Origin: Methylocystis sp.
GTDB taxonomy: Bacteria > Pseudomonadota > Alphaproteobacteria > Rhizobiales > Beijerinckiaceae
Length of the DNA stretch: 64,000 nt
NCBI GenBank assembly: GCA_022843525.1
Contig: JALHNR010000001.1
Location: 1-64,000, forward strand
Direction: 5' to 3'
The notes below the pieces were generated by a model. It saw only the letters and a program-made list of their open reading frames with translations. It made no database searches and had not been told where the DNA came from. Position numbers and translations under genes: made by a program. Positions 1 to 64,000 of this stretch are shown in pieces. Each line of letters opens with the position of its first letter. Position 1 is the first letter of the stretch.

Positions 1-4
1 AAGC

Positions 5-673
5 TCATGACTGCGCTTCCCGCTCTAACACCGCGACGGCGTTGCGGACGGAGTCGCCGATCATGTCGCCGACAAGCATGTCATTGACCACGTCGTCTTC
101 GTCGAGAAAGTCAGCGAGGTGACGGAGCAGCCGTAAGGCGCCCGCGAGCGTCGTCGGTGTGGATTCGAAGACCACCCGCTGCGCTTCGTTCGCATTATCT
201 TGCGCCTTCTGTGCGGCCAACTCCGCATCTAATACCTCGCTCGTCTCGGCATTCTGCGCATATGCCCCGTGGGCTTCTAAAACGGCGCGCGCGTTCCGGT
301 ATTCTGGCTCAAGGCCAGCGGCTTCAGCGCGCATTGTGGCGTTGCCTTTGCGGAGGCGCGCAATCGTGTCGCCTATCTCTTCGTCTGTCATTCCCATGCT
401 GCGTTCGCGCATGGTTTCGAGTTGGAGAATGCTGAAGACGCGATTGCCATTAGAGACAACTTCCGGGAGCCTATTGCTCGTGGGCGCGGCGTCCGCGACG
501 GCTTCCCACGCGGCCCGTTCGATGGCGTGCAGGCGGTCGTATTCTGCGAAGGCCGCGAAGATCGGGTCGGCTTCCGCGACGACACCAGCGATAACGGGAA
601 GCCCGGCGACGGGCGCAGCGGCAAGGCCGGCGAGCATGGCCCGCCGCGATGGTGTATGTGCATTCTCAGCCAT
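5..673 (-). CDS. Hypothetical Tat-signal protein
   Basis: The protein has 222 residues. The N-terminus reads SRRAMLAG followed by a hydrophobic Ala/Gly/Val stretch to about residue 32, which is a twin-arginine-type signal, so export in a folded state is likely. The rest is mainly Ala/Glu-rich and helical (coiled-coil-like between about 85 and 170), with no catalytic motif I recognise. It lies at the window edge with a complete start and stop. The next minus-strand ORF upstream (759-1052) may be co-transcribed. Similar small exported proteins occur in accessory regions, but the function is unknown. Confidence 0.55.
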   Translation of the reverse strand: MAENAHTPSRRAMLAGLAAAPVAGLPVIAGVVAEADPIFAAFAEYDRLHAIERAAWEAVADAAPTSNRLPEVVSNGNRVFSILQLETMRERSMGMTDEEIGDTIARLRKGNATMRAEAAGLEPEYRNARAVLEAHGAYAQNAETSEVLDAELAAQKAQDNANEAQRVVFESTPTTLAGALRLLRHLADFLDEDDVVNDMLVGDMIGDSVRNAVAVLEREAQS

Positions 674-758
674 GATGCGAACTCCTGTTTCGCGTTGTGG
701 TTAGGCCGGGAGGGGGCGAGATCAACACCTCGCCCGGCCGCTTTTTCGGACGGACTGA

Positions 759-1052
759 TCAGGCCGCGAATGATCCGGCGAGTCGGCCGGAATGCGTGGT
801 GTAGAGGCGGCATAAAGGCATGCGAGGCGCGGGACGGTCCGCGAAGCAGGAGCGAACGGGAAGTCCGACGTTGCTTTCCTCGCGCAGACGAGAAGCCTTG
901 GCCTTCTTCCATTCCGACGCAAGCGCCTTGGCGAACCATTCCCGATAGGAGCCGCCAACGCTCTGAACCCGCCAGCGGGCCATGAAATGCGCGGCTTTCA
1001 TGATGGCGGAGCGATCATAAGCAGCGGACATCGGCGCTTCTCCTTTGGACAA
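759..1052 (-). CDS. Small hypothetical protein
   Basis: The product is a 97-residue protein. Residues about 8-50 (AAYDRSAIMKAAH onward, rich in Trp, Arg and Lys) look like a conserved small basic protein of the sort found on plasmids and integrated elements; the C-terminal third is less convincing. An alternative start is the Met at residue 8. It lies upstream of, and on the same strand as, the Tat-signal protein. Function is unknown. Confidence 0.4.
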   Translation of the reverse strand: MSKGEAPMSAAYDRSAIMKAAHFMARWRVQSVGGSYREWFAKALASEWKKAKASRLREESNVGLPVRSCFADRPAPRMPLCRLYTTHSGRLAGSFAA

Positions 1053-1187
1053 GCCGAGGTCGTTCGCCGAAACGGTGGTTTCGGCGTTGAATTCCCAACG
1101 GATTAGGTATAGGAACCGTTATGTTGGTTATGAACGCTAACCGCACATTTCTAGCTCTGCCAACCAGAAAAATGGGTATGAGAACCA

Positions 1188-1436
1188 ATGTCGCTGATTA
1201 CAGGCAATCAACTAAGGGCGGCGCGCGCGCTGGCGGAGGTCGACCAAAAATGGCTGGCGGAACAATCCAGTGTTAGCGTCAACACCATCCGCAATATGGA
1301 GGCGCGGGGTAGAGAGGCTATTACAAGCGGGGCAGTGACGGTTAGGAAAGTTCAAGCCGCGCTCGAAAAGGCCGGCGTCGAGTTCACGAATGGCGATGAG
1401 CCGGGCGTGAAGCTGAAAAAAGGCCCGCGGCTGTGA
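1188..1436 (+). CDS. XRE-family helix-turn-helix regulator
   Basis: This 82-residue protein is essentially one HTH_XRE domain. Residues 7-35 give the signature LRAARALAEVDQKWLAEQ then SVNTIRNME, i.e. the two helices and turn of a Cro/C1-type DNA-binding domain. The C-terminal part (VRKVQAALEKAGVEFTN) matches the usual tail of short XRE regulators in Rhizobiales. It is monocistronic and divergent from the two minus-strand small genes to its left, so it may control itself or them; no ligand domain is present. Confidence 0.8.
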   Translation: MSLITGNQLRAARALAEVDQKWLAEQSSVSVNTIRNMEARGREAITSGAVTVRKVQAALEKAGVEFTNGDEPGVKLKKGPRL

Positions 1437-1712
1437 ACCACGGGCGAGGTCGCTAACACGTGCCGCTCTATCCCACACAGAGCGACAACGGCCAATTAGC
1501 TCTCAAGCCCGCCGCGGCAAGCGTGGCAGTCGGCCGATCGAAAAGGCGCGCGGACGGACTTGCAGCCTTCGGCAAATTTGCCGACCCCACAAATTTCGCA
1601 AACCCAAGCCGCTGAGATGACGAATGCGAGGCGCTGCACCCGGAGACGAAGAACGGAGAAAATCAGCACACGAGGGTTCGCCAAGTTGGCGAAGGCTCGC
1701 CTGCCGACCGCT

Positions 1713-2111
1713 TCACTTCCGACACTGCCGCGAAGACAGGACAGTCTGAGCGCGCCATACAACGCGACGCCGAGCGTTGTCGTAGAGCCGCCTTGTGCTC
1801 CTCATGAATGAACGCCCGAGAAGGCCAACGAGATAGCCACCGATCGTGATCGCGAAATAGACGATGATCACGAAGGCCCAGCGGTCGCTCGCAGAGGCCA
1901 CCCTGCGGAATATCTCGGTCAGATAAGTGAGATCAATGAAACTGTTCGCGAAGAATCCGCTAGCGATGGCGAGCGCCGGGACTATCCACCAGGGAGCCCT
2001 GAAATAGCCGAGGAGCGCCGCGAGCAGAAAGACGATTAAACCGAAAATGTGCAAGAATTCTAGGAAAATCGCTTGGGAAAGCAAGCCGATGAATCGGATC
2101 AGCCAAAGCAT
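1713..2111 (-). CDS. Hypothetical inner-membrane protein
   Basis: The 132-residue product has three strongly hydrophobic segments (about 3-37, 43-58 and 78-100) and a basic C-terminal tail (MRSTRRLYDNARRR), compatible with three to four membrane helices and a cytoplasmic tail. No transport or enzyme motif is visible. No neighbouring gene gives functional context. Confidence 0.5.
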   Translation of the reverse strand: MLWLIRFIGLLSQAIFLEFLHIFGLIVFLLAALLGYFRAPWWIVPALAIASGFFANSFIDLTYLTEIFRRVASASDRWAFVIIVYFAITIGGYLVGLLGRSFMRSTRRLYDNARRRVVWRAQTVLSSRQCRK

Positions 2112-2292
2112 CTGACGCCTCTCTGCGCAAGCTCAGACCATTGTCTTATCTGAGTTCGACCGCACCAGCCATATCAGTCTACCGGTTCCAAATCTGAACC
2201 GGTAGCTCCCACTCTCGCCGACGCGCTCTGGACTGAGGTGACGAAGCGGAAGCCTGGGAATCCTACGGGCGCAAATCAGCACACTAAGAAGG

Positions 2293-2604
2293 ATGACGCG
2301 GCAGGAACCGTGGATAATATACACGATTGCTTACAAGAGCGCCCAACGGGCACATCAGTCGCCCGTGTCGTGCCGAGAGAAGGACGTTGATCGCTACGGC
2401 CGGATCGTAGCTACCTGCCAGGTCCGCGGCGAGGACATCGAGCTTTGGTTGGTCAGAAGCGGCAACGCCTTCGCGAACCGCCGCTATTCGTCGGACTACA
2501 TCGGCGCCGAGCAGGAGGCCAAGAACAATCGTCGCGGCCTGTGGGCAGGACATACACAAGCACCTTGGGAATGGCGCAAAGAGCAACGCCATTTGGCTCG
2601 ATAG
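2293..2604 (+). pseudogene. Truncated thermonuclease-like (SNase) gene
   Basis: Residues about 25-98 match the C-terminal half of staphylococcal-nuclease-fold proteins: C-REKDVDRYGRIVA, then E-LWLVRSGNAFANRRYS, then EQEAKNNRRGLWAG and a terminal PWEWRK. These are the usual strands and helix after the first catalytic Arg. The first 25 residues are unrelated and the N-terminal half of the fold (normally with signal peptide and first catalytic Asp/Arg) is missing, so this is probably a 5'-truncated relic rather than an active nuclease. Confidence 0.6.
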
Positions 2605-3182
2605 CCTGTGCGAAATGCGCAGTAGCCGTCCGGTCAGTGCCCAAGCAACAGCATCATGCCGCCCAATATTTCGGCGACGACAATGGATGCGATCACGGCG
2701 TTCGCAATCGGGGCGCGGATCATGCGCGCAATTCTGGACCGCAGGGATAGAATTTCAATTAGGCACGTCGTCGCAGACCGACACTCGACGCTCAGTTAAG
2801 GCTCACTTTTCCCGGAAAGCTCTTGTGGGAGAGCCGCAGGAAGTAGGCCCAGGCCGCTTCAGCATCGTGCGCTGCCGCAGCGGCCCTCTGGATCGCGTCC
2901 AGGGGCTCCACAATGGGGTTATCGTGTAGGACGCTTTCGGTAAAGTCGAGCGCCAAACCACGCGATATTGCGCAGAACCCGTTGATACTAGTTACATAAA
3001 GATATCGTTATGCGTTGATGCGTGCCTGTCTTGTGGTGGCGCTTGGCCTTGTCGAAAGCTTCAAGCGGGGGCATGCTGATATTTGATACAACGGCCACAC
3101 GGCGAATGCCCGCTTAGCTGGGGCAAGGGCGCACACAGAGGCCGGCTTCGATTCAAGAGTACTGAGCTTCGGGAGGAACTCC
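2605..3182. other. Gene-poor stretch with two small minus-strand reading frames
   Basis: No full-size gene is visible between the SNase relic and the stress protein. On the minus strand two short protein-like frames follow one another: 2792-2956 and about 2634-2790. The second ends in a hydrophobic helix (PIANAVIASIVVAEILGG) resembling a segment of small DUF2165-type membrane proteins. Both may be remnants. Confidence 0.3.
2792..2956 (-). CDS. Possible small protein, hypothetical
   Basis: A 54-residue frame with possible TTG start encodes LDFTESVLHDNPIVEP then a helical Ala-rich part (AIQRAAAAAHDAEAAW) and AYFLRLSHKSFPGK. The composition is protein-like, but there is no ATG and no Shine-Dalgarno sequence in front. 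It could be a C-terminal remnant of a longer gene, since the frame stays open another 13 codons upstream. Confidence 0.25.
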   Translation of the reverse strand: MALDFTESVLHDNPIVEPLDAIQRAAAAAHDAEAAWAYFLRLSHKSFPGKVSLN

Positions 3183-3752
3183 ATGGAATCGAATGAAACG
3201 GCTGCGCTCGAACAGCACCGCGAATTTACCGAAGTCGTAGGCCTGTTCGACTCGCTTGATAAGCTGCAGTCCGCCATTGACTATTTGATGACTCACGGAT
3301 TCGACAGATCCGAAATCAGCCTGCTCACCGAAGACGCGAAGACGCGCGAAAAGATTGGATCGAAACGCTCGGTCGAAATCGAGGACAGCGATGAAGCTCC
3401 TCGCATTTCCTACATCGAAGCCGAGTCGCTTAATGAAGGCAAAGCTGCGCTAATCGGCCTGCTCTTCTATGTTGGCGCCATTGCTGGCGCGATCGCCGTT
3501 TGGACCATCTACGGCAGTTTCGCAGAGGCGATCGTTGCGGGCATTGGCGCTGGTATGGCCGCCAGCCTGGTTGGCGTGGGCGTCGGCGCATTCATTCGAC
3601 GTCGTCAACGCAATTGGGTGCAGGCGCAATTAGCGCGCGGCGGGCTGTTGCTGTGGGCGCGAACCCGGACCGAAGAACATGAACGCGCCGCCATGTCTGC
3701 CATGCAGAACAATGGAGGCCACGACGTGCATGTTCATAGGCTGGCGGCATAG
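3183..3752 (+). CDS. YflT/GSP17M-like stress membrane protein
   Basis: The 189-residue protein begins with a domain (about 14-50: FTEVVGLFDSLDKL then HGFDRSEISLLTED) like the N-terminus of YflT/general-stress-17M proteins, which bind nothing well defined but occur in stress regulons. Residues about 89-137 form two Gly/Ala-rich membrane helices of the glycine-zipper type. The C-terminus contains HERAAMSAMQNNGGHDVHVH, with clustered His. A strong Shine-Dalgarno GGGAGGAA ends about 8 bases before the ATG, supporting this start. It stands alone; role in envelope stress is an inference. Confidence 0.65.
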   Translation: MESNETAALEQHREFTEVVGLFDSLDKLQSAIDYLMTHGFDRSEISLLTEDAKTREKIGSKRSVEIEDSDEAPRISYIEAESLNEGKAALIGLLFYVGAIAGAIAVWTIYGSFAEAIVAGIGAGMAASLVGVGVGAFIRRRQRNWVQAQLARGGLLLWARTRTEEHERAAMSAMQNNGGHDVHVHRLAA

Positions 3753-3842
3753 GCCTGACGATCCAGACTGATCGCTGCTGACCCTGTTACACCTATGAAA
3801 CTCAAATTCTCCGGCGGGTGAGGGGTATTTCTATCGACGCTC

Positions 3843-4037
3843 ATGAACACATTAACGCCGACAAAGCTCGTCGAATGCCCTTTTGAAGTCCGCGTCGACG
3901 ACGTCTTGCACGACCGGTTCTATGATGTCCGCGACGCTGTTGCGGTCGCCAAGCAGGTCAAAGCGACGAAACGAGCGGCAGACGTCGTGGTGATAGACAC
4001 ACGGACCAAGAAATTGGTGATCAAGGTTGATGGCTGA
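3843..4037 (+). CDS. Small hypothetical protein
   Basis: A 64-residue protein with even alpha/beta composition (VRVDDVLHDRFYDVRDAVAVAK, KRAADVVVIDTRTKKLVIKV). The pattern strand-helix-strand-strand resembles a DUF-type small domain widespread in Rhizobiales, but I cannot name it. No clear ribosome-binding site. It is followed within 40 bases by a hairpin. Confidence 0.5.
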   Translation: MNTLTPTKLVECPFEVRVDDVLHDRFYDVRDAVAVAKQVKATKRAADVVVIDTRTKKLVIKVDG

Positions 4038-4070
4038 GCGAATTTTCCCGTTGTGCGGCTGCGATGCGTG

Positions 4071-4098
4071 AAAAAGCCCGGTCGTCGCCGGCCGGGCT
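4071..4098 (-). terminator. Rho-independent terminator hairpin
   Basis: AGCCCGG at 4075-4081 pairs with CCGGGCT at 4092-4098. On the minus strand the stem is followed directly by five T residues (the A run at 4071-4075 on the plus strand), so it should end minus-strand transcripts, most likely that of the gene ending at 4340. Confidence 0.55.
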
Positions 4099-4339
4099 AT
4101 GAGGAACAAAGGATTTGCCGGCCCATGTGGCGCCAGCGCATGGGCCTCAGATAGGCGCCGATGCCGGGGATGCAAGCTGACCGTCCATGAAATTCGCAGT
4201 CAGGATTCGCGCTTAAGCCTCGCCTTGCTCACCTCCTAACGCGCGCTATCATCGCGTCGAAATCTGCGCCGGGCCCGCACCCTGGCGCGGCTAGGGCGGC
4301 GAGACTGAACTCAGCCGGTCTCGTCGCCCGACCGATTTG

Positions 4340-4708
4340 CTATTCTTTTTCATCGGCGTTTTTTGCTTCGCCTATAAACTTCTGCAAATCGCCTATGGCT
4401 TGCTGCACGATTCCGGCCACAGCAAGCTCCGGAGAGCGCGTAGAGAGAGCTATGGCCAGCTTCGTCTTGCCCATTGCCTCATTTGCGTAGCCTCGCAGTT
4501 GGTCCACTGAGCTGCACTGAGTAAGACAATCGAGGGCAACCGACACAGCGTCCTTCACTTGGTCAATTGCGTGCTGGATATTCTGCTGAACTTCAAGGCT
4601 TTCGGCCTCAAGCGGCGCTTTCGTCGAATCGGCCAGCGTGTCGATTCCCCGCTTGATCTCTCCGATCGATTGGCCAACGAGATCTTTCGTTGTCTCTGCA
4701 TTTGACAT
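4340..4708 (-). CDS. Hypothetical helical protein, phasin-like
   Basis: From ATG 4708 the product is 122 residues, almost entirely amphipathic helix without signal peptide (TTKDLVGQSIGEIKRGIDTL, VQQNIQHAIDQVKDAVSVAL, VQQAIGDLQKFIGEAKNADE). This composition is phasin-like, i.e. like granule-surface proteins, but no diagnostic motif is present. The start at 4708 is preferred over an upstream in-frame codon at 4762 because GAGG lies 9 bases ahead of it. A minus-strand terminator lies at 4071-4098. Confidence 0.5.
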   Translation of the reverse strand: MSNAETTKDLVGQSIGEIKRGIDTLADSTKAPLEAESLEVQQNIQHAIDQVKDAVSVALDCLTQCSSVDQLRGYANEAMGKTKLAIALSTRSPELAVAGIVQQAIGDLQKFIGEAKNADEKE

Positions 4709-4842
4709 CAGACTTATCCTCGTAGGGATGCTACAAGTTTTTTGGGGACGACGACCGCTCATCGCAAGCGGCTCGGCGTTGTGACATACACGTCAATTTA
4801 CGCCTATCTCAGTGAGATGAAGCGCGAGCGCGAACGCAAAAA

Positions 4843-4872
4843 CGCCCCGCCGTTACATCCACGGTCGGGGCG
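4843..4872 (-). terminator. Rho-independent terminator hairpin
   Basis: CGCCCCG (4843-4849) pairs with CGGGGCG (4866-4872), extended by CCGT/ACGG around a 7-base loop with one bulged base. On the minus strand five T residues follow. It lies downstream of the nikR transcript and probably ends it. Confidence 0.6.
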
Positions 4873-4967
4873 TCTCGGTGGCATAAGTTGCGAACCAGCC
4901 TAAAGGCTGGCTGGCCCAACATCACGCGGGCGGTCAGAGCCCATCCCGCCCGGCCGCGCCAGCCGGA

Positions 4968-5255
4968 TTAATCCATCGTAGAGCTTCCCAGCACCGTGAA
5001 TCGATCGTCTGCCTCCACTCGTCCCACCTCAATCTGCCCTCGAATGAAGTTGTCCTTGTCTTTGAAGGTGATTTTGCAGGCATAAGGATTATCGCCCCGG
5101 ATGCCCGTCGCCTGATAGATACACATGCTCTTGGCATGTGACGCTCTCAGACTTTGAAGCGGGAAAAAGATCACCGCACCCGCTTTTTTCAAAATTGTCT
5201 TACGCGACGCCGGTGAGTCAATTGCCGGTAAACGATTTGTCGTAAGCGTTGCCAT
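4968..5255 (-). CDS. Hypothetical protein downstream of nikR
   Basis: The frame from ATG 5255 gives 95 residues. The C-terminal half (SMCIYQATGIRGDNPYACKI, then FKDKDNFIRGQIEVGRVEAD) has ordinary protein composition with two cysteines; the N-terminal part is less convincing, so the true start could be the later Met in MCIYQ. It begins just after the nikR stop on the same strand. Function unknown. Confidence 0.35.
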   Translation of the reverse strand: MATLTTNRLPAIDSPASRKTILKKAGAVIFFPLQSLRASHAKSMCIYQATGIRGDNPYACKITFKDKDNFIRGQIEVGRVEADDRFTVLGSSTMD

Positions 5256-5280
5256 TTTGCAACAGAGGGTTAAGCGGCGG

Positions 5281-5751
5281 TTAATTCGAGCGATGCGCGT
5301 GGCCGCTCTCGTGATGATGGCCGTGCGGGAGCAGCTTTTCGCCTTGCGCGGCGTCGGCCGGAACGAAGACGAGCTGCCCATAGCGCACGCCGCGCTCGCC
5401 AATGACATGGCTGGCGAAATGCTCGACTTCCGACTTCAGGCCGCGCAGCAATGACACTTCGAGACAGGTCGCCTCGTCCATATGAATATGCAGCGTCGCG
5501 ATCGACATGTCGGCATGGCTGTGATGATCGGTCATCAGCCGTTTCGACAATTGCCGCGTCTCGTGGTCATAGACATAGACCAGCGCAGCGACGCAGGAAC
5601 GCGCGCTGTCGTCGACCTCCAGCTTTTTCATGAGGCCCGCGCGCACGAGATCGCGCACGGCTTCCGAACGGTTCTGATGCCCGCCCGCCTCCATATATTG
5701 GTCGAGCGCGCTCATCAGTTCGTCGTCGATCGTCACGGTTACGCGCTGCAA
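5281..5751 (-). CDS. nikR: NikR-type nickel-responsive regulator
   Basis: This 156-residue protein has the NikR architecture: an N-terminal ribbon-helix-helix DNA-binding domain (about 1-45, VTVTIDDELM then NRSEAVRDLVR) and a C-terminal ACT-like metal-binding domain. The nickel ligands are present: H88 and H90 in LHIHMD, C96 in ATCLE, and one of the histidines in TDHHSHAD (76-79). An additional His-rich tail (LPHGHHHESGHAH) could store or sense metal. NikR represses nickel uptake genes when nickel is plentiful. Directly upstream on the same strand is a degraded HupE/UreJ gene, a nickel-permease family, so the original target may be gone here. Confidence 0.9.
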   Translation of the reverse strand: MQRVTVTIDDELMSALDQYMEAGGHQNRSEAVRDLVRAGLMKKLEVDDSARSCVAALVYVYDHETRQLSKRLMTDHHSHADMSIATLHIHMDEATCLEVSLLRGLKSEVEHFASHVIGERGVRYGQLVFVPADAAQGEKLLPHGHHHESGHAHRSN

Positions 5752-5804
5752 TTCAATGCTCCGGCTGGCCGCGCTTCAGTCGGAGCGACTAACAGCGCAG
5801 AGCG

Positions 5805-5994
5805 TTACTTAATAACGCTGATGCGCACAAGTAACCAGTAGGCGCCTAAACCGGCGATCATCGCCGAACACGCATTGACAAGACGCGGACTACGTCTCCC
5901 TTGGTGAAGGTCTTGTCGACGACTATGAGCAAGGGCAGCACAACAAGCACGATGCCGATCTGTCCAACTTCGACGCCGATATCGAAGCTTGCCT
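5805..5994 (-). pseudogene. HupE/UreJ-family nickel permease relic
   Basis: Reading minus-strand DNA gives SFDIGVEVGQIGIVLVVLPL, matching the conserved FN-GVELGQ helix of HupE/UreJ proteins, then after a change of frame VNACSAMIAGLGAYWLLVR, the usual last membrane helix, and a stop at 5805. The N-terminal two thirds are missing and an in-frame stop precedes the fragment. HupE/UreJ proteins transport nickel or cobalt for hydrogenase or urease, and the relic lies directly upstream of nikR, which supports an original nickel-uptake unit. Confidence 0.6.
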
Positions 5995-6111
5995 ACGCGG
6001 GAACGATCGCGCGCCGTGGCGCTCGAAGTTCAATAAGGCCACGCGCGAAGCCAAACCGCGGATGAAGCGTAAGCGTGGTCAGAAGCGGCGGGATCCGTTG
6101 GAGAGATTTGG

Positions 6112-7518
6112 TTATGGCGTCGCGGTCCCGCCCCAGAGGTCCTTGACCTGTTCAAAGTGTACGGCGGGATCATATCCAAAACCGTCGAGATCAAGCGACG
6201 CCGTGGACAGACGTCCGATCGCCGTGAGCACCGCGTATGAGGCGACGACGCGGTCGCGCTGAGCGAAGACGAGCGCGATGCGGGCGTAGAGCAGCTCTTG
6301 CTGCGCGATAAGAATTTCGAGTGTCGTTCGCTGACCGGCCTTGGCTTCTTCTCTCACGCCATAGAGCGCGCGCTCGGCCGCGGCGATTTGCGTTTGCGCC
6401 GCGGCAATCTGAGTTTTCGCCGCCTGCAACGCGCCCCAATAGGCGCGAACGAGCGAGAGAACTTCTGCGCGCGCGACGTCGGCGTCGAACCGGCGCTGTC
6501 CGGCGGTCTCCTTGGCCTGCCTCACGCGGGAAGACGTCAGGCCGCCCTCGTAAATCGGCACGTTGAGATGTCCGAGGATTTTCGCCCCGACATTGCGGTT
6601 CCCGATGCCGGCAATGTCGGTCTGGGTGAAAACGTCGCCGACGATCGACAATTTGGGCATGAAGTCGGATTCAAGCGCGTTTATGCCGAGATCGGCGACG
6701 TCGGCCTCGTGAAGCGCCGCGAGGATGAACGGATGTTCCCTTTGCGCGATGCGTTCCGCTTCTTCGCGCGACTTCGGCAGCAATCGGTCGATCGGCGCGC
6801 CCGGCGCGAGTTTCGTCGGCTCGACGCCGACCGTCTTGCGATAGACGCCTATGCTGGCGTCGAGCGTGGCGCGTGCGGCGCCGGCGAGAGACTTTCCTCC
6901 CGCGAGCCGCGCCTCGACCTGCGCGACATCCGTCAAGGTGATCTGTCCATATTCGTAGCGTTCGCGCGTTTGGCGCAATTGCTCTTTCAGGACGGCGACA
7001 TTGCTTTCCTGAAGTTTCAGGGCCGCTGTGTCGCGCAAGACGTTCATGTAGGCGGTGACGGCGTCAAACAACACGCGCTGCTCGGTGAGGCGCAAACGTT
7101 CGCGTCCCGCGAAGACGCCCGACTCCGCGGCGCGCGTTTCGTTTTGCGCCTTGAACCCGTCGAATATCGGCTGCTCGAACGTTAGATGGGCGGAGCGGGG
7201 AACGCTGCCGCCGTTCTGGATGTTTTTCGTGATGGCGGTATCGGTCGGGTCATTGATATTGACGTCGCGCTGCTTTGTGACGAGGCGATTGCGCTGCACG
7301 CCGAGATAGCCGTCGCCCGTCACGCGCGGCCTCATGCCGGCCTGCGCTTGCGGCACTCCTTCGTCGATCGCGCGAAGCTCGGCTCTGCTGGCGTTGAGCT
7401 GCGGATTGGCGTCATAGGCCCGCCGCATTGCGCCCATCAGCGTTTCAGCGCGCGCCGTCTGCGCGGCGACGGCGCCCACCGCGCATGCCGCGATGGCGAG
7501 CGCGCGCGCGCGATTCAC
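6112..7518 (-). CDS. TolC/CzcC-type outer-membrane efflux protein
   Basis: From GTG 7518 the product is 468 residues with a signal peptide (ALAIAACAVGAVAAQTARAE). The mature part is an outer-membrane-factor repeat: ETLMGAMRRAYDANPQL at the start, two helical halves with RYEYGQITLTDVAQ and a second TolC half ending AGQRTTLEILIAQQELL. It would form the trimeric exit duct of the RND pump. The GTG overlaps the stop codon of the upstream czcA gene (GTGA), so the two are translationally coupled. A longer open frame runs antisense-like into czcA and should be ignored. Substrate is inferred from the neighbours to be a divalent metal. Confidence 0.85.
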   Translation of the reverse strand: MNRARALAIAACAVGAVAAQTARAETLMGAMRRAYDANPQLNASRAELRAIDEGVPQAQAGMRPRVTGDGYLGVQRNRLVTKQRDVNINDPTDTAITKNIQNGGSVPRSAHLTFEQPIFDGFKAQNETRAAESGVFAGRERLRLTEQRVLFDAVTAYMNVLRDTAALKLQESNVAVLKEQLRQTRERYEYGQITLTDVAQVEARLAGGKSLAGAARATLDASIGVYRKTVGVEPTKLAPGAPIDRLLPKSREEAERIAQREHPFILAALHEADVADLGINALESDFMPKLSIVGDVFTQTDIAGIGNRNVGAKILGHLNVPIYEGGLTSSRVRQAKETAGQRRFDADVARAEVLSLVRAYWGALQAAKTQIAAAQTQIAAAERALYGVREEAKAGQRTTLEILIAQQELLYARIALVFAQRDRVVASYAVLTAIGRLSTASLDLDGFGYDPAVHFEQVKDLWGGTATP

Positions 7519-10500
7519 GCGCCGACATCCTGCTTCGGCGCGCCCGAAACGGAACGCGCGCGATTTCCGTTTTCGCCGAAGTAGGAATAGAGCGCCGGCA
7601 GCACGATGAGCGTCAGCAGCGTGGCGCTGATGAGGCCGCCGATGACCACTGTCGCGATCGGCCGTTGCACTTCCGCGCCGGTACTGGTCGCGAGCGCCAT
7701 GGGCAGGAAGCCGAGCGACGCGACGAGCGCCGTCATGATGACGGGACGCAGACGCGTCACCGCGCCTTCGAAGATCGCTTGACGCTCGGGCACGCCGCTC
7801 ATGATGAGCTGATGTATATAGGTGCGCATGACGAGGCCGTTGAGCACGGCGACGCCCGACAAGGCGATGAAGCCGACCGCTGCGGAAATAGACATCGGCA
7901 TGCCGCGCAACCACAGCGCGGCTACGCCACCGGAAAGCGCAAGAGGGACGGCGGTGGAAACGAGCAGCGCATCGCGCGCGGCGCCGAGGGCGGAATAGAG
8001 CAGCAGGAAAATCAGGAAGAAACAAACAGGCACGACGATCATCAGGCGTGCCCGCGCGGCTACAAGATTTTCGAACTGGCCGCCCCAGACGATCCAATAG
8101 CCCGGCGGAAGCGCGACCTTGGCGTCGATCTTCGCTCGGGCGTCCACGACTACGGAGGCGATGTCGCGGCCGCGCACATTGGCGCTAACCACGACACGAC
8201 GTTTGCCATTTTCTCGTGAAACTTGGTTCTGCCCATCGACGATCGAGAAACTCGCAACCTGCTTCAACTGTACGGTCGCGACATTGCCGTTGCCGTCCGG
8301 CGGCAACGATACCGGAATGGTCTCCAGCGCCTGTTCATCCTCGCGCACGTTGTCACGCAACCGTACGATGATCGGAAAGCGCCGGTCACCCTCGAAAATG
8401 ACGCCCGCCTGTTGGCCGCCGATCGCCGCCCCTATAACATCCTGAACCGAGACAAGGCTGAGGCCGTAACGGGCGATCGCCGCCTTGTCGACCTTTATGT
8501 CGAGGAGCGGCAGGCCAACGACTTGCTCGACCTTCACGTCCTCCGCGCCTGGCGTCGCGCGCAATATCGCGGCGATGTGATTGGCGGCCTTCAGCATGGC
8601 GTCGAAATCTTCGCCGAAGACCTTCACGGCGATGTCGCCGCGCACGCCCGCCAGCAATTCGTTGAAGCGCAGCTGGATGGGCTGCGAAAATTCATAGAGG
8701 TTGCCGGGCAGCTGATCGACCAGCTGCTGAATGCGATTGACGAGCTCATCCTTCGGCAAGCTCGAATCGGGCCATTCCTCCTGCGGCTTGAGCATTATGA
8801 AGGTGTCGGTGGAATTGGGCGGCATCGGATCGGTCGCCACCTCCGCCGTGCCGGTTTTGGAAAACACATAGGCCACTTCCGGTAACGCGCGAAGGGCGCT
8901 TTCGATCTGCTTCTGCATCGCTTGCGACTGCGTGAGAGAAGTGCTTGGAATGCGGTTCGCCTGCATGGCGATGTTCTTCTCGTCCAGAGTCGGGATGAAC
9001 TCCTGTCCGAGATTCATGTAAAGAACGATCGCGAAGCCCAAGGCGCCGAGCCCGATCGCCATCACTTTCAAGGGCGCCGCCATCGCCCAGGTCAGCAGCG
9101 GCCGGTAGACGCGCTTCAGCGCCAGAATGATGGCGTTCTCCGATTCCTCCACATGGCCGGAGACGAAGAGCGCGATCATCGCCGGAAAAAAGGTGAGGGA
9201 GAGCAGAAATTCCGAGACGAGCGCGATGATAACGGTCATCGCCATCGGATGAAACATCTTGCCCTCGACACCGGAGAAACTGAGAATCGGTAAATAGACG
9301 AGGATGATGATCGCTTGGCCGTAGACTGTCGGCCGCCGCATCTCGACGGCGGAATCGATCACCGTATCAAGCCTTTCGTCGACCATCAGTTGCCGCCCTA
9401 GCGAATGTTGGCGCTCTGCAAGGCGGCGCAAGCTGTTTTCCGCGACAATGATCGCGCCGTCGGCGATGAGGCCGAAGTCGAGCGCGCCAAGGCTCATTAG
9501 ATTGGCGCTGATTTTTCCGACATACATGCCGATCGCCAGACAGAGCATCGTCAAAGGGATGACCGTCGCGGTGACCAGCGCCGCGCGGAAGTTGCTCAAC
9601 ATCACGAAGAGCACGAGGATAACAAGCGCTGCGCCTTCCGCGAGGTTTTTAGCGACGGTCTTGATCGTGGCGTCGACGAGCAGTGTACGGTTCAGCACCG
9701 CGCGCGCTTCGATCCCCGGTGGCAGCGATTTGGCGATTTCCTTCATCTTATTGTCGACCGCGATCGACACGCTGCGACTGTTGCCCCCGATAAGCATCAG
9801 CGCTGTGCCGATGACGACCTCATCGCCGTTCATGCTGGCGCTGCCCATGCGCAATTCGCGCCCCACGGCGACGTTGGCGAGTTCGCCCACACGTACCGGC
9901 ACGGCGTTTCGTGTCGTCGCGATGACATTTTGGATGTCATCGATCGTCGTGAGACGCCCGCCGCTCCTGACGACAATTCCGTCGCCGTTGCGCTCTACAT
10001 AGCCGGCGCCGCGGCTCACATTATTGCGCTCGATGACGGTGGCGAGATCGCCGAAGGAAAGTCCCAGCGCCATGAGCTTGGCGGGATCGGGCTGCACATG
10101 GTACTGCTTCACATAGCCGCCAAGCGAATCGATGCCCGCGACGCCCGGCACTGTGCGCAATTGCGGCCTGATGATCCAATCCTGGACCGTGCGCAGATAG
10201 GACGTCTTCTCCAAGTCCGTTTTGAGCAGCGCGCCCTCTGGCGTGAGGTACGAGCCGTCGCGCTGCCAGCCCGGCTTGCCGTCCTGCGGCGCGCCAGGAT
10301 TCTCCTTGTAGCGCACCGTCCACATGTAGATTTCGGAAAGGCCGGTTGAGATCGGCCCCATCCGCGCCTCAACGTGCGGCGGAAAATCTTCGCGCGCCTG
10401 CGTCAGCCGCTCATTGACCTGCTGGCGCGCGAAATAGATGTCGACATGATCGGCAAAAACCGCCGTCACTTGCGCGAAGCCGTTGCGCGACAGCGAGCGG

Positions 10501-10745
10501 GTGTAATCAAGGCCAGGAATGCCCGCAAGCGCGTTCTCGATCGGATAGGTGACTTGCTTCTCCATCTCGAGAGGGGAGAGCGCCGGCGCGCGGGCGTTGA
10601 TCTGCACCTGGACATTGGTGATGTCGGGTACGGCGTCGATCGGCAGAAGCGTCAGCGACCATGCGCCAAACGCGCCCACGAGCGCTACCAGCAGAACGAC
10701 CAGCCAGCGCTGATGGACCGAAAAGGCGATGATCCGCTTCATCAT
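7515..10745 (-). CDS. czcA: CzcA-family RND heavy-metal efflux permease
   Basis: The 1076-residue inner-membrane protein starts MMKRIIAFSVHQRWL with the first membrane helix and has the heavy-metal-efflux RND layout: two periplasmic loops and two blocks of membrane helices. The proton-relay motif of CzcA proteins is visible as DFGLIADGAIIVAEN with D423, D429 and E436, typical of Zn/Co/Cd/Ni pumps (contrast the single-Asp CusA type at 35845). The pump uses proton motive force to move metal from periplasm to outside. It is the middle gene of a minus-strand operon, 13 bases after the adaptor gene and overlapping the TolC gene. Confidence 0.92.
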   Translation of the reverse strand: MMKRIIAFSVHQRWLVVLLVALVGAFGAWSLTLLPIDAVPDITNVQVQINARAPALSPLEMEKQVTYPIENALAGIPGLDYTRSLSRNGFAQVTAVFADHVDIYFARQQVNERLTQAREDFPPHVEARMGPISTGLSEIYMWTVRYKENPGAPQDGKPGWQRDGSYLTPEGALLKTDLEKTSYLRTVQDWIIRPQLRTVPGVAGIDSLGGYVKQYHVQPDPAKLMALGLSFGDLATVIERNNVSRGAGYVERNGDGIVVRSGGRLTTIDDIQNVIATTRNAVPVRVGELANVAVGRELRMGSASMNGDEVVIGTALMLIGGNSRSVSIAVDNKMKEIAKSLPPGIEARAVLNRTLLVDATIKTVAKNLAEGAALVILVLFVMLSNFRAALVTATVIPLTMLCLAIGMYVGKISANLMSLGALDFGLIADGAIIVAENSLRRLAERQHSLGRQLMVDERLDTVIDSAVEMRRPTVYGQAIIILVYLPILSFSGVEGKMFHPMAMTVIIALVSEFLLSLTFFPAMIALFVSGHVEESENAIILALKRVYRPLLTWAMAAPLKVMAIGLGALGFAIVLYMNLGQEFIPTLDEKNIAMQANRIPSTSLTQSQAMQKQIESALRALPEVAYVFSKTGTAEVATDPMPPNSTDTFIMLKPQEEWPDSSLPKDELVNRIQQLVDQLPGNLYEFSQPIQLRFNELLAGVRGDIAVKVFGEDFDAMLKAANHIAAILRATPGAEDVKVEQVVGLPLLDIKVDKAAIARYGLSLVSVQDVIGAAIGGQQAGVIFEGDRRFPIIVRLRDNVREDEQALETIPVSLPPDGNGNVATVQLKQVASFSIVDGQNQVSRENGKRRVVVSANVRGRDIASVVVDARAKIDAKVALPPGYWIVWGGQFENLVAARARLMIVVPVCFFLIFLLLYSALGAARDALLVSTAVPLALSGGVAALWLRGMPMSISAAVGFIALSGVAVLNGLVMRTYIHQLIMSGVPERQAIFEGAVTRLRPVIMTALVASLGFLPMALATSTGAEVQRPIATVVIGGLISATLLTLIVLPALYSYFGENGNRARSVSGAPKQDVGA

Positions 10746-10757
10746 GGGATGGCGCCC

Positions 10758-12059
10758 TTATTCCTCTTCAATTCCGCTCTTGCCCGACTCGGCTTTCAGA
10801 ACGAAAGTATTGGAGACGGCGATCGTCTCGCCCGGCGTTAAACCTGTCGTGACCTCCATCGACTCATCGTCGGACGCGCCGATCTTGATCTGGCGTTTGA
10901 CGAATCCCTCCGCCGTGCGCACGAAGACAGTTGGCTCGTTGTCGATCATCTGCATCGCCACACGCGGAATCATCGCTTTTACCCGCGTCTGCTCCAATGC
11001 TATTTCGGCGTTGAGCAGCACGCCCGGCCGCAATGCGAAATCCGGATTGTCGAATCGGGCGATCACAAGGCCCGAGCGTGTTTCCGGGGTGATAGTGGCG
11101 CTGACGACAGCCACCTTCCCCGCGAAGGCACGCCCATCCGGCGTCGTTATCTGAACAGCTTGTCCCTCGCGCACATTGGCGAGATCGGCGATTGGCGCGG
11201 AAAGATCCGCCTGTACGACCGATAGATCGGCGAGGACATAAAGCTCCTTGGCCTGTCCCTCGCCGCCCACTGGCTGGCCGAGGCTGACCATGCGCTCGAT
11301 AACTCGGCCGGCGAGCGGCGCTCTGATCTCCTTGCGGCGCAGGCTGGAGATCGGCTGACTCGACAGTGCGGCGATCTCCTGTTCGGAGAGATCGAGGGCG
11401 GCGAGCTTCTGGCGTGCGAGATCGAGGCGCAGCTTGGCTTCGGCGAATGCCGTCTTGGCCTTGAGGAACAGTTGTTCGGCAGTGATCTTCTTTTCGAACA
11501 GACCCTTCTCGCGCAGGAAAAGCTGGTTCTGTAAATCATACTGGACGGAGGCGGCGAGATAGTCGCTCTTGGCCTCGGCGACCTCTCGACTGTCGATGAT
11601 GGCGATCACCTCGTTCAGAGCGACTTGGCCGCCCAGCTTTTTGCGCAACTCGGCGATTGTCCCGGCGACTTTGGCGGCGACCCGCCCGACGCGGTCAGGA
11701 TCGGGTGTGACGGCGGCGGGAACGACGATGCGTTTCCTGAGCGTTCCGGGACCCACCGCGGCCATCTCGATCTTGGCCGCTTCGATCTGCCCGGGGGTCA
11801 GTTTGACGAGACCCTCGGCGGTCTTTTGCTCAACCTGCTCCTCAGCCGCTTGCCGCTCGCTTGTGAAGCGCGAGAACAGGGATCGCAGAGGCGCTGAAAT
11901 CTGCGGGAACCGCCACGCCGCCAAGGCGCTCGCGGCGATCACGACAATGACGACAGGGAGAAGCCTACGGGAGAGGCGCGACGCTTCGTTTCCGGCCGCC
12001 CTGTCGGCTCGCGGTTCGGGCTGTGGCGTAGCGCGATCGCCGTTGTTTTCGTTTCTCAT
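10758..12059 (-). CDS. czcB: CzcB-type periplasmic adaptor (HlyD family)
   Basis: The 433-residue protein has a cytoplasmic start, one membrane anchor (about 33-50, LPVVIVVIAASALAAW) and a HlyD/CzcB-like adaptor region: LTPGQIEAAKIEMAAVGPG, a lipoyl half-motif (AGTIAELRKKLGGQVAL) and beta-barrel part (AGRVIERMVSLGQPVGG). It links the RND pump to the outer-membrane channel. It is the first gene of the operon; the intergenic region to its right (12060-12252) is shared with the divergent regulator operon, which suggests direct control by that two-component system. Confidence 0.9.
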   Translation of the reverse strand: MRNENNGDRATPQPEPRADRAAGNEASRLSRRLLPVVIVVIAASALAAWRFPQISAPLRSLFSRFTSERQAAEEQVEQKTAEGLVKLTPGQIEAAKIEMAAVGPGTLRKRIVVPAAVTPDPDRVGRVAAKVAGTIAELRKKLGGQVALNEVIAIIDSREVAEAKSDYLAASVQYDLQNQLFLREKGLFEKKITAEQLFLKAKTAFAEAKLRLDLARQKLAALDLSEQEIAALSSQPISSLRRKEIRAPLAGRVIERMVSLGQPVGGEGQAKELYVLADLSVVQADLSAPIADLANVREGQAVQITTPDGRAFAGKVAVVSATITPETRSGLVIARFDNPDFALRPGVLLNAEIALEQTRVKAMIPRVAMQMIDNEPTVFVRTAEGFVKRQIKIGASDDESMEVTTGLTPGETIAVSNTFVLKAESGKSGIEEE

Positions 12060-12252
12060 GCGCTGGCCTGAACCTGGTCCACGCCGGAAAGGTGATAAAA
12101 TGGCTTTGCAGTGGTTGGACTTCTCATCGGAAGGTGCGCGCCTGATGACATCGAAGCTCGATCGAGATGACCGATCCTAACGGCCGGCGGCTGTCAATTT
12201 CCTAGCGGAGTTTGTTAGCGATTTGACAGCATTGCTCACGGATATTGCGCTT

Positions 12253-12585
12253 ATGCGGAAACTGCTCTTACAACCCTGTGTCGGCGTCACGCTCGCGCTT
12301 TGGCTGGGCCTGAACGCCAGCGCGGCGTTCGGGGACAACGTCGGGAAGAGCCGCAATGACCACGACACCGCGCTCAGGGCGTTCGAGCACGGGGAGGTCC
12401 TCCCGCTCGAATCTGTGCTCTCCGAGGTCCGTAAGGCGGTTCGCGGCGAAGTGGTCGGCATTGCGCTGGAGCAAGAGCGCGGGAACTGGGTTTATCAAAT
12501 CAAGGTCATCGCGCCAGGTAGCTCGATGGTCGAAATGCATGTCGACGCACGAACGGCCAGGATTTTCGAGATCAAAGGCAAATAA
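12253..12585 (+). CDS. PepSY-domain periplasmic protein
   Basis: From ATG 12253 the product is 110 residues with a signal peptide (MRKLLLQPCVGVTLALWLGL then NASAAFGD). The mature part is one PepSY unit: LESVLSEVRKAVRGEVVGIA, then GNWVYQIKVIAPGSSMVEMH and VDARTARIFEIKGK. PepSY proteins next to two-component genes often act as periplasmic modulators of the sensor. An ATG 30 bases earlier is possible but gives a poor signal peptide. Its stop overlaps the start of the response regulator by one base (TAATG), showing an operon. Confidence 0.8.
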   Translation: MRKLLLQPCVGVTLALWLGLNASAAFGDNVGKSRNDHDTALRAFEHGEVLPLESVLSEVRKAVRGEVVGIALEQERGNWVYQIKVIAPGSSMVEMHVDARTARIFEIKGK

Positions 12586-13247
12586 TGCGCGTTCTGCTTG
12601 TCGAAGACGATGATCGGATCGCCCGCAATGTAAAGGCTGCGCTCACCGACGCAGGCTACATCGTCGACCACGAGTGTGACGGCGAGGAAGCTTGGTTCAA
12701 GGGCGACACCGAGGATTACGCGGCTGTCATTCTCGATCTCGGCTTACCCCGTATGGACGGGCTCTCGATCTTGAAGAAATGGCGAGCCAACGGTCGCGCG
12801 ATGCCCATCCTCATCCTCACCTCGCGAGACACCTGGCTCGAGCGGGTCGAAGGCATCAACTCCGGCGCCGATGACTATTTGCCGAAGCCTTTCAAAATGG
12901 AGGAACTGCTGGCGCGTCTTCGAGCGATTGTGCGCCGATCGACAGGCCTGTCCACGCCGATTATCACCATCGGACCCTTGAGCCTCGATACTCGCCAAAT
13001 GAGGGTGACGCGGGACGGCGTCGCCATTAATTTGACGCCGCAGGAATATCGGCTGCTCGGTTACCTGATGCACCACGCGGGCCGCGTGGTGCCCCATTCT
13101 GAATTGCTCGACCAGCTCTTTTCCCACGATTACGAAAAGGACAGCAACGCGGTCGAAGTGCTGATTGGGCGCGTGCGCAAGAAAATCGGCCTCGACTGTA
13201 TCGAAACGCGCCGCGGTTTCGGTTACGTCATCGGCAGAGACGGATGA
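12585..13247 (+). CDS. OmpR/PhoB-family response regulator
   Basis: The 220-residue protein has a receiver domain with acidic pocket E7/D8/D9, phospho-acceptor D51 in VILDLGLP, T79 and K101 in LPKPF, followed by a winged-helix DNA-binding domain (about 125-218, NLTPQEYRLLGYLM and SNAVEVLIGRVRKKI with the final RGFGYVI). It should bind promoter DNA after phosphorylation by the kinase encoded immediately downstream. Gene order suggests it controls the divergent czcBA-tolC operon, as CzcR-type regulators do; no operator was identified by eye. Confidence 0.9.
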   Translation: MRVLLVEDDDRIARNVKAALTDAGYIVDHECDGEEAWFKGDTEDYAAVILDLGLPRMDGLSILKKWRANGRAMPILILTSRDTWLERVEGINSGADDYLPKPFKMEELLARLRAIVRRSTGLSTPIITIGPLSLDTRQMRVTRDGVAINLTPQEYRLLGYLMHHAGRVVPHSELLDQLFSHDYEKDSNAVEVLIGRVRKKIGLDCIETRRGFGYVIGRDG

Positions 13248-14629
13248 ACGCCAAATCCCTTCGTTTGCGGCTCTCTATCGCAGCGGCCATATCTTTGACC
13301 ATCGCCCTCGTGGTTGCGGGAGCAGCGCTCGTCCTGCTCTTCGAGCGCCAGGTTGTCCGCCGGATCGGGATCGAACTCGACACCTACATCCGACAGCTTG
13401 CCGCGAACGTCTCCGTCAATCCCGACGGATCGCTTCAACTCAATCGACCGCTGGCGGATCCACGCTTCGATCAACCCTTGAGCGGCCTTTATTGGCAGAT
13501 CGTCGATGACACTACCCGCGTGAAGCTGCGGTCGCGATCGTTGTGGGACCATGTCATCGATCTCGCCGATCATCCCTTGGAGCCCGGCGTCGTGCACCAT
13601 CACGACGTGACCGGACCGAGCGGCGAGACTCTATTCACGAGCGAGCGTCGGATAATCTACACCGTCGGCGATGGAACGCGGCGGTTGCGGATCACGGCAG
13701 GGCTCGATCGCAAGGAGATCGTCGAAGCTCGAAGCGAGTTCGCCGGCGACGTCGCTCTGTCCCTTGCAATACTGGCTGTGGCTCTACTGTTTGCGTCCTG
13801 GGGGCAGATTGCGATCGGGCTCAGGCCACTCGAAGGCCTCCGTCGGAGCGTCAACGCCGTGCGCGCCGGCGAACAAAAGACCGTCGCGGTCGACGAACCG
13901 GAAGAGATCATGCCGCTCGTCGCCGAGGTCAACTCGCTGCTCGACGCAAAAGCAAAGGCCATCGAAAGCGCAAAGGCGCGCGCCGCCAATCTGGCGCATG
14001 GTCTCAAGACGCCGCTCACAGTTTTAGCGACAGACGCAGAACGGTTGCGGCAAAAAGGCGAGACAGAGATCGCCGACGAACTGCAAGACTTGGCGTTCGG
14101 GATGCGTCGCCTCATCAACCATGAGCTTTCCAAGGCCCGCCTGCAATCTGCCCCACGCATAACCACGGAAGGAATTGTAATCCGTGATGTCATCGAGGGT
14201 TTGATCAGGACGCTCTCGCGCAGCCCCAAGGGATCGAGAGTCTCCTGGCGCAACGAGGTCTCAACTGAGGTAATCGCTTACATTTCCTCAGAGGACGCGA
14301 CCGAGCTGTTTGGCGTTCTCCTGGAGAACGCCGTCAAATGGGCGGAAACAGAAGTGCGCATCGCTGTGCAAGGCGAAACGGGCTTGCGTATCGTAATCGA
14401 AGACGACGGTCCCGGAGTTTCGGCGGACAAGATCGCCAAACTCGGCCAGCGCGGGGTCAGGCTCGATGAGACAACCGAAGGTTCGGGGCTCGGTCTCTCG
14501 ATCGCCGCTGATATCGTCGAAGCCTATGGAGGCCGCATGAGTTTTGGAACTCGCGCTCCGCATGGCTTTCAAGTGACGGTCACTCTATCCGGAAACACAG
14601 GAGAATCCCGGAACGCCCCGAAGCATTGA
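13244..14629 (+). CDS. Sensor histidine kinase
   Basis: The 461-residue inner-membrane kinase has membrane helices at about 9-33 and 168-190 flanking a periplasmic sensor domain of about 135 residues that contains VVHHHDVTGPSG, a possible metal-binding His cluster (H118-H120). A linker follows, then phospho-acceptor H252 in NLAHGLKTPL, N362 in the N box, and ATP lid motifs EDDGPGV (386-392) and GSGLGLSI (413-420). The HGLKTPL form of the H box is that of the PhoQ-like subgroup. Its start overlaps the regulator stop (ATGA). Function as metal sensor is inferred from the neighbours. Confidence 0.9.
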   Translation: MNAKSLRLRLSIAAAISLTIALVVAGAALVLLFERQVVRRIGIELDTYIRQLAANVSVNPDGSLQLNRPLADPRFDQPLSGLYWQIVDDTTRVKLRSRSLWDHVIDLADHPLEPGVVHHHDVTGPSGETLFTSERRIIYTVGDGTRRLRITAGLDRKEIVEARSEFAGDVALSLAILAVALLFASWGQIAIGLRPLEGLRRSVNAVRAGEQKTVAVDEPEEIMPLVAEVNSLLDAKAKAIESAKARAANLAHGLKTPLTVLATDAERLRQKGETEIADELQDLAFGMRRLINHELSKARLQSAPRITTEGIVIRDVIEGLIRTLSRSPKGSRVSWRNEVSTEVIAYISSEDATELFGVLLENAVKWAETEVRIAVQGETGLRIVIEDDGPGVSADKIAKLGQRGVRLDETTEGSGLGLSIAADIVEAYGGRMSFGTRAPHGFQVTVTLSGNTGESRNAPKH

Positions 14630-14685
14630 GGCGACAGTCAGCGCCACCGTCGCGATTTTCTCGCGAGCAGTCCTTTCCTGAGCCG

Positions 14686-17646
14686 TCATTTTCGGACAAC
14701 GCCCAAAGAAATGCGGTTGTTTTTCGCCCGCCCTTCTTCGGTAGCGTTGGTTGCGACAGGCTGGCTTCCGCCATAGCCCTTCGCCTGAAGTCGCGAAGCG
14801 CCGACGCCCACTTGGCTCAGTTCGCGCCGGACGAACATGGCGCGCGCATGTGACAGTCTGCGTTTCACGCCCACATTGCCGAGATTATCGGTGTGGCCGC
14901 CGATGATCGCTTTTACCTTCGGATAGGCGACGAGTATTTTGGCGACGTTCCGCAGCTGCTCTTTCGAAGACGGCAGCGGTTTTGTCTTGCCCTTCTCGAA
15001 CTTCAGGCGATCGAGATCGAACCAGACGATCTTTGTGGGCTTCGCTTTATGCTCGATGAATTCAAGCAGTCTGGCTTCGACGCCGGACTTCGGAATCTTC
15101 AGCTCCAGACCATTCGGTAGATTTTTTATGACGTAGTCGTCAAGAGTCGCCGCCCGACGTTCCGTCGTCTCCTTCTGTGGGGCGGGAACGACAGACGGCG
15201 CCGGCGCCACTTGTTGCGGCGGCGCTGGTTCGATTTTCGCTGATGGCCTTGGCTCAGGTGTAAGGAAATCCGGCGCGTAACTGACGAGGATCGCGCCGAT
15301 CGAGATCGCCGCCAAAGCCACTGACACGGTCGAGGCAGCGCTTTTTCGACTTTGAACGATCGGATAGGGCCGCTCGGCGACCGTCTTTGCTTTTGTCTTC
15401 ACATCGCGCGGCCGCAGGAGGCGCAGCGCGTTTGTGACCACCACGAGTGAGGCACCGGCGTCGGCGGCGATCGCGCCCCATAAGGTGGCGAAGCCGGCAA
15501 AGGTGAGCGCCATGAAGATCGCCTTGACCCCGAGCGCGAACACGATGTTCTGCCGGATGATCGCGAGCGTTCGTTTGGAGTGGCGCACCAGCCAAGGCAA
15601 TTTCGAAATGTCGTCGGTCATCAGCGCGACATCGGCCGTTTCGATCGCGGCGTCAGAGCCGATTGCGCCCATGGCGATTCCCAGGTTTGCGCGAGCCAAG
15701 GCCGGCGCGTCGTTCACGCCATCGCCCACCATGGCGACCGCGCCGTAACGAGCGACGAGCTCTTCGACTTTCGCGACCTTGTCCTCGGGCGACAGTTCGG
15801 CGTACACCTCGTCCATGCCAACCGCGCGCGCGATAGCTTCGGCGGTGATCCGATTGTCGCCCGTCAGCATGACCATGTGCGCAATCCCGACGGCGCGCAG
15901 CTGTTGCACAATATCGCGCGCTTCGGGCCGTATCGTGTCGGCGACGGCGATGAGGCCGCAGACATGCCGAGGGTTGCCGACGACGATGACCGTCTTGCCA
16001 TCCGCCTCCAATGCTTGTGCCTGTTCCGCGGACTGAGCGGTGTTCTGGCCGCGCTCGACGACGTAGCGATGAGAGCCGAGCCAGAATTGTTCGCCGTTGA
16101 AGGTTCCGGTAAGCCCCTTTCCTTTGAGAACTTGCACATCCGTAGCTGGCGCCGGGGCGATTCCCTGCGCTTCGGCATGGCGCAGAATGGCGCGCGCGAG
16201 GGGGTGTGTGGACCTCGCTTCGAGCGCCGCGGCGCGCGCCAGGAGTTCGGCCTCCGTGTGAGCGCCGAATGGCAGGACGCGCACAACCTCTGGTTCGCCG
16301 CGCGTGACGGTGCCCGTCTTGTCCATGGCGATTGCTTTGAGACGGCCCGGAAGTTCGATATAAGCGCCGCCCTTGACCAGCACGCCTTCACGGGCGGCGG
16401 ACGCCAGCGCCGCGACGATCGAGACAGGTGTCGAAATGACCAGCGCGCAGGGACAGGCGATCACCAGGAGCACGAGCGCGCGATAGAACCAGTCATGCCA
16501 TGCTCCGCCGAGCGCCAGCGGCGGTCCCAGGAAAACGAGGATGGCGAGACCCATTACGGCAGGCGTATAGACGCGCGCGAAACGCTCCACCCATTGCTCC
16601 GAAGGTGCGCGCCCCGCATGCGCTTCTTCCACGAGGCGAATGATGCGGGCGAGCATCGTGTTCTCGGCCGTCTTGACGGCCTCCACAGTCAGCGCGCCAT
16701 CGCCGTTGACTGTGCCCGCGAAGACCTCGGCGCCGGGCGCCTTTTCGACCGGGACGCTCTCGCCGGTGATCGGCGCCTGGTTGACGGAGCTGCTGCCTGC
16801 CATAACGACTCCGTCCAGCGCGATGCGCTCGCCGGCGCGAACGATGTAGCGCTCGCCGGGTTTGACTTCCGCCGCCGCAACGTCCGCCTCCGATCCGTCT
16901 GCGCGGATAAGCCTGACGGTCGGCGGCGCGAGATCGAGAAGGGCGGCGATTGCGCGGCGCGCTCGCGCCACGCTCCAACTTTCCAGCGTCAGCGAGAGTG
17001 CGAAGAGGAAAGTTACGGTTGCGGCCTCGAACCACTGGCCGATCGCGATGGCGCCAGCGACGGCGACCACCATCAGGAGGTTCATGTCGGCCCGCAGCCC
17101 GCGCACCGCGGACCAAGCCTTGACGATGACGAAGCGGATGCCGAAGGCGACCGCGAGAGCGTAGGCGACCGCCTCTGGCGGCGGAGTCGCCTCTCCTTCG
17201 TGACCTGCGAGAAGCCGCAGGCCTTCGCCGAGACCGCCGGCGAGCCAGACATGAATGGCGAATCCCGCTGCCACTGACAGACCACTGAGGCTCGTGAACA
17301 AAACTTGCTGTCGACGCCGCCGATCGCTGGCTTCGGACGACTCCTTCTCCTCGCGACGCCACTCGACGGCAGTCATGCCGGTACGGCGGACGGCGTCGAT
17401 AATTTCGTCTGCCGAGACGGACGGGGCGCTGTCGAGCACCGTCATGCGGCCGCTCAAGACGTCGAAGGCGAGATTGTCCTCGCCGCCGACGAGCGGGCCG
17501 ACCTCGCCGCGCAAGACCGCCACTTCCTCGGCGCAATCCAGGCCTTGGACTTCGAAGCTGTAGCGCCCGCCGCCTCTAGCGGACGGCCGCTTGCCTGTCA
17601 GCGCCGTCAGCGTCGCTCGGTGGTTAGAGGCATTCTCTTGATTCAT
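14686..17646 (-). CDS. P1B-type Zn/Cd ATPase fused to an OmpA domain
   Basis: From ATG 17646 (preceded by GGGGGAGG) the protein has 986 residues. Residues 27-95 are an HMA-like domain whose motif is GLDCAEE, so only one of the usual two cysteines remains. The pump core has TGES (294-297), CPC in the membrane (398-400), phosphorylated D442 in DKTGT, HP (481-482) and GDGVND (641-646), i.e. a ZntA/CadA-type exporter. The normal protein would end near 750. Here an extra membrane helix (about 769-791), a Pro-rich linker (798-825) and an OmpA-like peptidoglycan-binding domain (about 880-986, GHTDN, LSHARA, AKGYGGSQPVATN) follow in the same frame. An even number of pump helices plus one places the OmpA domain in the periplasm. 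Confidence 0.9.
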   Translation of the reverse strand: MNQENASNHRATLTALTGKRPSARGGGRYSFEVQGLDCAEEVAVLRGEVGPLVGGEDNLAFDVLSGRMTVLDSAPSVSADEIIDAVRRTGMTAVEWRREEKESSEASDRRRRQQVLFTSLSGLSVAAGFAIHVWLAGGLGEGLRLLAGHEGEATPPPEAVAYALAVAFGIRFVIVKAWSAVRGLRADMNLLMVVAVAGAIAIGQWFEAATVTFLFALSLTLESWSVARARRAIAALLDLAPPTVRLIRADGSEADVAAAEVKPGERYIVRAGERIALDGVVMAGSSSVNQAPITGESVPVEKAPGAEVFAGTVNGDGALTVEAVKTAENTMLARIIRLVEEAHAGRAPSEQWVERFARVYTPAVMGLAILVFLGPPLALGGAWHDWFYRALVLLVIACPCALVISTPVSIVAALASAAREGVLVKGGAYIELPGRLKAIAMDKTGTVTRGEPEVVRVLPFGAHTEAELLARAAALEARSTHPLARAILRHAEAQGIAPAPATDVQVLKGKGLTGTFNGEQFWLGSHRYVVERGQNTAQSAEQAQALEADGKTVIVVGNPRHVCGLIAVADTIRPEARDIVQQLRAVGIAHMVMLTGDNRITAEAIARAVGMDEVYAELSPEDKVAKVEELVARYGAVAMVGDGVNDAPALARANLGIAMGAIGSDAAIETADVALMTDDISKLPWLVRHSKRTLAIIRQNIVFALGVKAIFMALTFAGFATLWGAIAADAGASLVVVTNALRLLRPRDVKTKAKTVAERPYPIVQSRKSAASTVSVALAAISIGAILVSYAPDFLTPEPRPSAKIEPAPPQQVAPAPSVVPAPQKETTERRAATLDDYVIKNLPNGLELKIPKSGVEARLLEFIEHKAKPTKIVWFDLDRLKFEKGKTKPLPSSKEQLRNVAKILVAYPKVKAIIGGHTDNLGNVGVKRRLSHARAMFVRRELSQVGVGASRLQAKGYGGSQPVATNATEEGRAKNNRISLGVVRK

Positions 17647-17942
17647 AATCCTCCCCCGCGAAACTGTTCTTGGATCGGCGCTTCTTGCCGAATGGCTACA
17701 ACTACTGTCGCAGTTTTCCTGGTCAATTTTCTCGCAAAGATTCGCTTTCCGACGTGAAAAGTCGGTGCCCCTGCGGTCAGCCAGGCGCCGCCACGATCCG
17801 TTCCCGGCTGGCTGTTTCTGAGGTTCTTCGCCCAAGGCGGAACGAAAAACCGTGAAATGCGTTGTCTTGACTGCGATGCGGCGAAGGCTTGGGTTCGATG
17901 TGAAAGCCCTGTGGGCGGGCCGCCCAGTTTAGTCCCGAAGCC

Positions 17943-19210
17943 TAGTGGGTCGCTTCAGCGAATTTGAATAGGACGCTTCCCCCGGCTGAAGATTCCTGAT
18001 TCGCTCCGCCATTGATTCGACCTCGGGAGGCGAAGATGGCGCGGGAAGCGATCGGCGTGAAGCGGTATGCGGTGCGCTTGAGCGGCGAGGAGCGGGCGCA
18101 TCTGGAAGCCATGCTGCGCAAGGGCAAGCATGGGGCGAAGACGCTGGTAAAGGCTCATATTTTGCTGAAGGCGGACGTTTCCGAGGCGGGCGAAGGCTTG
18201 AGCGACGGCGAGATCATCGAACAATTGGAGACGAGCGCGTCGATGGTCTATCGGGTGCGCAAGCAGCTCGTAGAGGAAGGCTTCGCCGCGGTCTTGACGC
18301 GCAAGCCGCACACGCGTCCCTCCGTGCCGCGGATTTTTGACGCGAGAAGGAAGCCAGGCTGATAGCCTTGTCCTGCTCGACGCCGCCGAAAGGCTATGCG
18401 CGCTGGACGTTGCGGCTGCTGGAAAAGAAAGTCGTCGAGCTCGAAATCGTCGAGACGGCGAGCGACAGCACGATCGGTCGTGTCTTAAAAAAACATTCTC
18501 AAACCCCATCGCAAGCAGCAGTGGGTGATTCCCCCGCAGGCCGACGCCAGCTTCGTCGCGGCGATGGAGGACGTGCTCGACGTTTATCAGCGTCCGCATG
18601 ATCCCGCGCGGCCGGTGGTCTGTCTCGACGAAACCTCGAAGCAGCTGTTGAAGGAGACACGCGCGCCCATTGCAATGCGGAAAGGCCAGCCGCGGCGTGT
18701 CGATTATGAATATGAGCGCAACGGAACCGCCAGCATCTTCATGATCTTCGCGCCGCTCGAGGGACGGCGGGATGCCATCGTAACCGAGCGTCACACGGCG
18801 ATCGATTACGCCCATGCGCTCAAGCATGTGGCGGACGAGATGTTTCCACGCGCCGAAAAGATCGTACTCGTCCAGGACAATCTGAACACGCACAAGCCTG
18901 CGTCGCTTTACCAGGCATTTGCGCCGCAGGAAGCGCGCCGCCTGACCGAGCGCTTCGAATGGCATTACACGCCGAAGCACGGAAGCTGGCTCGACATGGC
19001 AGAGAGCGAGCTCAGCGTTCTCTCCTCGCAATGTCTCGACCGGCGTATCGGCGATTTGGCCACCCTGCGCGACGAGGTCGCGGCCTGGGTCGCCGCCCGC
19101 AACAAGCATCAAGCCAAGGCCGACTGGCAGTTCACAGCCGACGACGCCCGCGTCAAACTCAAATCCCTCTACCCAATCTTCCCGTTCAAAATCGTTGAAT
19201 CGGCCCACTA
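17943..19210 (+). mobile_element. IS630-family insertion sequence
   Basis: A 1.27-kb element with near-perfect terminal inverted repeats: the left end reads GTGGGTCGCTTCAGCG from 17945 and the right end, inverted, GTGGGCCGATTCAACG ending at 19208; about 23 of 27 bases match. Each end is bordered by TA within CTAG, the target dinucleotide duplicated by IS630 elements. It carries one frameshifted transposase gene. Confidence 0.85.
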
Positions 19211-19211
19211 G
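18036..19211 (+). pseudogene. IS630 transposase, frameshifted
   Basis: The reading runs in three segments. The N-terminal HTH part (from ATG 18036 with GGGAGG ahead) is open to about 18345, where a missing base shifts the frame within a GGC-GAG position; the middle segment (KEARLIALSCSTPPKGYARW) is open in the next frame to a run of seven A at 18487-18493; the catalytic C-terminal part (LDETSKQLL, VQDNLNTHKPASLY, FEWHYTPKHGSWLDMAESE) resumes in the first frame. D-D-E residues are visible in LDETS, VQDNLNTH and MAESE. The A7 run could support ribosomal slippage, but the first shift looks like a real deletion. The TAG stop lies across the CTAG target. Confidence 0.8.
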
Positions 19212-19292
19212 CCCGCCCGGCGGCCATCTTGCCGGCGATCATGGCCCGCGCCGACGAGAAACGGCTGGCAGAATACGGGAAGGAGCAGATTT

Positions 19293-19586
19293 ATGTTTCG
19301 GAAACTTTCAATGGTTGCCGCCTTTGCGGCAACTTTGGCCTTTCCGACGGTCGCGCTCGCCCAGCATCATGACGATCACTGGGATGAGCATGATTTTGTG
19401 TCCTGCCGACAGATCTTGAGGCCTGCTCGTATGACCATGACGACCACCACACGGGAGTATTTTGCTGATATTGCTTTAAAGCATACTGATCGAAGTGCCC
19501 CCCGAACGAGATTTCATCAGCATCGCAAGAGTCCGTGTGAGCGCGAACCACCGAGGCATTGGACGAGACTGCCAGAACGAGGCTGA
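19293..19586 (+). pseudogene. Truncated secreted His/Asp-rich protein
   Basis: The start is good (GAAGGAG about 9 bases before the ATG) and encodes a signal peptide (KLSMVAAFAATLAFPTVALAQ) followed by HHDDHWDEHD, a metal-binding-like cluster. After about residue 37 the frame becomes low-quality sequence without secondary-structure pattern, which suggests a frameshift or fusion. The original product was probably a small periplasmic protein. Confidence 0.4.
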
Positions 19587-19751
19587 GATGACAAGATAGG
19601 GCGGACGCGGAAAGCTGCCACCTCGCCGTTTTCCCGAGCGGGTCGCCCCTATTTCGAAGACAATCTGAATTTGCGGGACCCTGCACTTGAACATTGGGCC
19701 ACGCGCAACATTCTTCCCTGACGCGAGCGTACTTTTTGACCGGAGCGCCGG

Positions 19752-20384
19752 ATGACGACTCTCGATTTAGCCGACCCTCTCCGCCGGGACGTTCTTTACG
19801 TCGCGACCGGCGCATGCGCCGTCGTGGCGACGGCGGCCGCGATCTGGCCTTTGATCGATGCGTTGAACCCTGACGCCTCCAGCGTTGCCGCGGGCGCGCC
19901 GATCGACGTCGATCTTGGCGGGCTCGAGCCGGGCGGGAAAGTGGTCGTGCGCTGGCGCGGGCTGCCGGTGGTGATCTTCAGCAGGCCAGATGCGGCGCTG
20001 GAGAAATTGAAGGACCCCGCGTTGCTCTCCGAGCTTGCCGATCCCGACTCGGAAGTCTTGCAACAGCCGCGCTACGCTCGGAACTGGCATCGCTCGATCG
20101 ACCCCACCTACGCCGTTCTCGTCGGCGTCTGCACGCATCTCGGCGGCATTCCGCTCTATTATCCGACCCCGAGCGATGCCGAGCCGACCGCGGACTGGCC
20201 CGGAGGGTTTTTCTGCCCTTGCCACGGCTCGAAATTCGATTTGGCCGGCCGCGTCTACAAGGGCGTGCCGGCGCCATATAATCTCCCCACGCCACCGTAT
20301 CGGATGATCAGCGACAGAATCCTGAGGATTGGTGAGAATCCTTCAGGCGAGAAATTCGAGATCACGTCCGTCGTCCAAATATGA
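19752..20384 (+). CDS. petA: Orphan Rieske iron-sulfur protein (bc1 type)
   Basis: The 210-residue protein has an N-terminal anchor (about 13-35) and the bc1-type Rieske fold. Cluster ligands are C127 and H129 in box I (CTHLGG) and C155 and H158 in box II (CPCHGS). In ordinary bc1 Rieske proteins box I ends in Cys (CTHLGC) and forms a disulfide with the middle Cys of box II; here that position is G132, while C157 is retained. The cytochrome b and c1 genes that normally follow petA are absent, so this is a stand-alone copy. It could serve as an alternative subunit, feed another oxidoreductase, or be non-functional. Confidence 0.85.
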   Translation: MTTLDLADPLRRDVLYVATGACAVVATAAAIWPLIDALNPDASSVAAGAPIDVDLGGLEPGGKVVVRWRGLPVVIFSRPDAALEKLKDPALLSELADPDSEVLQQPRYARNWHRSIDPTYAVLVGVCTHLGGIPLYYPTPSDAEPTADWPGGFFCPCHGSKFDLAGRVYKGVPAPYNLPTPPYRMISDRILRIGENPSGEKFEITSVVQI

Positions 20385-20569
20385 GCCGATGCTCCAGCGC
20401 AGGTGAAAAGAGGCCTCGATCTTTTGCAGAGCGCAAGGCGATCGCGGCGAAGCGCGAAATTCCGCATTATTTCCTTACCGAAACAGCTGATCTCCACGAT
20501 TCGTTATTGCGGCGCCGCGTGAAAGCCCGCGCTAAAGGCCATGCCTCCGATAAACCTCAACTACTCTAG
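20381..20569 (+). CDS. Small hypothetical protein overlapping petA
   Basis: A 62-residue basic protein whose ATG overlaps the petA stop (ATGA). The sequence (FAERKAIAAKREIPHYFLTE) is helix-like; no family is recognised. Start-stop overlap supports translation; composition does not exclude a chance frame. Confidence 0.3.
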   Translation: MSRCSSAGEKRPRSFAERKAIAAKREIPHYFLTETADLHDSLLRRRVKARAKGHASDKPQLL

Positions 20570-20574
20570 TGGTG

Positions 20575-20602
20575 AAAAAACCCGCGGCCGTGAGGCTGCG
20601 GG
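20575..20602 (-). terminator. Terminator-like hairpin
   Basis: CCCGCGGCC (20581-20589) pairs with GGCTGCGGG (20594-20602) with one mismatch and a GTGA loop. The minus-strand side is followed by six T. Minus-strand genes directly upstream are not evident, so it may have terminated a lost gene. Confidence 0.4.
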
Positions 20603-21556
20603 CAAGGACAGAGTGTGCCTGTCGCTAGAGGTTAAGCGCCGACGACAAGCCCGGACAAGAATATGGATGGCGCCCTAAAGAGCAAGCGTGGCAGGCTCGT
20701 GAAGCGAAGCTTGGCCGATGCTTCCCGCCGCCTCCTTCAGGGGTCACTGCTTGCGCCGCAAATCCTCGGCAGGACTCCATTCGGCGAGATCGTCGAACAC
20801 GCGCCCCGCATCCCCAGCGCGCTAGTCGGATCCGCTGGATGCGGACGAAGAGCGCGGATGGTGGAGTCGGTGGGAGCGATCATTCGGCCTATTGCACGCC
20901 GAAGCCATACTGCTCCGTCGCTCCATAAAGCCGCGCTGCTCGCAGCCTTCTCAATTGGCCGCACGTCAAGCTTGCCAAGCTCTCAGACCGTGGCGAAAGC
21001 ACGATAAAGAACTTCGAGCCAGGTCGATCTGTCCCAACGATAAACGCATCATGATCGACTCGACGCATCTGAAGCGCGTCGCACGGCGGTAAGCCTTCTA
21101 AAAAAGGGGTTCTTTCCCGCTGTATTGGGCGCGCGATAGGCGGGCTGAACCGAAGGCCAGATGAGCGACCACAAGGGCGCCGGCCTTATGTTCCGCGCCC
21201 TGCCCAAGGCCAAAACGCTGATCGCCGACAAGGGCTATGACAGCGACGCCTTCCGCGCCGCGCTTAAAGCGCGCGAAACAGCGGCGTCCCGTCGCGCACA
21301 GTATCCGCCATGAAAATAGGGCGCGTCAGAATAGGTCAAAAAGCTCGTCGCTGCTTTATGCTTATTGGCGCACGTTCTTGCCAATCAAATTGAAGTCGCG
21401 ATAATCTATTTTCCATACGGCGGGGCGCGCCAGCGGCATTTTCAACGGATCAACTCTCCGAAAAAACGCCACGCTATATTCATCCGCCGTGGGCGCTGCA
21501 ACGCCTTACGCGACCTCGAAGGCCTGCGTGGAGGTTAGGCGGTAGCGGTTCTGGAC
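20603..21556. other. Gene-poor region with IS5 remnants
   Basis: No intact gene is visible. The middle (about 21045-21310) reads as pieces of an IS5-type transposase; the flanking bases give only short disordered frames. About 240 bases before the ROK gene show no recognised feature. Confidence 0.5.
21045..21310 (+). pseudogene. IS5-family transposase relic
   Basis: One frame gives RIMIDSTHLK, the first catalytic Asp region of IS5-type transposases; after a frame change another gives MSDHKGAGLMFRALPKAKTL then IADKGYDSDAFRAALKAR, around the second catalytic Asp. The ends of the element and the catalytic Glu region are not preserved. Confidence 0.65.
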
Positions 21557-22387
21557 TTGGACGGTGACATGTTCATCGTGGTGGATATTGGCGGCACCAA
21601 GACGCGGGTTGCGCGATCCCGCGACCTTGAAACCTTGGACCAAACCGTCATCGTCGCTACGCCCAACGATTATCGATCCGGACGCGACCGACTCATCGCC
21701 CTTGCACAGGAACTCAGCGGCGGCGAGCGCGTGGAAGCGCTCGCGGTCGGGGCGCCGGGGGTCATTTCACGCGACAGACGCACGCTCATGCATGCGCCGA
21801 ATCTTGCCGGCTGGGACGGCGCGTCGCTGGTAGACGATCTGCAACACGTCCTTGGCGCGCCCGTAATACTCGAAAACGACACCGCCATGGTTGGGCTCGG
21901 TGAGGCGACATTCGGCGCCGGCAGAGGCGCTACGATCCTCGCTTATGTGACGGTGTCGACCGGAGTCAATGGCGCGCGCATCGTCGATGGCGTCATTGAC
22001 CGCGCAATATTCAATTTCGTGATCGGCGAGCAGATTCTCGGAACCGTTCTCGATGCGCCTACTCTCGAAGACCTCGTGTCCGGACATGCGATCGGCGAGC
22101 GCTTCGGCGCGCCGCCGGAGAGTTTGGCGAAGGATCATCCCGTTTGGGACGAGCTCGCGCGGATCGTCGCCATCGGACTGCACAATACGGTGGCCTATTG
22201 GTCGCCTGACCGCTTCGTTATCGGCGGCTCAATGATGAAGGAGGTTGGCGTTTCGATTGACCGAACTCGAAGCGCGCTGCTTCTATTGCGGCGGAAAAAT
22301 CCAACGAGTCCCGATATTGTTCACGCGTCGCTCGGCGATCTCGGGGGCCTGTGGGGCGGCCTCGCGCGGCTACGAAACAAGAGATGA
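21557..22387 (+). CDS. ROK-family sugar kinase
   Basis: The 276-residue protein begins with the phosphate-binding motif VDIGGTKTRVA and has the adenosine/sugar region VGAPGVISRD, LENDTAMVGLGE and GRGATILAYVTVSTGVNGA, the catalytic Asp being in ENDT. The usual zinc-binding CxCGxxGC motif of many ROK proteins is not present, and no helix-turn-helix domain precedes the kinase, so it is an enzyme and not a NagC-type repressor. It likely phosphorylates glucose or a related hexose. It is convergent with GH15 and belongs to the carbohydrate block at 21.5-28 kb. An internal Met (residue 5) is an alternative start. Confidence 0.8.
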   Translation: MDGDMFIVVDIGGTKTRVARSRDLETLDQTVIVATPNDYRSGRDRLIALAQELSGGERVEALAVGAPGVISRDRRTLMHAPNLAGWDGASLVDDLQHVLGAPVILENDTAMVGLGEATFGAGRGATILAYVTVSTGVNGARIVDGVIDRAIFNFVIGEQILGTVLDAPTLEDLVSGHAIGERFGAPPESLAKDHPVWDELARIVAIGLHNTVAYWSPDRFVIGGSMMKEVGVSIDRTRSALLLLRRKNPTSPDIVHASLGDLGGLWGGLARLRNKR

Positions 22388-22401
22388 AGAGCGTCATTAC
22401 G

Positions 22402-23868
22402 CTAACAGCAATTGCCGATGGCGCGCGACGCGGCATTTCGACCGGCATGAGCCGTGATGAATGCCGCGTAGCTCCAGGCGAGGTTTTTCGCTGATGTCTG
22501 CACGCCGTCGTCGCGACTAAATTGTTCCGCCAACTCGCCGGTCGGCGGCGTATATATTCTGACGGTGGCCATAAACATGTCGCCGCGCTTCAACGCCGCT
22601 TCCGCGAGTTTTCGCCGACCTCCCGGCGTGTTGAACGCTTGCCCCGGCATCGCGTCAAACATGCCGGTGAACATCTCGCGCTGCTCCAGAGAAATCTCGA
22701 TCGCCGCGAGCCGCACCAGGCTTTCGGCGAGCAGGTAGTAGAACTGCGCGACGCCGAGCGTCGAAAAGTAATAGGCGCCGCCACTGAAATAGACGTCGCC
22801 GCAATAGCGGCCCATTGCCGGCCCCCAATCGGCGGCGCGATCCTGATTGATCTTGTATTCCGACGTGAAGAGGCTCTCGAGTCGAAGAAGCGTCGAGAGC
22901 ACCTTGGGGTCGAGCACGCCATGCCGGTCGCCGGAACGCGCGGCATGAATCACGCCGAGTACGACGGCGATGTCGAGACGGCGCGCGTCAGGAATTGTCG
23001 AGGGCTGGACGAAATCGGGAAGAAAAGCGCGATAATAGCTCGCATCCTTATCCAAATGCGCGTCAAGGCATCGCGAAATGTCATCTGCGGCGGCTCTGAA
23101 GGCGCGCGACCTAGCGGCGTCTCCCTTCTGTTCAAGCCATTCCGCGCCCTCAACGAGCGCCGCAAGCTGAAGCAGACGCGTATAATAATGATGGCCGCGA
23201 ATTTCCTCCCAGAGATCGAAACAGGCGTCGCGCCAATGATTGAAGGTATAGTCGAGGTCCGCTTCGAGAAGTTGTTCGGCGATGCCTAAATCCGCTCGTT
23301 GACGAAACGCTTCCAGACGCCACACCCGCAGCGCCGTCAACGCGCGCAGCGCCGGGCCGTCATTCTGGGGACGCGCCCACCCTAATATGTCGAGCGTTCC
23401 GTCAGGATTGTAACGTGCTTCGCCAAGCACGCGGTCGCCGGTCACCTGACGAAGTTCCTTTTCGGAACGAACATGACGCAGGAAATCGGCGCTCACATTT
23501 CGGCGAAAATCGCCTCTCTCCGCTACGACGCGGCCATCCAGCCGACAAAGGTCGAGGCTGAATTGCATGAAGTCGGAAATATGATCGAGTGCGTCCGGGC
23601 CGAGCGTTCTGTCCTCATAGAGAACGCGTAACGCGTCGATGACGATCGCCGAATCTCGCAGCCAGTGAAAAAAATAATCTGGATCGGGATCGTAGGCCGC
23701 GATTTGGGGAGACGCGAGGACCGAGCCGTGCGCAGGACGGATTTGTTGGCCAAGATGCGCGCGAATCTTGACGAGTTGCGTTGCGGAAATCGCGCGAAGC
23801 ATCGCCTTCGCTGAGAAGGCGCATTGATGCGTCATCCAGTCAAGGAGACTATCGGCGCTCGAACTCAT
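22402..23868 (-). CDS. Glycoside hydrolase family 15 (glucoamylase-like)
   Basis: The 488-residue protein has no signal peptide. It shows the GH15 (alpha/alpha)6-barrel pattern: YDPDPDYFFHWLRDSAIVID, FRRNVSADFLRH, ARYNPDGTL then WARPQNDGPALRA, and CFDLWEEIRGHHYYT, the last being near the general acid (WEE). The C-terminal segment NLAWSYAAFITAHAGRNAAS is also typical (the general base normally sits just upstream). It should release glucose from alpha-glucans. It is convergent with the ROK kinase gene and next to a broken ABC transporter and a GH3 gene, indicating a former glucan-use cluster. Confidence 0.88.
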   Translation of the reverse strand: MSSSADSLLDWMTHQCAFSAKAMLRAISATQLVKIRAHLGQQIRPAHGSVLASPQIAAYDPDPDYFFHWLRDSAIVIDALRVLYEDRTLGPDALDHISDFMQFSLDLCRLDGRVVAERGDFRRNVSADFLRHVRSEKELRQVTGDRVLGEARYNPDGTLDILGWARPQNDGPALRALTALRVWRLEAFRQRADLGIAEQLLEADLDYTFNHWRDACFDLWEEIRGHHYYTRLLQLAALVEGAEWLEQKGDAARSRAFRAAADDISRCLDAHLDKDASYYRAFLPDFVQPSTIPDARRLDIAVVLGVIHAARSGDRHGVLDPKVLSTLLRLESLFTSEYKINQDRAADWGPAMGRYCGDVYFSGGAYYFSTLGVAQFYYLLAESLVRLAAIEISLEQREMFTGMFDAMPGQAFNTPGGRRKLAEAALKRGDMFMATVRIYTPPTGELAEQFSRDDGVQTSAKNLAWSYAAFITAHAGRNAASRAIGNCC

Positions 23869-23930
23869 GCCACGCCACTCCGAGAAGAGATCGCTCTACT
23901 GCGACCCTTGATTGGTTTACCGCGTCGCCG

Positions 23931-24598
23931 CTAGCAGATAGGCCGGGCAAGCCGCTGACCAGACACATCCAGCTTGAGGTTCACGACACGCCGGAAAAAG
24001 TCGCCCAGCGCAGAAACGCCACTGATCGAGATCAATGCCGAATCCGGCAGTTCCTGTTGGAAATTGGAGATAAATGTTCGCCTCGCTTCGGGCGCGAGCG
24101 TTTCGAGAGCGGCGTCGATGATCACCCCCGCGGCTTGTGAAGAAAGAGCCTTGCGAAGGCGAGCGCCTGTTGCTCGGGCGCCGTCAACTCATGATCCCAG
24201 CGCGCCACCACGTCGAGAGAGGGAACGAGCCGCGTCAAACCAAGCTGCTCTAGCGCCGAAATGAACTCCTGATTCGAATATTTCGACCATGGATCGGGGT
24301 AGCCGAGCGCCAGAGCGCCAGCGATGATGCCGTAGACGCCCAGCTGCCGCCCGACCCCGGAAAGGTCCTTGCGGTTGATCGCGTCGTAAAATGGCTGGCT
24401 CCAGGCGTTTAGTTCGATCTGCGCATAGGCTGTTGCGCCGACGATGACCACCAATCCGAGAGCCAGCCAGACAATTGGGTTTCGCTGAGGCGAGACAAGC
24501 AGCACATGCGCCATCGCACGGAATTGTGAAAAGAGTCCTGGCTCCAAGATCGTCGCGTCGTCGACTTTCTGTTTCTCTCGTTCTTTTGGTTCATTCAT
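23931..24598 (-). pseudogene. BacA/SbmA-like ABC transporter, internally deleted
   Basis: The N-terminal segment (PKEREKQKVDDATILEPGLF, then a membrane helix and ELNAWSQPFYDAINRKD) is the start of YddA/BacA-type fused permease-ATPases. After GIIAGALALGY the reading jumps directly to the ATPase end (LTAPEQQALAFARLFLHKPR), removing most membrane helices, Walker A and the usual signature. A one-base deletion then shifts the frame at PRG/VIIDAALETLAPEARR. About 200 of roughly 600 residues remain, so the gene is dead. Native proteins import or export peptides or cobalamin-like molecules. Confidence 0.7.
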
Positions 24599-24833
24599 TG
24601 GCAGCGTCCTCGTGGAAATCAATAAATCGCCGAGTCATGAAGTGTGTTTGACCAAACATGCGCGGCGACGGCGCTGGCGACAACAATAAACTCGACTGTA
24701 CCACCGGAAAGTACGGCCGGTTGCCGCTGGAATGCGACGCTTGGCAGCGTTTGGTTCGCAGCGCCAAAAATCGGGTATGCTTTTGATGTTGAGCCATTAG
24801 GTCCGAATGGGAGAGTGCTGCGATTGGGTCGCG

Positions 24834-26954
24834 ATGGATAGAATCGAAGCGCTTCTTGCGCGAATGACCCTTGATGAAAAGGTCGGCCAGATCAATCTGG
24901 TGACGGCGGGGCAGACCGTGACCGGAGCTCAAGGCTCCGGTGACGTGACGGCGAGCATCCGCGCGGGAAACGTCGGCGGAGTGTTCAATGTCTGGGGTCG
25001 CGCGGCGATCGCCGAAATGCAGAAATGCGCGGTCGAGGAAACGCGACTTGGCGTTCCGCTTTTTTTCGCCCTCGACGTGCTTCATGGGCACAAGACGATT
25101 TTTCCCATTCCGCTCGCCGAGGCCTGCGCGTTCGACCCGTCTCTGTGGGAGAGAACGGCGCGCGCGGCGGCGCGGGAGGCCTCGGGCGACGGGATTGATC
25201 TTACCTTCGCGCCCATGCTCGACGTGACGCGAGATCCCCGTTGGGGACGGATTGCCGAAGGTCCTGGCGAAGACCCCTTCGTCGCAACGAAATTCGCGGA
25301 AGCGAAAGTCCGGGGCTTTCAGGGCGCCGATCTCGGGAACGCCATGGCGATAGCCGCCACTGCCAAACACTTCTGCGGCGGTGGGGCGGCCACGGCCGGC
25401 CGCGACTATGCGCCAGTCGATATTTCCGAACGGACTTTGCGTGAAGTTTATCTGCCGCCTTTTAAGGCGGCCGTGGCCGCAGGATGCGCCGCGATCATGC
25501 CGGCGTTCAACAGCGTCGCCGGAATTCCGATGACGGCCGCGACAAAGCTGCTGCGCGACTATGTCAGGGGTGAACTCGGTTTCGAAGGAGTGGTTGTCAG
25601 CGACTACACCGCCATCCCGGAGTTGATCGAACATGGCGTCGCGGCCGATGTCGTCGAGGCGGCGGCGCTCGCTCTTAGAGCCGGCGTCGACATGGATATG
25701 GTGAGCGGCGCCTTTCTTCGTCTGCCGGAGGCGCTGGCGCGCGGACTGGTGTCGATTGCCGATATCGACGCCTCTGCGCGTCGCGTTCTCGCACTCAAAC
25801 AGAAGCTTGGCCTATTGGACGATCCCTATCGACGTGTGTCTATATCAGCTGTCCCACAATTCGATACAAAGAATTTGGCGCTGGAAGCGGCGCGGCGCGC
25901 AATCGTGCTTCTTACCAATGACGGGACTTTACCTCTTTCGCCAAAAGCGAAGCGGATCGCAGTCATCGGGCCACTCGCAGAGACGCGCTCTGAAATGCTG
26001 GGGCCATGGGCGGCGACAGGCGACCCTGACAAGGGCATTACAATTCTTGACGGCCTTCGCGCATTGCTTCGCGATTGCGACATCATGCATGAATCGGGGG
26101 GCGGAATTGACCGTGCCGATTCTGGCGCAATCCACGCGGCTTGCGCGTTATGCGAACAGGCGGAGTTGATCGTCCTTTGTGTTGGAGAAGCGTCCTGGAT
26201 GAGCGGCGAGGCTGCGAGTCGCGCGTCACTCGATCTACCGGGTCGACAGCGAGAGCTCGCGGAACGCGTTCTCTCGATTGGGAAGCCCGTCGTCGTCATT
26301 CTTTGTTCTGGACGTCCATTGACCGCGCCATGGCTGGTTGAGCGTGCGCAAGCCGTGTTGGCGACATGGTTTCTCGGTCACATGGCGGGCGCCGCCATCG
26401 CAGACGTTCTGACCGGGCGGTTCAATCCCACCGGGCGTCTCGCCGTGACGTGGCCTCGGGACGTTGGCCAAATCCCGATATCATACAGTGAACGCTCGTC
26501 GGGCCGGCCTTTCGATTCTTCCAATCCCTTCACGTGCAGATATCTCGATCTTTCAAGCGAACCACTCTTTCCTTTTGGTCACGGCCTTTCTTATGCGCAT
26601 GTCGTTTTGAGCAATCTGCGCGTGGAGCCCAGAACCTTCAGGCTGGAAGATGCAGTTCGGATTTGCGTGGACGCGCGCAACGAGGGCGACGTCGCCGCTG
26701 AAAGCACGATTTTTCTCTTCGTGCGCGACCGGGTCGCCACAGTCGCGCGGCCTGCGCTCGAACTGAAGAACTGGAGCAAAGTTTTGCTCGACGCAAAAGA
26801 GACCAAGACGGTCGCGCTTACCCTGTCGACGAGCGAACTCCGCTACCTTTCCGAGAACTTCACTTGGGTGGCTGAAGCAGGTGAATTCGAGATCTGCGTT
26901 GGCCTTGATGCACAACGAAGCTCAATCTTGACCCAGAGAGTGGTTCTTTTGTGA
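24834..26954 (+). CDS. bglX: Glycoside hydrolase family 3 beta-glucosidase
   Basis: The product has 706 residues from ATG 24834 (an ATG at 24807 would add nine residues; the later start matches the family start MDRIEALLARMTLDEKVGQI). There is no signal peptide. It has the GH3 TIM-barrel with DPRWGRIAEGPGEDP, KHF (178-180) and the nucleophile D257 in VVVSDYTAI, the alpha/beta sandwich (IAVIGPLAET, LDLPGRQRELAE), and the FnIII-like end (PLFPFGHGLSYA to GEFEICVG). It should cleave beta-glucosidic ends. The neighbouring genes are also carbohydrate-active or relics of such. A decayed paralog is at 61534-62880. Confidence 0.9.
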   Translation: MDRIEALLARMTLDEKVGQINLVTAGQTVTGAQGSGDVTASIRAGNVGGVFNVWGRAAIAEMQKCAVEETRLGVPLFFALDVLHGHKTIFPIPLAEACAFDPSLWERTARAAAREASGDGIDLTFAPMLDVTRDPRWGRIAEGPGEDPFVATKFAEAKVRGFQGADLGNAMAIAATAKHFCGGGAATAGRDYAPVDISERTLREVYLPPFKAAVAAGCAAIMPAFNSVAGIPMTAATKLLRDYVRGELGFEGVVVSDYTAIPELIEHGVAADVVEAAALALRAGVDMDMVSGAFLRLPEALARGLVSIADIDASARRVLALKQKLGLLDDPYRRVSISAVPQFDTKNLALEAARRAIVLLTNDGTLPLSPKAKRIAVIGPLAETRSEMLGPWAATGDPDKGITILDGLRALLRDCDIMHESGGGIDRADSGAIHAACALCEQAELIVLCVGEASWMSGEAASRASLDLPGRQRELAERVLSIGKPVVVILCSGRPLTAPWLVERAQAVLATWFLGHMAGAAIADVLTGRFNPTGRLAVTWPRDVGQIPISYSERSSGRPFDSSNPFTCRYLDLSSEPLFPFGHGLSYAHVVLSNLRVEPRTFRLEDAVRICVDARNEGDVAAESTIFLFVRDRVATVARPALELKNWSKVLLDAKETKTVALTLSTSELRYLSENFTWVAEAGEFEICVGLDAQRSSILTQRVVLL

Positions 26955-27040
26955 ACCTTGCGCCGCCTATAGCACGATCGAAGGTCATACACGCAGTGTC
27001 GCGGGATTTATCGCCGGTAAACTGCGACGCTTAGGCAAAA

Positions 27041-27322
27041 GCGTGGATGTCGTCGATTGGATCGGGTCGCTTGCGCCCGAGGCGCGCAAAAAAACTTTTT
27101 CACATCCTCGAAAAAGAATTGGCGACGACGACCCTCGTTTGTATCTGCGTACCGCAGGCGCAGGACAAGTTCTACGCGCGTGTTCTGCACTCAGCGTCTC
27201 ACGGTCCCTTGCCCGCCTCGTGCTTCGACCCCGAAAAAGGAGGAAGTCGTTTCTGCGAGCCCACGCTAAAACATATCCTGGCGAAGCAAGCAGCTTCGCC
27301 GTCTGAAAATGTTACAGAATGA
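27041..27322 (+). pseudogene. Second BacA-like ABC ATPase C-terminal relic
   Basis: The frame starting VDVVDWIGSLAPEARKK parallels the end of the broken transporter at 23931 (DAALETLAPEARR). After a frame change it continues LFHILEKELATTTLVCICV and FYARVLHSASHGPLP, the usual terminal strands of this ATPase family. No Walker motifs remain. It is on the opposite strand from the first relic, so a second copy or a rearranged piece is likely. Confidence 0.5.
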
Positions 27323-27366
27323 GAATTTCGCATCCGTTCGCGCGCCACGGCTGATTCCAGTTTGGC

Positions 27367-27937
27367 ATGACGAGCACCCAAGACCTGCAGGATCCGTCGA
27401 CGATGACAGCCAATCAGATACGCCGCGTCATCCCCAGCCAAAAACGGGCGCTGTCGGACGCGGAGCTGATCGATCTCGTGCAGCGGCAGACAGTCCTTTA
27501 TTTTTTGGGACGGGTGCATCCATCGAGCGGCCTTGCGCGCGATAGCAGAGGGCTCCATTCGGATCCAAAGGATGATGCAGTCGCGGTCGGCGGTTCAGGC
27601 TTTGGCGTCATGGCCATCATCGTCGCAAGGAAAGAGGATGGATTACGCGGGAGGACGCCGTAGCGCGTCTTGCGCTCATGCTCGATCTCCTCGAGCGCGC
27701 GACTTGCCACCAAGGACATTTTCCGCACTTTATGAATGGTCGCAATGGCGCCACTGTGTCGTTCAGCCGAAAGGACGATGACGGGCTGATATCGTCGAGA
27801 CCTCGTTTCTTTTTCAGGGACTGCTGCGAGGCCGCGGCGGCTTCTTCGATCACATCGGATCTATCGAATCCCCGCGAAGCGATCTACTCCGTCACGACAA
27901 CTTGCTTTTATGTCGGCTACGCGCGCGCAACCATTGA
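27367..27937 (+). pseudogene. Glycoamylase-like protein relic
   Basis: The first segment reads ALSDAELIDLVQRQTVLYF then VGGSGFGVMAIIVARKEDG, the conserved start of the glycoamylase family found with cyclic beta-glucan enzymes and transporters. A frame change then gives LALMLDLLERATCHQGHFPH and GATVSFSRKDDDG, and a further change gives ADIVETSFLFQGLLRGRGGF before the frame ends at 27937. Family members have about 450 residues, so more than half is lost. Confidence 0.7.
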
Positions 27938-27981
27938 TCCTCCGTCTCCCTGAGCCAAGTAACGCCTGTGCCAGAACAGCC

Positions 27982-28497
27982 ATGCAGCCGGATAAGACAA
28001 CAATCGAAAGAGCGTTTGACCTTGCTCGCTCCGGAGCGAGTCGCACGATCACTGAGCTCATCGCGCGCCTTGATCGCGAAGGCTGTGACGGGCATCAGAT
28101 CCAAGGGCGCTTTCTCCGAAAGCAATTCACGGCTTTGATGGAGGCGGAAGCTAATGCGCCTGATGGGAATTGCTCATATGAGACGCGAGCCATGGCTGTG
28201 AAAACTGACCAGAATTCCGCATTACCGCAAGCGGCGGGAGCGCCGGGCGAACCTCAGCGCTGGTGTTCGTGCCACCACTTCAGAGCAATGCTAGCGTTGC
28301 TTGTTACGCTTGTGCCATGGCAGCTAGCTGCAACGACCTGGCATTATATCGATCCTCTCCTCACATTTATTTCAGCGAGGGTGAATGCAGTTCGTTTCGA
28401 CCATCATCTGTCCGTTGCGGCCTTCGATCGGCTGAGGCGATGCCGCCTGACGCCTGCCAAATCATTGGTGAATGCAAAGGATGTGGCGCGCTGCTGA
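27982..28497 (+). CDS. Hypothetical protein with conserved N-terminal domain
   Basis: From ATG 27982 the first 60 residues (TTIERAFDLARSGASRTITE then LIARLDREGCDGHQIQGRFL) match a small domain common in Rhizobiales hypothetical proteins of about 65 residues. The remainder is atypical but contains LPWQ/ATTWHYIDPLLTFISA-like hydrophobic sequence that faintly resembles a cation-diffusion-facilitator helix. A frameshift may have extended the short protein into another relic. No clear ribosome-binding site. Confidence 0.4.
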   Translation: MQPDKTTIERAFDLARSGASRTITELIARLDREGCDGHQIQGRFLRKQFTALMEAEANAPDGNCSYETRAMAVKTDQNSALPQAAGAPGEPQRWCSCHHFRAMLALLVTLVPWQLAATTWHYIDPLLTFISARVNAVRFDHHLSVAAFDRLRRCRLTPAKSLVNAKDVARC

Positions 28498-28610
28498 GGC
28501 CGAAGGCGGGAGATTGCTGTGTCTTCTGCTCATATGGCAACGTGCCATGCCCGCCGATTCAGGAAGCAAAGGAGCGCGGGCGCGCCGGCGGATGCTGTTC
28601 TCAGGCTTAG
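28440..28610 (+). CDS. Small Cys-rich GDCCVFCSYG protein
   Basis: This 56-residue protein has CKGCGALLRPKAGDCCVFCS then YGNVPCPPIQ, a small zinc-ribbon-like family that often sits beside metal-transport genes in Alphaproteobacteria. Eight or more cysteines suggest metal binding. The ATG has GAGG four bases upstream. It overlaps the end of the preceding frame; role unknown. Confidence 0.6.
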   Translation: MPPDACQIIGECKGCGALLRPKAGDCCVFCSYGNVPCPPIQEAKERGRAGGCCSQA

Positions 28611-28841
28611 AGGCCTGCCGATTGCCATCACAGTCTGGTAAGCGCCAACGACGCGATGGTGGCGCCGACTTCGGCTCCGGCGGAGGGATTGTACTGCGAT
28701 TTGGACAATCGCGCTTGGTGGAGATCAGCGCTTTCGCGCGTATCAACCGCTTGCCCAGCTCGGCATCTTGCCCGCATTGAAGACTGGCGCTTGGATTTGC
28801 TGAGTCTCCTCAGAACGACTTGAGTGAAAAAGGCTGGAGAA

Positions 28842-29264
28842 ATGAGCTCCGAAAGATCCGGTCACTTGAATCATCGCCTGACAATTTCGGTCGACGACCA
28901 ATTCATCCGAGCTCTGAAAGCTTACATGAAAGCGAGACGATACGCAGGCGTTTCTGAGGCAATTAGAGATCTCGCTTGGGGCGCCTTTATGGAGGTCGAG
29001 ATTGCGGTCTCAGAAGATGAAAAGTGCATGGCTGCTCTGGCGTATGCCTATGATTTCAAAACACGAAACCTAGCCAGCAGACTTGGCGGCCTTTATGCCG
29101 AATCTGAACTTGTCGTTTCCGTTTCAAAAAGCCAATCCTCGGCCAGAAAATTTGTGGAAGTGGCCATCTTAAAGGGCCAAAGAAAAGATGTAGAGCAATT
29201 CGCAAAAAAAATACTCGCAGAGCGAGGCGTTACCGACGGTCAATTGAGTCTTTTTCGTATTTGA
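28842..29264 (+). CDS. NikR-like regulator lacking nickel ligands
   Basis: From ATG 28842 (GGAG five bases ahead; GTG 28824 is an alternative) the protein has 140 residues. Residues 11-48 are a ribbon-helix-helix domain (HRLTISVDDQFIRALKAYM) and residues about 55-138 keep the NikR ACT-like fold with AALAYAYDFKTRNLASRL and VEVAILKGQRKDVEQFAKK. At the nickel positions of the NikR at 5281, His88, His90 and Cys96 are replaced by K96, Q98 and F104, and the His cluster before them by Glu/Ser. It is therefore unlikely to sense nickel in the usual way. The next gene is a TonB receptor, its likely target. Confidence 0.8.
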   Translation: MSSERSGHLNHRLTISVDDQFIRALKAYMKARRYAGVSEAIRDLAWGAFMEVEIAVSEDEKCMAALAYAYDFKTRNLASRLGGLYAESELVVSVSKSQSSARKFVEVAILKGQRKDVEQFAKKILAERGVTDGQLSLFRI

Positions 29265-29379
29265 ACCGCTACTACTGCGGAAAAGTCATGTGTGACCCAT
29301 TTGCCACAGATGGCGCACAATCGCGATGCCGTCGAAAAATCACCCTTCAACTTTGGCGGTTAACGTCTGAGAATAAGCT

Positions 29380-29393
29380 GAATTACATAATTC
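29380..29393. promoter_or_regulatory. Candidate operator palindrome before TonB receptor
   Basis: A perfect 6-2-6 inverted repeat, GAATTA-CA-TAATTC, lies 7-20 bases before the TonB receptor start and 116 bases after the NikR-like gene. Ribbon-helix-helix regulators bind such palindromes, and the position would block transcription or translation. It is not the classical NikR site. Confidence 0.35.
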
Positions 29394-29400
29394 CTCATAC

Positions 29401-31881
29401 GTGAGCCGCCCCGTGAACCGCCGTCTTCTGACCTCTACCTCTCGTTTCGTCCTTATAGTCAGTTTGGCGTCGTTCGCGGGCGATGCCCTTGCTCAGACGG
29501 CATTGCCGACAATCAATGTTGGCGGACACGCGGCGAAGCGGACGACGCATAGGCAGGCGGCGCGTCCGCAAGGCCCTGCGCGGCCAACCACGCTTGTCGA
29601 AGTCGCGCCGGGGCCTTCGTCAGAGCAGGATACCGCGCTCGGGCCGAAGATCGATTATCCGACGGGTCCGAAGGAAATGAATTCGTCGAGCGAAAGGTTT
29701 TTTACTGGCGGACAGGTCAACGCCATCCCCTTCTATCGTCCTGGAGAGGCGCTCGAAGTCGTGCCGGGTCTGGCCGTGACCCAGCACAGCGGCGAGGGCA
29801 AGGCCAACCAATATTTTCTACGCGGCTTTGATCTCGATCACGGTACCGATCTCGCGCTTTATCTCGACGGCATGCCCATCAACATGCGCACCCATGGCCA
29901 TGGCCAAGGCTGGGCCGATGCGAATTTCATTATGCCCGAATTGCTCGCGTCGGTGGATGCCCGGAAGGGTCCCTATAACGTCGAGGATGGCGACTTTTCG
30001 AACGCCGGCACAATCCGCATGCAGTATTTGAATAGGGCGCCTCAAGGCGTTTTCACGACGAGCGCCGGCGAATTCGGTTTCGCGCGCCAGTTCGGCATGA
30101 AGTCATGGGCTTTCATGGGCGGCGACATTCTCGGAGCCGCAGAGGCGTCCGTTTATGATGGCCCCTGGGTCGTTCCAAACAGAGCGCGCAAGGTCAACGC
30201 GGTGTTGCGCTGGATTCGCGGCGCCGAGGCCGACGGCGTCGGCATTACCGGCATGGCCTATGCCAATCGGTGGAACTCGACCGACCAGATTCCCTTGCGC
30301 GCCGTTGAGCAAGGACTGATGTCTCGTTGGGGGACGATGAACCCGACGGATGGCGGCGACGCGACGCGGTTCAGCATATCCGGCCACTGGAGCCAGCTCA
30401 GCGAAACGAACTATTCTCGAATCGAGGGTTACGCTGTTCATTCGACGTTGGATTTGTTCAGCGACTTCTCCTATTTTCTGAGTCATCCCGTTCTTGGCGA
30501 CCAATTCCGTCAGTTCGATCGAAGAACGATCCTGGGTTCGAACGGCATTCACGGCATTAAGTTCAACGTGGCGGAAACGCCCTTCGAATTGCGCTTCGGC
30601 TACCAGACGCGCTGGGACGACATCCGGGTAGGATTACAGGACACTTACATCCGTAGGCCTTACGATACCGTGCGCAACGATCGCGTGGGCGAGGCGAATT
30701 TTAGCTTATTCAGCGACATAAAAACCAAATGGACTCCCTGGCTGACGACCGTCGTCGGCACGCGCTGGGATTATTATTGGGCGAGCGTCGGCGGCATTCA
30801 GACCTACTTAGCGTCACCCATCGTTGGTTTCGTCGGTGACAATCCGGCTCAACCGGTCCGCCTATGGACCGCCCCGTTTAACAACGGGGCGAGCACTGGA
30901 CAACTGCTCAGCCCCAAGGCGTCGGTGATCATCAATCCGTTCGACGACAAGACTGATTTCTATCTCAACTTTGGGCGCGGCTTCCATTCGACGGACGCGC
31001 GCGGCACGACGCAGACGTTTTCAACAACCGAAGCGTCGGACGATCTCGGCTATGTGTTCGCGCAACGTCGACCCCTGCTTTCGCCGTCAACGGGCGCTGA
31101 AGTCGGCATGAAGACCAGAGCGATCGATAATCTGGAGTCAGCGCTGACGCTCTTCTGGATCCAGCTTCAGTCGGAAAACGTCTTTGCTGGCGACGAAGGC
31201 AATACAGTATTTGGCCCTCCGAGTCGCCGCATCGGGTTTGAATTCACGAACCATTATCGGCCGGTTTCTTGGTTGAGTTTCGAAGGCGACCTGACCATGA
31301 CAGATGCGCGTTTCCTTGGTTTCGATAAGGATCAGGCAGACCTCTACCTTCAGCTGCTACAGCCTGACGCGCTGCCCTGGGGAACGTTTCTTGGAAACAA
31401 GCCCGGGAATTTTCTGATCAACGCCGCGCCTATTATTGCGACCGCGGTTCTGGAACTGGGCGAACCGACAGGCTGGTTTGGCGCGCTGAAATATCGGTAT
31501 ATCGGCCCGCGGGCTTTGACCCAGGACGGCTTCTTCAAAAGCCCCGCGATCGGCACGGTGAATGCGCGCATAGGTTATCGCTGGAAGGAGGGTTGGAAAT
31601 TCCAGCTCGACGTCTTCAACATGCTCAACTCGCGTTCGATGTCGATCGCTTATGGATATGGCTCATTGATTGGAACGGACCTGCTCTACCAAGCCTGCAA
31701 CGGCCTCATAGCCGTGCCGGTGACGGGCGCCAACTGCGGCGTTGGCCGGATGGATATTCACGCGCATCCGATTGAGCCGCCGGCCTGGCGCCTCACTTTC
31801 GGCGGACCGATTGAATTTGATCCGTCCGTCAAGGGCCCCGACCTGATGGAGCCTTTCAATCTCGTAAAATTCTGGGAATGA
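29401..31881 (+). CDS. TonB-dependent outer-membrane receptor
   Basis: The 826-residue protein (GTG start at 29401, or GTG at 29413) has a signal peptide ending ALAQ, a plug domain (FYRPGEALEVVPGLAVTQHS, then QYFLRGFDLDHGTDLALYLD) and a long beta-barrel ending in a C-terminal WRLTFGGPIEFD region. A His/Gly motif MRTHGHGQGWADANFI in the plug region could contact metal. These proteins import metal chelates or other ligands using TonB energy. It sits between the NikR-like regulator and a copper efflux operon, so a metal chelate substrate is a fair inference. The barrel C-terminus ends VKFWE, close to the usual aromatic end. Confidence 0.85.
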   Translation: MSRPVNRRLLTSTSRFVLIVSLASFAGDALAQTALPTINVGGHAAKRTTHRQAARPQGPARPTTLVEVAPGPSSEQDTALGPKIDYPTGPKEMNSSSERFFTGGQVNAIPFYRPGEALEVVPGLAVTQHSGEGKANQYFLRGFDLDHGTDLALYLDGMPINMRTHGHGQGWADANFIMPELLASVDARKGPYNVEDGDFSNAGTIRMQYLNRAPQGVFTTSAGEFGFARQFGMKSWAFMGGDILGAAEASVYDGPWVVPNRARKVNAVLRWIRGAEADGVGITGMAYANRWNSTDQIPLRAVEQGLMSRWGTMNPTDGGDATRFSISGHWSQLSETNYSRIEGYAVHSTLDLFSDFSYFLSHPVLGDQFRQFDRRTILGSNGIHGIKFNVAETPFELRFGYQTRWDDIRVGLQDTYIRRPYDTVRNDRVGEANFSLFSDIKTKWTPWLTTVVGTRWDYYWASVGGIQTYLASPIVGFVGDNPAQPVRLWTAPFNNGASTGQLLSPKASVIINPFDDKTDFYLNFGRGFHSTDARGTTQTFSTTEASDDLGYVFAQRRPLLSPSTGAEVGMKTRAIDNLESALTLFWIQLQSENVFAGDEGNTVFGPPSRRIGFEFTNHYRPVSWLSFEGDLTMTDARFLGFDKDQADLYLQLLQPDALPWGTFLGNKPGNFLINAAPIIATAVLELGEPTGWFGALKYRYIGPRALTQDGFFKSPAIGTVNARIGYRWKEGWKFQLDVFNMLNSRSMSIAYGYGSLIGTDLLYQACNGLIAVPVTGANCGVGRMDIHAHPIEPPAWRLTFGGPIEFDPSVKGPDLMEPFNLVKFWE

Positions 31882-32051
31882 GTGTCGTTGCCTCATCGCG
31901 CGCTATCGGAGCCTGCGCGTGCCGATCGCGCGGACCTTTGAAGGGCGTTCCGAGGCGACGCGCTGACTGGGAACAGGTTGATTTGATAACTCCAGCGCTT
32001 ATTGTGTTGTCTCCGCAGGACCTGCAGCCATCTCCCAGGACCGAATGTTTG

Positions 32052-33440
32052 ATGCTCAGCAAACGACCGCGCGACCTCATCCTGAGGGCATGCTTGAGCA
32101 TGGCGACAGCCTTGGGGCTTAGCGGCTGTGCTCTCACGCCCCCTGGCACGACGGACGAGCAAGCCAAGCTGAGCGAAGTTTCCGAGCACTTCGAGCCGCC
32201 GATTGAGGCTCGGGAGTTGCCGGCTTTGCCTGCGGTTGCCAACTGGCGCGACGTCCTGCACAGGGCGTTCCTGGCCAACGGCGAATTGGAATCGGCCTAT
32301 TTCGAGTGGAAGGCGGCTTTGGCCCGGGTCGACCGGGACGCGACCTGGCCCAACACCAATTTGATGTTCGGCTACCGCTATCTGTTTTCGCGTGACCAGA
32401 TGAAGACATGGGACCGCATGACGCTCAGCGGCTCCTTCATGCCGTCCACGACCCTGCAGTTGCCGATCAAAACGTGGACCGCTGGAAAAGTAGCGCTGGA
32501 GGCGGCCAGAGCGGCCAGCGAGAGATTTCGAACCGTCAAGTTCGAGCTTCAGCGGAAGGTTCTCACCGCTTATTTGGATTTGGCGCTGGCCAGGGAAAAA
32601 GTCCGCATCGAGCGCGACAACGTAAATCTTCTCAAGCTCTTGACGAGCTCGGCCGCCGCTCGGAGCCAAGCTGGCGCTCCCCTGCAAGACATGCTGAAGG
32701 CCCAGACCAACTGGGAGCTGGCGAAGAACAACCTGCTGAACCTGGAAGCCGAGGTCCGCTCGGCGCGCAGCAAGCTCAACGGTCTTCTTGCTCGCGACGC
32801 CGAGGAGCCGCTGAACCTTCCGCCGACTTTGCCCGCCGCGCGTCCCGTGATCGGTAATGATGCTCGCCTCATAGAGGTCGCCGTCGACCAAAACCCGGAA
32901 TTGGCCGCTCTCGCCCGCCAAGTGGCCGGACGCAAGGACGCCATAGATCTCGCCAGGCTGGAATTTCTGCCGGATTTCGTGCCATCCGGGAGCATCACCG
33001 GCAACATTGAAAGAACTGCCGAAATGTTTGTGATGGTGCCGACGAGGATCCCGGCGATTCTCGCGATGATCCGGGACACGGAGGCGATGGCGCGGTCATC
33101 GGAAGCAGTCCTGCGGCAAACTGAGAGGGACCGCGCTGCGACCTTCGTCGCCAACCTTTACTTCATGCGCAACGCAGAGCGACAAACGAGTTTTTACCGG
33201 CGGCGGCTGGTCCCTGTCGTCGAGCAACTGATCAACAGTTCGCGCGAAGCTTACGCAGCGGGAAGCGTGCAGTTCGCGGATCTCATCGACAGCCAGCGGA
33301 CTTATATTTCAGTGCGAGTCTTGGTCGCCGAAGCCAGGATCGAGCGAGAAAAGCGGCTGGCGGAACTCGAAGCTCTTGCGGGCGTGGACATAGAAACGCT
33401 CGGTCGGCCAGAGATGGCGCCGCCGGAGCCGCCAGAATAA
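32052..33440 (+). CDS. TolC-type outer-membrane lipoprotein (CusC-like)
   Basis: From ATG 32052 the protein has 462 residues, beginning with a lipoprotein signal (ATALGLSGC) so it is anchored by Cys. It has two TolC-type repeats (AFLANGELESAYFEWKAALA at the start; YAAGSVQFADLIDSQRTYIS near the end). It would form the outer-membrane exit of the Cus-type pump. It is the first gene of the copper/silver efflux operon. An open frame extends upstream to 31878 and overlaps the TonB receptor, but no signal peptide results from that start. Confidence 0.82.
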   Translation: MLSKRPRDLILRACLSMATALGLSGCALTPPGTTDEQAKLSEVSEHFEPPIEARELPALPAVANWRDVLHRAFLANGELESAYFEWKAALARVDRDATWPNTNLMFGYRYLFSRDQMKTWDRMTLSGSFMPSTTLQLPIKTWTAGKVALEAARAASERFRTVKFELQRKVLTAYLDLALAREKVRIERDNVNLLKLLTSSAAARSQAGAPLQDMLKAQTNWELAKNNLLNLEAEVRSARSKLNGLLARDAEEPLNLPPTLPAARPVIGNDARLIEVAVDQNPELAALARQVAGRKDAIDLARLEFLPDFVPSGSITGNIERTAEMFVMVPTRIPAILAMIRDTEAMARSSEAVLRQTERDRAATFVANLYFMRNAERQTSFYRRRLVPVVEQLINSSREAYAAGSVQFADLIDSQRTYISVRVLVAEARIEREKRLAELEALAGVDIETLGRPEMAPPEPPE

Positions 33441-33486
33441 GCCTCTCGGCAATAACCTGGACTGCAATAGGCCGGAGCGGCGACAC

Positions 33487-34779
33487 ATGACCACAATGGG
33501 GATACGCATGCCGGCAAAGCGACGCGGAAGTTTGAGCGGGCTGGCGCTCGCGACGCTGTTGGCTTCCAGCGTCGCTTACAGAGTTAGCGGGCAAGAAACT
33601 GGGGCGCCGGACAACACCATGTCCCAGATGAAAATGCCGACATCGAAGGATGCGTCCAAGGTTGGCGCGCTGCCGCCGGGCTATGCGGAAGTCAGCATTG
33701 CTGCAGATGTTCAGCAGCGCATCGGGGTCACGCTGGGAACCGTGCGCCGGACGCCGTTGACAATGACGATACGCACTGTCGGGATCGTGCGCCCGGATGA
33801 AACCAAACTCGCGCACATTCACCTGAAAACGGAAGGATGGGTCGAGAAGTTGTTTATTACCTTCACCGGACAGAAAGTGAAAGCTGGCGAACCGATGCTC
33901 TCGATTTACAGCCCCGCCTTCTACGCGGCGCAACGGGAGTTCTTGGTGGCGCTGCAGTATAGCAGGTCCGCGCCCTCGTCGGGTCAGCAAAACGTGGTCG
34001 ACACTGCCCGCCAACGGTTGGCGCTATGGGACGTTCCAAAGAATACGATCCAGGCGCTGGAGAAGACCGGGAAGCCGAGCAAATCACTTATCATGCGCAG
34101 CCCGATTTCGGGGACGATTTTGGAAAAGAAGACGTTCGAAGGCCAATACGTCGCACCCCAAGGCGAATTATATGTGGTCGGCGACCTTTCGACAGTGTGG
34201 GTGCAGGGCAAGGTCTTCGCGTATGAATTGCCGCATATTGCGCTCGGAATGCCGGCGACGGTCACATTTCCGTCGTTGGCGACGCGAAATTTCATCGGCA
34301 AAATTGTGTTTATCGATCCGGTCGTCGACGAGATGACCCGATCGGTGCAAGTTCGCGTGGAAGTGCCCAATCCCAATGGACTGATCAAGCCCGGCATGTT
34401 TGCTCATGTCTTGATCAGCCACGTCATGGGTAGTGGTTTGACCGTTCCAACATCCGCCGTCATCCGCACCGGCGAGCGCAACATAGCCTTTCGCGCCGTC
34501 TCCGCCGATCGCTTCGTGCCGGTGCAGGTCGAGATCAGTCCCTTGCGGTTCGACGATCGATTTCAGATTCTCGGGGGGCTCAAAGCCGGGGACGAAGTGG
34601 TCACTTCCGCCAACTTCCTCATCGACTCGGAAAGCCGATTGCGCGCCGGCGGCGGCGGCATGGTCGGTATGCCCGGGATGGGTGTTGACGAAAAAGGCGC
34701 CGGCGAAAAGCCCCCGAAGCAAAAGGACACGAAGGGCGCGCCGGAAGAGGACGCCGATCACTCCAAGATGCGGCACTGA
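33487..34779 (+). CDS. cusB: CusB-type periplasmic adaptor
   Basis: The 430-residue adaptor has a signal/anchor at about 15-35, a Met-rich segment (NTMSQMKMP) near the mature N-terminus that is typical for copper(I)/silver binding in CusB, and HlyD-type domains (GWVEKLFITFTGQKVKAGEP, then RSPISGTILEKKTFEGQYV). The C-terminus carries another Met/His tail (MVGMPGMGVDEK to DHSKMRH). It bridges the pump and the lipoprotein channel. The gene should be directly followed by cusA, but an IS481 element interrupts the junction 40 bases after its stop. Confidence 0.88.
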   Translation: MTTMGIRMPAKRRGSLSGLALATLLASSVAYRVSGQETGAPDNTMSQMKMPTSKDASKVGALPPGYAEVSIAADVQQRIGVTLGTVRRTPLTMTIRTVGIVRPDETKLAHIHLKTEGWVEKLFITFTGQKVKAGEPMLSIYSPAFYAAQREFLVALQYSRSAPSSGQQNVVDTARQRLALWDVPKNTIQALEKTGKPSKSLIMRSPISGTILEKKTFEGQYVAPQGELYVVGDLSTVWVQGKVFAYELPHIALGMPATVTFPSLATRNFIGKIVFIDPVVDEMTRSVQVRVEVPNPNGLIKPGMFAHVLISHVMGSGLTVPTSAVIRTGERNIAFRAVSADRFVPVQVEISPLRFDDRFQILGGLKAGDEVVTSANFLIDSESRLRAGGGGMVGMPGMGVDEKGAGEKPPKQKDTKGAPEEDADHSKMRH

Positions 34780-34819
34780 CGTGGCCTCCCGATTCCACCG
34801 ACGCGCCTCAAAGGCTAGG

Positions 34820-35836
34820 TGTTTGATCCCGGGATTTGATGGTGCAATCTTTTCCATGGAGTGGAAGGATGCGCTATGGGCCAGATTCTGCACGGGAGCG
34901 CCCGCACGACAGAGGCGGTGCGTCGAGCGATACAGCATAGTCAAGAGAGCCTGAGGGCTCTGGCCAAGCGATATGGCGTCAATCAGAAGACCGTCGCCAA
35001 ATGGAAGAAGCGCTCTTCGGTTTCCGATGGGCGCACCGGGCCGAAAGATCCACATTCCACGGTTCTGACAATCGAAGAGGAAGCGATCGTCGTCGCCTTC
35101 CGAAAGCACACGCTGCTGCCGCTCGACGATTGTCTCTACGCCTTGCAGGCGACGATCCCGCATTTGACGCGTTCATCGCTGCACCGCTGCCTGCAAAGGC
35201 ACGGGATCAGCCGGCTGCCGGACGTTGAAGGCGACAAGCCCGCGAAGAAGACGTTTAAATCCTATCCGATTGGCTTCTTTCACATCGACATCGCCGAAGT
35301 GCAGACGGCGCAAGGAAAGCTCTATCTTTTCGTCGCCATAGACCGCACGTCGAAGTTCGCCTTTGCAAAGTTGTTCGACAAGGCGAACATGGCGATGGCG
35401 ACCGCCTTTCTCGAAGCGCTTATTGCCGCCGTTCCTTACGTCATCCACACGGTTCTGACCGATAACGGCATTCAGTTCGCCGATCTGCCGAAAAACCGTA
35501 ATGGTCCAACCGCCATGCTGCGGGGCCATCCGTTCGACCGCTCCTGTCGGCGACACGACATTGAGCATCGCCTCACAAAGCCAAATCACCCATGGACCAA
35601 TGGCCAGGTCGAGCGCATGAACCGGACGATCAAGGATGCCACCGTCAAGCGATACCACTATGACGATCACAACCAATTGCGACGGCATCTCGCCGACTTC
35701 ATCGACGCCTACAATTTCGGCCGGCGGCTCAAGACCCTCAAAGGTCTCACGCCTTACGAGTTCATCTGCAAATGCTGGACTTCCCAGCCCGAACGATTCA
35801 AACTCAACCCGCTCCAGAAAATGCCGGGACTAAACA
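34820..35836 (+). mobile_element. IS481-family element with 6-bp target duplication
   Basis: A 1017-bp element begins TGTTTGATCCCGGGATTT and ends with the inverted form (AAATGCCGGGACTAAACA). Both sides carry GCTAGG (34814-34819 and 35837-35842), a direct target duplication. It sits between cusB and cusA, immediately before the cusA start codon. Confidence 0.88.
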
Positions 35837-35841
35837 GCTAG
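34876..35841 (+). CDS. IS481-family transposase
   Basis: From ATG 34876 the product has 321 residues: an N-terminal HTH (AVRRAIQHSQESLRALAKRY), then an integrase core with catalytic residues visible in FHIDIAEV (D), LTDNGIQF (D) and NGQVERMNRTIK (E). It ends in KMPGLNS. The reading frame is intact, so the element may still move. The stop codon TAG is supplied by the target duplication (GCTAGG) and not by the element itself. Confidence 0.88.
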   Translation: MGQILHGSARTTEAVRRAIQHSQESLRALAKRYGVNQKTVAKWKKRSSVSDGRTGPKDPHSTVLTIEEEAIVVAFRKHTLLPLDDCLYALQATIPHLTRSSLHRCLQRHGISRLPDVEGDKPAKKTFKSYPIGFFHIDIAEVQTAQGKLYLFVAIDRTSKFAFAKLFDKANMAMATAFLEALIAAVPYVIHTVLTDNGIQFADLPKNRNGPTAMLRGHPFDRSCRRHDIEHRLTKPNHPWTNGQVERMNRTIKDATVKRYHYDDHNQLRRHLADFIDAYNFGRRLKTLKGLTPYEFICKCWTSQPERFKLNPLQKMPGLNS

Positions 35842-35844
35842 GCC

Positions 35845-38800
35845 ATGATCGCCCGCATCATCGAATTCAGCGCTCGCAACGCTTTCCTTGTCCTCTTGCT
35901 GGTCGTCGCCATCCTTGGGGGCGGGTTATGGGCTGTCCTCAAAACGCCCCTTGATGCGCTTCCGGATCTGTCGGACGTGCAGGTGATCGTTTCCACCCAA
36001 TGGGAAGACCGCAGCCCCAATATCATTGAAGACCAAATCACCTATCCGATCGTCACGCAGCTTCTCTCCACTTCCCATGTCAAAGCGGTTCGGGCCAGCA
36101 GCTTCTATGGCGAGTCCCTGGTTTATGTGATCTTCGAAGATGGTACGGATCTCTATTGGGCGCGCACCAGGGTTTTGGAATATCTCAGCGGCATGGCCGG
36201 CAAGCTGCCGCCGGGCGTTTCACCCAAGCTCGGACCGGACGCGACCGGCGTTGGATGGGCGTTTGAATACGCCCTGATCGATAAGACAGGCAAACACTCG
36301 TTGGCCGATCTTCGGACGTTGCAGGATTGGCAGGTCCAATACCAAATTCGAGCCGTTCCGGGTGTAGCGGAAGTGGCCGCCGTCGGCGGCCTCGTGAAGC
36401 AATATCAGGTCACGATCGATCCGGACAAGCTGCTGGCGTACAGGATACCGATCAATAAGGTGGTTGAACAAGTTCGCCGAAGCAATCAAGAGGTCGGCGG
36501 GCGGGTATTGGAGTTCACGGGCAAAGAATACATGGTGCGCGGCAGAGGCTATATTCAGAAGCCCGCCGACATTGAGAACGTGGCGGTGGGGGCGCAGTCT
36601 GACGGGACGCCCATTCTCGTGCGGGACGTAGGGTTCGTCCAGATCGGCCCGGACATCCGCCGGGGAGTGGCGGACCTCAATGGCATGGGCGATGTCGCTG
36701 GCGGCATTGTCGTGGTCCGCTATGGCGTTAGCGTCTATGACGTGTTGAACCGCGTCAAAGAAGTGATCAAGGACACGGTCCAACCATCCTTGCCTGAAGG
36801 CGTGGAGCTGGTCGTCACCTATGACCGCTCCGAGCTTATCAAGCACTCGGTGGAGACGCTGCGCGAGAAGCTCATCGAGGAGGGCATCATCGTCAGCCTG
36901 GTCTGCCTGGTGTTCTTGTTCCACCTCCGCAGCGCCCTTGTCGCGATCATTACGCTCCCCCTGGCGGTCCTGATGGCGTTGGTGGCGATGCAATGGATCG
37001 GGCTCACGAGCAACATCATGAGCTTGGGCGGCATCGCCATCGCCATCGGGGCGATGGTGGATGCTGCCATCGTAATGATCGAGAACGCCCACAAACACAT
37101 CGAGCGTGAGCAGGCAAAGCCTCCCGAAGAGCGTCGCCCGCGGCTCGAAGTCGTGATCGAAGCCGGCAGGGAGGTGGGGCCGTCGCTATTCTTCTCGCTT
37201 TTGATTATCACCGTAAGTTTCCTGCCGGTTTTTGCCCTTCAGGACCAGGAGGGGCGGTTATTCAAGCCGCTCGCCTACACCAAGTCGTTCAGCATGTTCT
37301 TTGCGGCGATCCTGTCGATCACCGTCACGCCGTTCCTTATGGTGCTGCTGATCCGCGGCAAGCTTCCACCTGAAGAAGCAAATCCGATCAACCGCTTCTT
37401 GATTTGGATCTATCAGCCGGTCGCCAAGCTAGCGTTGAAATTCCGTTACGCGATGGTCATCGTGGCGCTACTCGCTATTGCCGCGATCGTGCCGATCTAC
37501 GCCAGTCTGGGCAGCGAATTCATGCCGCCGCTGTGGGAGGAATCGATCCTTTTCATGCCTGCGACGCTGCCGGGGTCGTCGATCCAGACGATGAAGCAGA
37601 CCATCCAGGAGCAGGATAAGATTTTGATGGACTTCCCAGAAGTCGCCACCGTCTTCGCCAAGGCCGGGCGGGCCAATAGCGCCACCGACCCCGCGCCGCT
37701 CGAAATGGTCGAGACAGTTATCTCCCTCAAGCCCGAGGACCAGTGGCGCAAGGGCATGACCTCCGAGAAGCTCATCGGCGAAATGAACCAGGCGCTGAAA
37801 ACGAATATCCCGGGCTTCTCCAACAGTTGGACCATGCCGATCAAAGCGCGCATCGACATGCTCTCCACCGGCATTCGGACTCCCATCGGGGTGAAAGTGT
37901 TTGGGCCGGACCTTGCGGAAATAGGGCGGATACTCACGCAAGTTGAAGCCGCCGTGAGCTCGGTCCCGGGCACGCGAAGCGCCTTCGCCGAACGCGTGAG
38001 CCAAGGCTATTACCTGGACTTCGACATCGATCGTGCGGCCATCGCCCGCTATGGGCTATCGGTGATGGACGTGCAGGACGTCATCGTGGCGGCGGTGGGC
38101 GGCGCCAATCTCACGCAAACGATCGAGGGCCGCCAGCGCTTCCCAGTGAACGTCCGCTATGGGCGCGAATTACGCGACGATCTTGGCAAGTTGCGACGGG
38201 TGCTGGTCGCCACGCCGACGGGGACTCAAGTGCCCTTAGAAGAATTGGCTGAACTGCGTTTCGTGGATGGCCCGACCTTGATTAAGAGCGAAGCGGCGCA
38301 GCTTGTCGGCTACGTCTATGTGGATGTGGCGGGTCGGGACACCGGCGGCTACATGGATGACGCCCGAAAGGCGGTCGCCGAGATGGTTAAGCTGCCTCCG
38401 GGCTACAGGCTGGAATGGAGCGGCTCGTTCGAAGGAATGCAGCGGGCGGGGCGGATGCTGAAATATGTCATCCCGATTACGCTGGCCCTCATCGCCGTGC
38501 TGCTCTACCTGAACGCTCGGTCGCTGCCTAAAGTGCTCATCGTGCTGACTGCTGTCCCTTTTTCCTTAGTCGGCGCGTTTCTGCTGTTGTGGCTGTTGGG
38601 CTATCATCTCAGCGTGGCGGTTTGGGTGGGGATCATCGCCCTGGCCGGTGTGGACGCCGAAACCGGCATGGTGATGCTTCTGTATTTGGATGTGGCCTTT
38701 GAACGCTGGAAGCGGGAGGGCCGAATGAACAGCATCGGCGAACTGGAAGGCGCTGTGATGGAAGGCGCCGTTCAGCGCGTTCGGCCGAAAATGATGACGG

Positions 38801-38997
38801 TTCTCGCGATCCTGATGGGGCTCCTGCCCATCATGTGGGGCAGCGGGACGGGGTCTGACGTGATGAAGCGGATCGCCGCCCCGATGGTGGGCGGGGTCGT
38901 CACGAGTTTTATCCTAGAGCTGTTGATCTATCCGGCCATCTATGTCCTTTGGAAATGGTGGAGCGACGTGCGGCACGCGCATGCAGCCGTTAAGTGA
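35845..38997 (+). CDS. cusA: CusA-type copper/silver RND efflux permease
   Basis: The 1050-residue inner-membrane pump starts MIARIIEFSARNAFLV and has the CusA hallmark GGIAIAIGAMVDAAIVMIEN, with D406 and E413 in the membrane proton path and only one Asp (unlike the CzcA at 7515). The periplasmic part contains the Met of DMLSTGIRTPIGVKVFG, matching a copper-relay Met in CusA proteins. It should export Cu(I)/Ag(I) with the CusB and CusC-like products. An IS481 insertion now lies two bases before its ATG, separating it from its former ribosome-binding sequence (AAAGG); expression may depend on the IS. Confidence 0.92.
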   Translation: MIARIIEFSARNAFLVLLLVVAILGGGLWAVLKTPLDALPDLSDVQVIVSTQWEDRSPNIIEDQITYPIVTQLLSTSHVKAVRASSFYGESLVYVIFEDGTDLYWARTRVLEYLSGMAGKLPPGVSPKLGPDATGVGWAFEYALIDKTGKHSLADLRTLQDWQVQYQIRAVPGVAEVAAVGGLVKQYQVTIDPDKLLAYRIPINKVVEQVRRSNQEVGGRVLEFTGKEYMVRGRGYIQKPADIENVAVGAQSDGTPILVRDVGFVQIGPDIRRGVADLNGMGDVAGGIVVVRYGVSVYDVLNRVKEVIKDTVQPSLPEGVELVVTYDRSELIKHSVETLREKLIEEGIIVSLVCLVFLFHLRSALVAIITLPLAVLMALVAMQWIGLTSNIMSLGGIAIAIGAMVDAAIVMIENAHKHIEREQAKPPEERRPRLEVVIEAGREVGPSLFFSLLIITVSFLPVFALQDQEGRLFKPLAYTKSFSMFFAAILSITVTPFLMVLLIRGKLPPEEANPINRFLIWIYQPVAKLALKFRYAMVIVALLAIAAIVPIYASLGSEFMPPLWEESILFMPATLPGSSIQTMKQTIQEQDKILMDFPEVATVFAKAGRANSATDPAPLEMVETVISLKPEDQWRKGMTSEKLIGEMNQALKTNIPGFSNSWTMPIKARIDMLSTGIRTPIGVKVFGPDLAEIGRILTQVEAAVSSVPGTRSAFAERVSQGYYLDFDIDRAAIARYGLSVMDVQDVIVAAVGGANLTQTIEGRQRFPVNVRYGRELRDDLGKLRRVLVATPTGTQVPLEELAELRFVDGPTLIKSEAAQLVGYVYVDVAGRDTGGYMDDARKAVAEMVKLPPGYRLEWSGSFEGMQRAGRMLKYVIPITLALIAVLLYLNARSLPKVLIVLTAVPFSLVGAFLLLWLLGYHLSVAVWVGIIALAGVDAETGMVMLLYLDVAFERWKREGRMNSIGELEGAVMEGAVQRVRPKMMTVLAILMGLLPIMWGSGTGSDVMKRIAAPMVGGVVTSFILELLIYPAIYVLWKWWSDVRHAHAAVK

Positions 38998-39194
38998 AAA
39001 ATGAACTCGGCTCTGGTTCACATTCAGTCGTAATACTCGTGATAAATGTTCATTTCGGCCTGACTTCAGCAGCGGCGACTGATAGCTAAGCAATGCGCCT
39101 ACCAAACAGGCTTGTTCGCTAGCTTCGCTGTATTAGGCTCAAGCAAGCATAACGACTAAAATTCGCCCTAGGCGCAGTAGGCGAGGAGTATGGG

Positions 39195-39536
39195 ATGAAG
39201 GCTTTTATTCTAGCTGCCGGTATTCTTGCGGCGGGTGTAGGGACCGCTTATGCCGACTGTCGTTCGGAAATCGAGAAAACGAAGAGCGATTGGGCAGCTC
39301 TACGACTTGAGCCTGGAAGCAAGCCAAGCTCGCTCTCCAAGGGCGTCGGCCGCCATGAGCACATTCAGGCGGCTGTCACATCTATGCGCGTCCACCTGCA
39401 CGAGGCCGACCGTCTCTGCGCAGAGGGCGAGGAGCACAAGGCTCTTCTCCACTTGAACGTAATTCGCGCCTTCCTCGAGTTGCCAGAGATTCAGCATCCC
39501 ACGAGCCATCGTTATCTATATAGAGGGCGGAGGTAA
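39195..39536 (+). CDS. Hypothetical periplasmic protein
   Basis: The 113-residue protein has a signal peptide (MKAFILAAGILAAGVGTAYA) followed by DCRSEIEKTKSDWAALRLEP and a helical His-containing part (MRVHLHEADRLCAEGEEHKA). GAGGAG lies about seven bases before the ATG. Two cysteines in the mature part could form a disulfide. It follows cusA, separated by 197 bases, so it probably has its own promoter; a periplasmic metal-stress role is a guess. Confidence 0.55.
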   Translation: MKAFILAAGILAAGVGTAYADCRSEIEKTKSDWAALRLEPGSKPSSLSKGVGRHEHIQAAVTSMRVHLHEADRLCAEGEEHKALLHLNVIRAFLELPEIQHPTSHRYLYRGRR

Positions 39537-39686
39537 CCGAAGGTAACATATTTGAGACACGACGAGCGGGGTCCCATCGAAATTACGCGCTTCCGTCGCA
39601 GGCAGAGGGTTTCGTTGGGAAAGGCTCACCGTCAATCGCGCAAGGTCGTGAGACCGTCTGGAGAGACGACGCGATGGCGCGCGAAC

Positions 39687-40532
39687 TCATCCGTTGTTCA
39701 GCGCTTCGGCGCCGGTAATGAGGTCGATGAGCTCGGTAGTGATCTCCGATTGGCGGGCCTGATTAGCCTCTTGGCGCAACTCCTCGAGCTTCTTCGACAC
39801 ATTGTCATAGGCGGATTCCATGGCGGCGAAGCGCGCGGCGTTCTCGCTTGCGATCGATTCAACCGCCGCCTCGGTCAGGAGCGCGAAGACATATTCCGCC
39901 ATCAACTTTTCATGAAGGGGTATCGGCTGCAGGTTATGAAGTGGCGGCTGGCGTGGTTGTTTGGCCGAAAGCATGGCGAGATCGAGCGGCAGCAGCAAGC
40001 GCCGCTCGATCGTGGGCGAGCCGCCCTGACGGTAACGGTAGAACATCACCTCGACGCGGCCGACGCCGCCATGGGCAATCCCGTGATAGAGCGCGTCCAT
40101 GAGCCGACGGATCGTTTCCGGCGCCCCGGCGCCTCGGCTCGCCATTGGATGCGTCCAGACAGGCGGCTGCAAGCGTTCGAGCGCCAGCGCCGCGCCCCGG
40201 CTGCCGATTACGAACAAGGCGTCACCCGGATCGAGATTTGCCTTGGCGTCCCCGATCAGACGTTCATTGAAGCCGCCAACGAAGCCATGTTCGGCAGTGC
40301 AAAGTACGAGCGCGCGCCTGCCCTCCGCAGCCTTCGCCGGCTCCGGCTCGGCCATGAGGAGCAGCGTGCTGGCGAGCCCAGCCGCGACCGCCTCCGTATA
40401 GCGACGAACCCCGGGGAGCGCGCGCTGCGCCTCCTGCAGGCGCAAGCCAGCAAGTGAGCGCATGGCGCCGACGATGTCGCGAAGCTCGCCCATGCCGCCG
40501 ATATGCGACTGGATCTCGACAAGCCGCGTCAT
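39687..40532 (-). CDS. atpG: N-ATPase subunit gamma
   Basis: The 281-residue central-stalk subunit has the N-terminal coiled coil (VEIQSHIGGMGELRDIVGAM), a Rossmann-like middle (ALVLCTAEHGFVGGFNERLI) and the C-terminal coiled coil (ASENAARFAAMESAYDNVSK then LEELRQEANQARQSEITTEL). It differs from standard gamma in its short N-terminus, typical of N-ATPases. It is the last gene of the operon, its start overlapping atpA by four bases. It turns inside the alpha/beta ring and transmits rotation to the c ring. Confidence 0.92.
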   Translation of the reverse strand: MTRLVEIQSHIGGMGELRDIVGAMRSLAGLRLQEAQRALPGVRRYTEAVAAGLASTLLLMAEPEPAKAAEGRRALVLCTAEHGFVGGFNERLIGDAKANLDPGDALFVIGSRGAALALERLQPPVWTHPMASRGAGAPETIRRLMDALYHGIAHGGVGRVEVMFYRYRQGGSPTIERRLLLPLDLAMLSAKQPRQPPLHNLQPIPLHEKLMAEYVFALLTEAAVESIASENAARFAAMESAYDNVSKKLEELRQEANQARQSEITTELIDLITGAEALNNG

Positions 40533-42061
40533 AGCGGATCGCCTGTTGCTCCGAGCGAACCGGCCAGCGCTTCAAGCGACGCTTTGAGGCGTGTGCGGAG
40601 TTCGTCCCGCAGCGCCTCTGTTCGATCGTCAAGCGCGGCGATCTCGGGGCAACGTTCCATCAACCAACGTCCAAGCTTCGCTCGGAACACTGCCACTCGA
40701 TCGAGCGACACGCCATCGAGCACGCCTTCGCTCAGCGCCAACAGTAACGCCACCTGCTCGCCGAGCGGCAGCGGCGCAAATTGTTGTTGGCTGAGTACGG
40801 CGCGGATGCGCCTGCCGTGCTCGATTACTTTGCGCGTGCGTTCATCGAGCATGCCGCCGAAACGGGTGAACATTTCGAGTTCGAGAAATTGGGCGTATTC
40901 CAGCCGCAAACTCTCGGAAAGCGTTTTGAGTGTCGCGGCCTGCGTTTTGCCGCCAACGCGCGATACGCTCTTGCCGACGTCGACCGCTGGCTTTTGATCT
41001 TCGTGAAAGAGGCGCGGGTCGAGATAGATTTGGCCGTCGGTTATCGAAATCAGATTGGTCGGAATATAGGCGCTTATGTTGCCGGCCTGAGTCTCGGCTA
41101 TCGGCAGCGCCGTCAGCGATCCGCCGCCGAGCTCGGGCGCAAGTTTCGCGGCTCGCTCGAGCAAGCGCGAATGGATGTAGAAAATGTCTCCCGGATAGGC
41201 CTCGCGTCCTGGCGGCCGGCGCAGCAGCAGAGAGACCTGACGATAGACCGCCGCATGTTTGGTGAGATCGTCGATCACCAACAGCACGTCGCGGCCGCGC
41301 GACATGAAATATTCGGCCATGGCGCAGGCCGCATAGGGGGTCAACCATTGCAGGCCCGGCGCCGCGTCGGCTGCTCCGATAACGAAAAGACAATGTTCCG
41401 GCGCGCCGTACCGGCGCACCGATTCGATCACCTGCGCGACCGACGAGGCCTTTTGGCCGACCGCGGCGTAAACGCATATCACGTCGCTGGAACGCTGATT
41501 GATGATCGTGTCGACGGCGATGGCGGTCTTCCCCGTCGCTCGGTCGCCGATAATCAGTTCGCGCTGCCCGCGACCGAGCGGGATCATCGCGTCCACCACC
41601 AGAAGCCCCGTCGCCAGCGGTCGCGTGACGAGCGCGCGATCGACGATCGCAGGCGCGGGCTGGTCCATCGGCGCGAAGGCATCGGCTGCGACCGGACCGC
41701 CGCCGTCCAGTGGCGCGCCGAGCGCGTCGACGACGCGGCCGAGCAGCGCTTCGCCGACGGGGACGCGCGCCACCTCGCCCGTCCCGCGCACGACGCTTCC
41801 AGCGGAAATTCCGCTGGCGTCGCCCAGCAGCATGCATCCGATCATGTGCTCGCCGAGATCGACCGCTAGGCCGCGAACGCCGCCTTCGAACACGAGCAGC
41901 TCGTCGAGCCTCGCTTCGGGTAGTCCAGAGACCATCGCCACACCATCGCCGACTTGCGCGACCCGACCAATCCATTCGATTTGCGGTTCGAGCGCTAATT
42001 CGCCGATGGAGCCACGGGCTCGATCAATCGAATTGCGCAGATCTTCAGCAAGCGTCGCCAT
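40529..42061 (-). CDS. atpA: N-ATPase subunit alpha
   Basis: From ATG 42061 the product has 510 residues. It has the N-terminal beta-barrel (EWIGRVAQVGDGVAMVSGLP), Walker A GDRATGKT (172-179), Walker B region LLVIDDLTKHA and the conserved PGREAYPGDIFYIHSRLLER and ALPIAETQAGNISAYIPTN. The alpha subunits hold the non-catalytic nucleotide sites of F1. The ATG overlaps the atpF stop by one base. A longer frame upstream overlaps atpF and should be disregarded. Confidence 0.94.
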   Translation of the reverse strand: MATLAEDLRNSIDRARGSIGELALEPQIEWIGRVAQVGDGVAMVSGLPEARLDELLVFEGGVRGLAVDLGEHMIGCMLLGDASGISAGSVVRGTGEVARVPVGEALLGRVVDALGAPLDGGGPVAADAFAPMDQPAPAIVDRALVTRPLATGLLVVDAMIPLGRGQRELIIGDRATGKTAIAVDTIINQRSSDVICVYAAVGQKASSVAQVIESVRRYGAPEHCLFVIGAADAAPGLQWLTPYAACAMAEYFMSRGRDVLLVIDDLTKHAAVYRQVSLLLRRPPGREAYPGDIFYIHSRLLERAAKLAPELGGGSLTALPIAETQAGNISAYIPTNLISITDGQIYLDPRLFHEDQKPAVDVGKSVSRVGGKTQAATLKTLSESLRLEYAQFLELEMFTRFGGMLDERTRKVIEHGRRIRAVLSQQQFAPLPLGEQVALLLALSEGVLDGVSLDRVAVFRAKLGRWLMERCPEIAALDDRTEALRDELRTRLKASLEALAGSLGATGDPL

Positions 42062-42801
42062 TAAGCCCTGATCTCCGACCGCGCGGTCGCGAGCGCGCTC
42101 CGCCACGAAAAGCTCAAATTGGCGTTCGGCAAGCGCAGCTCCGCCCCAGCAACGAGGTTGGGGTCGACGATGAAGGTGATATCCACCGCATCGCCGAACC
42201 GTCGACGGAGACGGGCGCGCCACGTTTCGGCCGTTTCCGACTCGAGCGCCGAAGCCGTGGCCACGGTGAGGCCCGCGCTATCCCCGAACTGACGAACGAG
42301 GCCTTCCATCTCGGCTTTCGAAAGCCCTTCGAGATATTCGTCGATCTGTTCGAGCCATGCCTCCGACTGCAACTTCGTCGGCGCATCGGCGAGGAGCCGA
42401 AGCGCGATATCGGCGCCGAGATCGAGCGCCAAGTTTCGCGCCTCGGCGAGGGCCGTGTCTCGCTCCGTGGCCAGCGTCTTGCGCGCCGCATCTAGGAGCG
42501 TCGCGACTTCGACTTCGGCCTGAGCGCGCCGCGCTTGCGCCGCCTCCTCCGCTTGCGCCGCCGCAGTCTGGAGCGTGGCCTCGCGCTCTTTGGCGATGTC
42601 CTTGAATTCGGCCTCGATGGAGGCGAGTTGGTCTTTCGCCTTGTCTTCGGCCGCGCGGGCCTCGGCGTATTGCTTTTCGATCTCTGCGTGGCGCGCATCA
42701 AGCATGCGTAGCACCGGTTCGTATAGGAAACGGCGCATGAGCCAGACGAGGATGCCGAAATTGACCGTCTGGAGCCCGAGCGTCCACCAATCGAATTGCA
42801 T
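42061..42801 (-). CDS. atpF: N-ATPase subunit b with delta-like C-terminus
   Basis: The 246-residue protein starts FDWWTLGLQTVNFGILVWLM, a membrane anchor, followed by a long Ala/Glu/Arg-rich coiled coil (about 35-150) and a C-terminal region (GDAVDITFIVDPNLVAGAEL) that resembles the end of the delta/OSCP subunit. N-ATPase operons lack a separate delta gene, and b of about 250 residues takes over that role. It forms the peripheral stalk. Its start lies 3 bases beyond the atpE stop. Confidence 0.92.
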   Translation of the reverse strand: MQFDWWTLGLQTVNFGILVWLMRRFLYEPVLRMLDARHAEIEKQYAEARAAEDKAKDQLASIEAEFKDIAKEREATLQTAAAQAEEAAQARRAQAEVEVATLLDAARKTLATERDTALAEARNLALDLGADIALRLLADAPTKLQSEAWLEQIDEYLEGLSKAEMEGLVRQFGDSAGLTVATASALESETAETWRARLRRRFGDAVDITFIVDPNLVAGAELRLPNANLSFSWRSALATARSEIRA

Positions 42802-42803
42802 TG

Positions 42804-43046
42804 TCAGCCCGTATATGGGTTGGCGAATAGCAACAGAAGCGCCACCACCAAGCAATAGATCGCCATGGTTTCGATCATGGCGAGCCCAACAAAAAGCGTG
42901 CGCGAAATGGCGCCGGCCGCCTCTGGCTGACGGGCGATCGCGTCCATGGCGGCGGCTACCGAGCGTCCTTCTGCAATCGCCGGCCCGATGGAGCCAAAGG
43001 AGACGGCGATGACTGCGCCGATGATGCTGATCAGCTTCAAGTCCAT
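42804..43046 (-). CDS. atpE: N-ATPase subunit c (Na+-type motif)
   Basis: This 80-residue protein forms two membrane helices joined by the polar loop ARQPEA. The second helix has the ion-binding E59 followed by T60 and Y64 ([14 protein letters not shown]), and the first has E26 (PAIAEGR) where sodium-type c subunits have Gln. The E + ET(S) arrangement is the pattern described for N-ATPases and points to sodium. Ten or more copies would make the rotor ring. It sits between atpB and atpF. Confidence 0.94.
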
Positions 43047-43055
43047 GGAACCCCC

Positions 43056-44576
43056 TTAGCCCGCTTCGACAGTGCCGATGGCGGCGCCTATGAAAACGGT
43101 TGCAAGCACGGTGAAGATGTAAGCCTGGACGATACCGACTAGAATCTCAAGGGCCATGAGCGGAATCGGGACGAAGAGCCCGGAGAGCGCCACAACGAGA
43201 GCGATGACGAACTCGCCGCTCATGACATTGCCGAAGAGGCGGATCATGAGCGAAAAGGTCCGTGTCAGTTGCGACACGATGTTGAGCGGCAGCATGATCA
43301 GCCGCGGCTTGGCGAAACTGGCGAGGTAGCCGAGAAGACCCTGCGCGCGCACGCCGAAATAATGCACCGATGCGAACACAACGAGCGCCAGCGCCGCGGG
43401 AGTCTCGAGCTTACTGGTCGGCGCTTCGGTGCCCGGCAGCACGCCGGAGAGATTGGCCGCGACGAGAAAGGTGAAAAGCGTGCCGAGCAATGGCAGATAA
43501 GGCCGCGGGTCGGTACGGATGACTTCCTCGATCTGCTCCATGACGCCGGTCACGAGAACCTCGACAATTGTTCCCGATCGATCCCTCCGCTGTCGCAGTC
43601 GGCGCGTCATCAGCCAGGCGCAGATCGTCAAGGCGAGCATGATCGCCCAGGTGGTCACGACGGCCCGCGTGATAGTGGCGGGACCGATCCGGAACAACAC
43701 GGCGCTCGCCAGGGGCGAAGGCCGCTCCAAGCGGTCCGGGGGCGCTTTCGCTGCAGGCGCAGCCGGGGCCGCCGGAGCCGCAGGGGGCGGAGCAGGGGCG
43801 TTCTCCGCGATGGCCCTGTTCACTTCATCGAGCGCTTCTCGCGCCGAGGCGAGCTGGGGGTCGAGTTTCAACGCCGCTTCGAGATCTTGTCTCGCGCGAT
43901 CGAGATCCTGTTTACTTTGAAAAACCTTGGCCCGATCAAGGAAAGCGACGGCGAACTTGGGATCAAGGGTTATGGCCTCGCTGAAATCGGCAAGCGCCTT
44001 GTCGAGATCGCCCTTGGCGGAAAAGGTCAGGCCGCGACCGTCGTAGGCGCTCGCTAGCCCGGGATCGCGTTTGATCGCCTGGTCGTAATCCGCGATCGCG
44101 TGATCGAGATCGCCCTTGGCGAGATACGCTCTGGCGCGGCCGCTGTATGCCGTCGTCAAATTCTTGTCGAGCTGCAGCGCTCTGGCGTAATCTGCAATGG
44201 CAGGGTCGAGATCGCCTTTCGCGAGATGGATCGACGCGCGCTCCGCAAGGATGAAAGCCGACTTCGGGTCGAGTTGCGCCGCCTTGTCGAGATCGGCGAT
44301 GGCGCGCGCGAAGTCGCCTTTCGCTCGATAAGCGCCGCTCCGATTGACATAGGCGATGATCTGATTGCGCTTCGCTTCTCGATTCCCGCGAGCGATGATT
44401 TCGGCACAGCCGGCGATCCGCGCATCGGTGTCGGCGCCGCGACATCTGGTCCAAGGGCCGCTCGCGGCCAACGTTGTCGCGCCCGTCGCGACGCACAGGG
44501 ACGCCGCGAGCGCCAGGCGAACGAAAGGCGATTTCACGGATTTGACGAGAGAGGAAATGATCGAACGGCGCGCCAT
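43056..44576 (-). CDS. atpB: N-ATPase subunit a fused to an N-terminal TPR domain
   Basis: From ATG 44576 the product has 506 residues, against about 230 for a normal N-ATPase a subunit. Residues 15-40 are a signal/anchor, then PWTRCRGADTDARIAGCAEI and five 34-residue TPR repeats (about 70-245, e.g. AKGDLDHAIADYDQAIKRDP), a Pro/Ala linker (about 260-280) and the complete subunit a (285-506) with the essential arginine R446 in SLMIRLFGN and terminal helices. The whole runs in one frame. Signal and topology place the TPR in the periplasm. A GTG at 44702 could extend the N-terminus but gives no better signal peptide. The a subunit provides the ion half-channels at the c ring. Confidence 0.92.
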   Translation of the reverse strand: MARRSIISSLVKSVKSPFVRLALAASLCVATGATTLAASGPWTRCRGADTDARIAGCAEIIARGNREAKRNQIIAYVNRSGAYRAKGDFARAIADLDKAAQLDPKSAFILAERASIHLAKGDLDPAIADYARALQLDKNLTTAYSGRARAYLAKGDLDHAIADYDQAIKRDPGLASAYDGRGLTFSAKGDLDKALADFSEAITLDPKFAVAFLDRAKVFQSKQDLDRARQDLEAALKLDPQLASAREALDEVNRAIAENAPAPPPAAPAAPAAPAAKAPPDRLERPSPLASAVLFRIGPATITRAVVTTWAIMLALTICAWLMTRRLRQRRDRSGTIVEVLVTGVMEQIEEVIRTDPRPYLPLLGTLFTFLVAANLSGVLPGTEAPTSKLETPAALALVVFASVHYFGVRAQGLLGYLASFAKPRLIMLPLNIVSQLTRTFSLMIRLFGNVMSGEFVIALVVALSGLFVPIPLMALEILVGIVQAYIFTVLATVFIGAAIGTVEAG

Positions 44577-44729
44577 GCGTATGACCCAGCTCCTAACGGC
44601 GTCGTATATTGGCGTGTCGCGCCGCTCGCCGACTCGACCGCGTAACCCGCTTTCACCCTCAACGCTTGGCGGTTCATCACTTCCTCCATGGTCGGCGCAC
44701 ACAAGGCCGATGCGCTGGCGTCACTCGTC

Positions 44730-45008
44730 CTACTTCGCCGAATGCAGGGCGACCCCACGCGCCGCGAGGAAACCAAGAAACATGCTCAACAGTGGAATCG
44801 CGCCGAGCTGCGCGGAAAGCCCCAAGAGGATTATCGCCGCCCCATAGCGACCTAATGTGAAGGCCAAGAGAAACATCCAACGGTTCCCCGCGGCTATCCC
44901 CACTGCGGTTCGACGCAAGGCGGCAAAATAGACGCGCCCAAAGACGAATCCGGCGCACGCCATCGCCAAAGCGAGCCCGGCGATCGAAGGGAAGGCGTCA
45001 TGGGTCAT
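44730..45008 (-). CDS. atpR: N-ATPase accessory protein AtpR
   Basis: From ATG 45008 the product has 92 residues and three hydrophobic helices (FPSIAGLALAMACAGFVFGR, FLLAFTLGRYGAAIILLGLS, IPLLSMFLGFLAARGVAL). This is the size and place of AtpR in atpDCQRBEFAG operons; it is thought to help c-ring assembly by contacting charged membrane residues of subunit c. Its start overlaps the atpQ stop (ATGA). Confidence 0.88.
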   Translation of the reverse strand: MTHDAFPSIAGLALAMACAGFVFGRVYFAALRRTAVGIAAGNRWMFLLAFTLGRYGAAIILLGLSAQLGAIPLLSMFLGFLAARGVALHSAK

Positions 45009-45285
45009 TCGCGGTAAATTCTCTTCCAGGCAAGGGTGCAGCCGAGCGCCAGGCCGGCCACGAGCAGTCCCAAGGTCCAGAATATTCCCGAGGCGAACCG
45101 GTGGTCGAGCCAGCGCCCGGCGAAAACGCCGAGCAGAGTCGGCGCAACGATCGTCCAACCGAGCACGCCGATCATCGCCAAGTTCAGGCCAAGCGGCCGT
45201 TCACCCTCCTGCCGCCAGCGCGCGCGCCGTTCGCGCCGCCTCTTGACGGCTTCATGGAGGCGCTCGTGGTTTTCTGGCTGCTGGA

Positions 45286-45289
<4 letters not shown>
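45005..45289 (-). CDS. atpQ: N-ATPase accessory protein AtpQ (AtpI-like)
   Basis: From ATG 45289 the product has 94 residues: a basic cytoplasmic start (AVKRRRERRARWRQEGERPL) and two membrane helices (LAMIGVLGWTIVAPTLLG and FWTLGLLVAGLALGCTLAW). This is the AtpQ/AtpI-type protein of N-ATPase operons, which may assist magnesium uptake or rotor assembly. It overlaps atpC by four bases. A relic of a second copy lies at 63135-63338. Confidence 0.88.
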
Positions 45290-47270
<1,981 letters not shown>

Positions 47271-47392
47271 AGCAGTTCTTGACAAGGGGTCAAGCAGGGC
47301 TTTGGCGAGCAAATTGCAACCTCGAGCGAGGGGGTCCTCAGTTGATTGTCGAAATCGTAACGCAAGCGGACAGCCGGTTGTGGCCGCAGCGA

Positions 47393-47990
47393 TCAGTTTG
47401 ATGAATTGTATTTGCGGCCGACTGCGCCGTCGTGACGCTGCGATCGGCGCCGGGCAAGCGTCAGAGGAGTGCGTGGCTTCGGGATCCTGTGGATGAAATT
47501 GTATCGCGCGACCTGATAGCTTGGATCGAAGCCGTAGAAGTTGAGCCGCATGCGAGCAAGCTCTTCAGCGCGATAGGCCGCGAGCGGCTTTCCGCTTCTT
47601 CGGCTTCGCACCGCCGGCGCTTGTCGGCAAACCGCGCGTCGAATCCCTTATCCCTCGAGAGCGCGTGGGCGAGCGACGCGATCGCGGCCGGATCCGCGCG
47701 CGCCGAAGACAGCAGGATGCGAGCGATCAGCAATGCGAGCGATCAGCCGAGTCGGCGGGCGTCCACGACGCGCAGCGGCAGTCGCGCCTGCGTGATCCGG
47801 CGCGCGTCCCTCTCCACTCTCGAATGAACTCAAATAAGTTGCGTGAATCTTGCGCTCTAGCCGTTCAGGAAATTCAGGCCCGCAGCTTCGCCGAGCGCGA
47901 AGCCATCGCAGGGTAGCGCGCCTACACTGAGACCATGCGCTCGCCGAACGATGCCGTGAAGGCGAATATCGCCGCCGAAAACGAGCGCGA
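47393..47990 (-). pseudogene. HypX/HoxX-like hydrogenase maturation relic
   Basis: One minus-strand frame ends with RSGKPLAAYRAEELARMRLN then FYGFDPSYQVARYNFIHRIP, which closely resembles the conserved C-terminus of HypX/HoxX proteins. Just upstream a different frame gives ALSRDKGFDARFADKRRR, fitting the region before it, and further upstream short pieces occur in changing frames with stops. HypX supplies carbon monoxide ligand for NiFe-hydrogenase maturation. No hydrogenase structural gene is in the window, so this is a leftover. Confidence 0.5.
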
Positions 47991-48093
47991 GAGAGACCGC
48001 GGCCGAAGGATAACGGCCAATGACGTCGCGCGCGCGAGGGCGGGCCGGTGCCTATGACCGGGCGGCGATCATGCGCGATGCGCACAGACAACG

Positions 48094-48405
48094 CTAAAAG
48101 GTCGGGGCCCCCAGCCCCACACCGCCCTCGCCCTGTTCGCCAACATAGCCATAATAGGCTGGCGGGCGGCCATAGGCTGCGGCGCCCATGGTCCCGCCAT
48201 AACCGCCATAGGCGTACGTCGCCGGCCGCGCGCAACCGTATCGCGCCCATCCGCGAGGCCTATGCCAGTCCTTGGGCCAGCCGGAATGCCAGCCGTAGTT
48301 CCGGGCGCCCCGGTAATGTGCGTCCGCCATGCTAGGGAGACCGACCCCCGCGCAAGTCGCGATCGCGGTCGCCAGGGCCAGACTTTTGATGCGGTTCGAG
48401 GACAT
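48094..48405 (-). CDS. Secreted Gly/Tyr-rich protein
   Basis: From ATG 48405 (AGGAAGAG ahead) the product has 103 residues: a signal peptide (IKSLALATAIATCAGVGLPS then MADA) and a mature part rich in Trp, His, Tyr and Gly (HYRGARNYGWHSGWPKDWHR, YAYGGYGGTMGAAAYGRPPA). Such low-complexity exported proteins are common in Rhizobiales; function is unknown. A longer frame upstream has poor composition. Confidence 0.6.
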   Translation of the reverse strand: MSSNRIKSLALATAIATCAGVGLPSMADAHYRGARNYGWHSGWPKDWHRPRGWARYGCARPATYAYGGYGGTMGAAAYGRPPAYYGYVGEQGEGGVGLGAPTF

Positions 48406-48743
48406 ATGCTCTTCCTGCCAAACGAAATCCCGTCGCTCCGGGATCACCACCGCGGCGTTGAGATCGCACCGAGATTGCGGGGTAAATTGGATTGAACGGC
48501 GCTTTGTCAAGCGCGGCAGCAGGAGGTCTTGAGCCCCGCGTGCGCCTGCGGCGGGCGGACTAGCTTCTAGGTGCGCAGAAGAGACCGTCGGGCTCAACAC
48601 CGGGGCCATGGGCACTAAACTTGTGGCGCAAGATTGCGGCTGGTCGATCAGGTCGGTAAGGCGGATGTAGCTCAGCCCATGAGAGTTGTTGTTTAAAGCG
48701 TCTGCGTCCACGAGACCGCGAGGAGGTCTGTGGCATCCTCGTC

Positions 48744-49268
48744 GCCGACCGAGAGGGCGACCGCACACACACCGAGGTCCAGGCTTGGCTCAAGGATCTC
48801 GGGCGGGAGCTTGATCACGAGGTTTGGGTAGCCGCCAACGATCGCGGCCCACAACGGAGGACAGCTGGGCGCGGAATGCTTGGACTCGCTTCCTGTTTCA
48901 ATAGAAAACGCCCCGAGCGTGGACTCGATCCGTCTCATTGACATCCAGTGGATCGATAGGGACCGCACTCGCGTGATGGCGGCGTTCGAAGTAGGGCATA
49001 TAACGTCAATCTACTCCGGCATCGTCTGCATGCTCGATCTTGCTTTGAGCAGCGATCTGCATGCGGCAGACGGGCTCTTTCTCGTTGCGCCCGATGCGCG
49101 TGAAGGAGAGGTTCGTGCGCAGCTCCGGCGGCCTGCGTCAGTCGCGTCGCCGATTTGCAGGTGCGCTACTTACCATATGACGATCTGGAAAAGCACCGCG
49201 ACGCTATCGCTTGCTTCGGAACGGGAATTAAGGGCATCCAGGCCATTTCACGAGCACTGTCACACTAA
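48744..49268 (+). pseudogene. Truncated, frameshifted copy of the nuclease-like gene
   Basis: The reading ADREGDRTHTEVQAWL at the start, then after a frame change DSIRLIDIQWIDRDRTRVMA and TSIYSGIVCMLDLALS, then after another change DLQVRYLPYD and FGTGIKGIQA, follows residues about 248-420 of the intact gene at 53287-54552. The N-terminal 60% is missing. It is thus a partial duplicate of the same gene family. Confidence 0.75.
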
Positions 49269-49289
49269 AGGTTAAGGGTTCGGTTACGC

Positions 49290-49770
49290 TCGCGTCTCGA
49301 CCGTGGGGCAGACCCTCGAAGCGTAGCTCGAACAGCTGAGGACCGCCGGCTTCGCGATAATCCATCGGGAAGGTTCGGGCGCGAAGGCGGACTGCAAGGA
49401 TTTGGGGAGGCTTCTCAAGTTCCGTGCTTCCGGCGACGCTATGCGATAATCAGGATCGAGTGCCTCGCCGGCCGACTTTCGAGTCGTTCGCGATCGTCAA
49501 ACGCATCGTGGGCGTGGGCGGACAGTTCCGGGAGCTTTGCCGAACCATGGCCGGACACCTCCATAAGCACGGACGGCTGATGATCGGCGTGATAGACGGC
49601 CTGGCCGATGTGGGCGCCTGACTTGATCCGCACATGTACCAGCGAAGGGCGGGCGTGGGCAAGGGAGCGCGGCCAGCACGTGGGCGAGACCGGCGAAGAT
49701 GACCCTCGCGCAGAAACAGGAGGCCGGCCGACGGCGAGCAGACGGGGAATCCGTGGCCGATCTTGCCCGC
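49290..49770 (+). pseudogene. Tn3-type resolvase (serine recombinase) relic
   Basis: Pieces in changing frames follow a resolvase: TVGQTLEA-LEQLRTAGFAII, HREGSGAKADCKDLGRLLKF, then PTFESFAIVKRIVGVGGQF, HKHGRLMIGVIDGLADV and RDLIRTCTSEGRAWARERGQ. Stops interrupt after TLEA, after AMR and after ADV. The N-terminal catalytic Ser region is not seen. The fragment is a remnant of a transposon or plasmid-resolution gene. Confidence 0.6.
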
Positions 49771-50118
49771 TTCTGGCGGTAGTAGCGCCGACGCCATCTA
49801 CAAGGCCGCCGCGAATGGCTGAGGCCATGCGGTGGCGAACAAGCGCAACACCGGCCTGACCGAGTTCGTGCGCCGCGAGGCCTTCGAGTCGACCGAAGCC
49901 GAAGTGCTCAGCCGGCCCGACCCCGCAGCAGTCAGGCTTCTCGGCCGGCTCGCTTTCGAGAAGGATTATCTGGGAAAGGGGACGCCGCATCCCAGCGCAC
50001 CCGATGAAACGCGAGAACAGAGAACAATTTGTCCGATTCTGGGCTCTCTCACGAACTCACGCACCTTATTCGCCAGAGGGCAAGGTCGCGTCGGAGACGA
50101 AGGTCATTGGGTGCACTG
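49771..50118. other. Stretch without recognised gene
   Basis: A plus-strand frame from about 49832 (KRNTGLTEFVRREAFESTEA, then VRLLGRLAFEKDYLGKG) has protein-like composition, and just before it another frame reads PASGGSSADAIYKAAANG. They may be parts of one broken gene, but I do not recognise the family. Confidence 0.35.
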
Positions 50119-50544
50119 ATGATCGCCACGTATTCGGAAGCTCATCGACGACTGAATCACCTTCTTGGATTCTTCTTCGTTAGCTGCGCGGTAGAGATTC
50201 TCCTTGGCGTCATCCATCGCAATTGGTGGCTTGCAGCTGTTTGGTTGGTGGCGGGATCCATAGGCGGTGTAATTAGAGTCGCGGTGAGCCAGAGCGCCGT
50301 CACTCCCAGCACCCCCGAAAACAATGAATTTGCCAATGAGCTTGCCGACCAGCGTGCGTTCACCGGCAAATTTCTGAAGTTCACCAGTCTACTCGCGGCG
50401 ACTGTGCTGGCAGCTGGGTTCGCACTTGGGAATCCGTGGTGGGGCAACCTGCTCGCCGCCGTTATTACATGGTTCGCAAGCATGTTCGGTATAGCGATGC
50501 TATGCGCCCCTCGAAAAAATGGAGAGAGGGACGTAGTCGAATAG
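50119..50544 (+). CDS. Membrane protein, paralog of 61090-61521
   Basis: From ATG 50119 the product has 141 residues: IATYSEAHRRLNHLLGFFFV at the start, three to four hydrophobic helices, a polar loop (TPENNEFANELADQRAFTGK) and an end APRKNGERDVVE. The pattern resembles small membrane proteins encoded near transposons, of unknown role. A second, frameshifted copy on the opposite strand is at 61090-61521. Confidence 0.55.
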   Translation: MIATYSEAHRRLNHLLGFFFVSCAVEILLGVIHRNWWLAAVWLVAGSIGGVIRVAVSQSAVTPSTPENNEFANELADQRAFTGKFLKFTSLLAATVLAAGFALGNPWWGNLLAAVITWFASMFGIAMLCAPRKNGERDVVE

Positions 50545-50550
50545 CAATCT

Positions 50551-50690
50551 TTGCAGCTGACCGAAAATATTGATTGATTTCAGTCAGTTGTTATTCCTTT
50601 GCATTTACGAGATTTGAGGGGATCACGATGGCCTGGACAAAAATCACCGGCGGAAAGATCAGCGTGACGGACTGCGTTACACAAGTCCCC
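50551..50690 (+). repeat. IS5 terminal fragment
   Basis: The bases match the start of the intact IS5 at 52178-53104 read on its own strand: the terminal GCTGACCGAAAATATTG, then a short leader and ATGGCCTGGAC with reading MAWTKIT. The match ends near 50690, so only about 140 bases remain of this copy. Confidence 0.7.
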
Positions 50691-51002
50691 AGTGAGTCAG
50701 GAATCATAGTCTTTGATGTAAGAGTCTTCTCTGATTGGGGTCGTCAGAGTCAAGCTGCTCCTGTTCTTACATCCGCGATCGGTGGCTTTTCGTTCCCGTA
50801 GGTTACTCGCTTCTCTTCGCGGTCGGCGCGAAGGCCGCCGCATGATGGGGTCAGAAGAGCAAAACGTCTCAATCTGTTTTACGACCTTGCCGGCTTACGC
50901 CGGCAGGCTCAGGACTCTAAACGAGATCGCTTTGCCCATCGTCCCCACGGGAACGACGCCTTCCGCTCGCGCGGATTCGAATTCCAGCTGGTTCACTCTC
51001 TT
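50691..51002. other. No gene seen between IS5 fragment and IS110 relic
   Basis: Only short frames with poor composition occur here. The sequence probably derives from the flanks of the two mobile elements. Confidence 0.4.
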
Positions 51003-52065
51003 TTATGCGGTTGCGGCGATCATCCTTGAGGCGCCAGCGGCAGAGGCCTTTTCACACCCGAACCGGAACTCAGCGCCGTCGATCCACATCCGATGGAGGA
51101 TGGTCGCAAGCTTGCGGGCGATGGCGACCCGGGCTCTCGCCATGCCGCGACGCTTGGCGACCGCCATGCCCCAGGCGCCAAGCTCGACCATTTCTTGCTG
51201 CTTACCAGAAGCGAATGCGCCGCCTCATAAAGAGCCGTGCGCGCCAGTTCGTCGCCGCATCGGCTGACACGCCCTTGGACGTCAGTTTCGCCAGATTGAT
51301 AGCGTCGCGGAGTTAGCCCTAGGTGAGCGCCGACATCCCGGGATTTTCCGAACCGTTCCGGCTGATCGATCGTCGCTCGGAAAGCCAGAGCCGTCAGGGG
51401 ACCAACGCCCGGAGCGCTCATCAAGCGCCGGCAGATGGGCTCATCCCGCACGACGTCGAGAATCAGTTTGGTCAGTCTCGCGAACTCGCGCAGCATCACG
51501 CCGAGAATTTCGAGCAGAGGGTCGATCATGCGCGCCAGAGCATCATCGCCCCCGATCAGCTCTCGGGCGCGGACGATAAAGTCCTTTCGCGCCGGCGTTC
51601 CAAGTTTGAGGCCGGTTTCGCGCAAGATCGCCCGAACCACGTTCTCAATCGACCGCATCTCGTTGAGAACAGTTCGGCGCGCGATCAGCGGCGAACACCA
51701 GGAACGACATGTCGATGTCTTTACGTGTACCGCACGGAACCATCCGGTCCGCATGATTTGCGCGATAGCGCGCGCATCGTTGCGGTCGGTCTTGTTCGGC
51801 ATGGCGCCCATGGCCGCCTTAGCTCGTCGCGACTCGATGCAGATCGCTGGCCACCCGGCGGCTTTCAACTCGCCATGCAGCCACGCCGTCAATGAACAAG
51901 CCTCCAACCTAAACGCTCAAGCGGCAGGCCGAGGGTCGAGAAAAGAGCGTCGAGCGCTTCCGGTTCGCTGGCGGCGCGCGCCTCCTTGAGGATTTGTCCA
52001 GTCTCTTCGACCACGCAAATCGCCGTCTCTTCCAATGACACGTCCAGTCCGGCAAAATACTTCAT
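51003..52065 (-). pseudogene. IS110-family transposase, frameshifted
   Basis: Starting at ATG 52065 (AGGAAGGGG ahead) the first frame gives KYFAGLDVSLEETAICVVEE, the RuvC-like start of IS110 transposases with catalytic Asp. A frame change near 51900 leads to PNKTDRNDARAIAQIMRTGW and the C-terminal Tnp_20 region SAPGVGPLTALAFRATID then DVGAHLGLTPRRYQSGETD. A second change near 51190 leads to [20 protein letters not shown]. At least two frameshifts make it inactive. Confidence 0.8.
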
Positions 52066-52177
52066 GGCCGCCCCTTCCTGATGCTCGTGGCGATTCGACA
52101 CCGACCACGTTCTCACATCTCGATAGGAGCAGCCGCCTTCAACATCCCTCGGCCGAGACCCCAATCACCCCATCTGA

Positions 52178-53104
52178 CTGACTCGAAATGATCCTGTTTG
52201 CTGTCAAGTCCTTGCGATGCGTCGCGTGAGAGTGCGGACATGTGCGACGAGGACCCATGCGACCGCGCTGGCGATTGTGGCCTCGAAGTCCTTGGCGAGG
52301 CGGCGGCAGCGACCGAGCCAAGCGAAAGTCCTTTCGACGACCCAGCGGCGCGGTAGGATTTCGAATCGCTTTGCTGCATCCGAGCGCTTGATGATTTCCA
52401 GCATCCACGATCCTTTGCCCTTGAGCGCGGCGCGTAGCTTGTCGCCGGCATAGCCGCCGTCGGCGAAGACATGACGCAACCAAGGATAAAGCGCGCGGAT
52501 CGAAGAGAGAACGCGCGGCGCGCCGTCGCGGTCCTGGATGTCGGCTTCATGCACCACGAGACCAACGAGGTTTCCTTGCGTGTCGGTGACGATATGGCGC
52601 TTGCGTCCCTTGATCTTTTTGCCCGCGTCGAACCCGCGAGGCCCGCCGCTTTCCGTGGTCTTTGCCGACTGGCTGTCGATGACGCCAGCGGTCGGGCTCG
52701 CCTCGCGTCCCTCTTTCTCGCGCGCCGCCATGACCAAGGCGTGATTGATGCTCGCAAACACGCCCGCGCGCGACCACGCGTAGAAATAGCCCTGCACGGT
52801 CGAGTAAGGCGGAAACTCTTTCGGCAATTGCCGCCACTGGCAGCCCGTAGAGGCCATATAGAGGATCGCGTTCACGACGGATCGCAAGTTGGTTTCGCGC
52901 GGACGGCCTAGCGGCGACGCCGGCGGCAAAAGCGGCTCGATCAGCGCCCATTCAGCGTCCATCAAATGACTTGCGTAACGCAGTCCGTCACGCCGATACT
53001 TGCGCCGGGTGATTTCAGTCCAGGCCATCGTGCTTCCCTCGAATCTCGCAAATCCGAAGGAATCACAACCTGCTGAAATCACTCAATAACATTTTCGGTC
53101 AGCC
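52178..53104 (-). mobile_element. IS5-family insertion sequence
   Basis: The ends carry related inverted sequences (CTGACTCGAAATG at the left; GGCTGACCGAAAATG at the right, read inward). TCTGA occurs on both outer sides (52173-52177 and 53105-53109) as a possible target duplication. It carries one intact transposase. A terminal fragment of a sister copy is at 50551-50690. Confidence 0.7.
52204..53028 (-). CDS. IS5-family transposase
   Basis: From ATG 53028 the product has 274 residues. It has the N-terminal DUF4096-like part (LMDAEWALIEPLLPP then GCQWRQLPKEFPPYSTVQGY) and a DDE core with Asp in TAGVIDSQSAKT, Asp in HVFADGGYAGD and Glu in RRWVVERTFAWLGR. The frame is intact, so the element could be active. 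Confidence 0.88.
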   Translation of the reverse strand: MAWTEITRRKYRRDGLRYASHLMDAEWALIEPLLPPASPLGRPRETNLRSVVNAILYMASTGCQWRQLPKEFPPYSTVQGYFYAWSRAGVFASINHALVMAAREKEGREASPTAGVIDSQSAKTTESGGPRGFDAGKKIKGRKRHIVTDTQGNLVGLVVHEADIQDRDGAPRVLSSIRALYPWLRHVFADGGYAGDKLRAALKGKGSWMLEIIKRSDAAKRFEILPRRWVVERTFAWLGRCRRLAKDFEATIASAVAWVLVAHVRTLTRRIART

Positions 53105-53114
53105 TCTGAGCAGG

Positions 53115-53172
53115 CGCAGAATACCTTTACAAATTAATTGGTTCAAGCGATTGTCCGAGGACAATCGGAGGG
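53115..53172. promoter_or_regulatory. Palindrome block upstream of nuclease-like gene
   Basis: CGATTGTCC (53148-53156) and GGACAATCG (53159-53167) form a perfect 9-2-9 inverted repeat. The block with its flank (GGTTCAAG and the AT-rich part before it) matches the one in front of atpD at 47214-47270. It lies 120 bases before the nuclease-like gene. Confidence 0.4.
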
Positions 53173-53286
53173 GTCGGTTGTTGATTGAAGCGCCGATAAT
53201 CAATCTGTGACAAACCGAGCTGAGGCGCAATTCTTTCTTCGGGCTCTCAAGATGCGGAATAACCTAGCGCTTGACGGAGCATTTTC

Positions 53287-54552
53287 TTGTCTGATCTCCT
53301 TCGCGTCCTGATCGGACGTTGGCGAGACGATCCTGGCTCGACCTACCGGACATGGTTCCTATGGGAGGAGCGCCTCAAGAATTTCCGCTCCATCCGACGG
53401 GGAATCGCGCAGATTGTCGCGGAAATCGAGGCTGGCACGTTCGGGAACGTATACAAAGGCTCTTCACTCGAGACGATCGTCGCCTCGATCGCCGAGCAGC
53501 GGCAAATATTCAAAGGCGCCGACCACGCTTTCTTGTGGAAACCAAAGCTTCGGATCCCCGATATTTACGAGAACCAAGCGAACCAACAGGCGTTCGGGCG
53601 CCTGCTTCACCACTGCTCGTGCTGCAGCACGGAGAAAGAGATCATCGTCGGAATCGAAACAATAGACCGTCTCGGGATTAAAGGACTCGGGCCGGCGGTC
53701 GCAAATCTTCTCTACTTCTTGCACCCGACCGTAATGCCGCCGTTCAATACGGCCATCGTCAACGGTTTCAACGCCGTCACGGGCTCGAAGGTGAAACTTG
53801 GTCGCTGGGATCAATATCTCGCGATGCGGGCTGGCATGCTGCGTCTGAACCAGAATTACCGCGATCTTCTGTCGAATGATCTCGGCGCCATTGCGGGCTT
53901 TCTTTTCGATGTTGGCTGCGGCCGTTTTTCCGCGCCCCCAGTTCTAGGCGATAATCTGGCGCTCGATGCTTGGCTCGCCGAGTTGTCGAAAACGCGTGAG
54001 GCGGCCAAGAAATTTGAAGGTTCAATCGCTGCCGACCGAGAGGGCGATCGTACACATACAGAGGTCCAGGCGTGGCTCAGGGATCTGGGCCGGGCGCTCG
54101 ACTACGAGGTGTGGATCGCCGCCAATGACCGAGGGCGAATTCATGACGGCAGGATGCTGGGGGCCGGGTGTCTGAATTGCCTCCCAAATTCGCTCGAACG
54201 CATGCCTGGCGCGGAATCGATCCGCTTGATCGACGTCCTCTGGATCGATCCCGATAGAGCGCGTGTCATGGCGGCTTTCGAAGTCGAGCATACGACGTCG
54301 ATCTATTCCGGGATCATCCGCATGCTCGATCTAGCGCTGAGCGGGCTGCACGCGACTGACGGCCTCTTTCTGGTCGCGCCTGACGCGCGCGAGGGCGAGG
54401 TTCGGGCGCAACTCCAAAGACCGGCGTTCAGCCGTGTGCGCGATCTACAGGTGCGTTATCTACCTTATGGCGAGCTGCAAAAAAACCGCGATGCTATCGC
54501 GCGATTCGGAACGGGAATTAAGGGTGTCCAGGCCGTTTCCCGACTATTGTAG
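53287..54552 (+). CDS. Candidate PD-(D/E)XK nuclease, hypothetical
   Basis: The 421-residue protein starts at TTG 53287 with GGAG eight bases ahead. The N-terminal two thirds are helical, with a Cys pair region HHCSCCSTEKE (about 108-118) and LGIKGLGPAVANLLYFLHP, a helix-hairpin-helix-like segment. The C-terminal domain has RLIDVLWIDPDRARVMAAFE then VEHTTSIYSGIIRMLDLALS; spacing of Asp (IDVLWID) and the Glu in FEVEH fits a PD-(D/E)XK nuclease core, as in solitary restriction-like proteins. No methylase gene is nearby. A truncated copy is at 48744-49268. Function is an inference. Confidence 0.55.
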   Translation: MSDLLRVLIGRWRDDPGSTYRTWFLWEERLKNFRSIRRGIAQIVAEIEAGTFGNVYKGSSLETIVASIAEQRQIFKGADHAFLWKPKLRIPDIYENQANQQAFGRLLHHCSCCSTEKEIIVGIETIDRLGIKGLGPAVANLLYFLHPTVMPPFNTAIVNGFNAVTGSKVKLGRWDQYLAMRAGMLRLNQNYRDLLSNDLGAIAGFLFDVGCGRFSAPPVLGDNLALDAWLAELSKTREAAKKFEGSIAADREGDRTHTEVQAWLRDLGRALDYEVWIAANDRGRIHDGRMLGAGCLNCLPNSLERMPGAESIRLIDVLWIDPDRARVMAAFEVEHTTSIYSGIIRMLDLALSGLHATDGLFLVAPDAREGEVRAQLQRPAFSRVRDLQVRYLPYGELQKNRDAIARFGTGIKGVQAVSRLL

Positions 54553-54620
54553 GAATATGCCCGGCGCGAATCTCACGTCGACCAGCGAGCCGTGGATGGC
54601 GACGACATGGCCAGAAGCGG
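54552..54620 (-). pseudogene. atpD N-terminal relic of a second N-ATPase
   Basis: The minus strand reads GHVVAIHGSLVDVRFAPG, aligning with [18 protein letters not shown] of the intact atpD (12 of 18 residues identical). The rest of the gene is absent; the fragment abuts the end of the nuclease-like gene. Confidence 0.55.
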
Positions 54621-54960
54621 GAGCTGGTTTGATGGCGCGGCGCAATCAGCTGCATGGCGCGATGGTCGACGGGCCCCTCGCTTTCGACAACGCCGACTCC
54701 ACAGCTGCGGCCAAGGAGAAGGGCATTGTTTCAGAGGTCGCGGGCGACGCTGACATCTTGCTCGTCCCCGACCTTGTCTGTGGCAATATCCTCGTCAAGA
54801 ATCTTGGATATCTCGCGGGAGTCGTAATGGCTGGCGTCGTGGTTGGCCTCTCGGCCGCCCCTCATCCTGACGTCGCGGGCAGAAGCCCCCGCTTCGCGGA
54901 TCGCATCGTTGGCGCTGGCTGCTCTGATGTTCCACGGAAGGCCAAGGCTGCCCGACCGGC
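54621..54960 (+). pseudogene. Phosphate acetyl/butyryltransferase C-terminal relic
   Basis: The frame reads GAMVDGPLAFDNADSTAAAK, then EKGIVSEVAGDADILLVPDL and GNILVKNLGYLAG, the conserved end of phosphotransacetylases of the Pta/Ptb family. Near 54850 the frame shifts to PLILTSRAEAPASRIASLAL, the last conserved helix. The N-terminal half is absent. No acetate kinase gene is nearby. Confidence 0.65.
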
Positions 54961-56698
54961 CGCCGCCGCCCGAGGCGCATCCATGCTGTGTGCGCCTCAG
55001 CCAGACGCCGCCTGCTGTCCACTGCCGAGGTGAGCGAAATGCCCAACTGCCAACCTCTCGCGGCCGGAAAGCCTCTGGCCGGGACCGCCAGCCAGCCGAT
55101 AGGTTTCGACCAGCCTTTTGACGTTCCGACCGCCCAGCGGCGTGGAGGACGAACCGGAGACGAAAGGAAAAATCCCAACCCCTCCCCTGACGGGGCCTGC
55201 GGAATGTTACTGCGCCTTAATCTGACTTTGCGGCTCGCGGCCTTGGCGCTAGGGCTGATATCTGCAGGTCCATGTCTCAGCCAAGCGCCGCCCAGCGGGC
55301 ACGAAGCTCACCATCCCGGTCAAGCGCAAAAACGACCGGAAGCGCCGAAACCGGCCAGCCCGGGTCCAGCAGGCGAGATGGGCGGGATGGGCGAGATGAT
55401 GCGGGAGATGGGAGCGCCTCCGCGAAAAGAGTTATATCCCTCGCTGATGGCGCTTCCTTCAAACTTGTCGCCTGAGCAACGAAACGAGTTCCAGCAGAAG
55501 GCCCATGAGCGGATGACCGCAGGGATGGGACTTCTATCCGAAGCAGTGGAAGCGTTATCAAAATCGAACGCCGGCGACGACTTTTTCCAGGAGCAGGCCT
55601 TGGCGCGGGCGCGGCAGGGACTGCTCCAATTTGAAAGCGGCCTCGCGGCGCAGCGGGCCTTTACGGAAGAGAAAACTGCCGGAAGCGTAGCGCTCGGTTG
55701 GTTCCGCCGTGAGTTGGATCTTGCCGTGCCTCGGGCTGAAGAAGGACCGCAGACGCTGTTGGGGCTGTCGTGGTTCCATTATGCCACCATCGCCATTCTG
55801 GCGAGTTTTGCCGGCTCAATGATCTGGATCTCGGTTCAAAGGGCGAACAGAGCCCAAGCGTTATTGCGCGATCTAGCCTTCGCCAACCAGGCTTCTCCAT
55901 ATGCGCCCGCGGCAAGCCGACAGGCCCAAGCGGCAGGCGCGCCTCCTGCGGCGGCCGACGGGCCGTCGCCGTCTGCCGCGGTAGCGACCCCATATAAGGC
56001 GGTTGCGGCGACAACGCTTCCGGCGGGCCGCTGGTCGGGGCAGCTACGCGTCGCGCGAATGTTTCAGGAGACCGCCGATGTGCGCACGTTTCGTCTGGCT
56101 CACCCGGCCGAAGGCGATCTGCCCTTTGTCTTTCAGCCCGGCCAATTCTTGACCGTCTCCGTGGTAATCGAGGGCAGGGAAGCCAAACGTTCGTATTCAA
56201 TAGCTTCGTCGCCGTGTTGCCGCAGCTGGTGTGAGATCACGGTCAAGGCGGCGCCGCACGGCCTAGTTTCGAGTTTCTTGCATGAGCGGGTCAAGGTCAA
56301 AGATCTCATCGGGGCCTCGGGACCATATGGGAAATTCAGCTTCCGCGGCGCCGAAGCGCCCGATATCGTGCTGATCGCTGGCGGCGTGGGCGTCACGCCA
56401 CTGATGAGCGCACTACGTTACTTGACTGATCAGAGCTGGGCTGGCGAGATCTTTCTCATTTACGCCTGCGCGACAATGGCGGATGTAATCTACCGCGAAG
56501 AGCTCGAGTACCTCATCCGGCGGCATCCGAATTTGCACGTGACGACTGTGCTCAGCGACGAGCCTTCAGCGGGGTGGACCGGACCGCGTGGAAACATCAC
56601 CAAGGATTTGCTTATCCAAGCAGTCCCCAATTTAACGGCTCGCCGTGTGCATCTGTGCGGGCCGCCGCCCATGATGGAGGCGGTGAAGGCGATGCTAG

Positions 56699-58322
56699 CC
56701 GCCATTATGCAGCGTGCCGAGATGAAGAGCGGTGTTTTGGGTGTGATTGTTGATGCGTCGGCGGCGAGAGGCGCACGTTTTCGTCACCGGCATTGGATGG
56801 CTGCCGGATCGAATTGGACGACGTTTGCGGGTTGAAGGGACGGGTTCGAGAGACGGGGACGCAGGCCCCGCGGATCATGTCGCGAGGCGTGGAATTCGGT
56901 CGAGGACGACGCGGAGGATTTGCTGACCGGGATAGGCAGTCGGCAGATGGACCTTGATCTGGCTTTTCAGCTCGACGACGCGGGCAGCGATTTTTATGAG
57001 GCGCAGGCGCAGCGTGTCGAACTGCGCGGCGCGCCAATGAGAACGCTTGGGCGCGGCCATGCGCAGGCCCCACATGATCCAATAGGCGCCGGCGTGCAGA
57101 AAGAGGCGCAGTTGGTTGGCCGTCGCTTTTATGCAGGAGGTGCGGTCCGCGCAAAGATGCGTCTTCCAAGACTTGATGTGGTTCTCGGCCTGGCCGCGGC
57201 GGCAATAGACGTCTTCATAGAGCCGGCGCGCGTTGCTCTTGTCGAGATTGGTGACGACGAAGCGCGTATCGACGCCGTCCGATCCGGCTTCGGTTCGCGC
57301 GATGATGCGCTCGACGCGGCTCCAGCTTTTCGCGCCGTCGAGGAATTCTTTGTAGCGCCGCACTTTGCCGGCGTTCGGCGCGGCTTCGAACAGCGCCGTC
57401 GTTTTGGCTTCGAGAGCGAGAATATGCGAGCGCAGCGTCGGCGTGGGCGCGACGCCGAGGATGAAGTCGAGACCATTCTTGCGGCAAAAATCGATGGTTT
57501 CGGGCGCGCAGTAATGGCTGTCGGCGCGCAGCAGGATCTCGGTTTTGGGCCAATTGGCGCGGATGTAGCGCAAGAGGCGGCGCAGAAAACGTTCGGCCTC
57601 TTTGCCGCTGGGGCGTTTGGCCGGCCGCAGCATGGCCGAGACGAAACGCCCGGAGCCGTCGAAGACGACGATCGGCTGAAAGCCGTATTCGTCGTGATGC
57701 GCATTGAACAGCCGCAGCTGCTGGCCGCCATGCACGGCATCGAACGTGTCGTCGATGTCGAGCACGATCCGTTTCGGGACGCTCTGGAACGACGCGCAAT
57801 AAAGATCGACCAGAACGCGCCCCATTCGCAACAGGGCGCGGGCGTCGGGCAGATTTTCGAAGCGCGAGATCGTCGATTGCGACGCGAGTTCACGATCGGA
57901 GGGCGCGACATTGAGCGCCATCTTGAACACCGGATCGTCGCGCAGAGAACTGGCGTCATTGCCGTCTTCATAGCCAGCGGCGATCATCAGCATGCGGAAG
58001 CGAAGAATGTCGGCCATCGTATGGGTGACGAGATCCGGGTTGCGCGGATCGCGGATGCAGCCGGCAAGGCGCTCGGCGACGCCGAGCCGCTGCTCGGCCT
58101 CGCGCAGTAGCAGCACGCCGCCATCGGAGGACAACAGTCCGCCGTCGAATTTGGCGACGACTTTCTTTCCGGAAACAGGTGACAGACCCAAAAGCGGCAA
58201 CGTAGGATCGTTCATGGCGGGCGTGGCGGCTCACGAAATGGCGCGGGTTGGCTTCAGTAACCGAACTCTACGCCACATCAAGAGCCTGTACCACTCCCGC
58301 CAACTCCCAGTGAATTTTCCGG
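56699..58322 (-). mobile_element. IS1380-family element with GCTAG duplication
   Basis: A 1.6-kb insertion flanked by direct repeats GCTAG (56694-56698 and 58323-58327). Removing it and one copy joins the two parts of the oxidoreductase in frame (KAML-ADLGVPSDQ). The terminal bases are CCG at both ends read inward. Confidence 0.88.
56875..58215 (-). CDS. IS1380-family transposase
   Basis: The 446-residue product has the IS1380 pattern: VVAKFDGGLLSSDGGVLLLR near the start, VLDIDDTFDAVHGGQQLRLF with catalytic Asp, EILLRADSHYCAPETIDFCR with the second, and the final CRRGQAENHIKSWKTHLCAD with Glu. The frame is intact and starts at ATG 58215, so the element may be mobile. Confidence 0.9.
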   Translation of the reverse strand: MNDPTLPLLGLSPVSGKKVVAKFDGGLLSSDGGVLLLREAEQRLGVAERLAGCIRDPRNPDLVTHTMADILRFRMLMIAAGYEDGNDASSLRDDPVFKMALNVAPSDRELASQSTISRFENLPDARALLRMGRVLVDLYCASFQSVPKRIVLDIDDTFDAVHGGQQLRLFNAHHDEYGFQPIVVFDGSGRFVSAMLRPAKRPSGKEAERFLRRLLRYIRANWPKTEILLRADSHYCAPETIDFCRKNGLDFILGVAPTPTLRSHILALEAKTTALFEAAPNAGKVRRYKEFLDGAKSWSRVERIIARTEAGSDGVDTRFVVTNLDKSNARRLYEDVYCRRGQAENHIKSWKTHLCADRTSCIKATANQLRLFLHAGAYWIMWGLRMAAPKRSHWRAAQFDTLRLRLIKIAARVVELKSQIKVHLPTAYPGQQILRVVLDRIPRLAT

Positions 58323-58701
58323 GCTAGCTGACCTCGGCGTGCCAAGCGACCAAGTGAAAACCGAAACCTTTCTCGGGGCGGAGCCACATCCCTCGGTCGT
58401 TGCCGGCGCGCCTGTTTCCGGCATGCAGGCGGCGGCGGCCGCCGTTTGCACTTTTATTCGCTCAGGCAAGGCCGCCCCGCTGCCGTCAGACAAGACGATC
58501 CTGGAAGCCTCCGAGGATGTTGGCGTCAATATCGACTACTCCTGCCGCCAGGGCTACTGCGGGGTGTGCAAGACGAAACTGGTGTCCGGCCAAGTCTCCA
58601 TGGCCGTCGAAGACGGCCTCACGCCGGAGGACAAGGCAAGCCAGATCATTCTGGCTTGCCAAGCCAAATCCATGGCGGATGTCGCAGTCGAGGCTTAGCC
58701 C

Positions 58702-59463
58702 ATGCAGGAGCGCGAACGCGTCGTCATCGCCGGCCTTATCGTCCTCATGCTGATTCTGGGGCCAGGGTTTTTCGTGCATCGCTCGCCACGATTTGCCGGC
58801 TCTCTTGCCGGCGGTGCGCTGGGCGTGTCCGCCGCGCTGCTCATGGTGAGCCCCCTCGGCTACGCCCTCGTCAAGCGTGTCGCTTTCGTGCGGAACGTCG
58901 TCACGCGGAAAGTGTCCCTCCGGACCCTGCTAGCCTGGCACGTTTATACAGGAATTGTGGGACCGATCCTGGCTCTCCTCCACTCCGGACACAAGTTTCA
59001 AAGTTTGCTGGGCATGCTGCTGACCGGGGTCATGTTGATCGTCGTCTTCACTGGCTTCGTCGGCCGCTATCTGTTGAAGCATTGCTCGCAGGAGATTCGA
59101 GAAAAGAGGGAGACGGTTTCGAACCTCCAGAGGCAATACGACGCCGCCGCGCTGGACTTGCGCCAGCAGGGAGGACCGGCGCTGGAAGTCGCAACCCAAG
59201 GCGTGATCGCGCGCGCGCTGGCGGGGTTGTTCCTTCCAAGCACAGCCGTCGTGGGCCTCGGAGGCGTGACAGCGCTGGGAGCGGTTCGATTAGCGGAGGC
59301 CATCGCGGATGTGGAGTATTCGATCAAAATGCATGACGTATTAAACGGCGCGCTCCGTCGTTGGCTGAATTGGCATCTCGCGTTTTCCCTGATTTTTTAC
59401 CTGCTTCTGGGCGTTCATGTGTGGTCAGGCCTCAATTATGGGCTGAGGTGGTTTCATCCATGA
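58702..59463 (+). CDS. Membrane cytochrome b-like protein
   Basis: The 253-residue protein has four to six membrane helices. Paired histidines occur in helices: WHVYTGIVGPILALLHSGHK (about 80-99) and NWHLAFSLIFYLLLGVHVWS (about 223-242), a four-helix arrangement that could bind two b hemes as in cytochrome b561 or ferric reductase-like proteins. The ATG lies three bases after the end of the ferredoxin segment. It should relay electrons from the cytoplasmic [2Fe-2S] domain across the membrane to the heptaheme protein encoded next (start-stop overlap). Confidence 0.75.
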   Translation: MQERERVVIAGLIVLMLILGPGFFVHRSPRFAGSLAGGALGVSAALLMVSPLGYALVKRVAFVRNVVTRKVSLRTLLAWHVYTGIVGPILALLHSGHKFQSLLGMLLTGVMLIVVFTGFVGRYLLKHCSQEIREKRETVSNLQRQYDAAALDLRQQGGPALEVATQGVIARALAGLFLPSTAVVGLGGVTALGAVRLAEAIADVEYSIKMHDVLNGALRRWLNWHLAFSLIFYLLLGVHVWSGLNYGLRWFHP

Positions 59464-60230
59464 ACAACCGGCTCTTGAGCGCGATCCTTTTCGGTTTGGT
59501 CATAGTGGCCGCCGCCTTGAGCGCATTTCATGCGCATGTAACGGGGAACGCCGAGCGGTTGCAGCGCTTCGTCAGTCCCGGCAAGCTATCAGCCGCCCAT
59601 GCGTTCCTCGAACAGGAGTGCGCCACCTGCCACACGCCAATGCACGGCGTCGAAGCGACGAAGTGCATTGTTTGCCACGCAAATAATGAGCCGCTTCTAA
59701 AAAGGCAGCCAACAGCTTTTCATGCGAATATCGGTAGTTGCGCGGGATGTCACCTCGAACACCGGGGGGTAAGTATCCGCCCGGTAGCAATGGACCACAT
59801 CGCGCTCGCCCGGATTGGCTTGGATGCCTTAAGCGCATCCGCGCCGGACACGGAGTCGCGCTTGGAAGCCGAGCGGATCCGTCACTGGCTTCGTGATCGG
59901 CCCGGTGGATTGTCTCAGCTGGATAGGACGCTACATTGTCGGACGTGTCACGCGACGAAAGATCGTCACGCGGGCCTGTTCGGCGCTGACTGCAGTCAAT
60001 GCCATCTGACCACTCAATGGACGATCTCTGGATATCGGCATCCTTCGGCCAGCTCGCGCGATTGCGCTCAGTGCCACCAAGCGCCGCCGAGCCACTATAT
60101 GGAGCACTTCCGCATGGTGTCGCAAAGAGTAACGGGGGAAGGGCAAGCCCAGGTAAACGAGTGTTACCTCTGCCATCAGACGACGACTTGGAACGACATC
60201 AAACAGGTCGGTTGGTATAAGCACCACTAG
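59460..60230 (+). CDS. Heptaheme c-type cytochrome
   Basis: From ATG 59460 the product has 256 residues with an uncleaved anchor or signal (LSAILFGLVIVAAALSAFHA). Seven CXXCH heme-binding motifs are present: CATCH 54, CIVCH 69, CAGCH 94, CRTCH 160, CSQCH 178, CAQCH 202 and CYLCH 235, with extra His for the distal ligands. It is periplasmic and could accept electrons from the b-type cytochrome. The start overlaps the preceding stop (ATGA). Similar small multiheme proteins act in metal reduction or quinol oxidation; the partner here is unknown. Confidence 0.88.
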   Translation: MNNRLLSAILFGLVIVAAALSAFHAHVTGNAERLQRFVSPGKLSAAHAFLEQECATCHTPMHGVEATKCIVCHANNEPLLKRQPTAFHANIGSCAGCHLEHRGVSIRPVAMDHIALARIGLDALSASAPDTESRLEAERIRHWLRDRPGGLSQLDRTLHCRTCHATKDRHAGLFGADCSQCHLTTQWTISGYRHPSASSRDCAQCHQAPPSHYMEHFRMVSQRVTGEGQAQVNECYLCHQTTTWNDIKQVGWYKHH

Positions 60231-60290
60231 GGCTGCCCGGCTGCACAACACGGTTGCCGCCCTTCCAAGATGAACGACAGGGAGGATCAC

Positions 60291-60644
60291 ATGTCTACGA
60301 AACGTTTCATGCAGATCATGGTGGTGATGGCCGCCTTCGTCGCATTCGGCCCGGCGCCGGTGCTCGCTCAGGGCATGATGGGGCAAGATCATATGGGCGG
60401 AATGGGACAGCGGCACGGAATGATGGGCAAAGGCATGATGGACAAGAAGATGCAGGAACTCCAAAACCACGAGAAAATGATGGAGGGCATCAAGGACCGC
60501 GACCAGCTGATTGCCGAGATGAAAAAGCACATGCAGATGATGACCAATATGATGCAAGATATGATGCGACTGCAAGAAAGCGCGCCGCGCGGATCAGAAG
60601 GGACGCCCGATCACGCGATGCCCGAGCACCCGATGGACCGCTGA
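60291..60644 (+). CDS. Met-rich periplasmic protein
   Basis: From ATG 60291 (GGGAGG ahead) the product has 117 residues with signal peptide (VVMAAFVAFGPAPVLAQ). The mature part has about 21 Met and several His in about 90 residues (GQDHMGGMGQRHGMMGKGMM, HMQMMTNMMQDMMRLQE), the composition of Cu(I)/Ag(I)-binding proteins. It closes the redox operon. The N-terminus of the oxidoreductase encoded first in this operon is also Met-rich. Confidence 0.75.
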   Translation: MSTKRFMQIMVVMAAFVAFGPAPVLAQGMMGQDHMGGMGQRHGMMGKGMMDKKMQELQNHEKMMEGIKDRDQLIAEMKKHMQMMTNMMQDMMRLQESAPRGSEGTPDHAMPEHPMDR

Positions 60645-61089
60645 TTACCCCTCGATTGAAAATGGACAAAGGAGCGCGCATCTGGGGTAGCCGCATGATT
60701 TGTTCACTTTCTTTCGCCCTCCTGCCCCTGCATCTCAGGGGCGCCCAAACGAGCGTGGATTTCGCTTGAGACCGATGGCTCCGGCGGTTGGCGGAACGAC
60801 GAACGGATGCGGGGTCGACTCGTTCGCGATGGAGGACTTTCACGCCCCCCGTCGCCGCGAACGCGCTGGCTTTTCAGCCCATGATTGCTGTCAGCGGATG
60901 ATCTCGATGAAGGGAAAGCGTTGTCGCGCCTCGCGCGCAGTGGCAGTGACCGCCGCGGGCCTTCATCTCGAGACGGAGCTGTTCCTCGCAACCAGGCCGA
61001 CGCGAACCAGCCGAAGCGGGGATAGTTTGAAAGAGCCGAAATCATGCCGTCCCGGGCGTACAAGATTTTGGCCGTCGATCACAAAATAG
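60645..61089. other. Stretch without recognised gene
   Basis: No frame with convincing composition was found on either strand; a short plus-strand end (EIMPSRAYKILAVDHKIA) is the most protein-like part. It lies between the Met-rich protein and a minus-strand membrane gene. Confidence 0.35.
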
Positions 61090-61521
61090 CTAATCGACTA
61101 CGTCACCCTCTCCATTTTTCCGGGGCGCGCTAGCAGCGGTATGGCGAACATGCTCGCAAACCTGCGGCGAGCAGATTGCCCCACCATATATTCCCAGGGC
61201 GAACCCGCTCGCCAGCACAGCTGTGGCGAGTAGGGAGGTAATTTTCAAAAACTTACTCTCAACCGCCCGTTCGGAGGCAAGCTCATCGGTGAAATCATTT
61301 TTTTCGGGAGCGCTTGCCAAGACGGCGCTCTTTGCCGAGGCTTCAATTGCGCCGGTTACGAACCCGGCCGCCAACGAGACGGTCGCGAACCACCATCTGT
61401 TATCGATGACGCCAATTAGAGTCCCTGCTATGCAGTAGACCAAAAAGAAATTAAGAATACGATTCAGCCGTCGATGAGCTTCCGAATAGGTGGCGATGAT
61501 CGGCGCGCATGGACTACTCAT
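61090..61521 (-). pseudogene. Frameshifted paralog of the 50119 membrane protein
   Basis: The product resembles the protein at 50119-50544 (IIATYSEAHRRLNRILNFFL, then SLLATAVLASGFALG) but one base is missing after FALG and a further deletion later restores the frame for the end APRKNGEGDVVD. The segment between (about 22 residues) is nonsense relative to the paralog, losing the last membrane helix. Confidence 0.6.
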
Positions 61522-61533
61522 TTCTTGCGCGAT

Positions 61534-62880
61534 CTACCCGGCGGCAGGCAAAGCGCGCCAACTCGGGAGGCGCGCGCTTGTTGTAAGCAAGGACTTCCGA
61601 TCGGCGTTGAGGCCGACCAAGATGTCGAAATCGCCCGGTTCGAGCATCGGCTCCAAGTCCTGGCCGGGAAAGCAAAAGCTCTCCGCCTTTAGCGCGAAGG
61701 CGACAGTCTTGGTTTGGCCCGGCGCCAATGCGATCTTCTCCCAGGCCTTCAGTTCCATGAGCGGACGGGCGACGGTCGCCTCGCAGTCATGAACGAAGAG
61801 GATTATCGTTTCTTCTGTCGCGGTCCGCCCCTCGTTGACAGCGTCGACCTCGACTTTGATCTGGTACTCGGATTGGAAATTTTCAGGGCTCGCGCGAATC
61901 TTTTCCAATTTGACGCGGCCGAAGGAGAGGCCGTGTCCGAAAGGGAAAAGCGGCGCGGTCGGGAGGTCGAGGTATTTGCTCGTGAAAGGATCGGTTGAAT
62001 CGGCGGGCCGGCCCGAAGACCGCTCCGCATAGAAAATCGGGATCTGCCCGATGTCGCGCGGCCACGTGACCGGAAGCCGGCCGGTAGGGTTGAAGCACCC
62101 CGTCAGCACGTCGGCGTCCCGCCATATCGCCGCCCGCCTTGAGCGCGAGCGCGGCCGCTTCAATAAGATCGGTTGCGACGCCAGCTGAATCAGCTCGGCA
62201 ATCGCGGCGTAGTCGCTGATGACGACTCCCTCGAAACCGAGTTCGCGCTTCAAAAAGCCGCGCAGGAGGCCGATATGCGCCGTCATGGGAACGCCTGCTA
62301 CGGCATTGAACGCCGGCATGACGGCCGCGCCGCCGGCGCAAAAATGCTTCGCCGTTGCGGCGACCGAAGCTTGCGCGGCCAGGTTTCCCCTTGGAAGCCG
62401 CGGACCTTCGCTTCGGAGAATTTCGCCACGACGAGCGGGTCTTCGCCCGGACCTTCGGCGATCCAGCCCCAACGCGGATCGCGGCCCGTTAAAGACGGGC
62501 GCCTTCGTCGGAATCCGCATGACTCCGTCGCGCGTCGCCTCAATCGCGGCCGCGCGGGCGGTCTGCTCCCATAGAAGGAGGTCGAACGCTCCGGCTTCAG
62601 CAAGAGGAATAGGGAAGATTGTCTTGTGCCCGTGCAGCACGTCGAGACCGAAAAGAAGCGGAATGCCGAGCCGCGTCTCCTCTCCCGCAAGCTTCTGAAG
62701 CGCGGCGATCGCTTCACGCTCCCAAAGATTGAAGATGCCGCCAATCCTTCCCGAGCGAATGTCTTCGGTCGTCGGCCCCCCGGATCGGCCCCGTGACCGC
62801 TTCTCCCGCGTCATCAGGTTGAGCTGCCCGATTTTTTCCTCAAGCGTCATCTGGGCTAGAAGTGAATCGATCACGTGCAC
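61534..62880 (-). pseudogene. GH3 beta-glucosidase relic
   Basis: The N-terminus (DSLLAQMTLEEKIGQLNLMT, LFGLDVLHGHKTIFPIPLAE) and C-terminus (CFNPTGRLPVTWPRDIGQIP, PLFPFGHGLSFGRVKLEK) follow the intact bglX at 24834. Between them a frameshift covers the region where another frame reads DPRWGWIAEGPGEDPLVVAK; the block containing the acid/base-side residues before VMPAFNAVAGVPMT is missing, and most of the sandwich domain after VVISDYAAI is deleted, with more shifts. It cannot be an active enzyme. Confidence 0.8.
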
Positions 62881-63064
62881 GGCGGCCTACTCGAACAATT
62901 TGTGCCGGCATCATCGCGGGGGAAGCGCGAAGTGGTCGATGCGGCATCGTAATTTGCGTCTGCGCGCGAGACGCAAGATCAATCTTGCCGAATGAGGATG
63001 CGAGTGATGCTATACTGCGTTGAAAGGGTCGATATTGATGGTCAAGCAGGCCGACAGCACGTGT

Positions 63065-63338
63065 CAGCCCTTCGCCGAACGGCTACGCCGGGCGAAAGAT
63101 TCGCAGCGCAATTTTGAACGATTTTGGAGGCGTTTTATCTTCCTCGGGAGCGCGCTACCTTGCTTTGGCTTGGCGTTGGTCTCCTTGCGGCGATCGGCGC
63201 CCCGACCAGAGCCGGCGTTACAATGGTCCAGCCGAGGGCGCCGATCATCGCAAGGTTCTGGCCAATCGACCGCTCGCCCTCGCGGCGCCATAAGGCGCGC
63301 CGCTCCTGCAGTCTTCGGACCGCCTCGTCGAGACCCAT
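63065..63338 (-). pseudogene. atpQ relic of a second N-ATPase
   Basis: The minus strand reads LDEAVRRLQERRALWRREGE and SIGQNLAMIGALGWTIVTPA, closely like intact AtpQ at 45005 (EAVKRRRERRARWRQEGER, LNLAMIGVLGWTIVAPT). After LVGAP the frame leaves the family; another frame near the end gives SALPRKIKRL, resembling the usual basic C-terminus. Internal sequence is deleted. Confidence 0.65.
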
Positions 63339-63351
63339 TTTCGCGAATGCG

Positions 63352-63841
63352 TTACGCGCCTTTGTAAATTTCCACCACCGTATCCAGCAACTTCAGTGCT
63401 TCCTCGCGGGGTCGCTGGAAGCAGTTGCGGCCAATGATCGAGCCGTTGCCGCCACCCGCGTAAATCGCGCGGGCATCGTGGTACACGCTGTCCTCGCCCT
63501 TGGCGGCGCCGCCCGAAAACACGACGATGCGCTTGGAGTTGAAGCAGCATTGCATGACATGCTCCACGCGCTCCGGCAGGGTGGCAATAGGGATTCTCTT
63601 TTCCCGATAACTTTCTCCGCATCTTTGTTTTCAAGATGCGCCGTGGGCAGTTTGACCTCGATGATATTGGCGCCGAGCGAGGCCGCCATGTGCGCGGCAT
63701 AGGCGACGATATCGATGGCGGTTTGCGGCCCGTGCCGCCCAGTTTGCCCGCCATCAGCATGCGGGCAAGTTGGCCTTGGCGCCGGGGGGTCTCGCCTTCG
63801 TACCAGTCGAGGATTTCGCGAACGCGCAGGGTGAGATTCAT
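63352..63841 (-). pseudogene. Class I fructose-bisphosphate aldolase relic
   Basis: Three frames in series give the second half of a FbaB/DhnA-type aldolase: NLTLRVREILDWYEGETP then ARMLMAGKLGGTGR; QTAIDIVAYAAHMAASLGAN then IIEVKLPTAHLENKDAEKVI; and HVMQCCFNSKRIVVFSGGAA then AIYAGGGNGSIIGRNCFQRP and a proper end. The first half, including part of the active site, is missing and there are at least two frameshifts. Confidence 0.75.
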
Positions 63842-64000
63842 GGGAGTTGGGTCCGTGCGACGCGGAAATGCCCTTCAGCAGAATACGAGCCGACACTGCA
63901 TCCCCATTAGCCAAGACGTCGGTTACTTTCAGTTCGACACGGCGCGGGTCATGTGCAATGAGGGCGCGATCTTAATTCGCAAGTTAGCAGTTCGAACTGG

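Follow-up and report, generated by a model that had tools for sequence, protein, structure and literature searches.

A portable TPR module fused to subunit a of an N-type ATPase in Methylocystis

The operon and its fused gene

The window analysed here is a stretch of 64,000 nucleotides from Methylocystis sp. (contig JALHNR010000001.1, positions 1 to 64,000). It contains a complete minus-strand run of genes for an N-type rotary ATPase, in the order beta (atpD, 45735..47174), epsilon (atpC, 45286..45738), AtpQ (ATPase_gene1, 45005..45289), AtpR (44730..45008), the fused subunit a (atpB, 43056..44576), c (atpE, 42804..43046), b with an OSCP-like C-terminal extension (atpF, 42061..42855), alpha (atpA, 40529..42223) and gamma (atpG, 39687..40532). 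Beta, epsilon and gamma were assigned from open reading frames and Pfam matches. AtpQ and AtpR were assigned by Pfam, with starts placed by analogy with the RefSeq annotation of plasmid pGW6_1, and for atpF and atpA the longest frame was taken. An earlier sequence-only reading had described a canonical atpDCQRBEFAG operon; all nine genes are indeed present in that order, and AtpR (PF12966) scores 31.3 bits against a cut-off of 26.

The single 264-residue AtpF frame combines PF00430 with a PF00213 tail, and the nine-frame run includes no separate delta gene. In these respects, as in the gene order and the presence of AtpR and AtpQ, the operon agrees with the N-ATPases described in PMC4154653. 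Subunit a falls inside the tree of N-ATPase a subunits and reaches model NF009955 (306.9 versus 302); against the altF1_A exception model, TIGR03306, it falls short, with 215.9 bits where 302.1 are required. The c subunit has, by eye, a carboxylate in each of its helices (GPAIAEG and MIETMAIY). Two carboxylates also occur in an N-type c-ring from another bacterium which, according to PMC5376962, was measured to be H+ specific; ion specificity cannot be deduced from sequence.

The atpB gene is one open frame of 506 codons from its ATG, without a break, and its assignment draws on the frame itself, Pfam, NCBIfam and a RefSeq counterpart. Residues 1-38 (44463..44576) resemble a signal peptide, with a basic start, a hydrophobic stretch and LAA before SGPW. 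These are followed by a tetratricopeptide repeat (TPR) module (residues ~41-259; 43800..44456), which consists of a cap with a C-x11-C pair, five TPRs and a C-terminal capping helix. A Pro/Ala-rich linker (residues ~260-285; 43722..43799) then passes into a stretch of the form SPL...F.IGP, with which unfused subunit-a homologues begin. Subunit a proper occupies residues ~286-506 (43059..43721), as delimited by Pfam and by comparison with unfused homologues.

Several Pfam TPR families match the N-terminal half (for example TPR_1 at 5.3e-32), and TPR proteins of known structure align to residues ~70-255. The subunit-a domain, ATP-synt_A (PF00119), covers residues 307-496 (1.1e-44; 153 bits versus a cut-off of 33.9). 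An AlphaFold2 model, built from a 19-row alignment, has five helix pairs at residues 69-238 together with capping helices, mostly at pLDDT 97-98, so that Pfam and the model both find the tandem 34-residue helix pairs of a TPR domain. From residue 267 to 291 the pLDDT is below 50, and the linker is predicted to be disordered. The subunit-a half is poorly modelled (block means of 39-72; pTM 0.49). The five repeats and the Pro/Ala linker noted in the sequence-only reading are thus both recovered, and R446 in SLMIRLFGN is found where it had been placed, as the conserved arginine of the ATP-synt_A domain. The proposed signal or anchor corresponds to a signal-like start at residues 1-38, read by eye.

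Compared with the subunit a of other N-ATPases, the protein is much longer (506 versus ~230 residues), since a signal-like segment and the TPR module stand in front. The closest counterparts of the module itself are TPR proteins that stand alone in these bacteria (for example a 331-residue frame, G000:C155), with which it shares the two-cysteine cap, an RI motif, the TPR array and a signal-like start. The stand-alone proteins stop soon after the repeats, whereas a fused module is followed by a Pro/Ala-rich linker and then by another protein. The repeats also align by sequence to consensus TPR designs (CTPR) and to the TPR domain of OGT (E 6.2e-41 to 8bu0). These domains belong to designed or cytoplasmic proteins and are not known to be exported or carried by a transporter.

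Independent copies

The fusion is real. Methylocystis sp. L43 and the complete Methylocystis rosea GW6 plasmid pGW6_1 carry the same region at ~99% DNA identity, and on pGW6_1 RefSeq lists a protein, likewise of 506 residues and beginning at the same place (WP_124740354.1), that is named "F0F1 ATP synthase subunit A". An assembly artefact can be rejected, as independent assemblies, one of them a complete plasmid, have the same fusion; a sequencing error removing the in-frame link, which the sequence-only reading had named as one possible refutation, is ruled out by these assemblies and the RefSeq protein. A chance open frame in GC-rich DNA is rejected as well. Long frames do precede unfused subunit-a genes (for example L118, L120 and L121), but there the ATG is at its usual place and no TPR family matches.

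The plasmid of M. rosea BRCS1 (NZ_CP044329.1) matches in four pieces, and its only listed counterpart is a TPR protein of 306 residues. Gamma is likewise listed as two pieces, and the incomplete gene table of this record has no entry for alpha, c, AtpR or subunit a. As deposited, the BRCS1 operon (2279-8325) looks broken in several genes, for which poor sequence quality is the likely reason.

Pieces of the window between 32736 and 52340 are ~98-99% identical in DNA to pGW6_1. CusCBA-like efflux genes (31878-38997) adjoin the N-ATPase operon, and because pieces of the block are shared with a plasmid typed as mobilizable, the efflux genes and the operon together are probably mobile. The pGW6_1 match lacks roughly 1 kb of the window, near 34820-35836. 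Two DDE transposase genes lie near the end of the shared block (52204-53082 and 56875-58215).

Distribution and ancestry of the subunit-a fusion

The sequence-only reading suggested a search for long, TPR-bearing AtpB proteins in N-ATPases. Such proteins exist, within a restricted range. At least 6 of 39 Methylocystis genomes carry the fusion, at seven loci of which two are in one genome (G031); this figure comes from the best matches listed, and the fusion counts are lower bounds. Besides the window and its near-copies in L43 and pGW6_1, divergent fusions occur in four more genomes from two genera. In a sample of 298 genomes of the family, in which five candidates per genome were scored at E 1e-60 or better and G026 was not drawn, at least six have the fusion, including one of another genus (G182). 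Outside the family, none of 24 sampled loci from the rest of the order (L144-L167) and none of 20 from the rest of the class is fused, the loci being taken from matches below 1e-45.

Subunit a was recognised in 42 of the best 80 of 84 loci from a collection of named genomes (the 42 lying among L037-L083), and is fused in three; the module is absent from the other 39. Since most N-ATPase a genes were read without it, the TPR module is not needed for the enzyme. One genome (G026) has both a fused and an unfused N-ATPase. An apparent extension in matches from Sphingobium and related plasmids (query from residue 214) was rejected: the one record checked, H3, has a normal subunit A with ATP synthase subunit I next to it.

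In a subunit-a tree of 83 rows, the seven fused rows (two of them identical) form one group with support of 43/30, and this group is joined by the unfused L040 with support of 98/89. A single change between fused and unfused states is found in 40% of 200 bootstrap trees. The unfused N-ATPases of other Methylocystis genomes are scattered over the tree. On this basis the fusion is likely to have arisen once. The divergent copies are 44-80% identical to each other over the TPR half and 73-96% over subunit a; for the window against these copies the values are 50-67% and 73-74%, and the number of TPR repeats differs between lineages.

Both halves of the fusion are under purifying selection, the TPR half under weaker constraint. 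For G031:C5 and G010, the divergent pair with the least saturation (dS 0.38 and 0.44), dN/dS is 0.32 over the TPR half and 0.05 over subunit a. The remaining divergent pairs for which the ratio is finite, several of which approach saturation, give 0.19-0.35 and 0.09-0.25, respectively. Among the near-copies (window, G016 and G019), the TPR values of 0.16-0.63 come from very few changes and selection cannot be read from them.

Homologous modules on other transporters

What is new goes beyond one ATPase: the module is portable, and the subunit-a fusion is one case among many transporters. Searches with the whole protein and with its TPR half, followed by Pfam and, for some, NCBIfam scans, gave 24 listed frames in three genera in which a homologous cap and TPR module continues in frame through a linker into another protein, generally a membrane protein (two frames are near-identical, one is cut by a contig end and one has no N-terminal part). 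Partner domains were scanned in all except five divergent subunit-a frames.

Six of the 24 frames have subunit a as the partner, the two near-identical ones among them. P-type ATPases account for nine: three of MgtA type (one NCBIfam-scanned, and above the TIGR01524 cut-off), two of Ca type (one, L184, cut by the contig end; the best NCBIfam models are Ca-ATPases, below their cut-offs), two for Cu (L170 above the TIGR01511 cut-off; the G027 frame has no signal-like start) and two for Cd/Zn (L176 above the TIGR01512 cut-off). Another Cu-type frame by similarity, L183, is cut by a contig end, has no Pfam pump domain and was left out of the count. Two Kef/YbaL-like antiporters score above PF00999 and PF02254, L172 being below the YbaL cut-off, and one further frame matches the antiporter family PF16980 (CitMHS_2), which we take to be NhaD-like. 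The remaining partners are a cytochrome b561 with a molybdopterin domain (one frame) and cupredoxins (five frames).

Four modules are found on pGW6_1, in front of subunit a, a Cd/Zn-type ATPase, MgtA and a cupredoxin. The RefSeq annotation of this plasmid names the Cd/Zn-type and cupredoxin fusions "tetratricopeptide repeat protein" and sets the beginning of MgtA behind the TPR, so that annotation does not accept every fusion. Other genomes have yielded a single fusion in E-value-limited searches (for example G000, which is fragmented, G007 and G010). PmoA (AMO family, PF02461) is above cut-off in all 12 of the 17 carrier genomes in which it was scored, from three genera, and in none of 14 controls; the carriers are therefore probably methanotrophs.

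One fusion preserves a trace of a possible origin. In the Ca-type ATPase of G024 (L169, 405-4172, minus strand), 46 residues between the helix and the pump are cupredoxin-like (54% identity, E 3.5e-16); they score 127, and none of 500 shuffles scored above 39. Because this piece is kept behind the shared helix, the donor of at least this fusion was probably a TPR-helix-cupredoxin gene.

In a first TPR tree of 37 rows, the N-ATPase modules lie in separate places, the alignment being spoilt by differences in repeat number. With the cap and the first and last repeats only (23 rows; nine rows, two of them N-ATPase, were dropped by the last-repeat pattern, and five stand-alone proteins were left out beforehand), a model with all N-ATPase modules in one clade is not rejected (p-AU 0.073), and a swapping of modules between pumps is thus unsupported.

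Some further arrangements were seen. Kef-type and NhaD-like (CitMHS_2) frames stand in tandem at L172 2432-7389, with almost identical TPR modules. At L182 3727-6531 (minus strand; G002:C2), the TPR module, cytochrome b561 and the molybdopterin oxidoreductase domain form a single frame. TPR proteins lie in tandem at L193 3303-8564, two of them with a stretch after the repeats that looks caspase-like by eye. A TPR frame at L205 2152-3129 (G688) groups with the Cd/Zn-type modules and ends just past its repeats.

Location of the module

The N terminus of P-type ATPases is cytoplasmic and that of subunit a is periplasmic; for Kef, NhaD and b561 proteins its placement is less certain. A module exported to the periplasm would thus have to be joined in different ways to different partners. 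A hydropathy scan (19-residue Kyte-Doolittle window at 1.6) predicts a helix between the TPR and the partner domain in 10 of 10 P-type ATPase and b561 fusions. In the subunit-a, Kef and NhaD-like fusions no extra helix is found (0 of 9), the first helix there being the partner's own; for G026 and G031:C2 the scan missed subunit a's first helix. A helix likewise follows the TPR in the five cupredoxin fusions, which do not count among the 10.

This pattern is as required for a periplasmic TPR. The C-x11-C pair in the cap would also suit an exported domain; the rows were picked by that pattern, and L190 is off-pattern with 12 residues between its cysteines. Altogether, the module is probably periplasmic, in agreement with what the sequence-only reading had supposed.

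A second kind of arm

A parallel plan is found on cation pumps of the same genus. In the window itself, 14686-17835 (minus strand) encodes a P1B-type ATPase, taken to be of Cd/Zn type because it resembles the TPR fusions; at its C terminus a helix has been added, followed by a Pro-rich linker and an OmpA domain. Comparable OmpA ends occur in the genus on four other cation P-type ATPases (L217, L219, L220 and L221), on another P1B ATPase (L226) and on FeoB (L223); in L216, the seventh frame scanned for such ends, no Pfam family matched. OmpA-like domains, as in OmpA and Pal, bind peptidoglycan. The OmpA arm has another fold than the TPR arm and sits at the other, C-terminal, end of the pump. 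That a Cd/Zn-type pump bears the TPR in two relatives and OmpA here is the best hint, by analogy, that the TPR is a docking or anchoring arm.

Possible functions and alternatives

The reading that we prefer, and to which we give an even chance, is that the gene encodes a single protein: subunit a, part of the stator in this N-type rotary ATPase, bearing an exported five-repeat TPR arm that binds a partner in the envelope. The signal-like segment would direct the TPR to the periplasm. Because the N terminus of subunit a lies outside, the linker could join directly to its first helix; for partners with an inside N terminus, the added membrane helix would span the gap. The TPR superhelix would then bind a putative periplasmic or envelope partner, and this binding might hold the pump at a chosen site or allow exported ions to be passed to the next component. 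The arm would be a counterpart of the OmpA-type, probably wall-binding C-terminal arm on other pumps of the genus. Docking to a partner, or anchoring, is, with moderate confidence, the most likely function of the TPR.

Two alternatives concern what the ATPase gene itself makes and does. The sequence-only reading had suggested that the TPR could regulate ion access to the half-channel. A module would probably sit close to the periplasmic mouth of subunit a, where it might gate or feed the half-channel of the ATPase specifically; as a general role this is unsupported, because homologous modules are also carried by P-type ATPases, antiporters and a cupredoxin, all of which lack such a channel. 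The linker is moreover predicted to be disordered, and we consider such a role very unlikely. Hardly more can be said for a pair of products, with the TPR protein secreted and subunit a started on its own, which we regard as the least probable of the readings. Unfused homologues have an ATG, GTG or TTG right before the SPL...F.IGP stretch (19 of 20 in the class sample), and the fused genes retain this stretch. Start codons lie near it in the window, G016 and G019 (TTG four codons before and GTG six codons after the first residue of SPL), which makes a minor separate subunit a conceivable in these copies, while in G182 there is a GTG 18 codons upstream; RefSeq also places the start of MgtA after its TPR. 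Against this, no stop codon separates the halves in the eight fused copies read, and RefSeq gives a single 506-residue protein on pGW6_1. In four divergent copies, which represent three independent sequences since G026 and G031:C2 hardly differ, the 19 codons to each side of the ancestral start of subunit a include no start codon; the nearest are 72 (G031:C5), 45 (G010), 21 (G031:C2) and 21 (G026) codons upstream and 20, 20, 26 and 26 codons downstream, respectively.

Other alternatives concern the module wherever it occurs. The TPR modules might bind each other, so that tagged pumps would cluster in a common patch without any outside partner. Genomes with several modules, such as the four on M. 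rosea pGW6_1, would fit this, but in some genomes (G000, G007 and G010) a single fusion was found, with the proviso that G000 is fragmented and the searches were limited by E-value; clustering seems unlikely, if worth keeping in mind. It is less probable still that the TPR is a passenger of little function, the captured 5' end of a TPR-helix-cupredoxin gene having served as a new expression signal. The cupredoxin-like piece in the Ca-type fusion of G024 speaks for such a capture, as does the gap of ~150 bases between atpR and the fused gene, in a run whose genes mostly overlap or almost abut. The purifying selection on the TPR, seen for the subunit-a fusions, and the recurrence of the module on many partners in three genera argue against a mere passenger.

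The preferred docking arm can be extended, more tentatively and at somewhat less than even chance, to the pumps of methanotrophic Beijerinckiaceae at large. Exchangeable periplasmic arms, TPR at the N terminus or OmpA at the C terminus, would act as address labels that fix cation pumps at envelope sites, and new pumps would join by fusion. The sites might be the wall, outer-membrane efflux partners, or the plasma membrane rather than the internal membranes in which methane is oxidised. Added helices, together with flexible linkers, would connect the arms to inner-membrane pumps of unrelated kinds, the rotary ATPase included.

Significance

No paper was found in the open-licence literature, judged partly from listings, on an N-ATPase AtpB with TPR, on an ATP synthase subunit a with an N-terminal TPR fusion, on a Methylocystis N-ATPase or on a fusion of TPR with a P-type ATPase, and none in that literature on a P-type ATPase with a C-terminal OmpA fusion in methanotrophs. 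The sequence-only reading knew of no described F-type ATPase with a TPR fusion, and this holds within that literature. Automatic annotation can mask such fusions, either through a general label ("F0F1 ATP synthase subunit A", "tetratricopeptide repeat protein") or through a start set after the TPR.

Rotary ATPases belong to the most highly conserved machines known, and the open-licence literature searched offered no description of a stator subunit that bears an exported docking arm. Together, the fusions suggest that in this group of bacteria ion pumps from many families are tagged with shared periplasmic modules. This opens a testable question, namely how inner-membrane transporters are positioned in cells that are rich in internal membranes.
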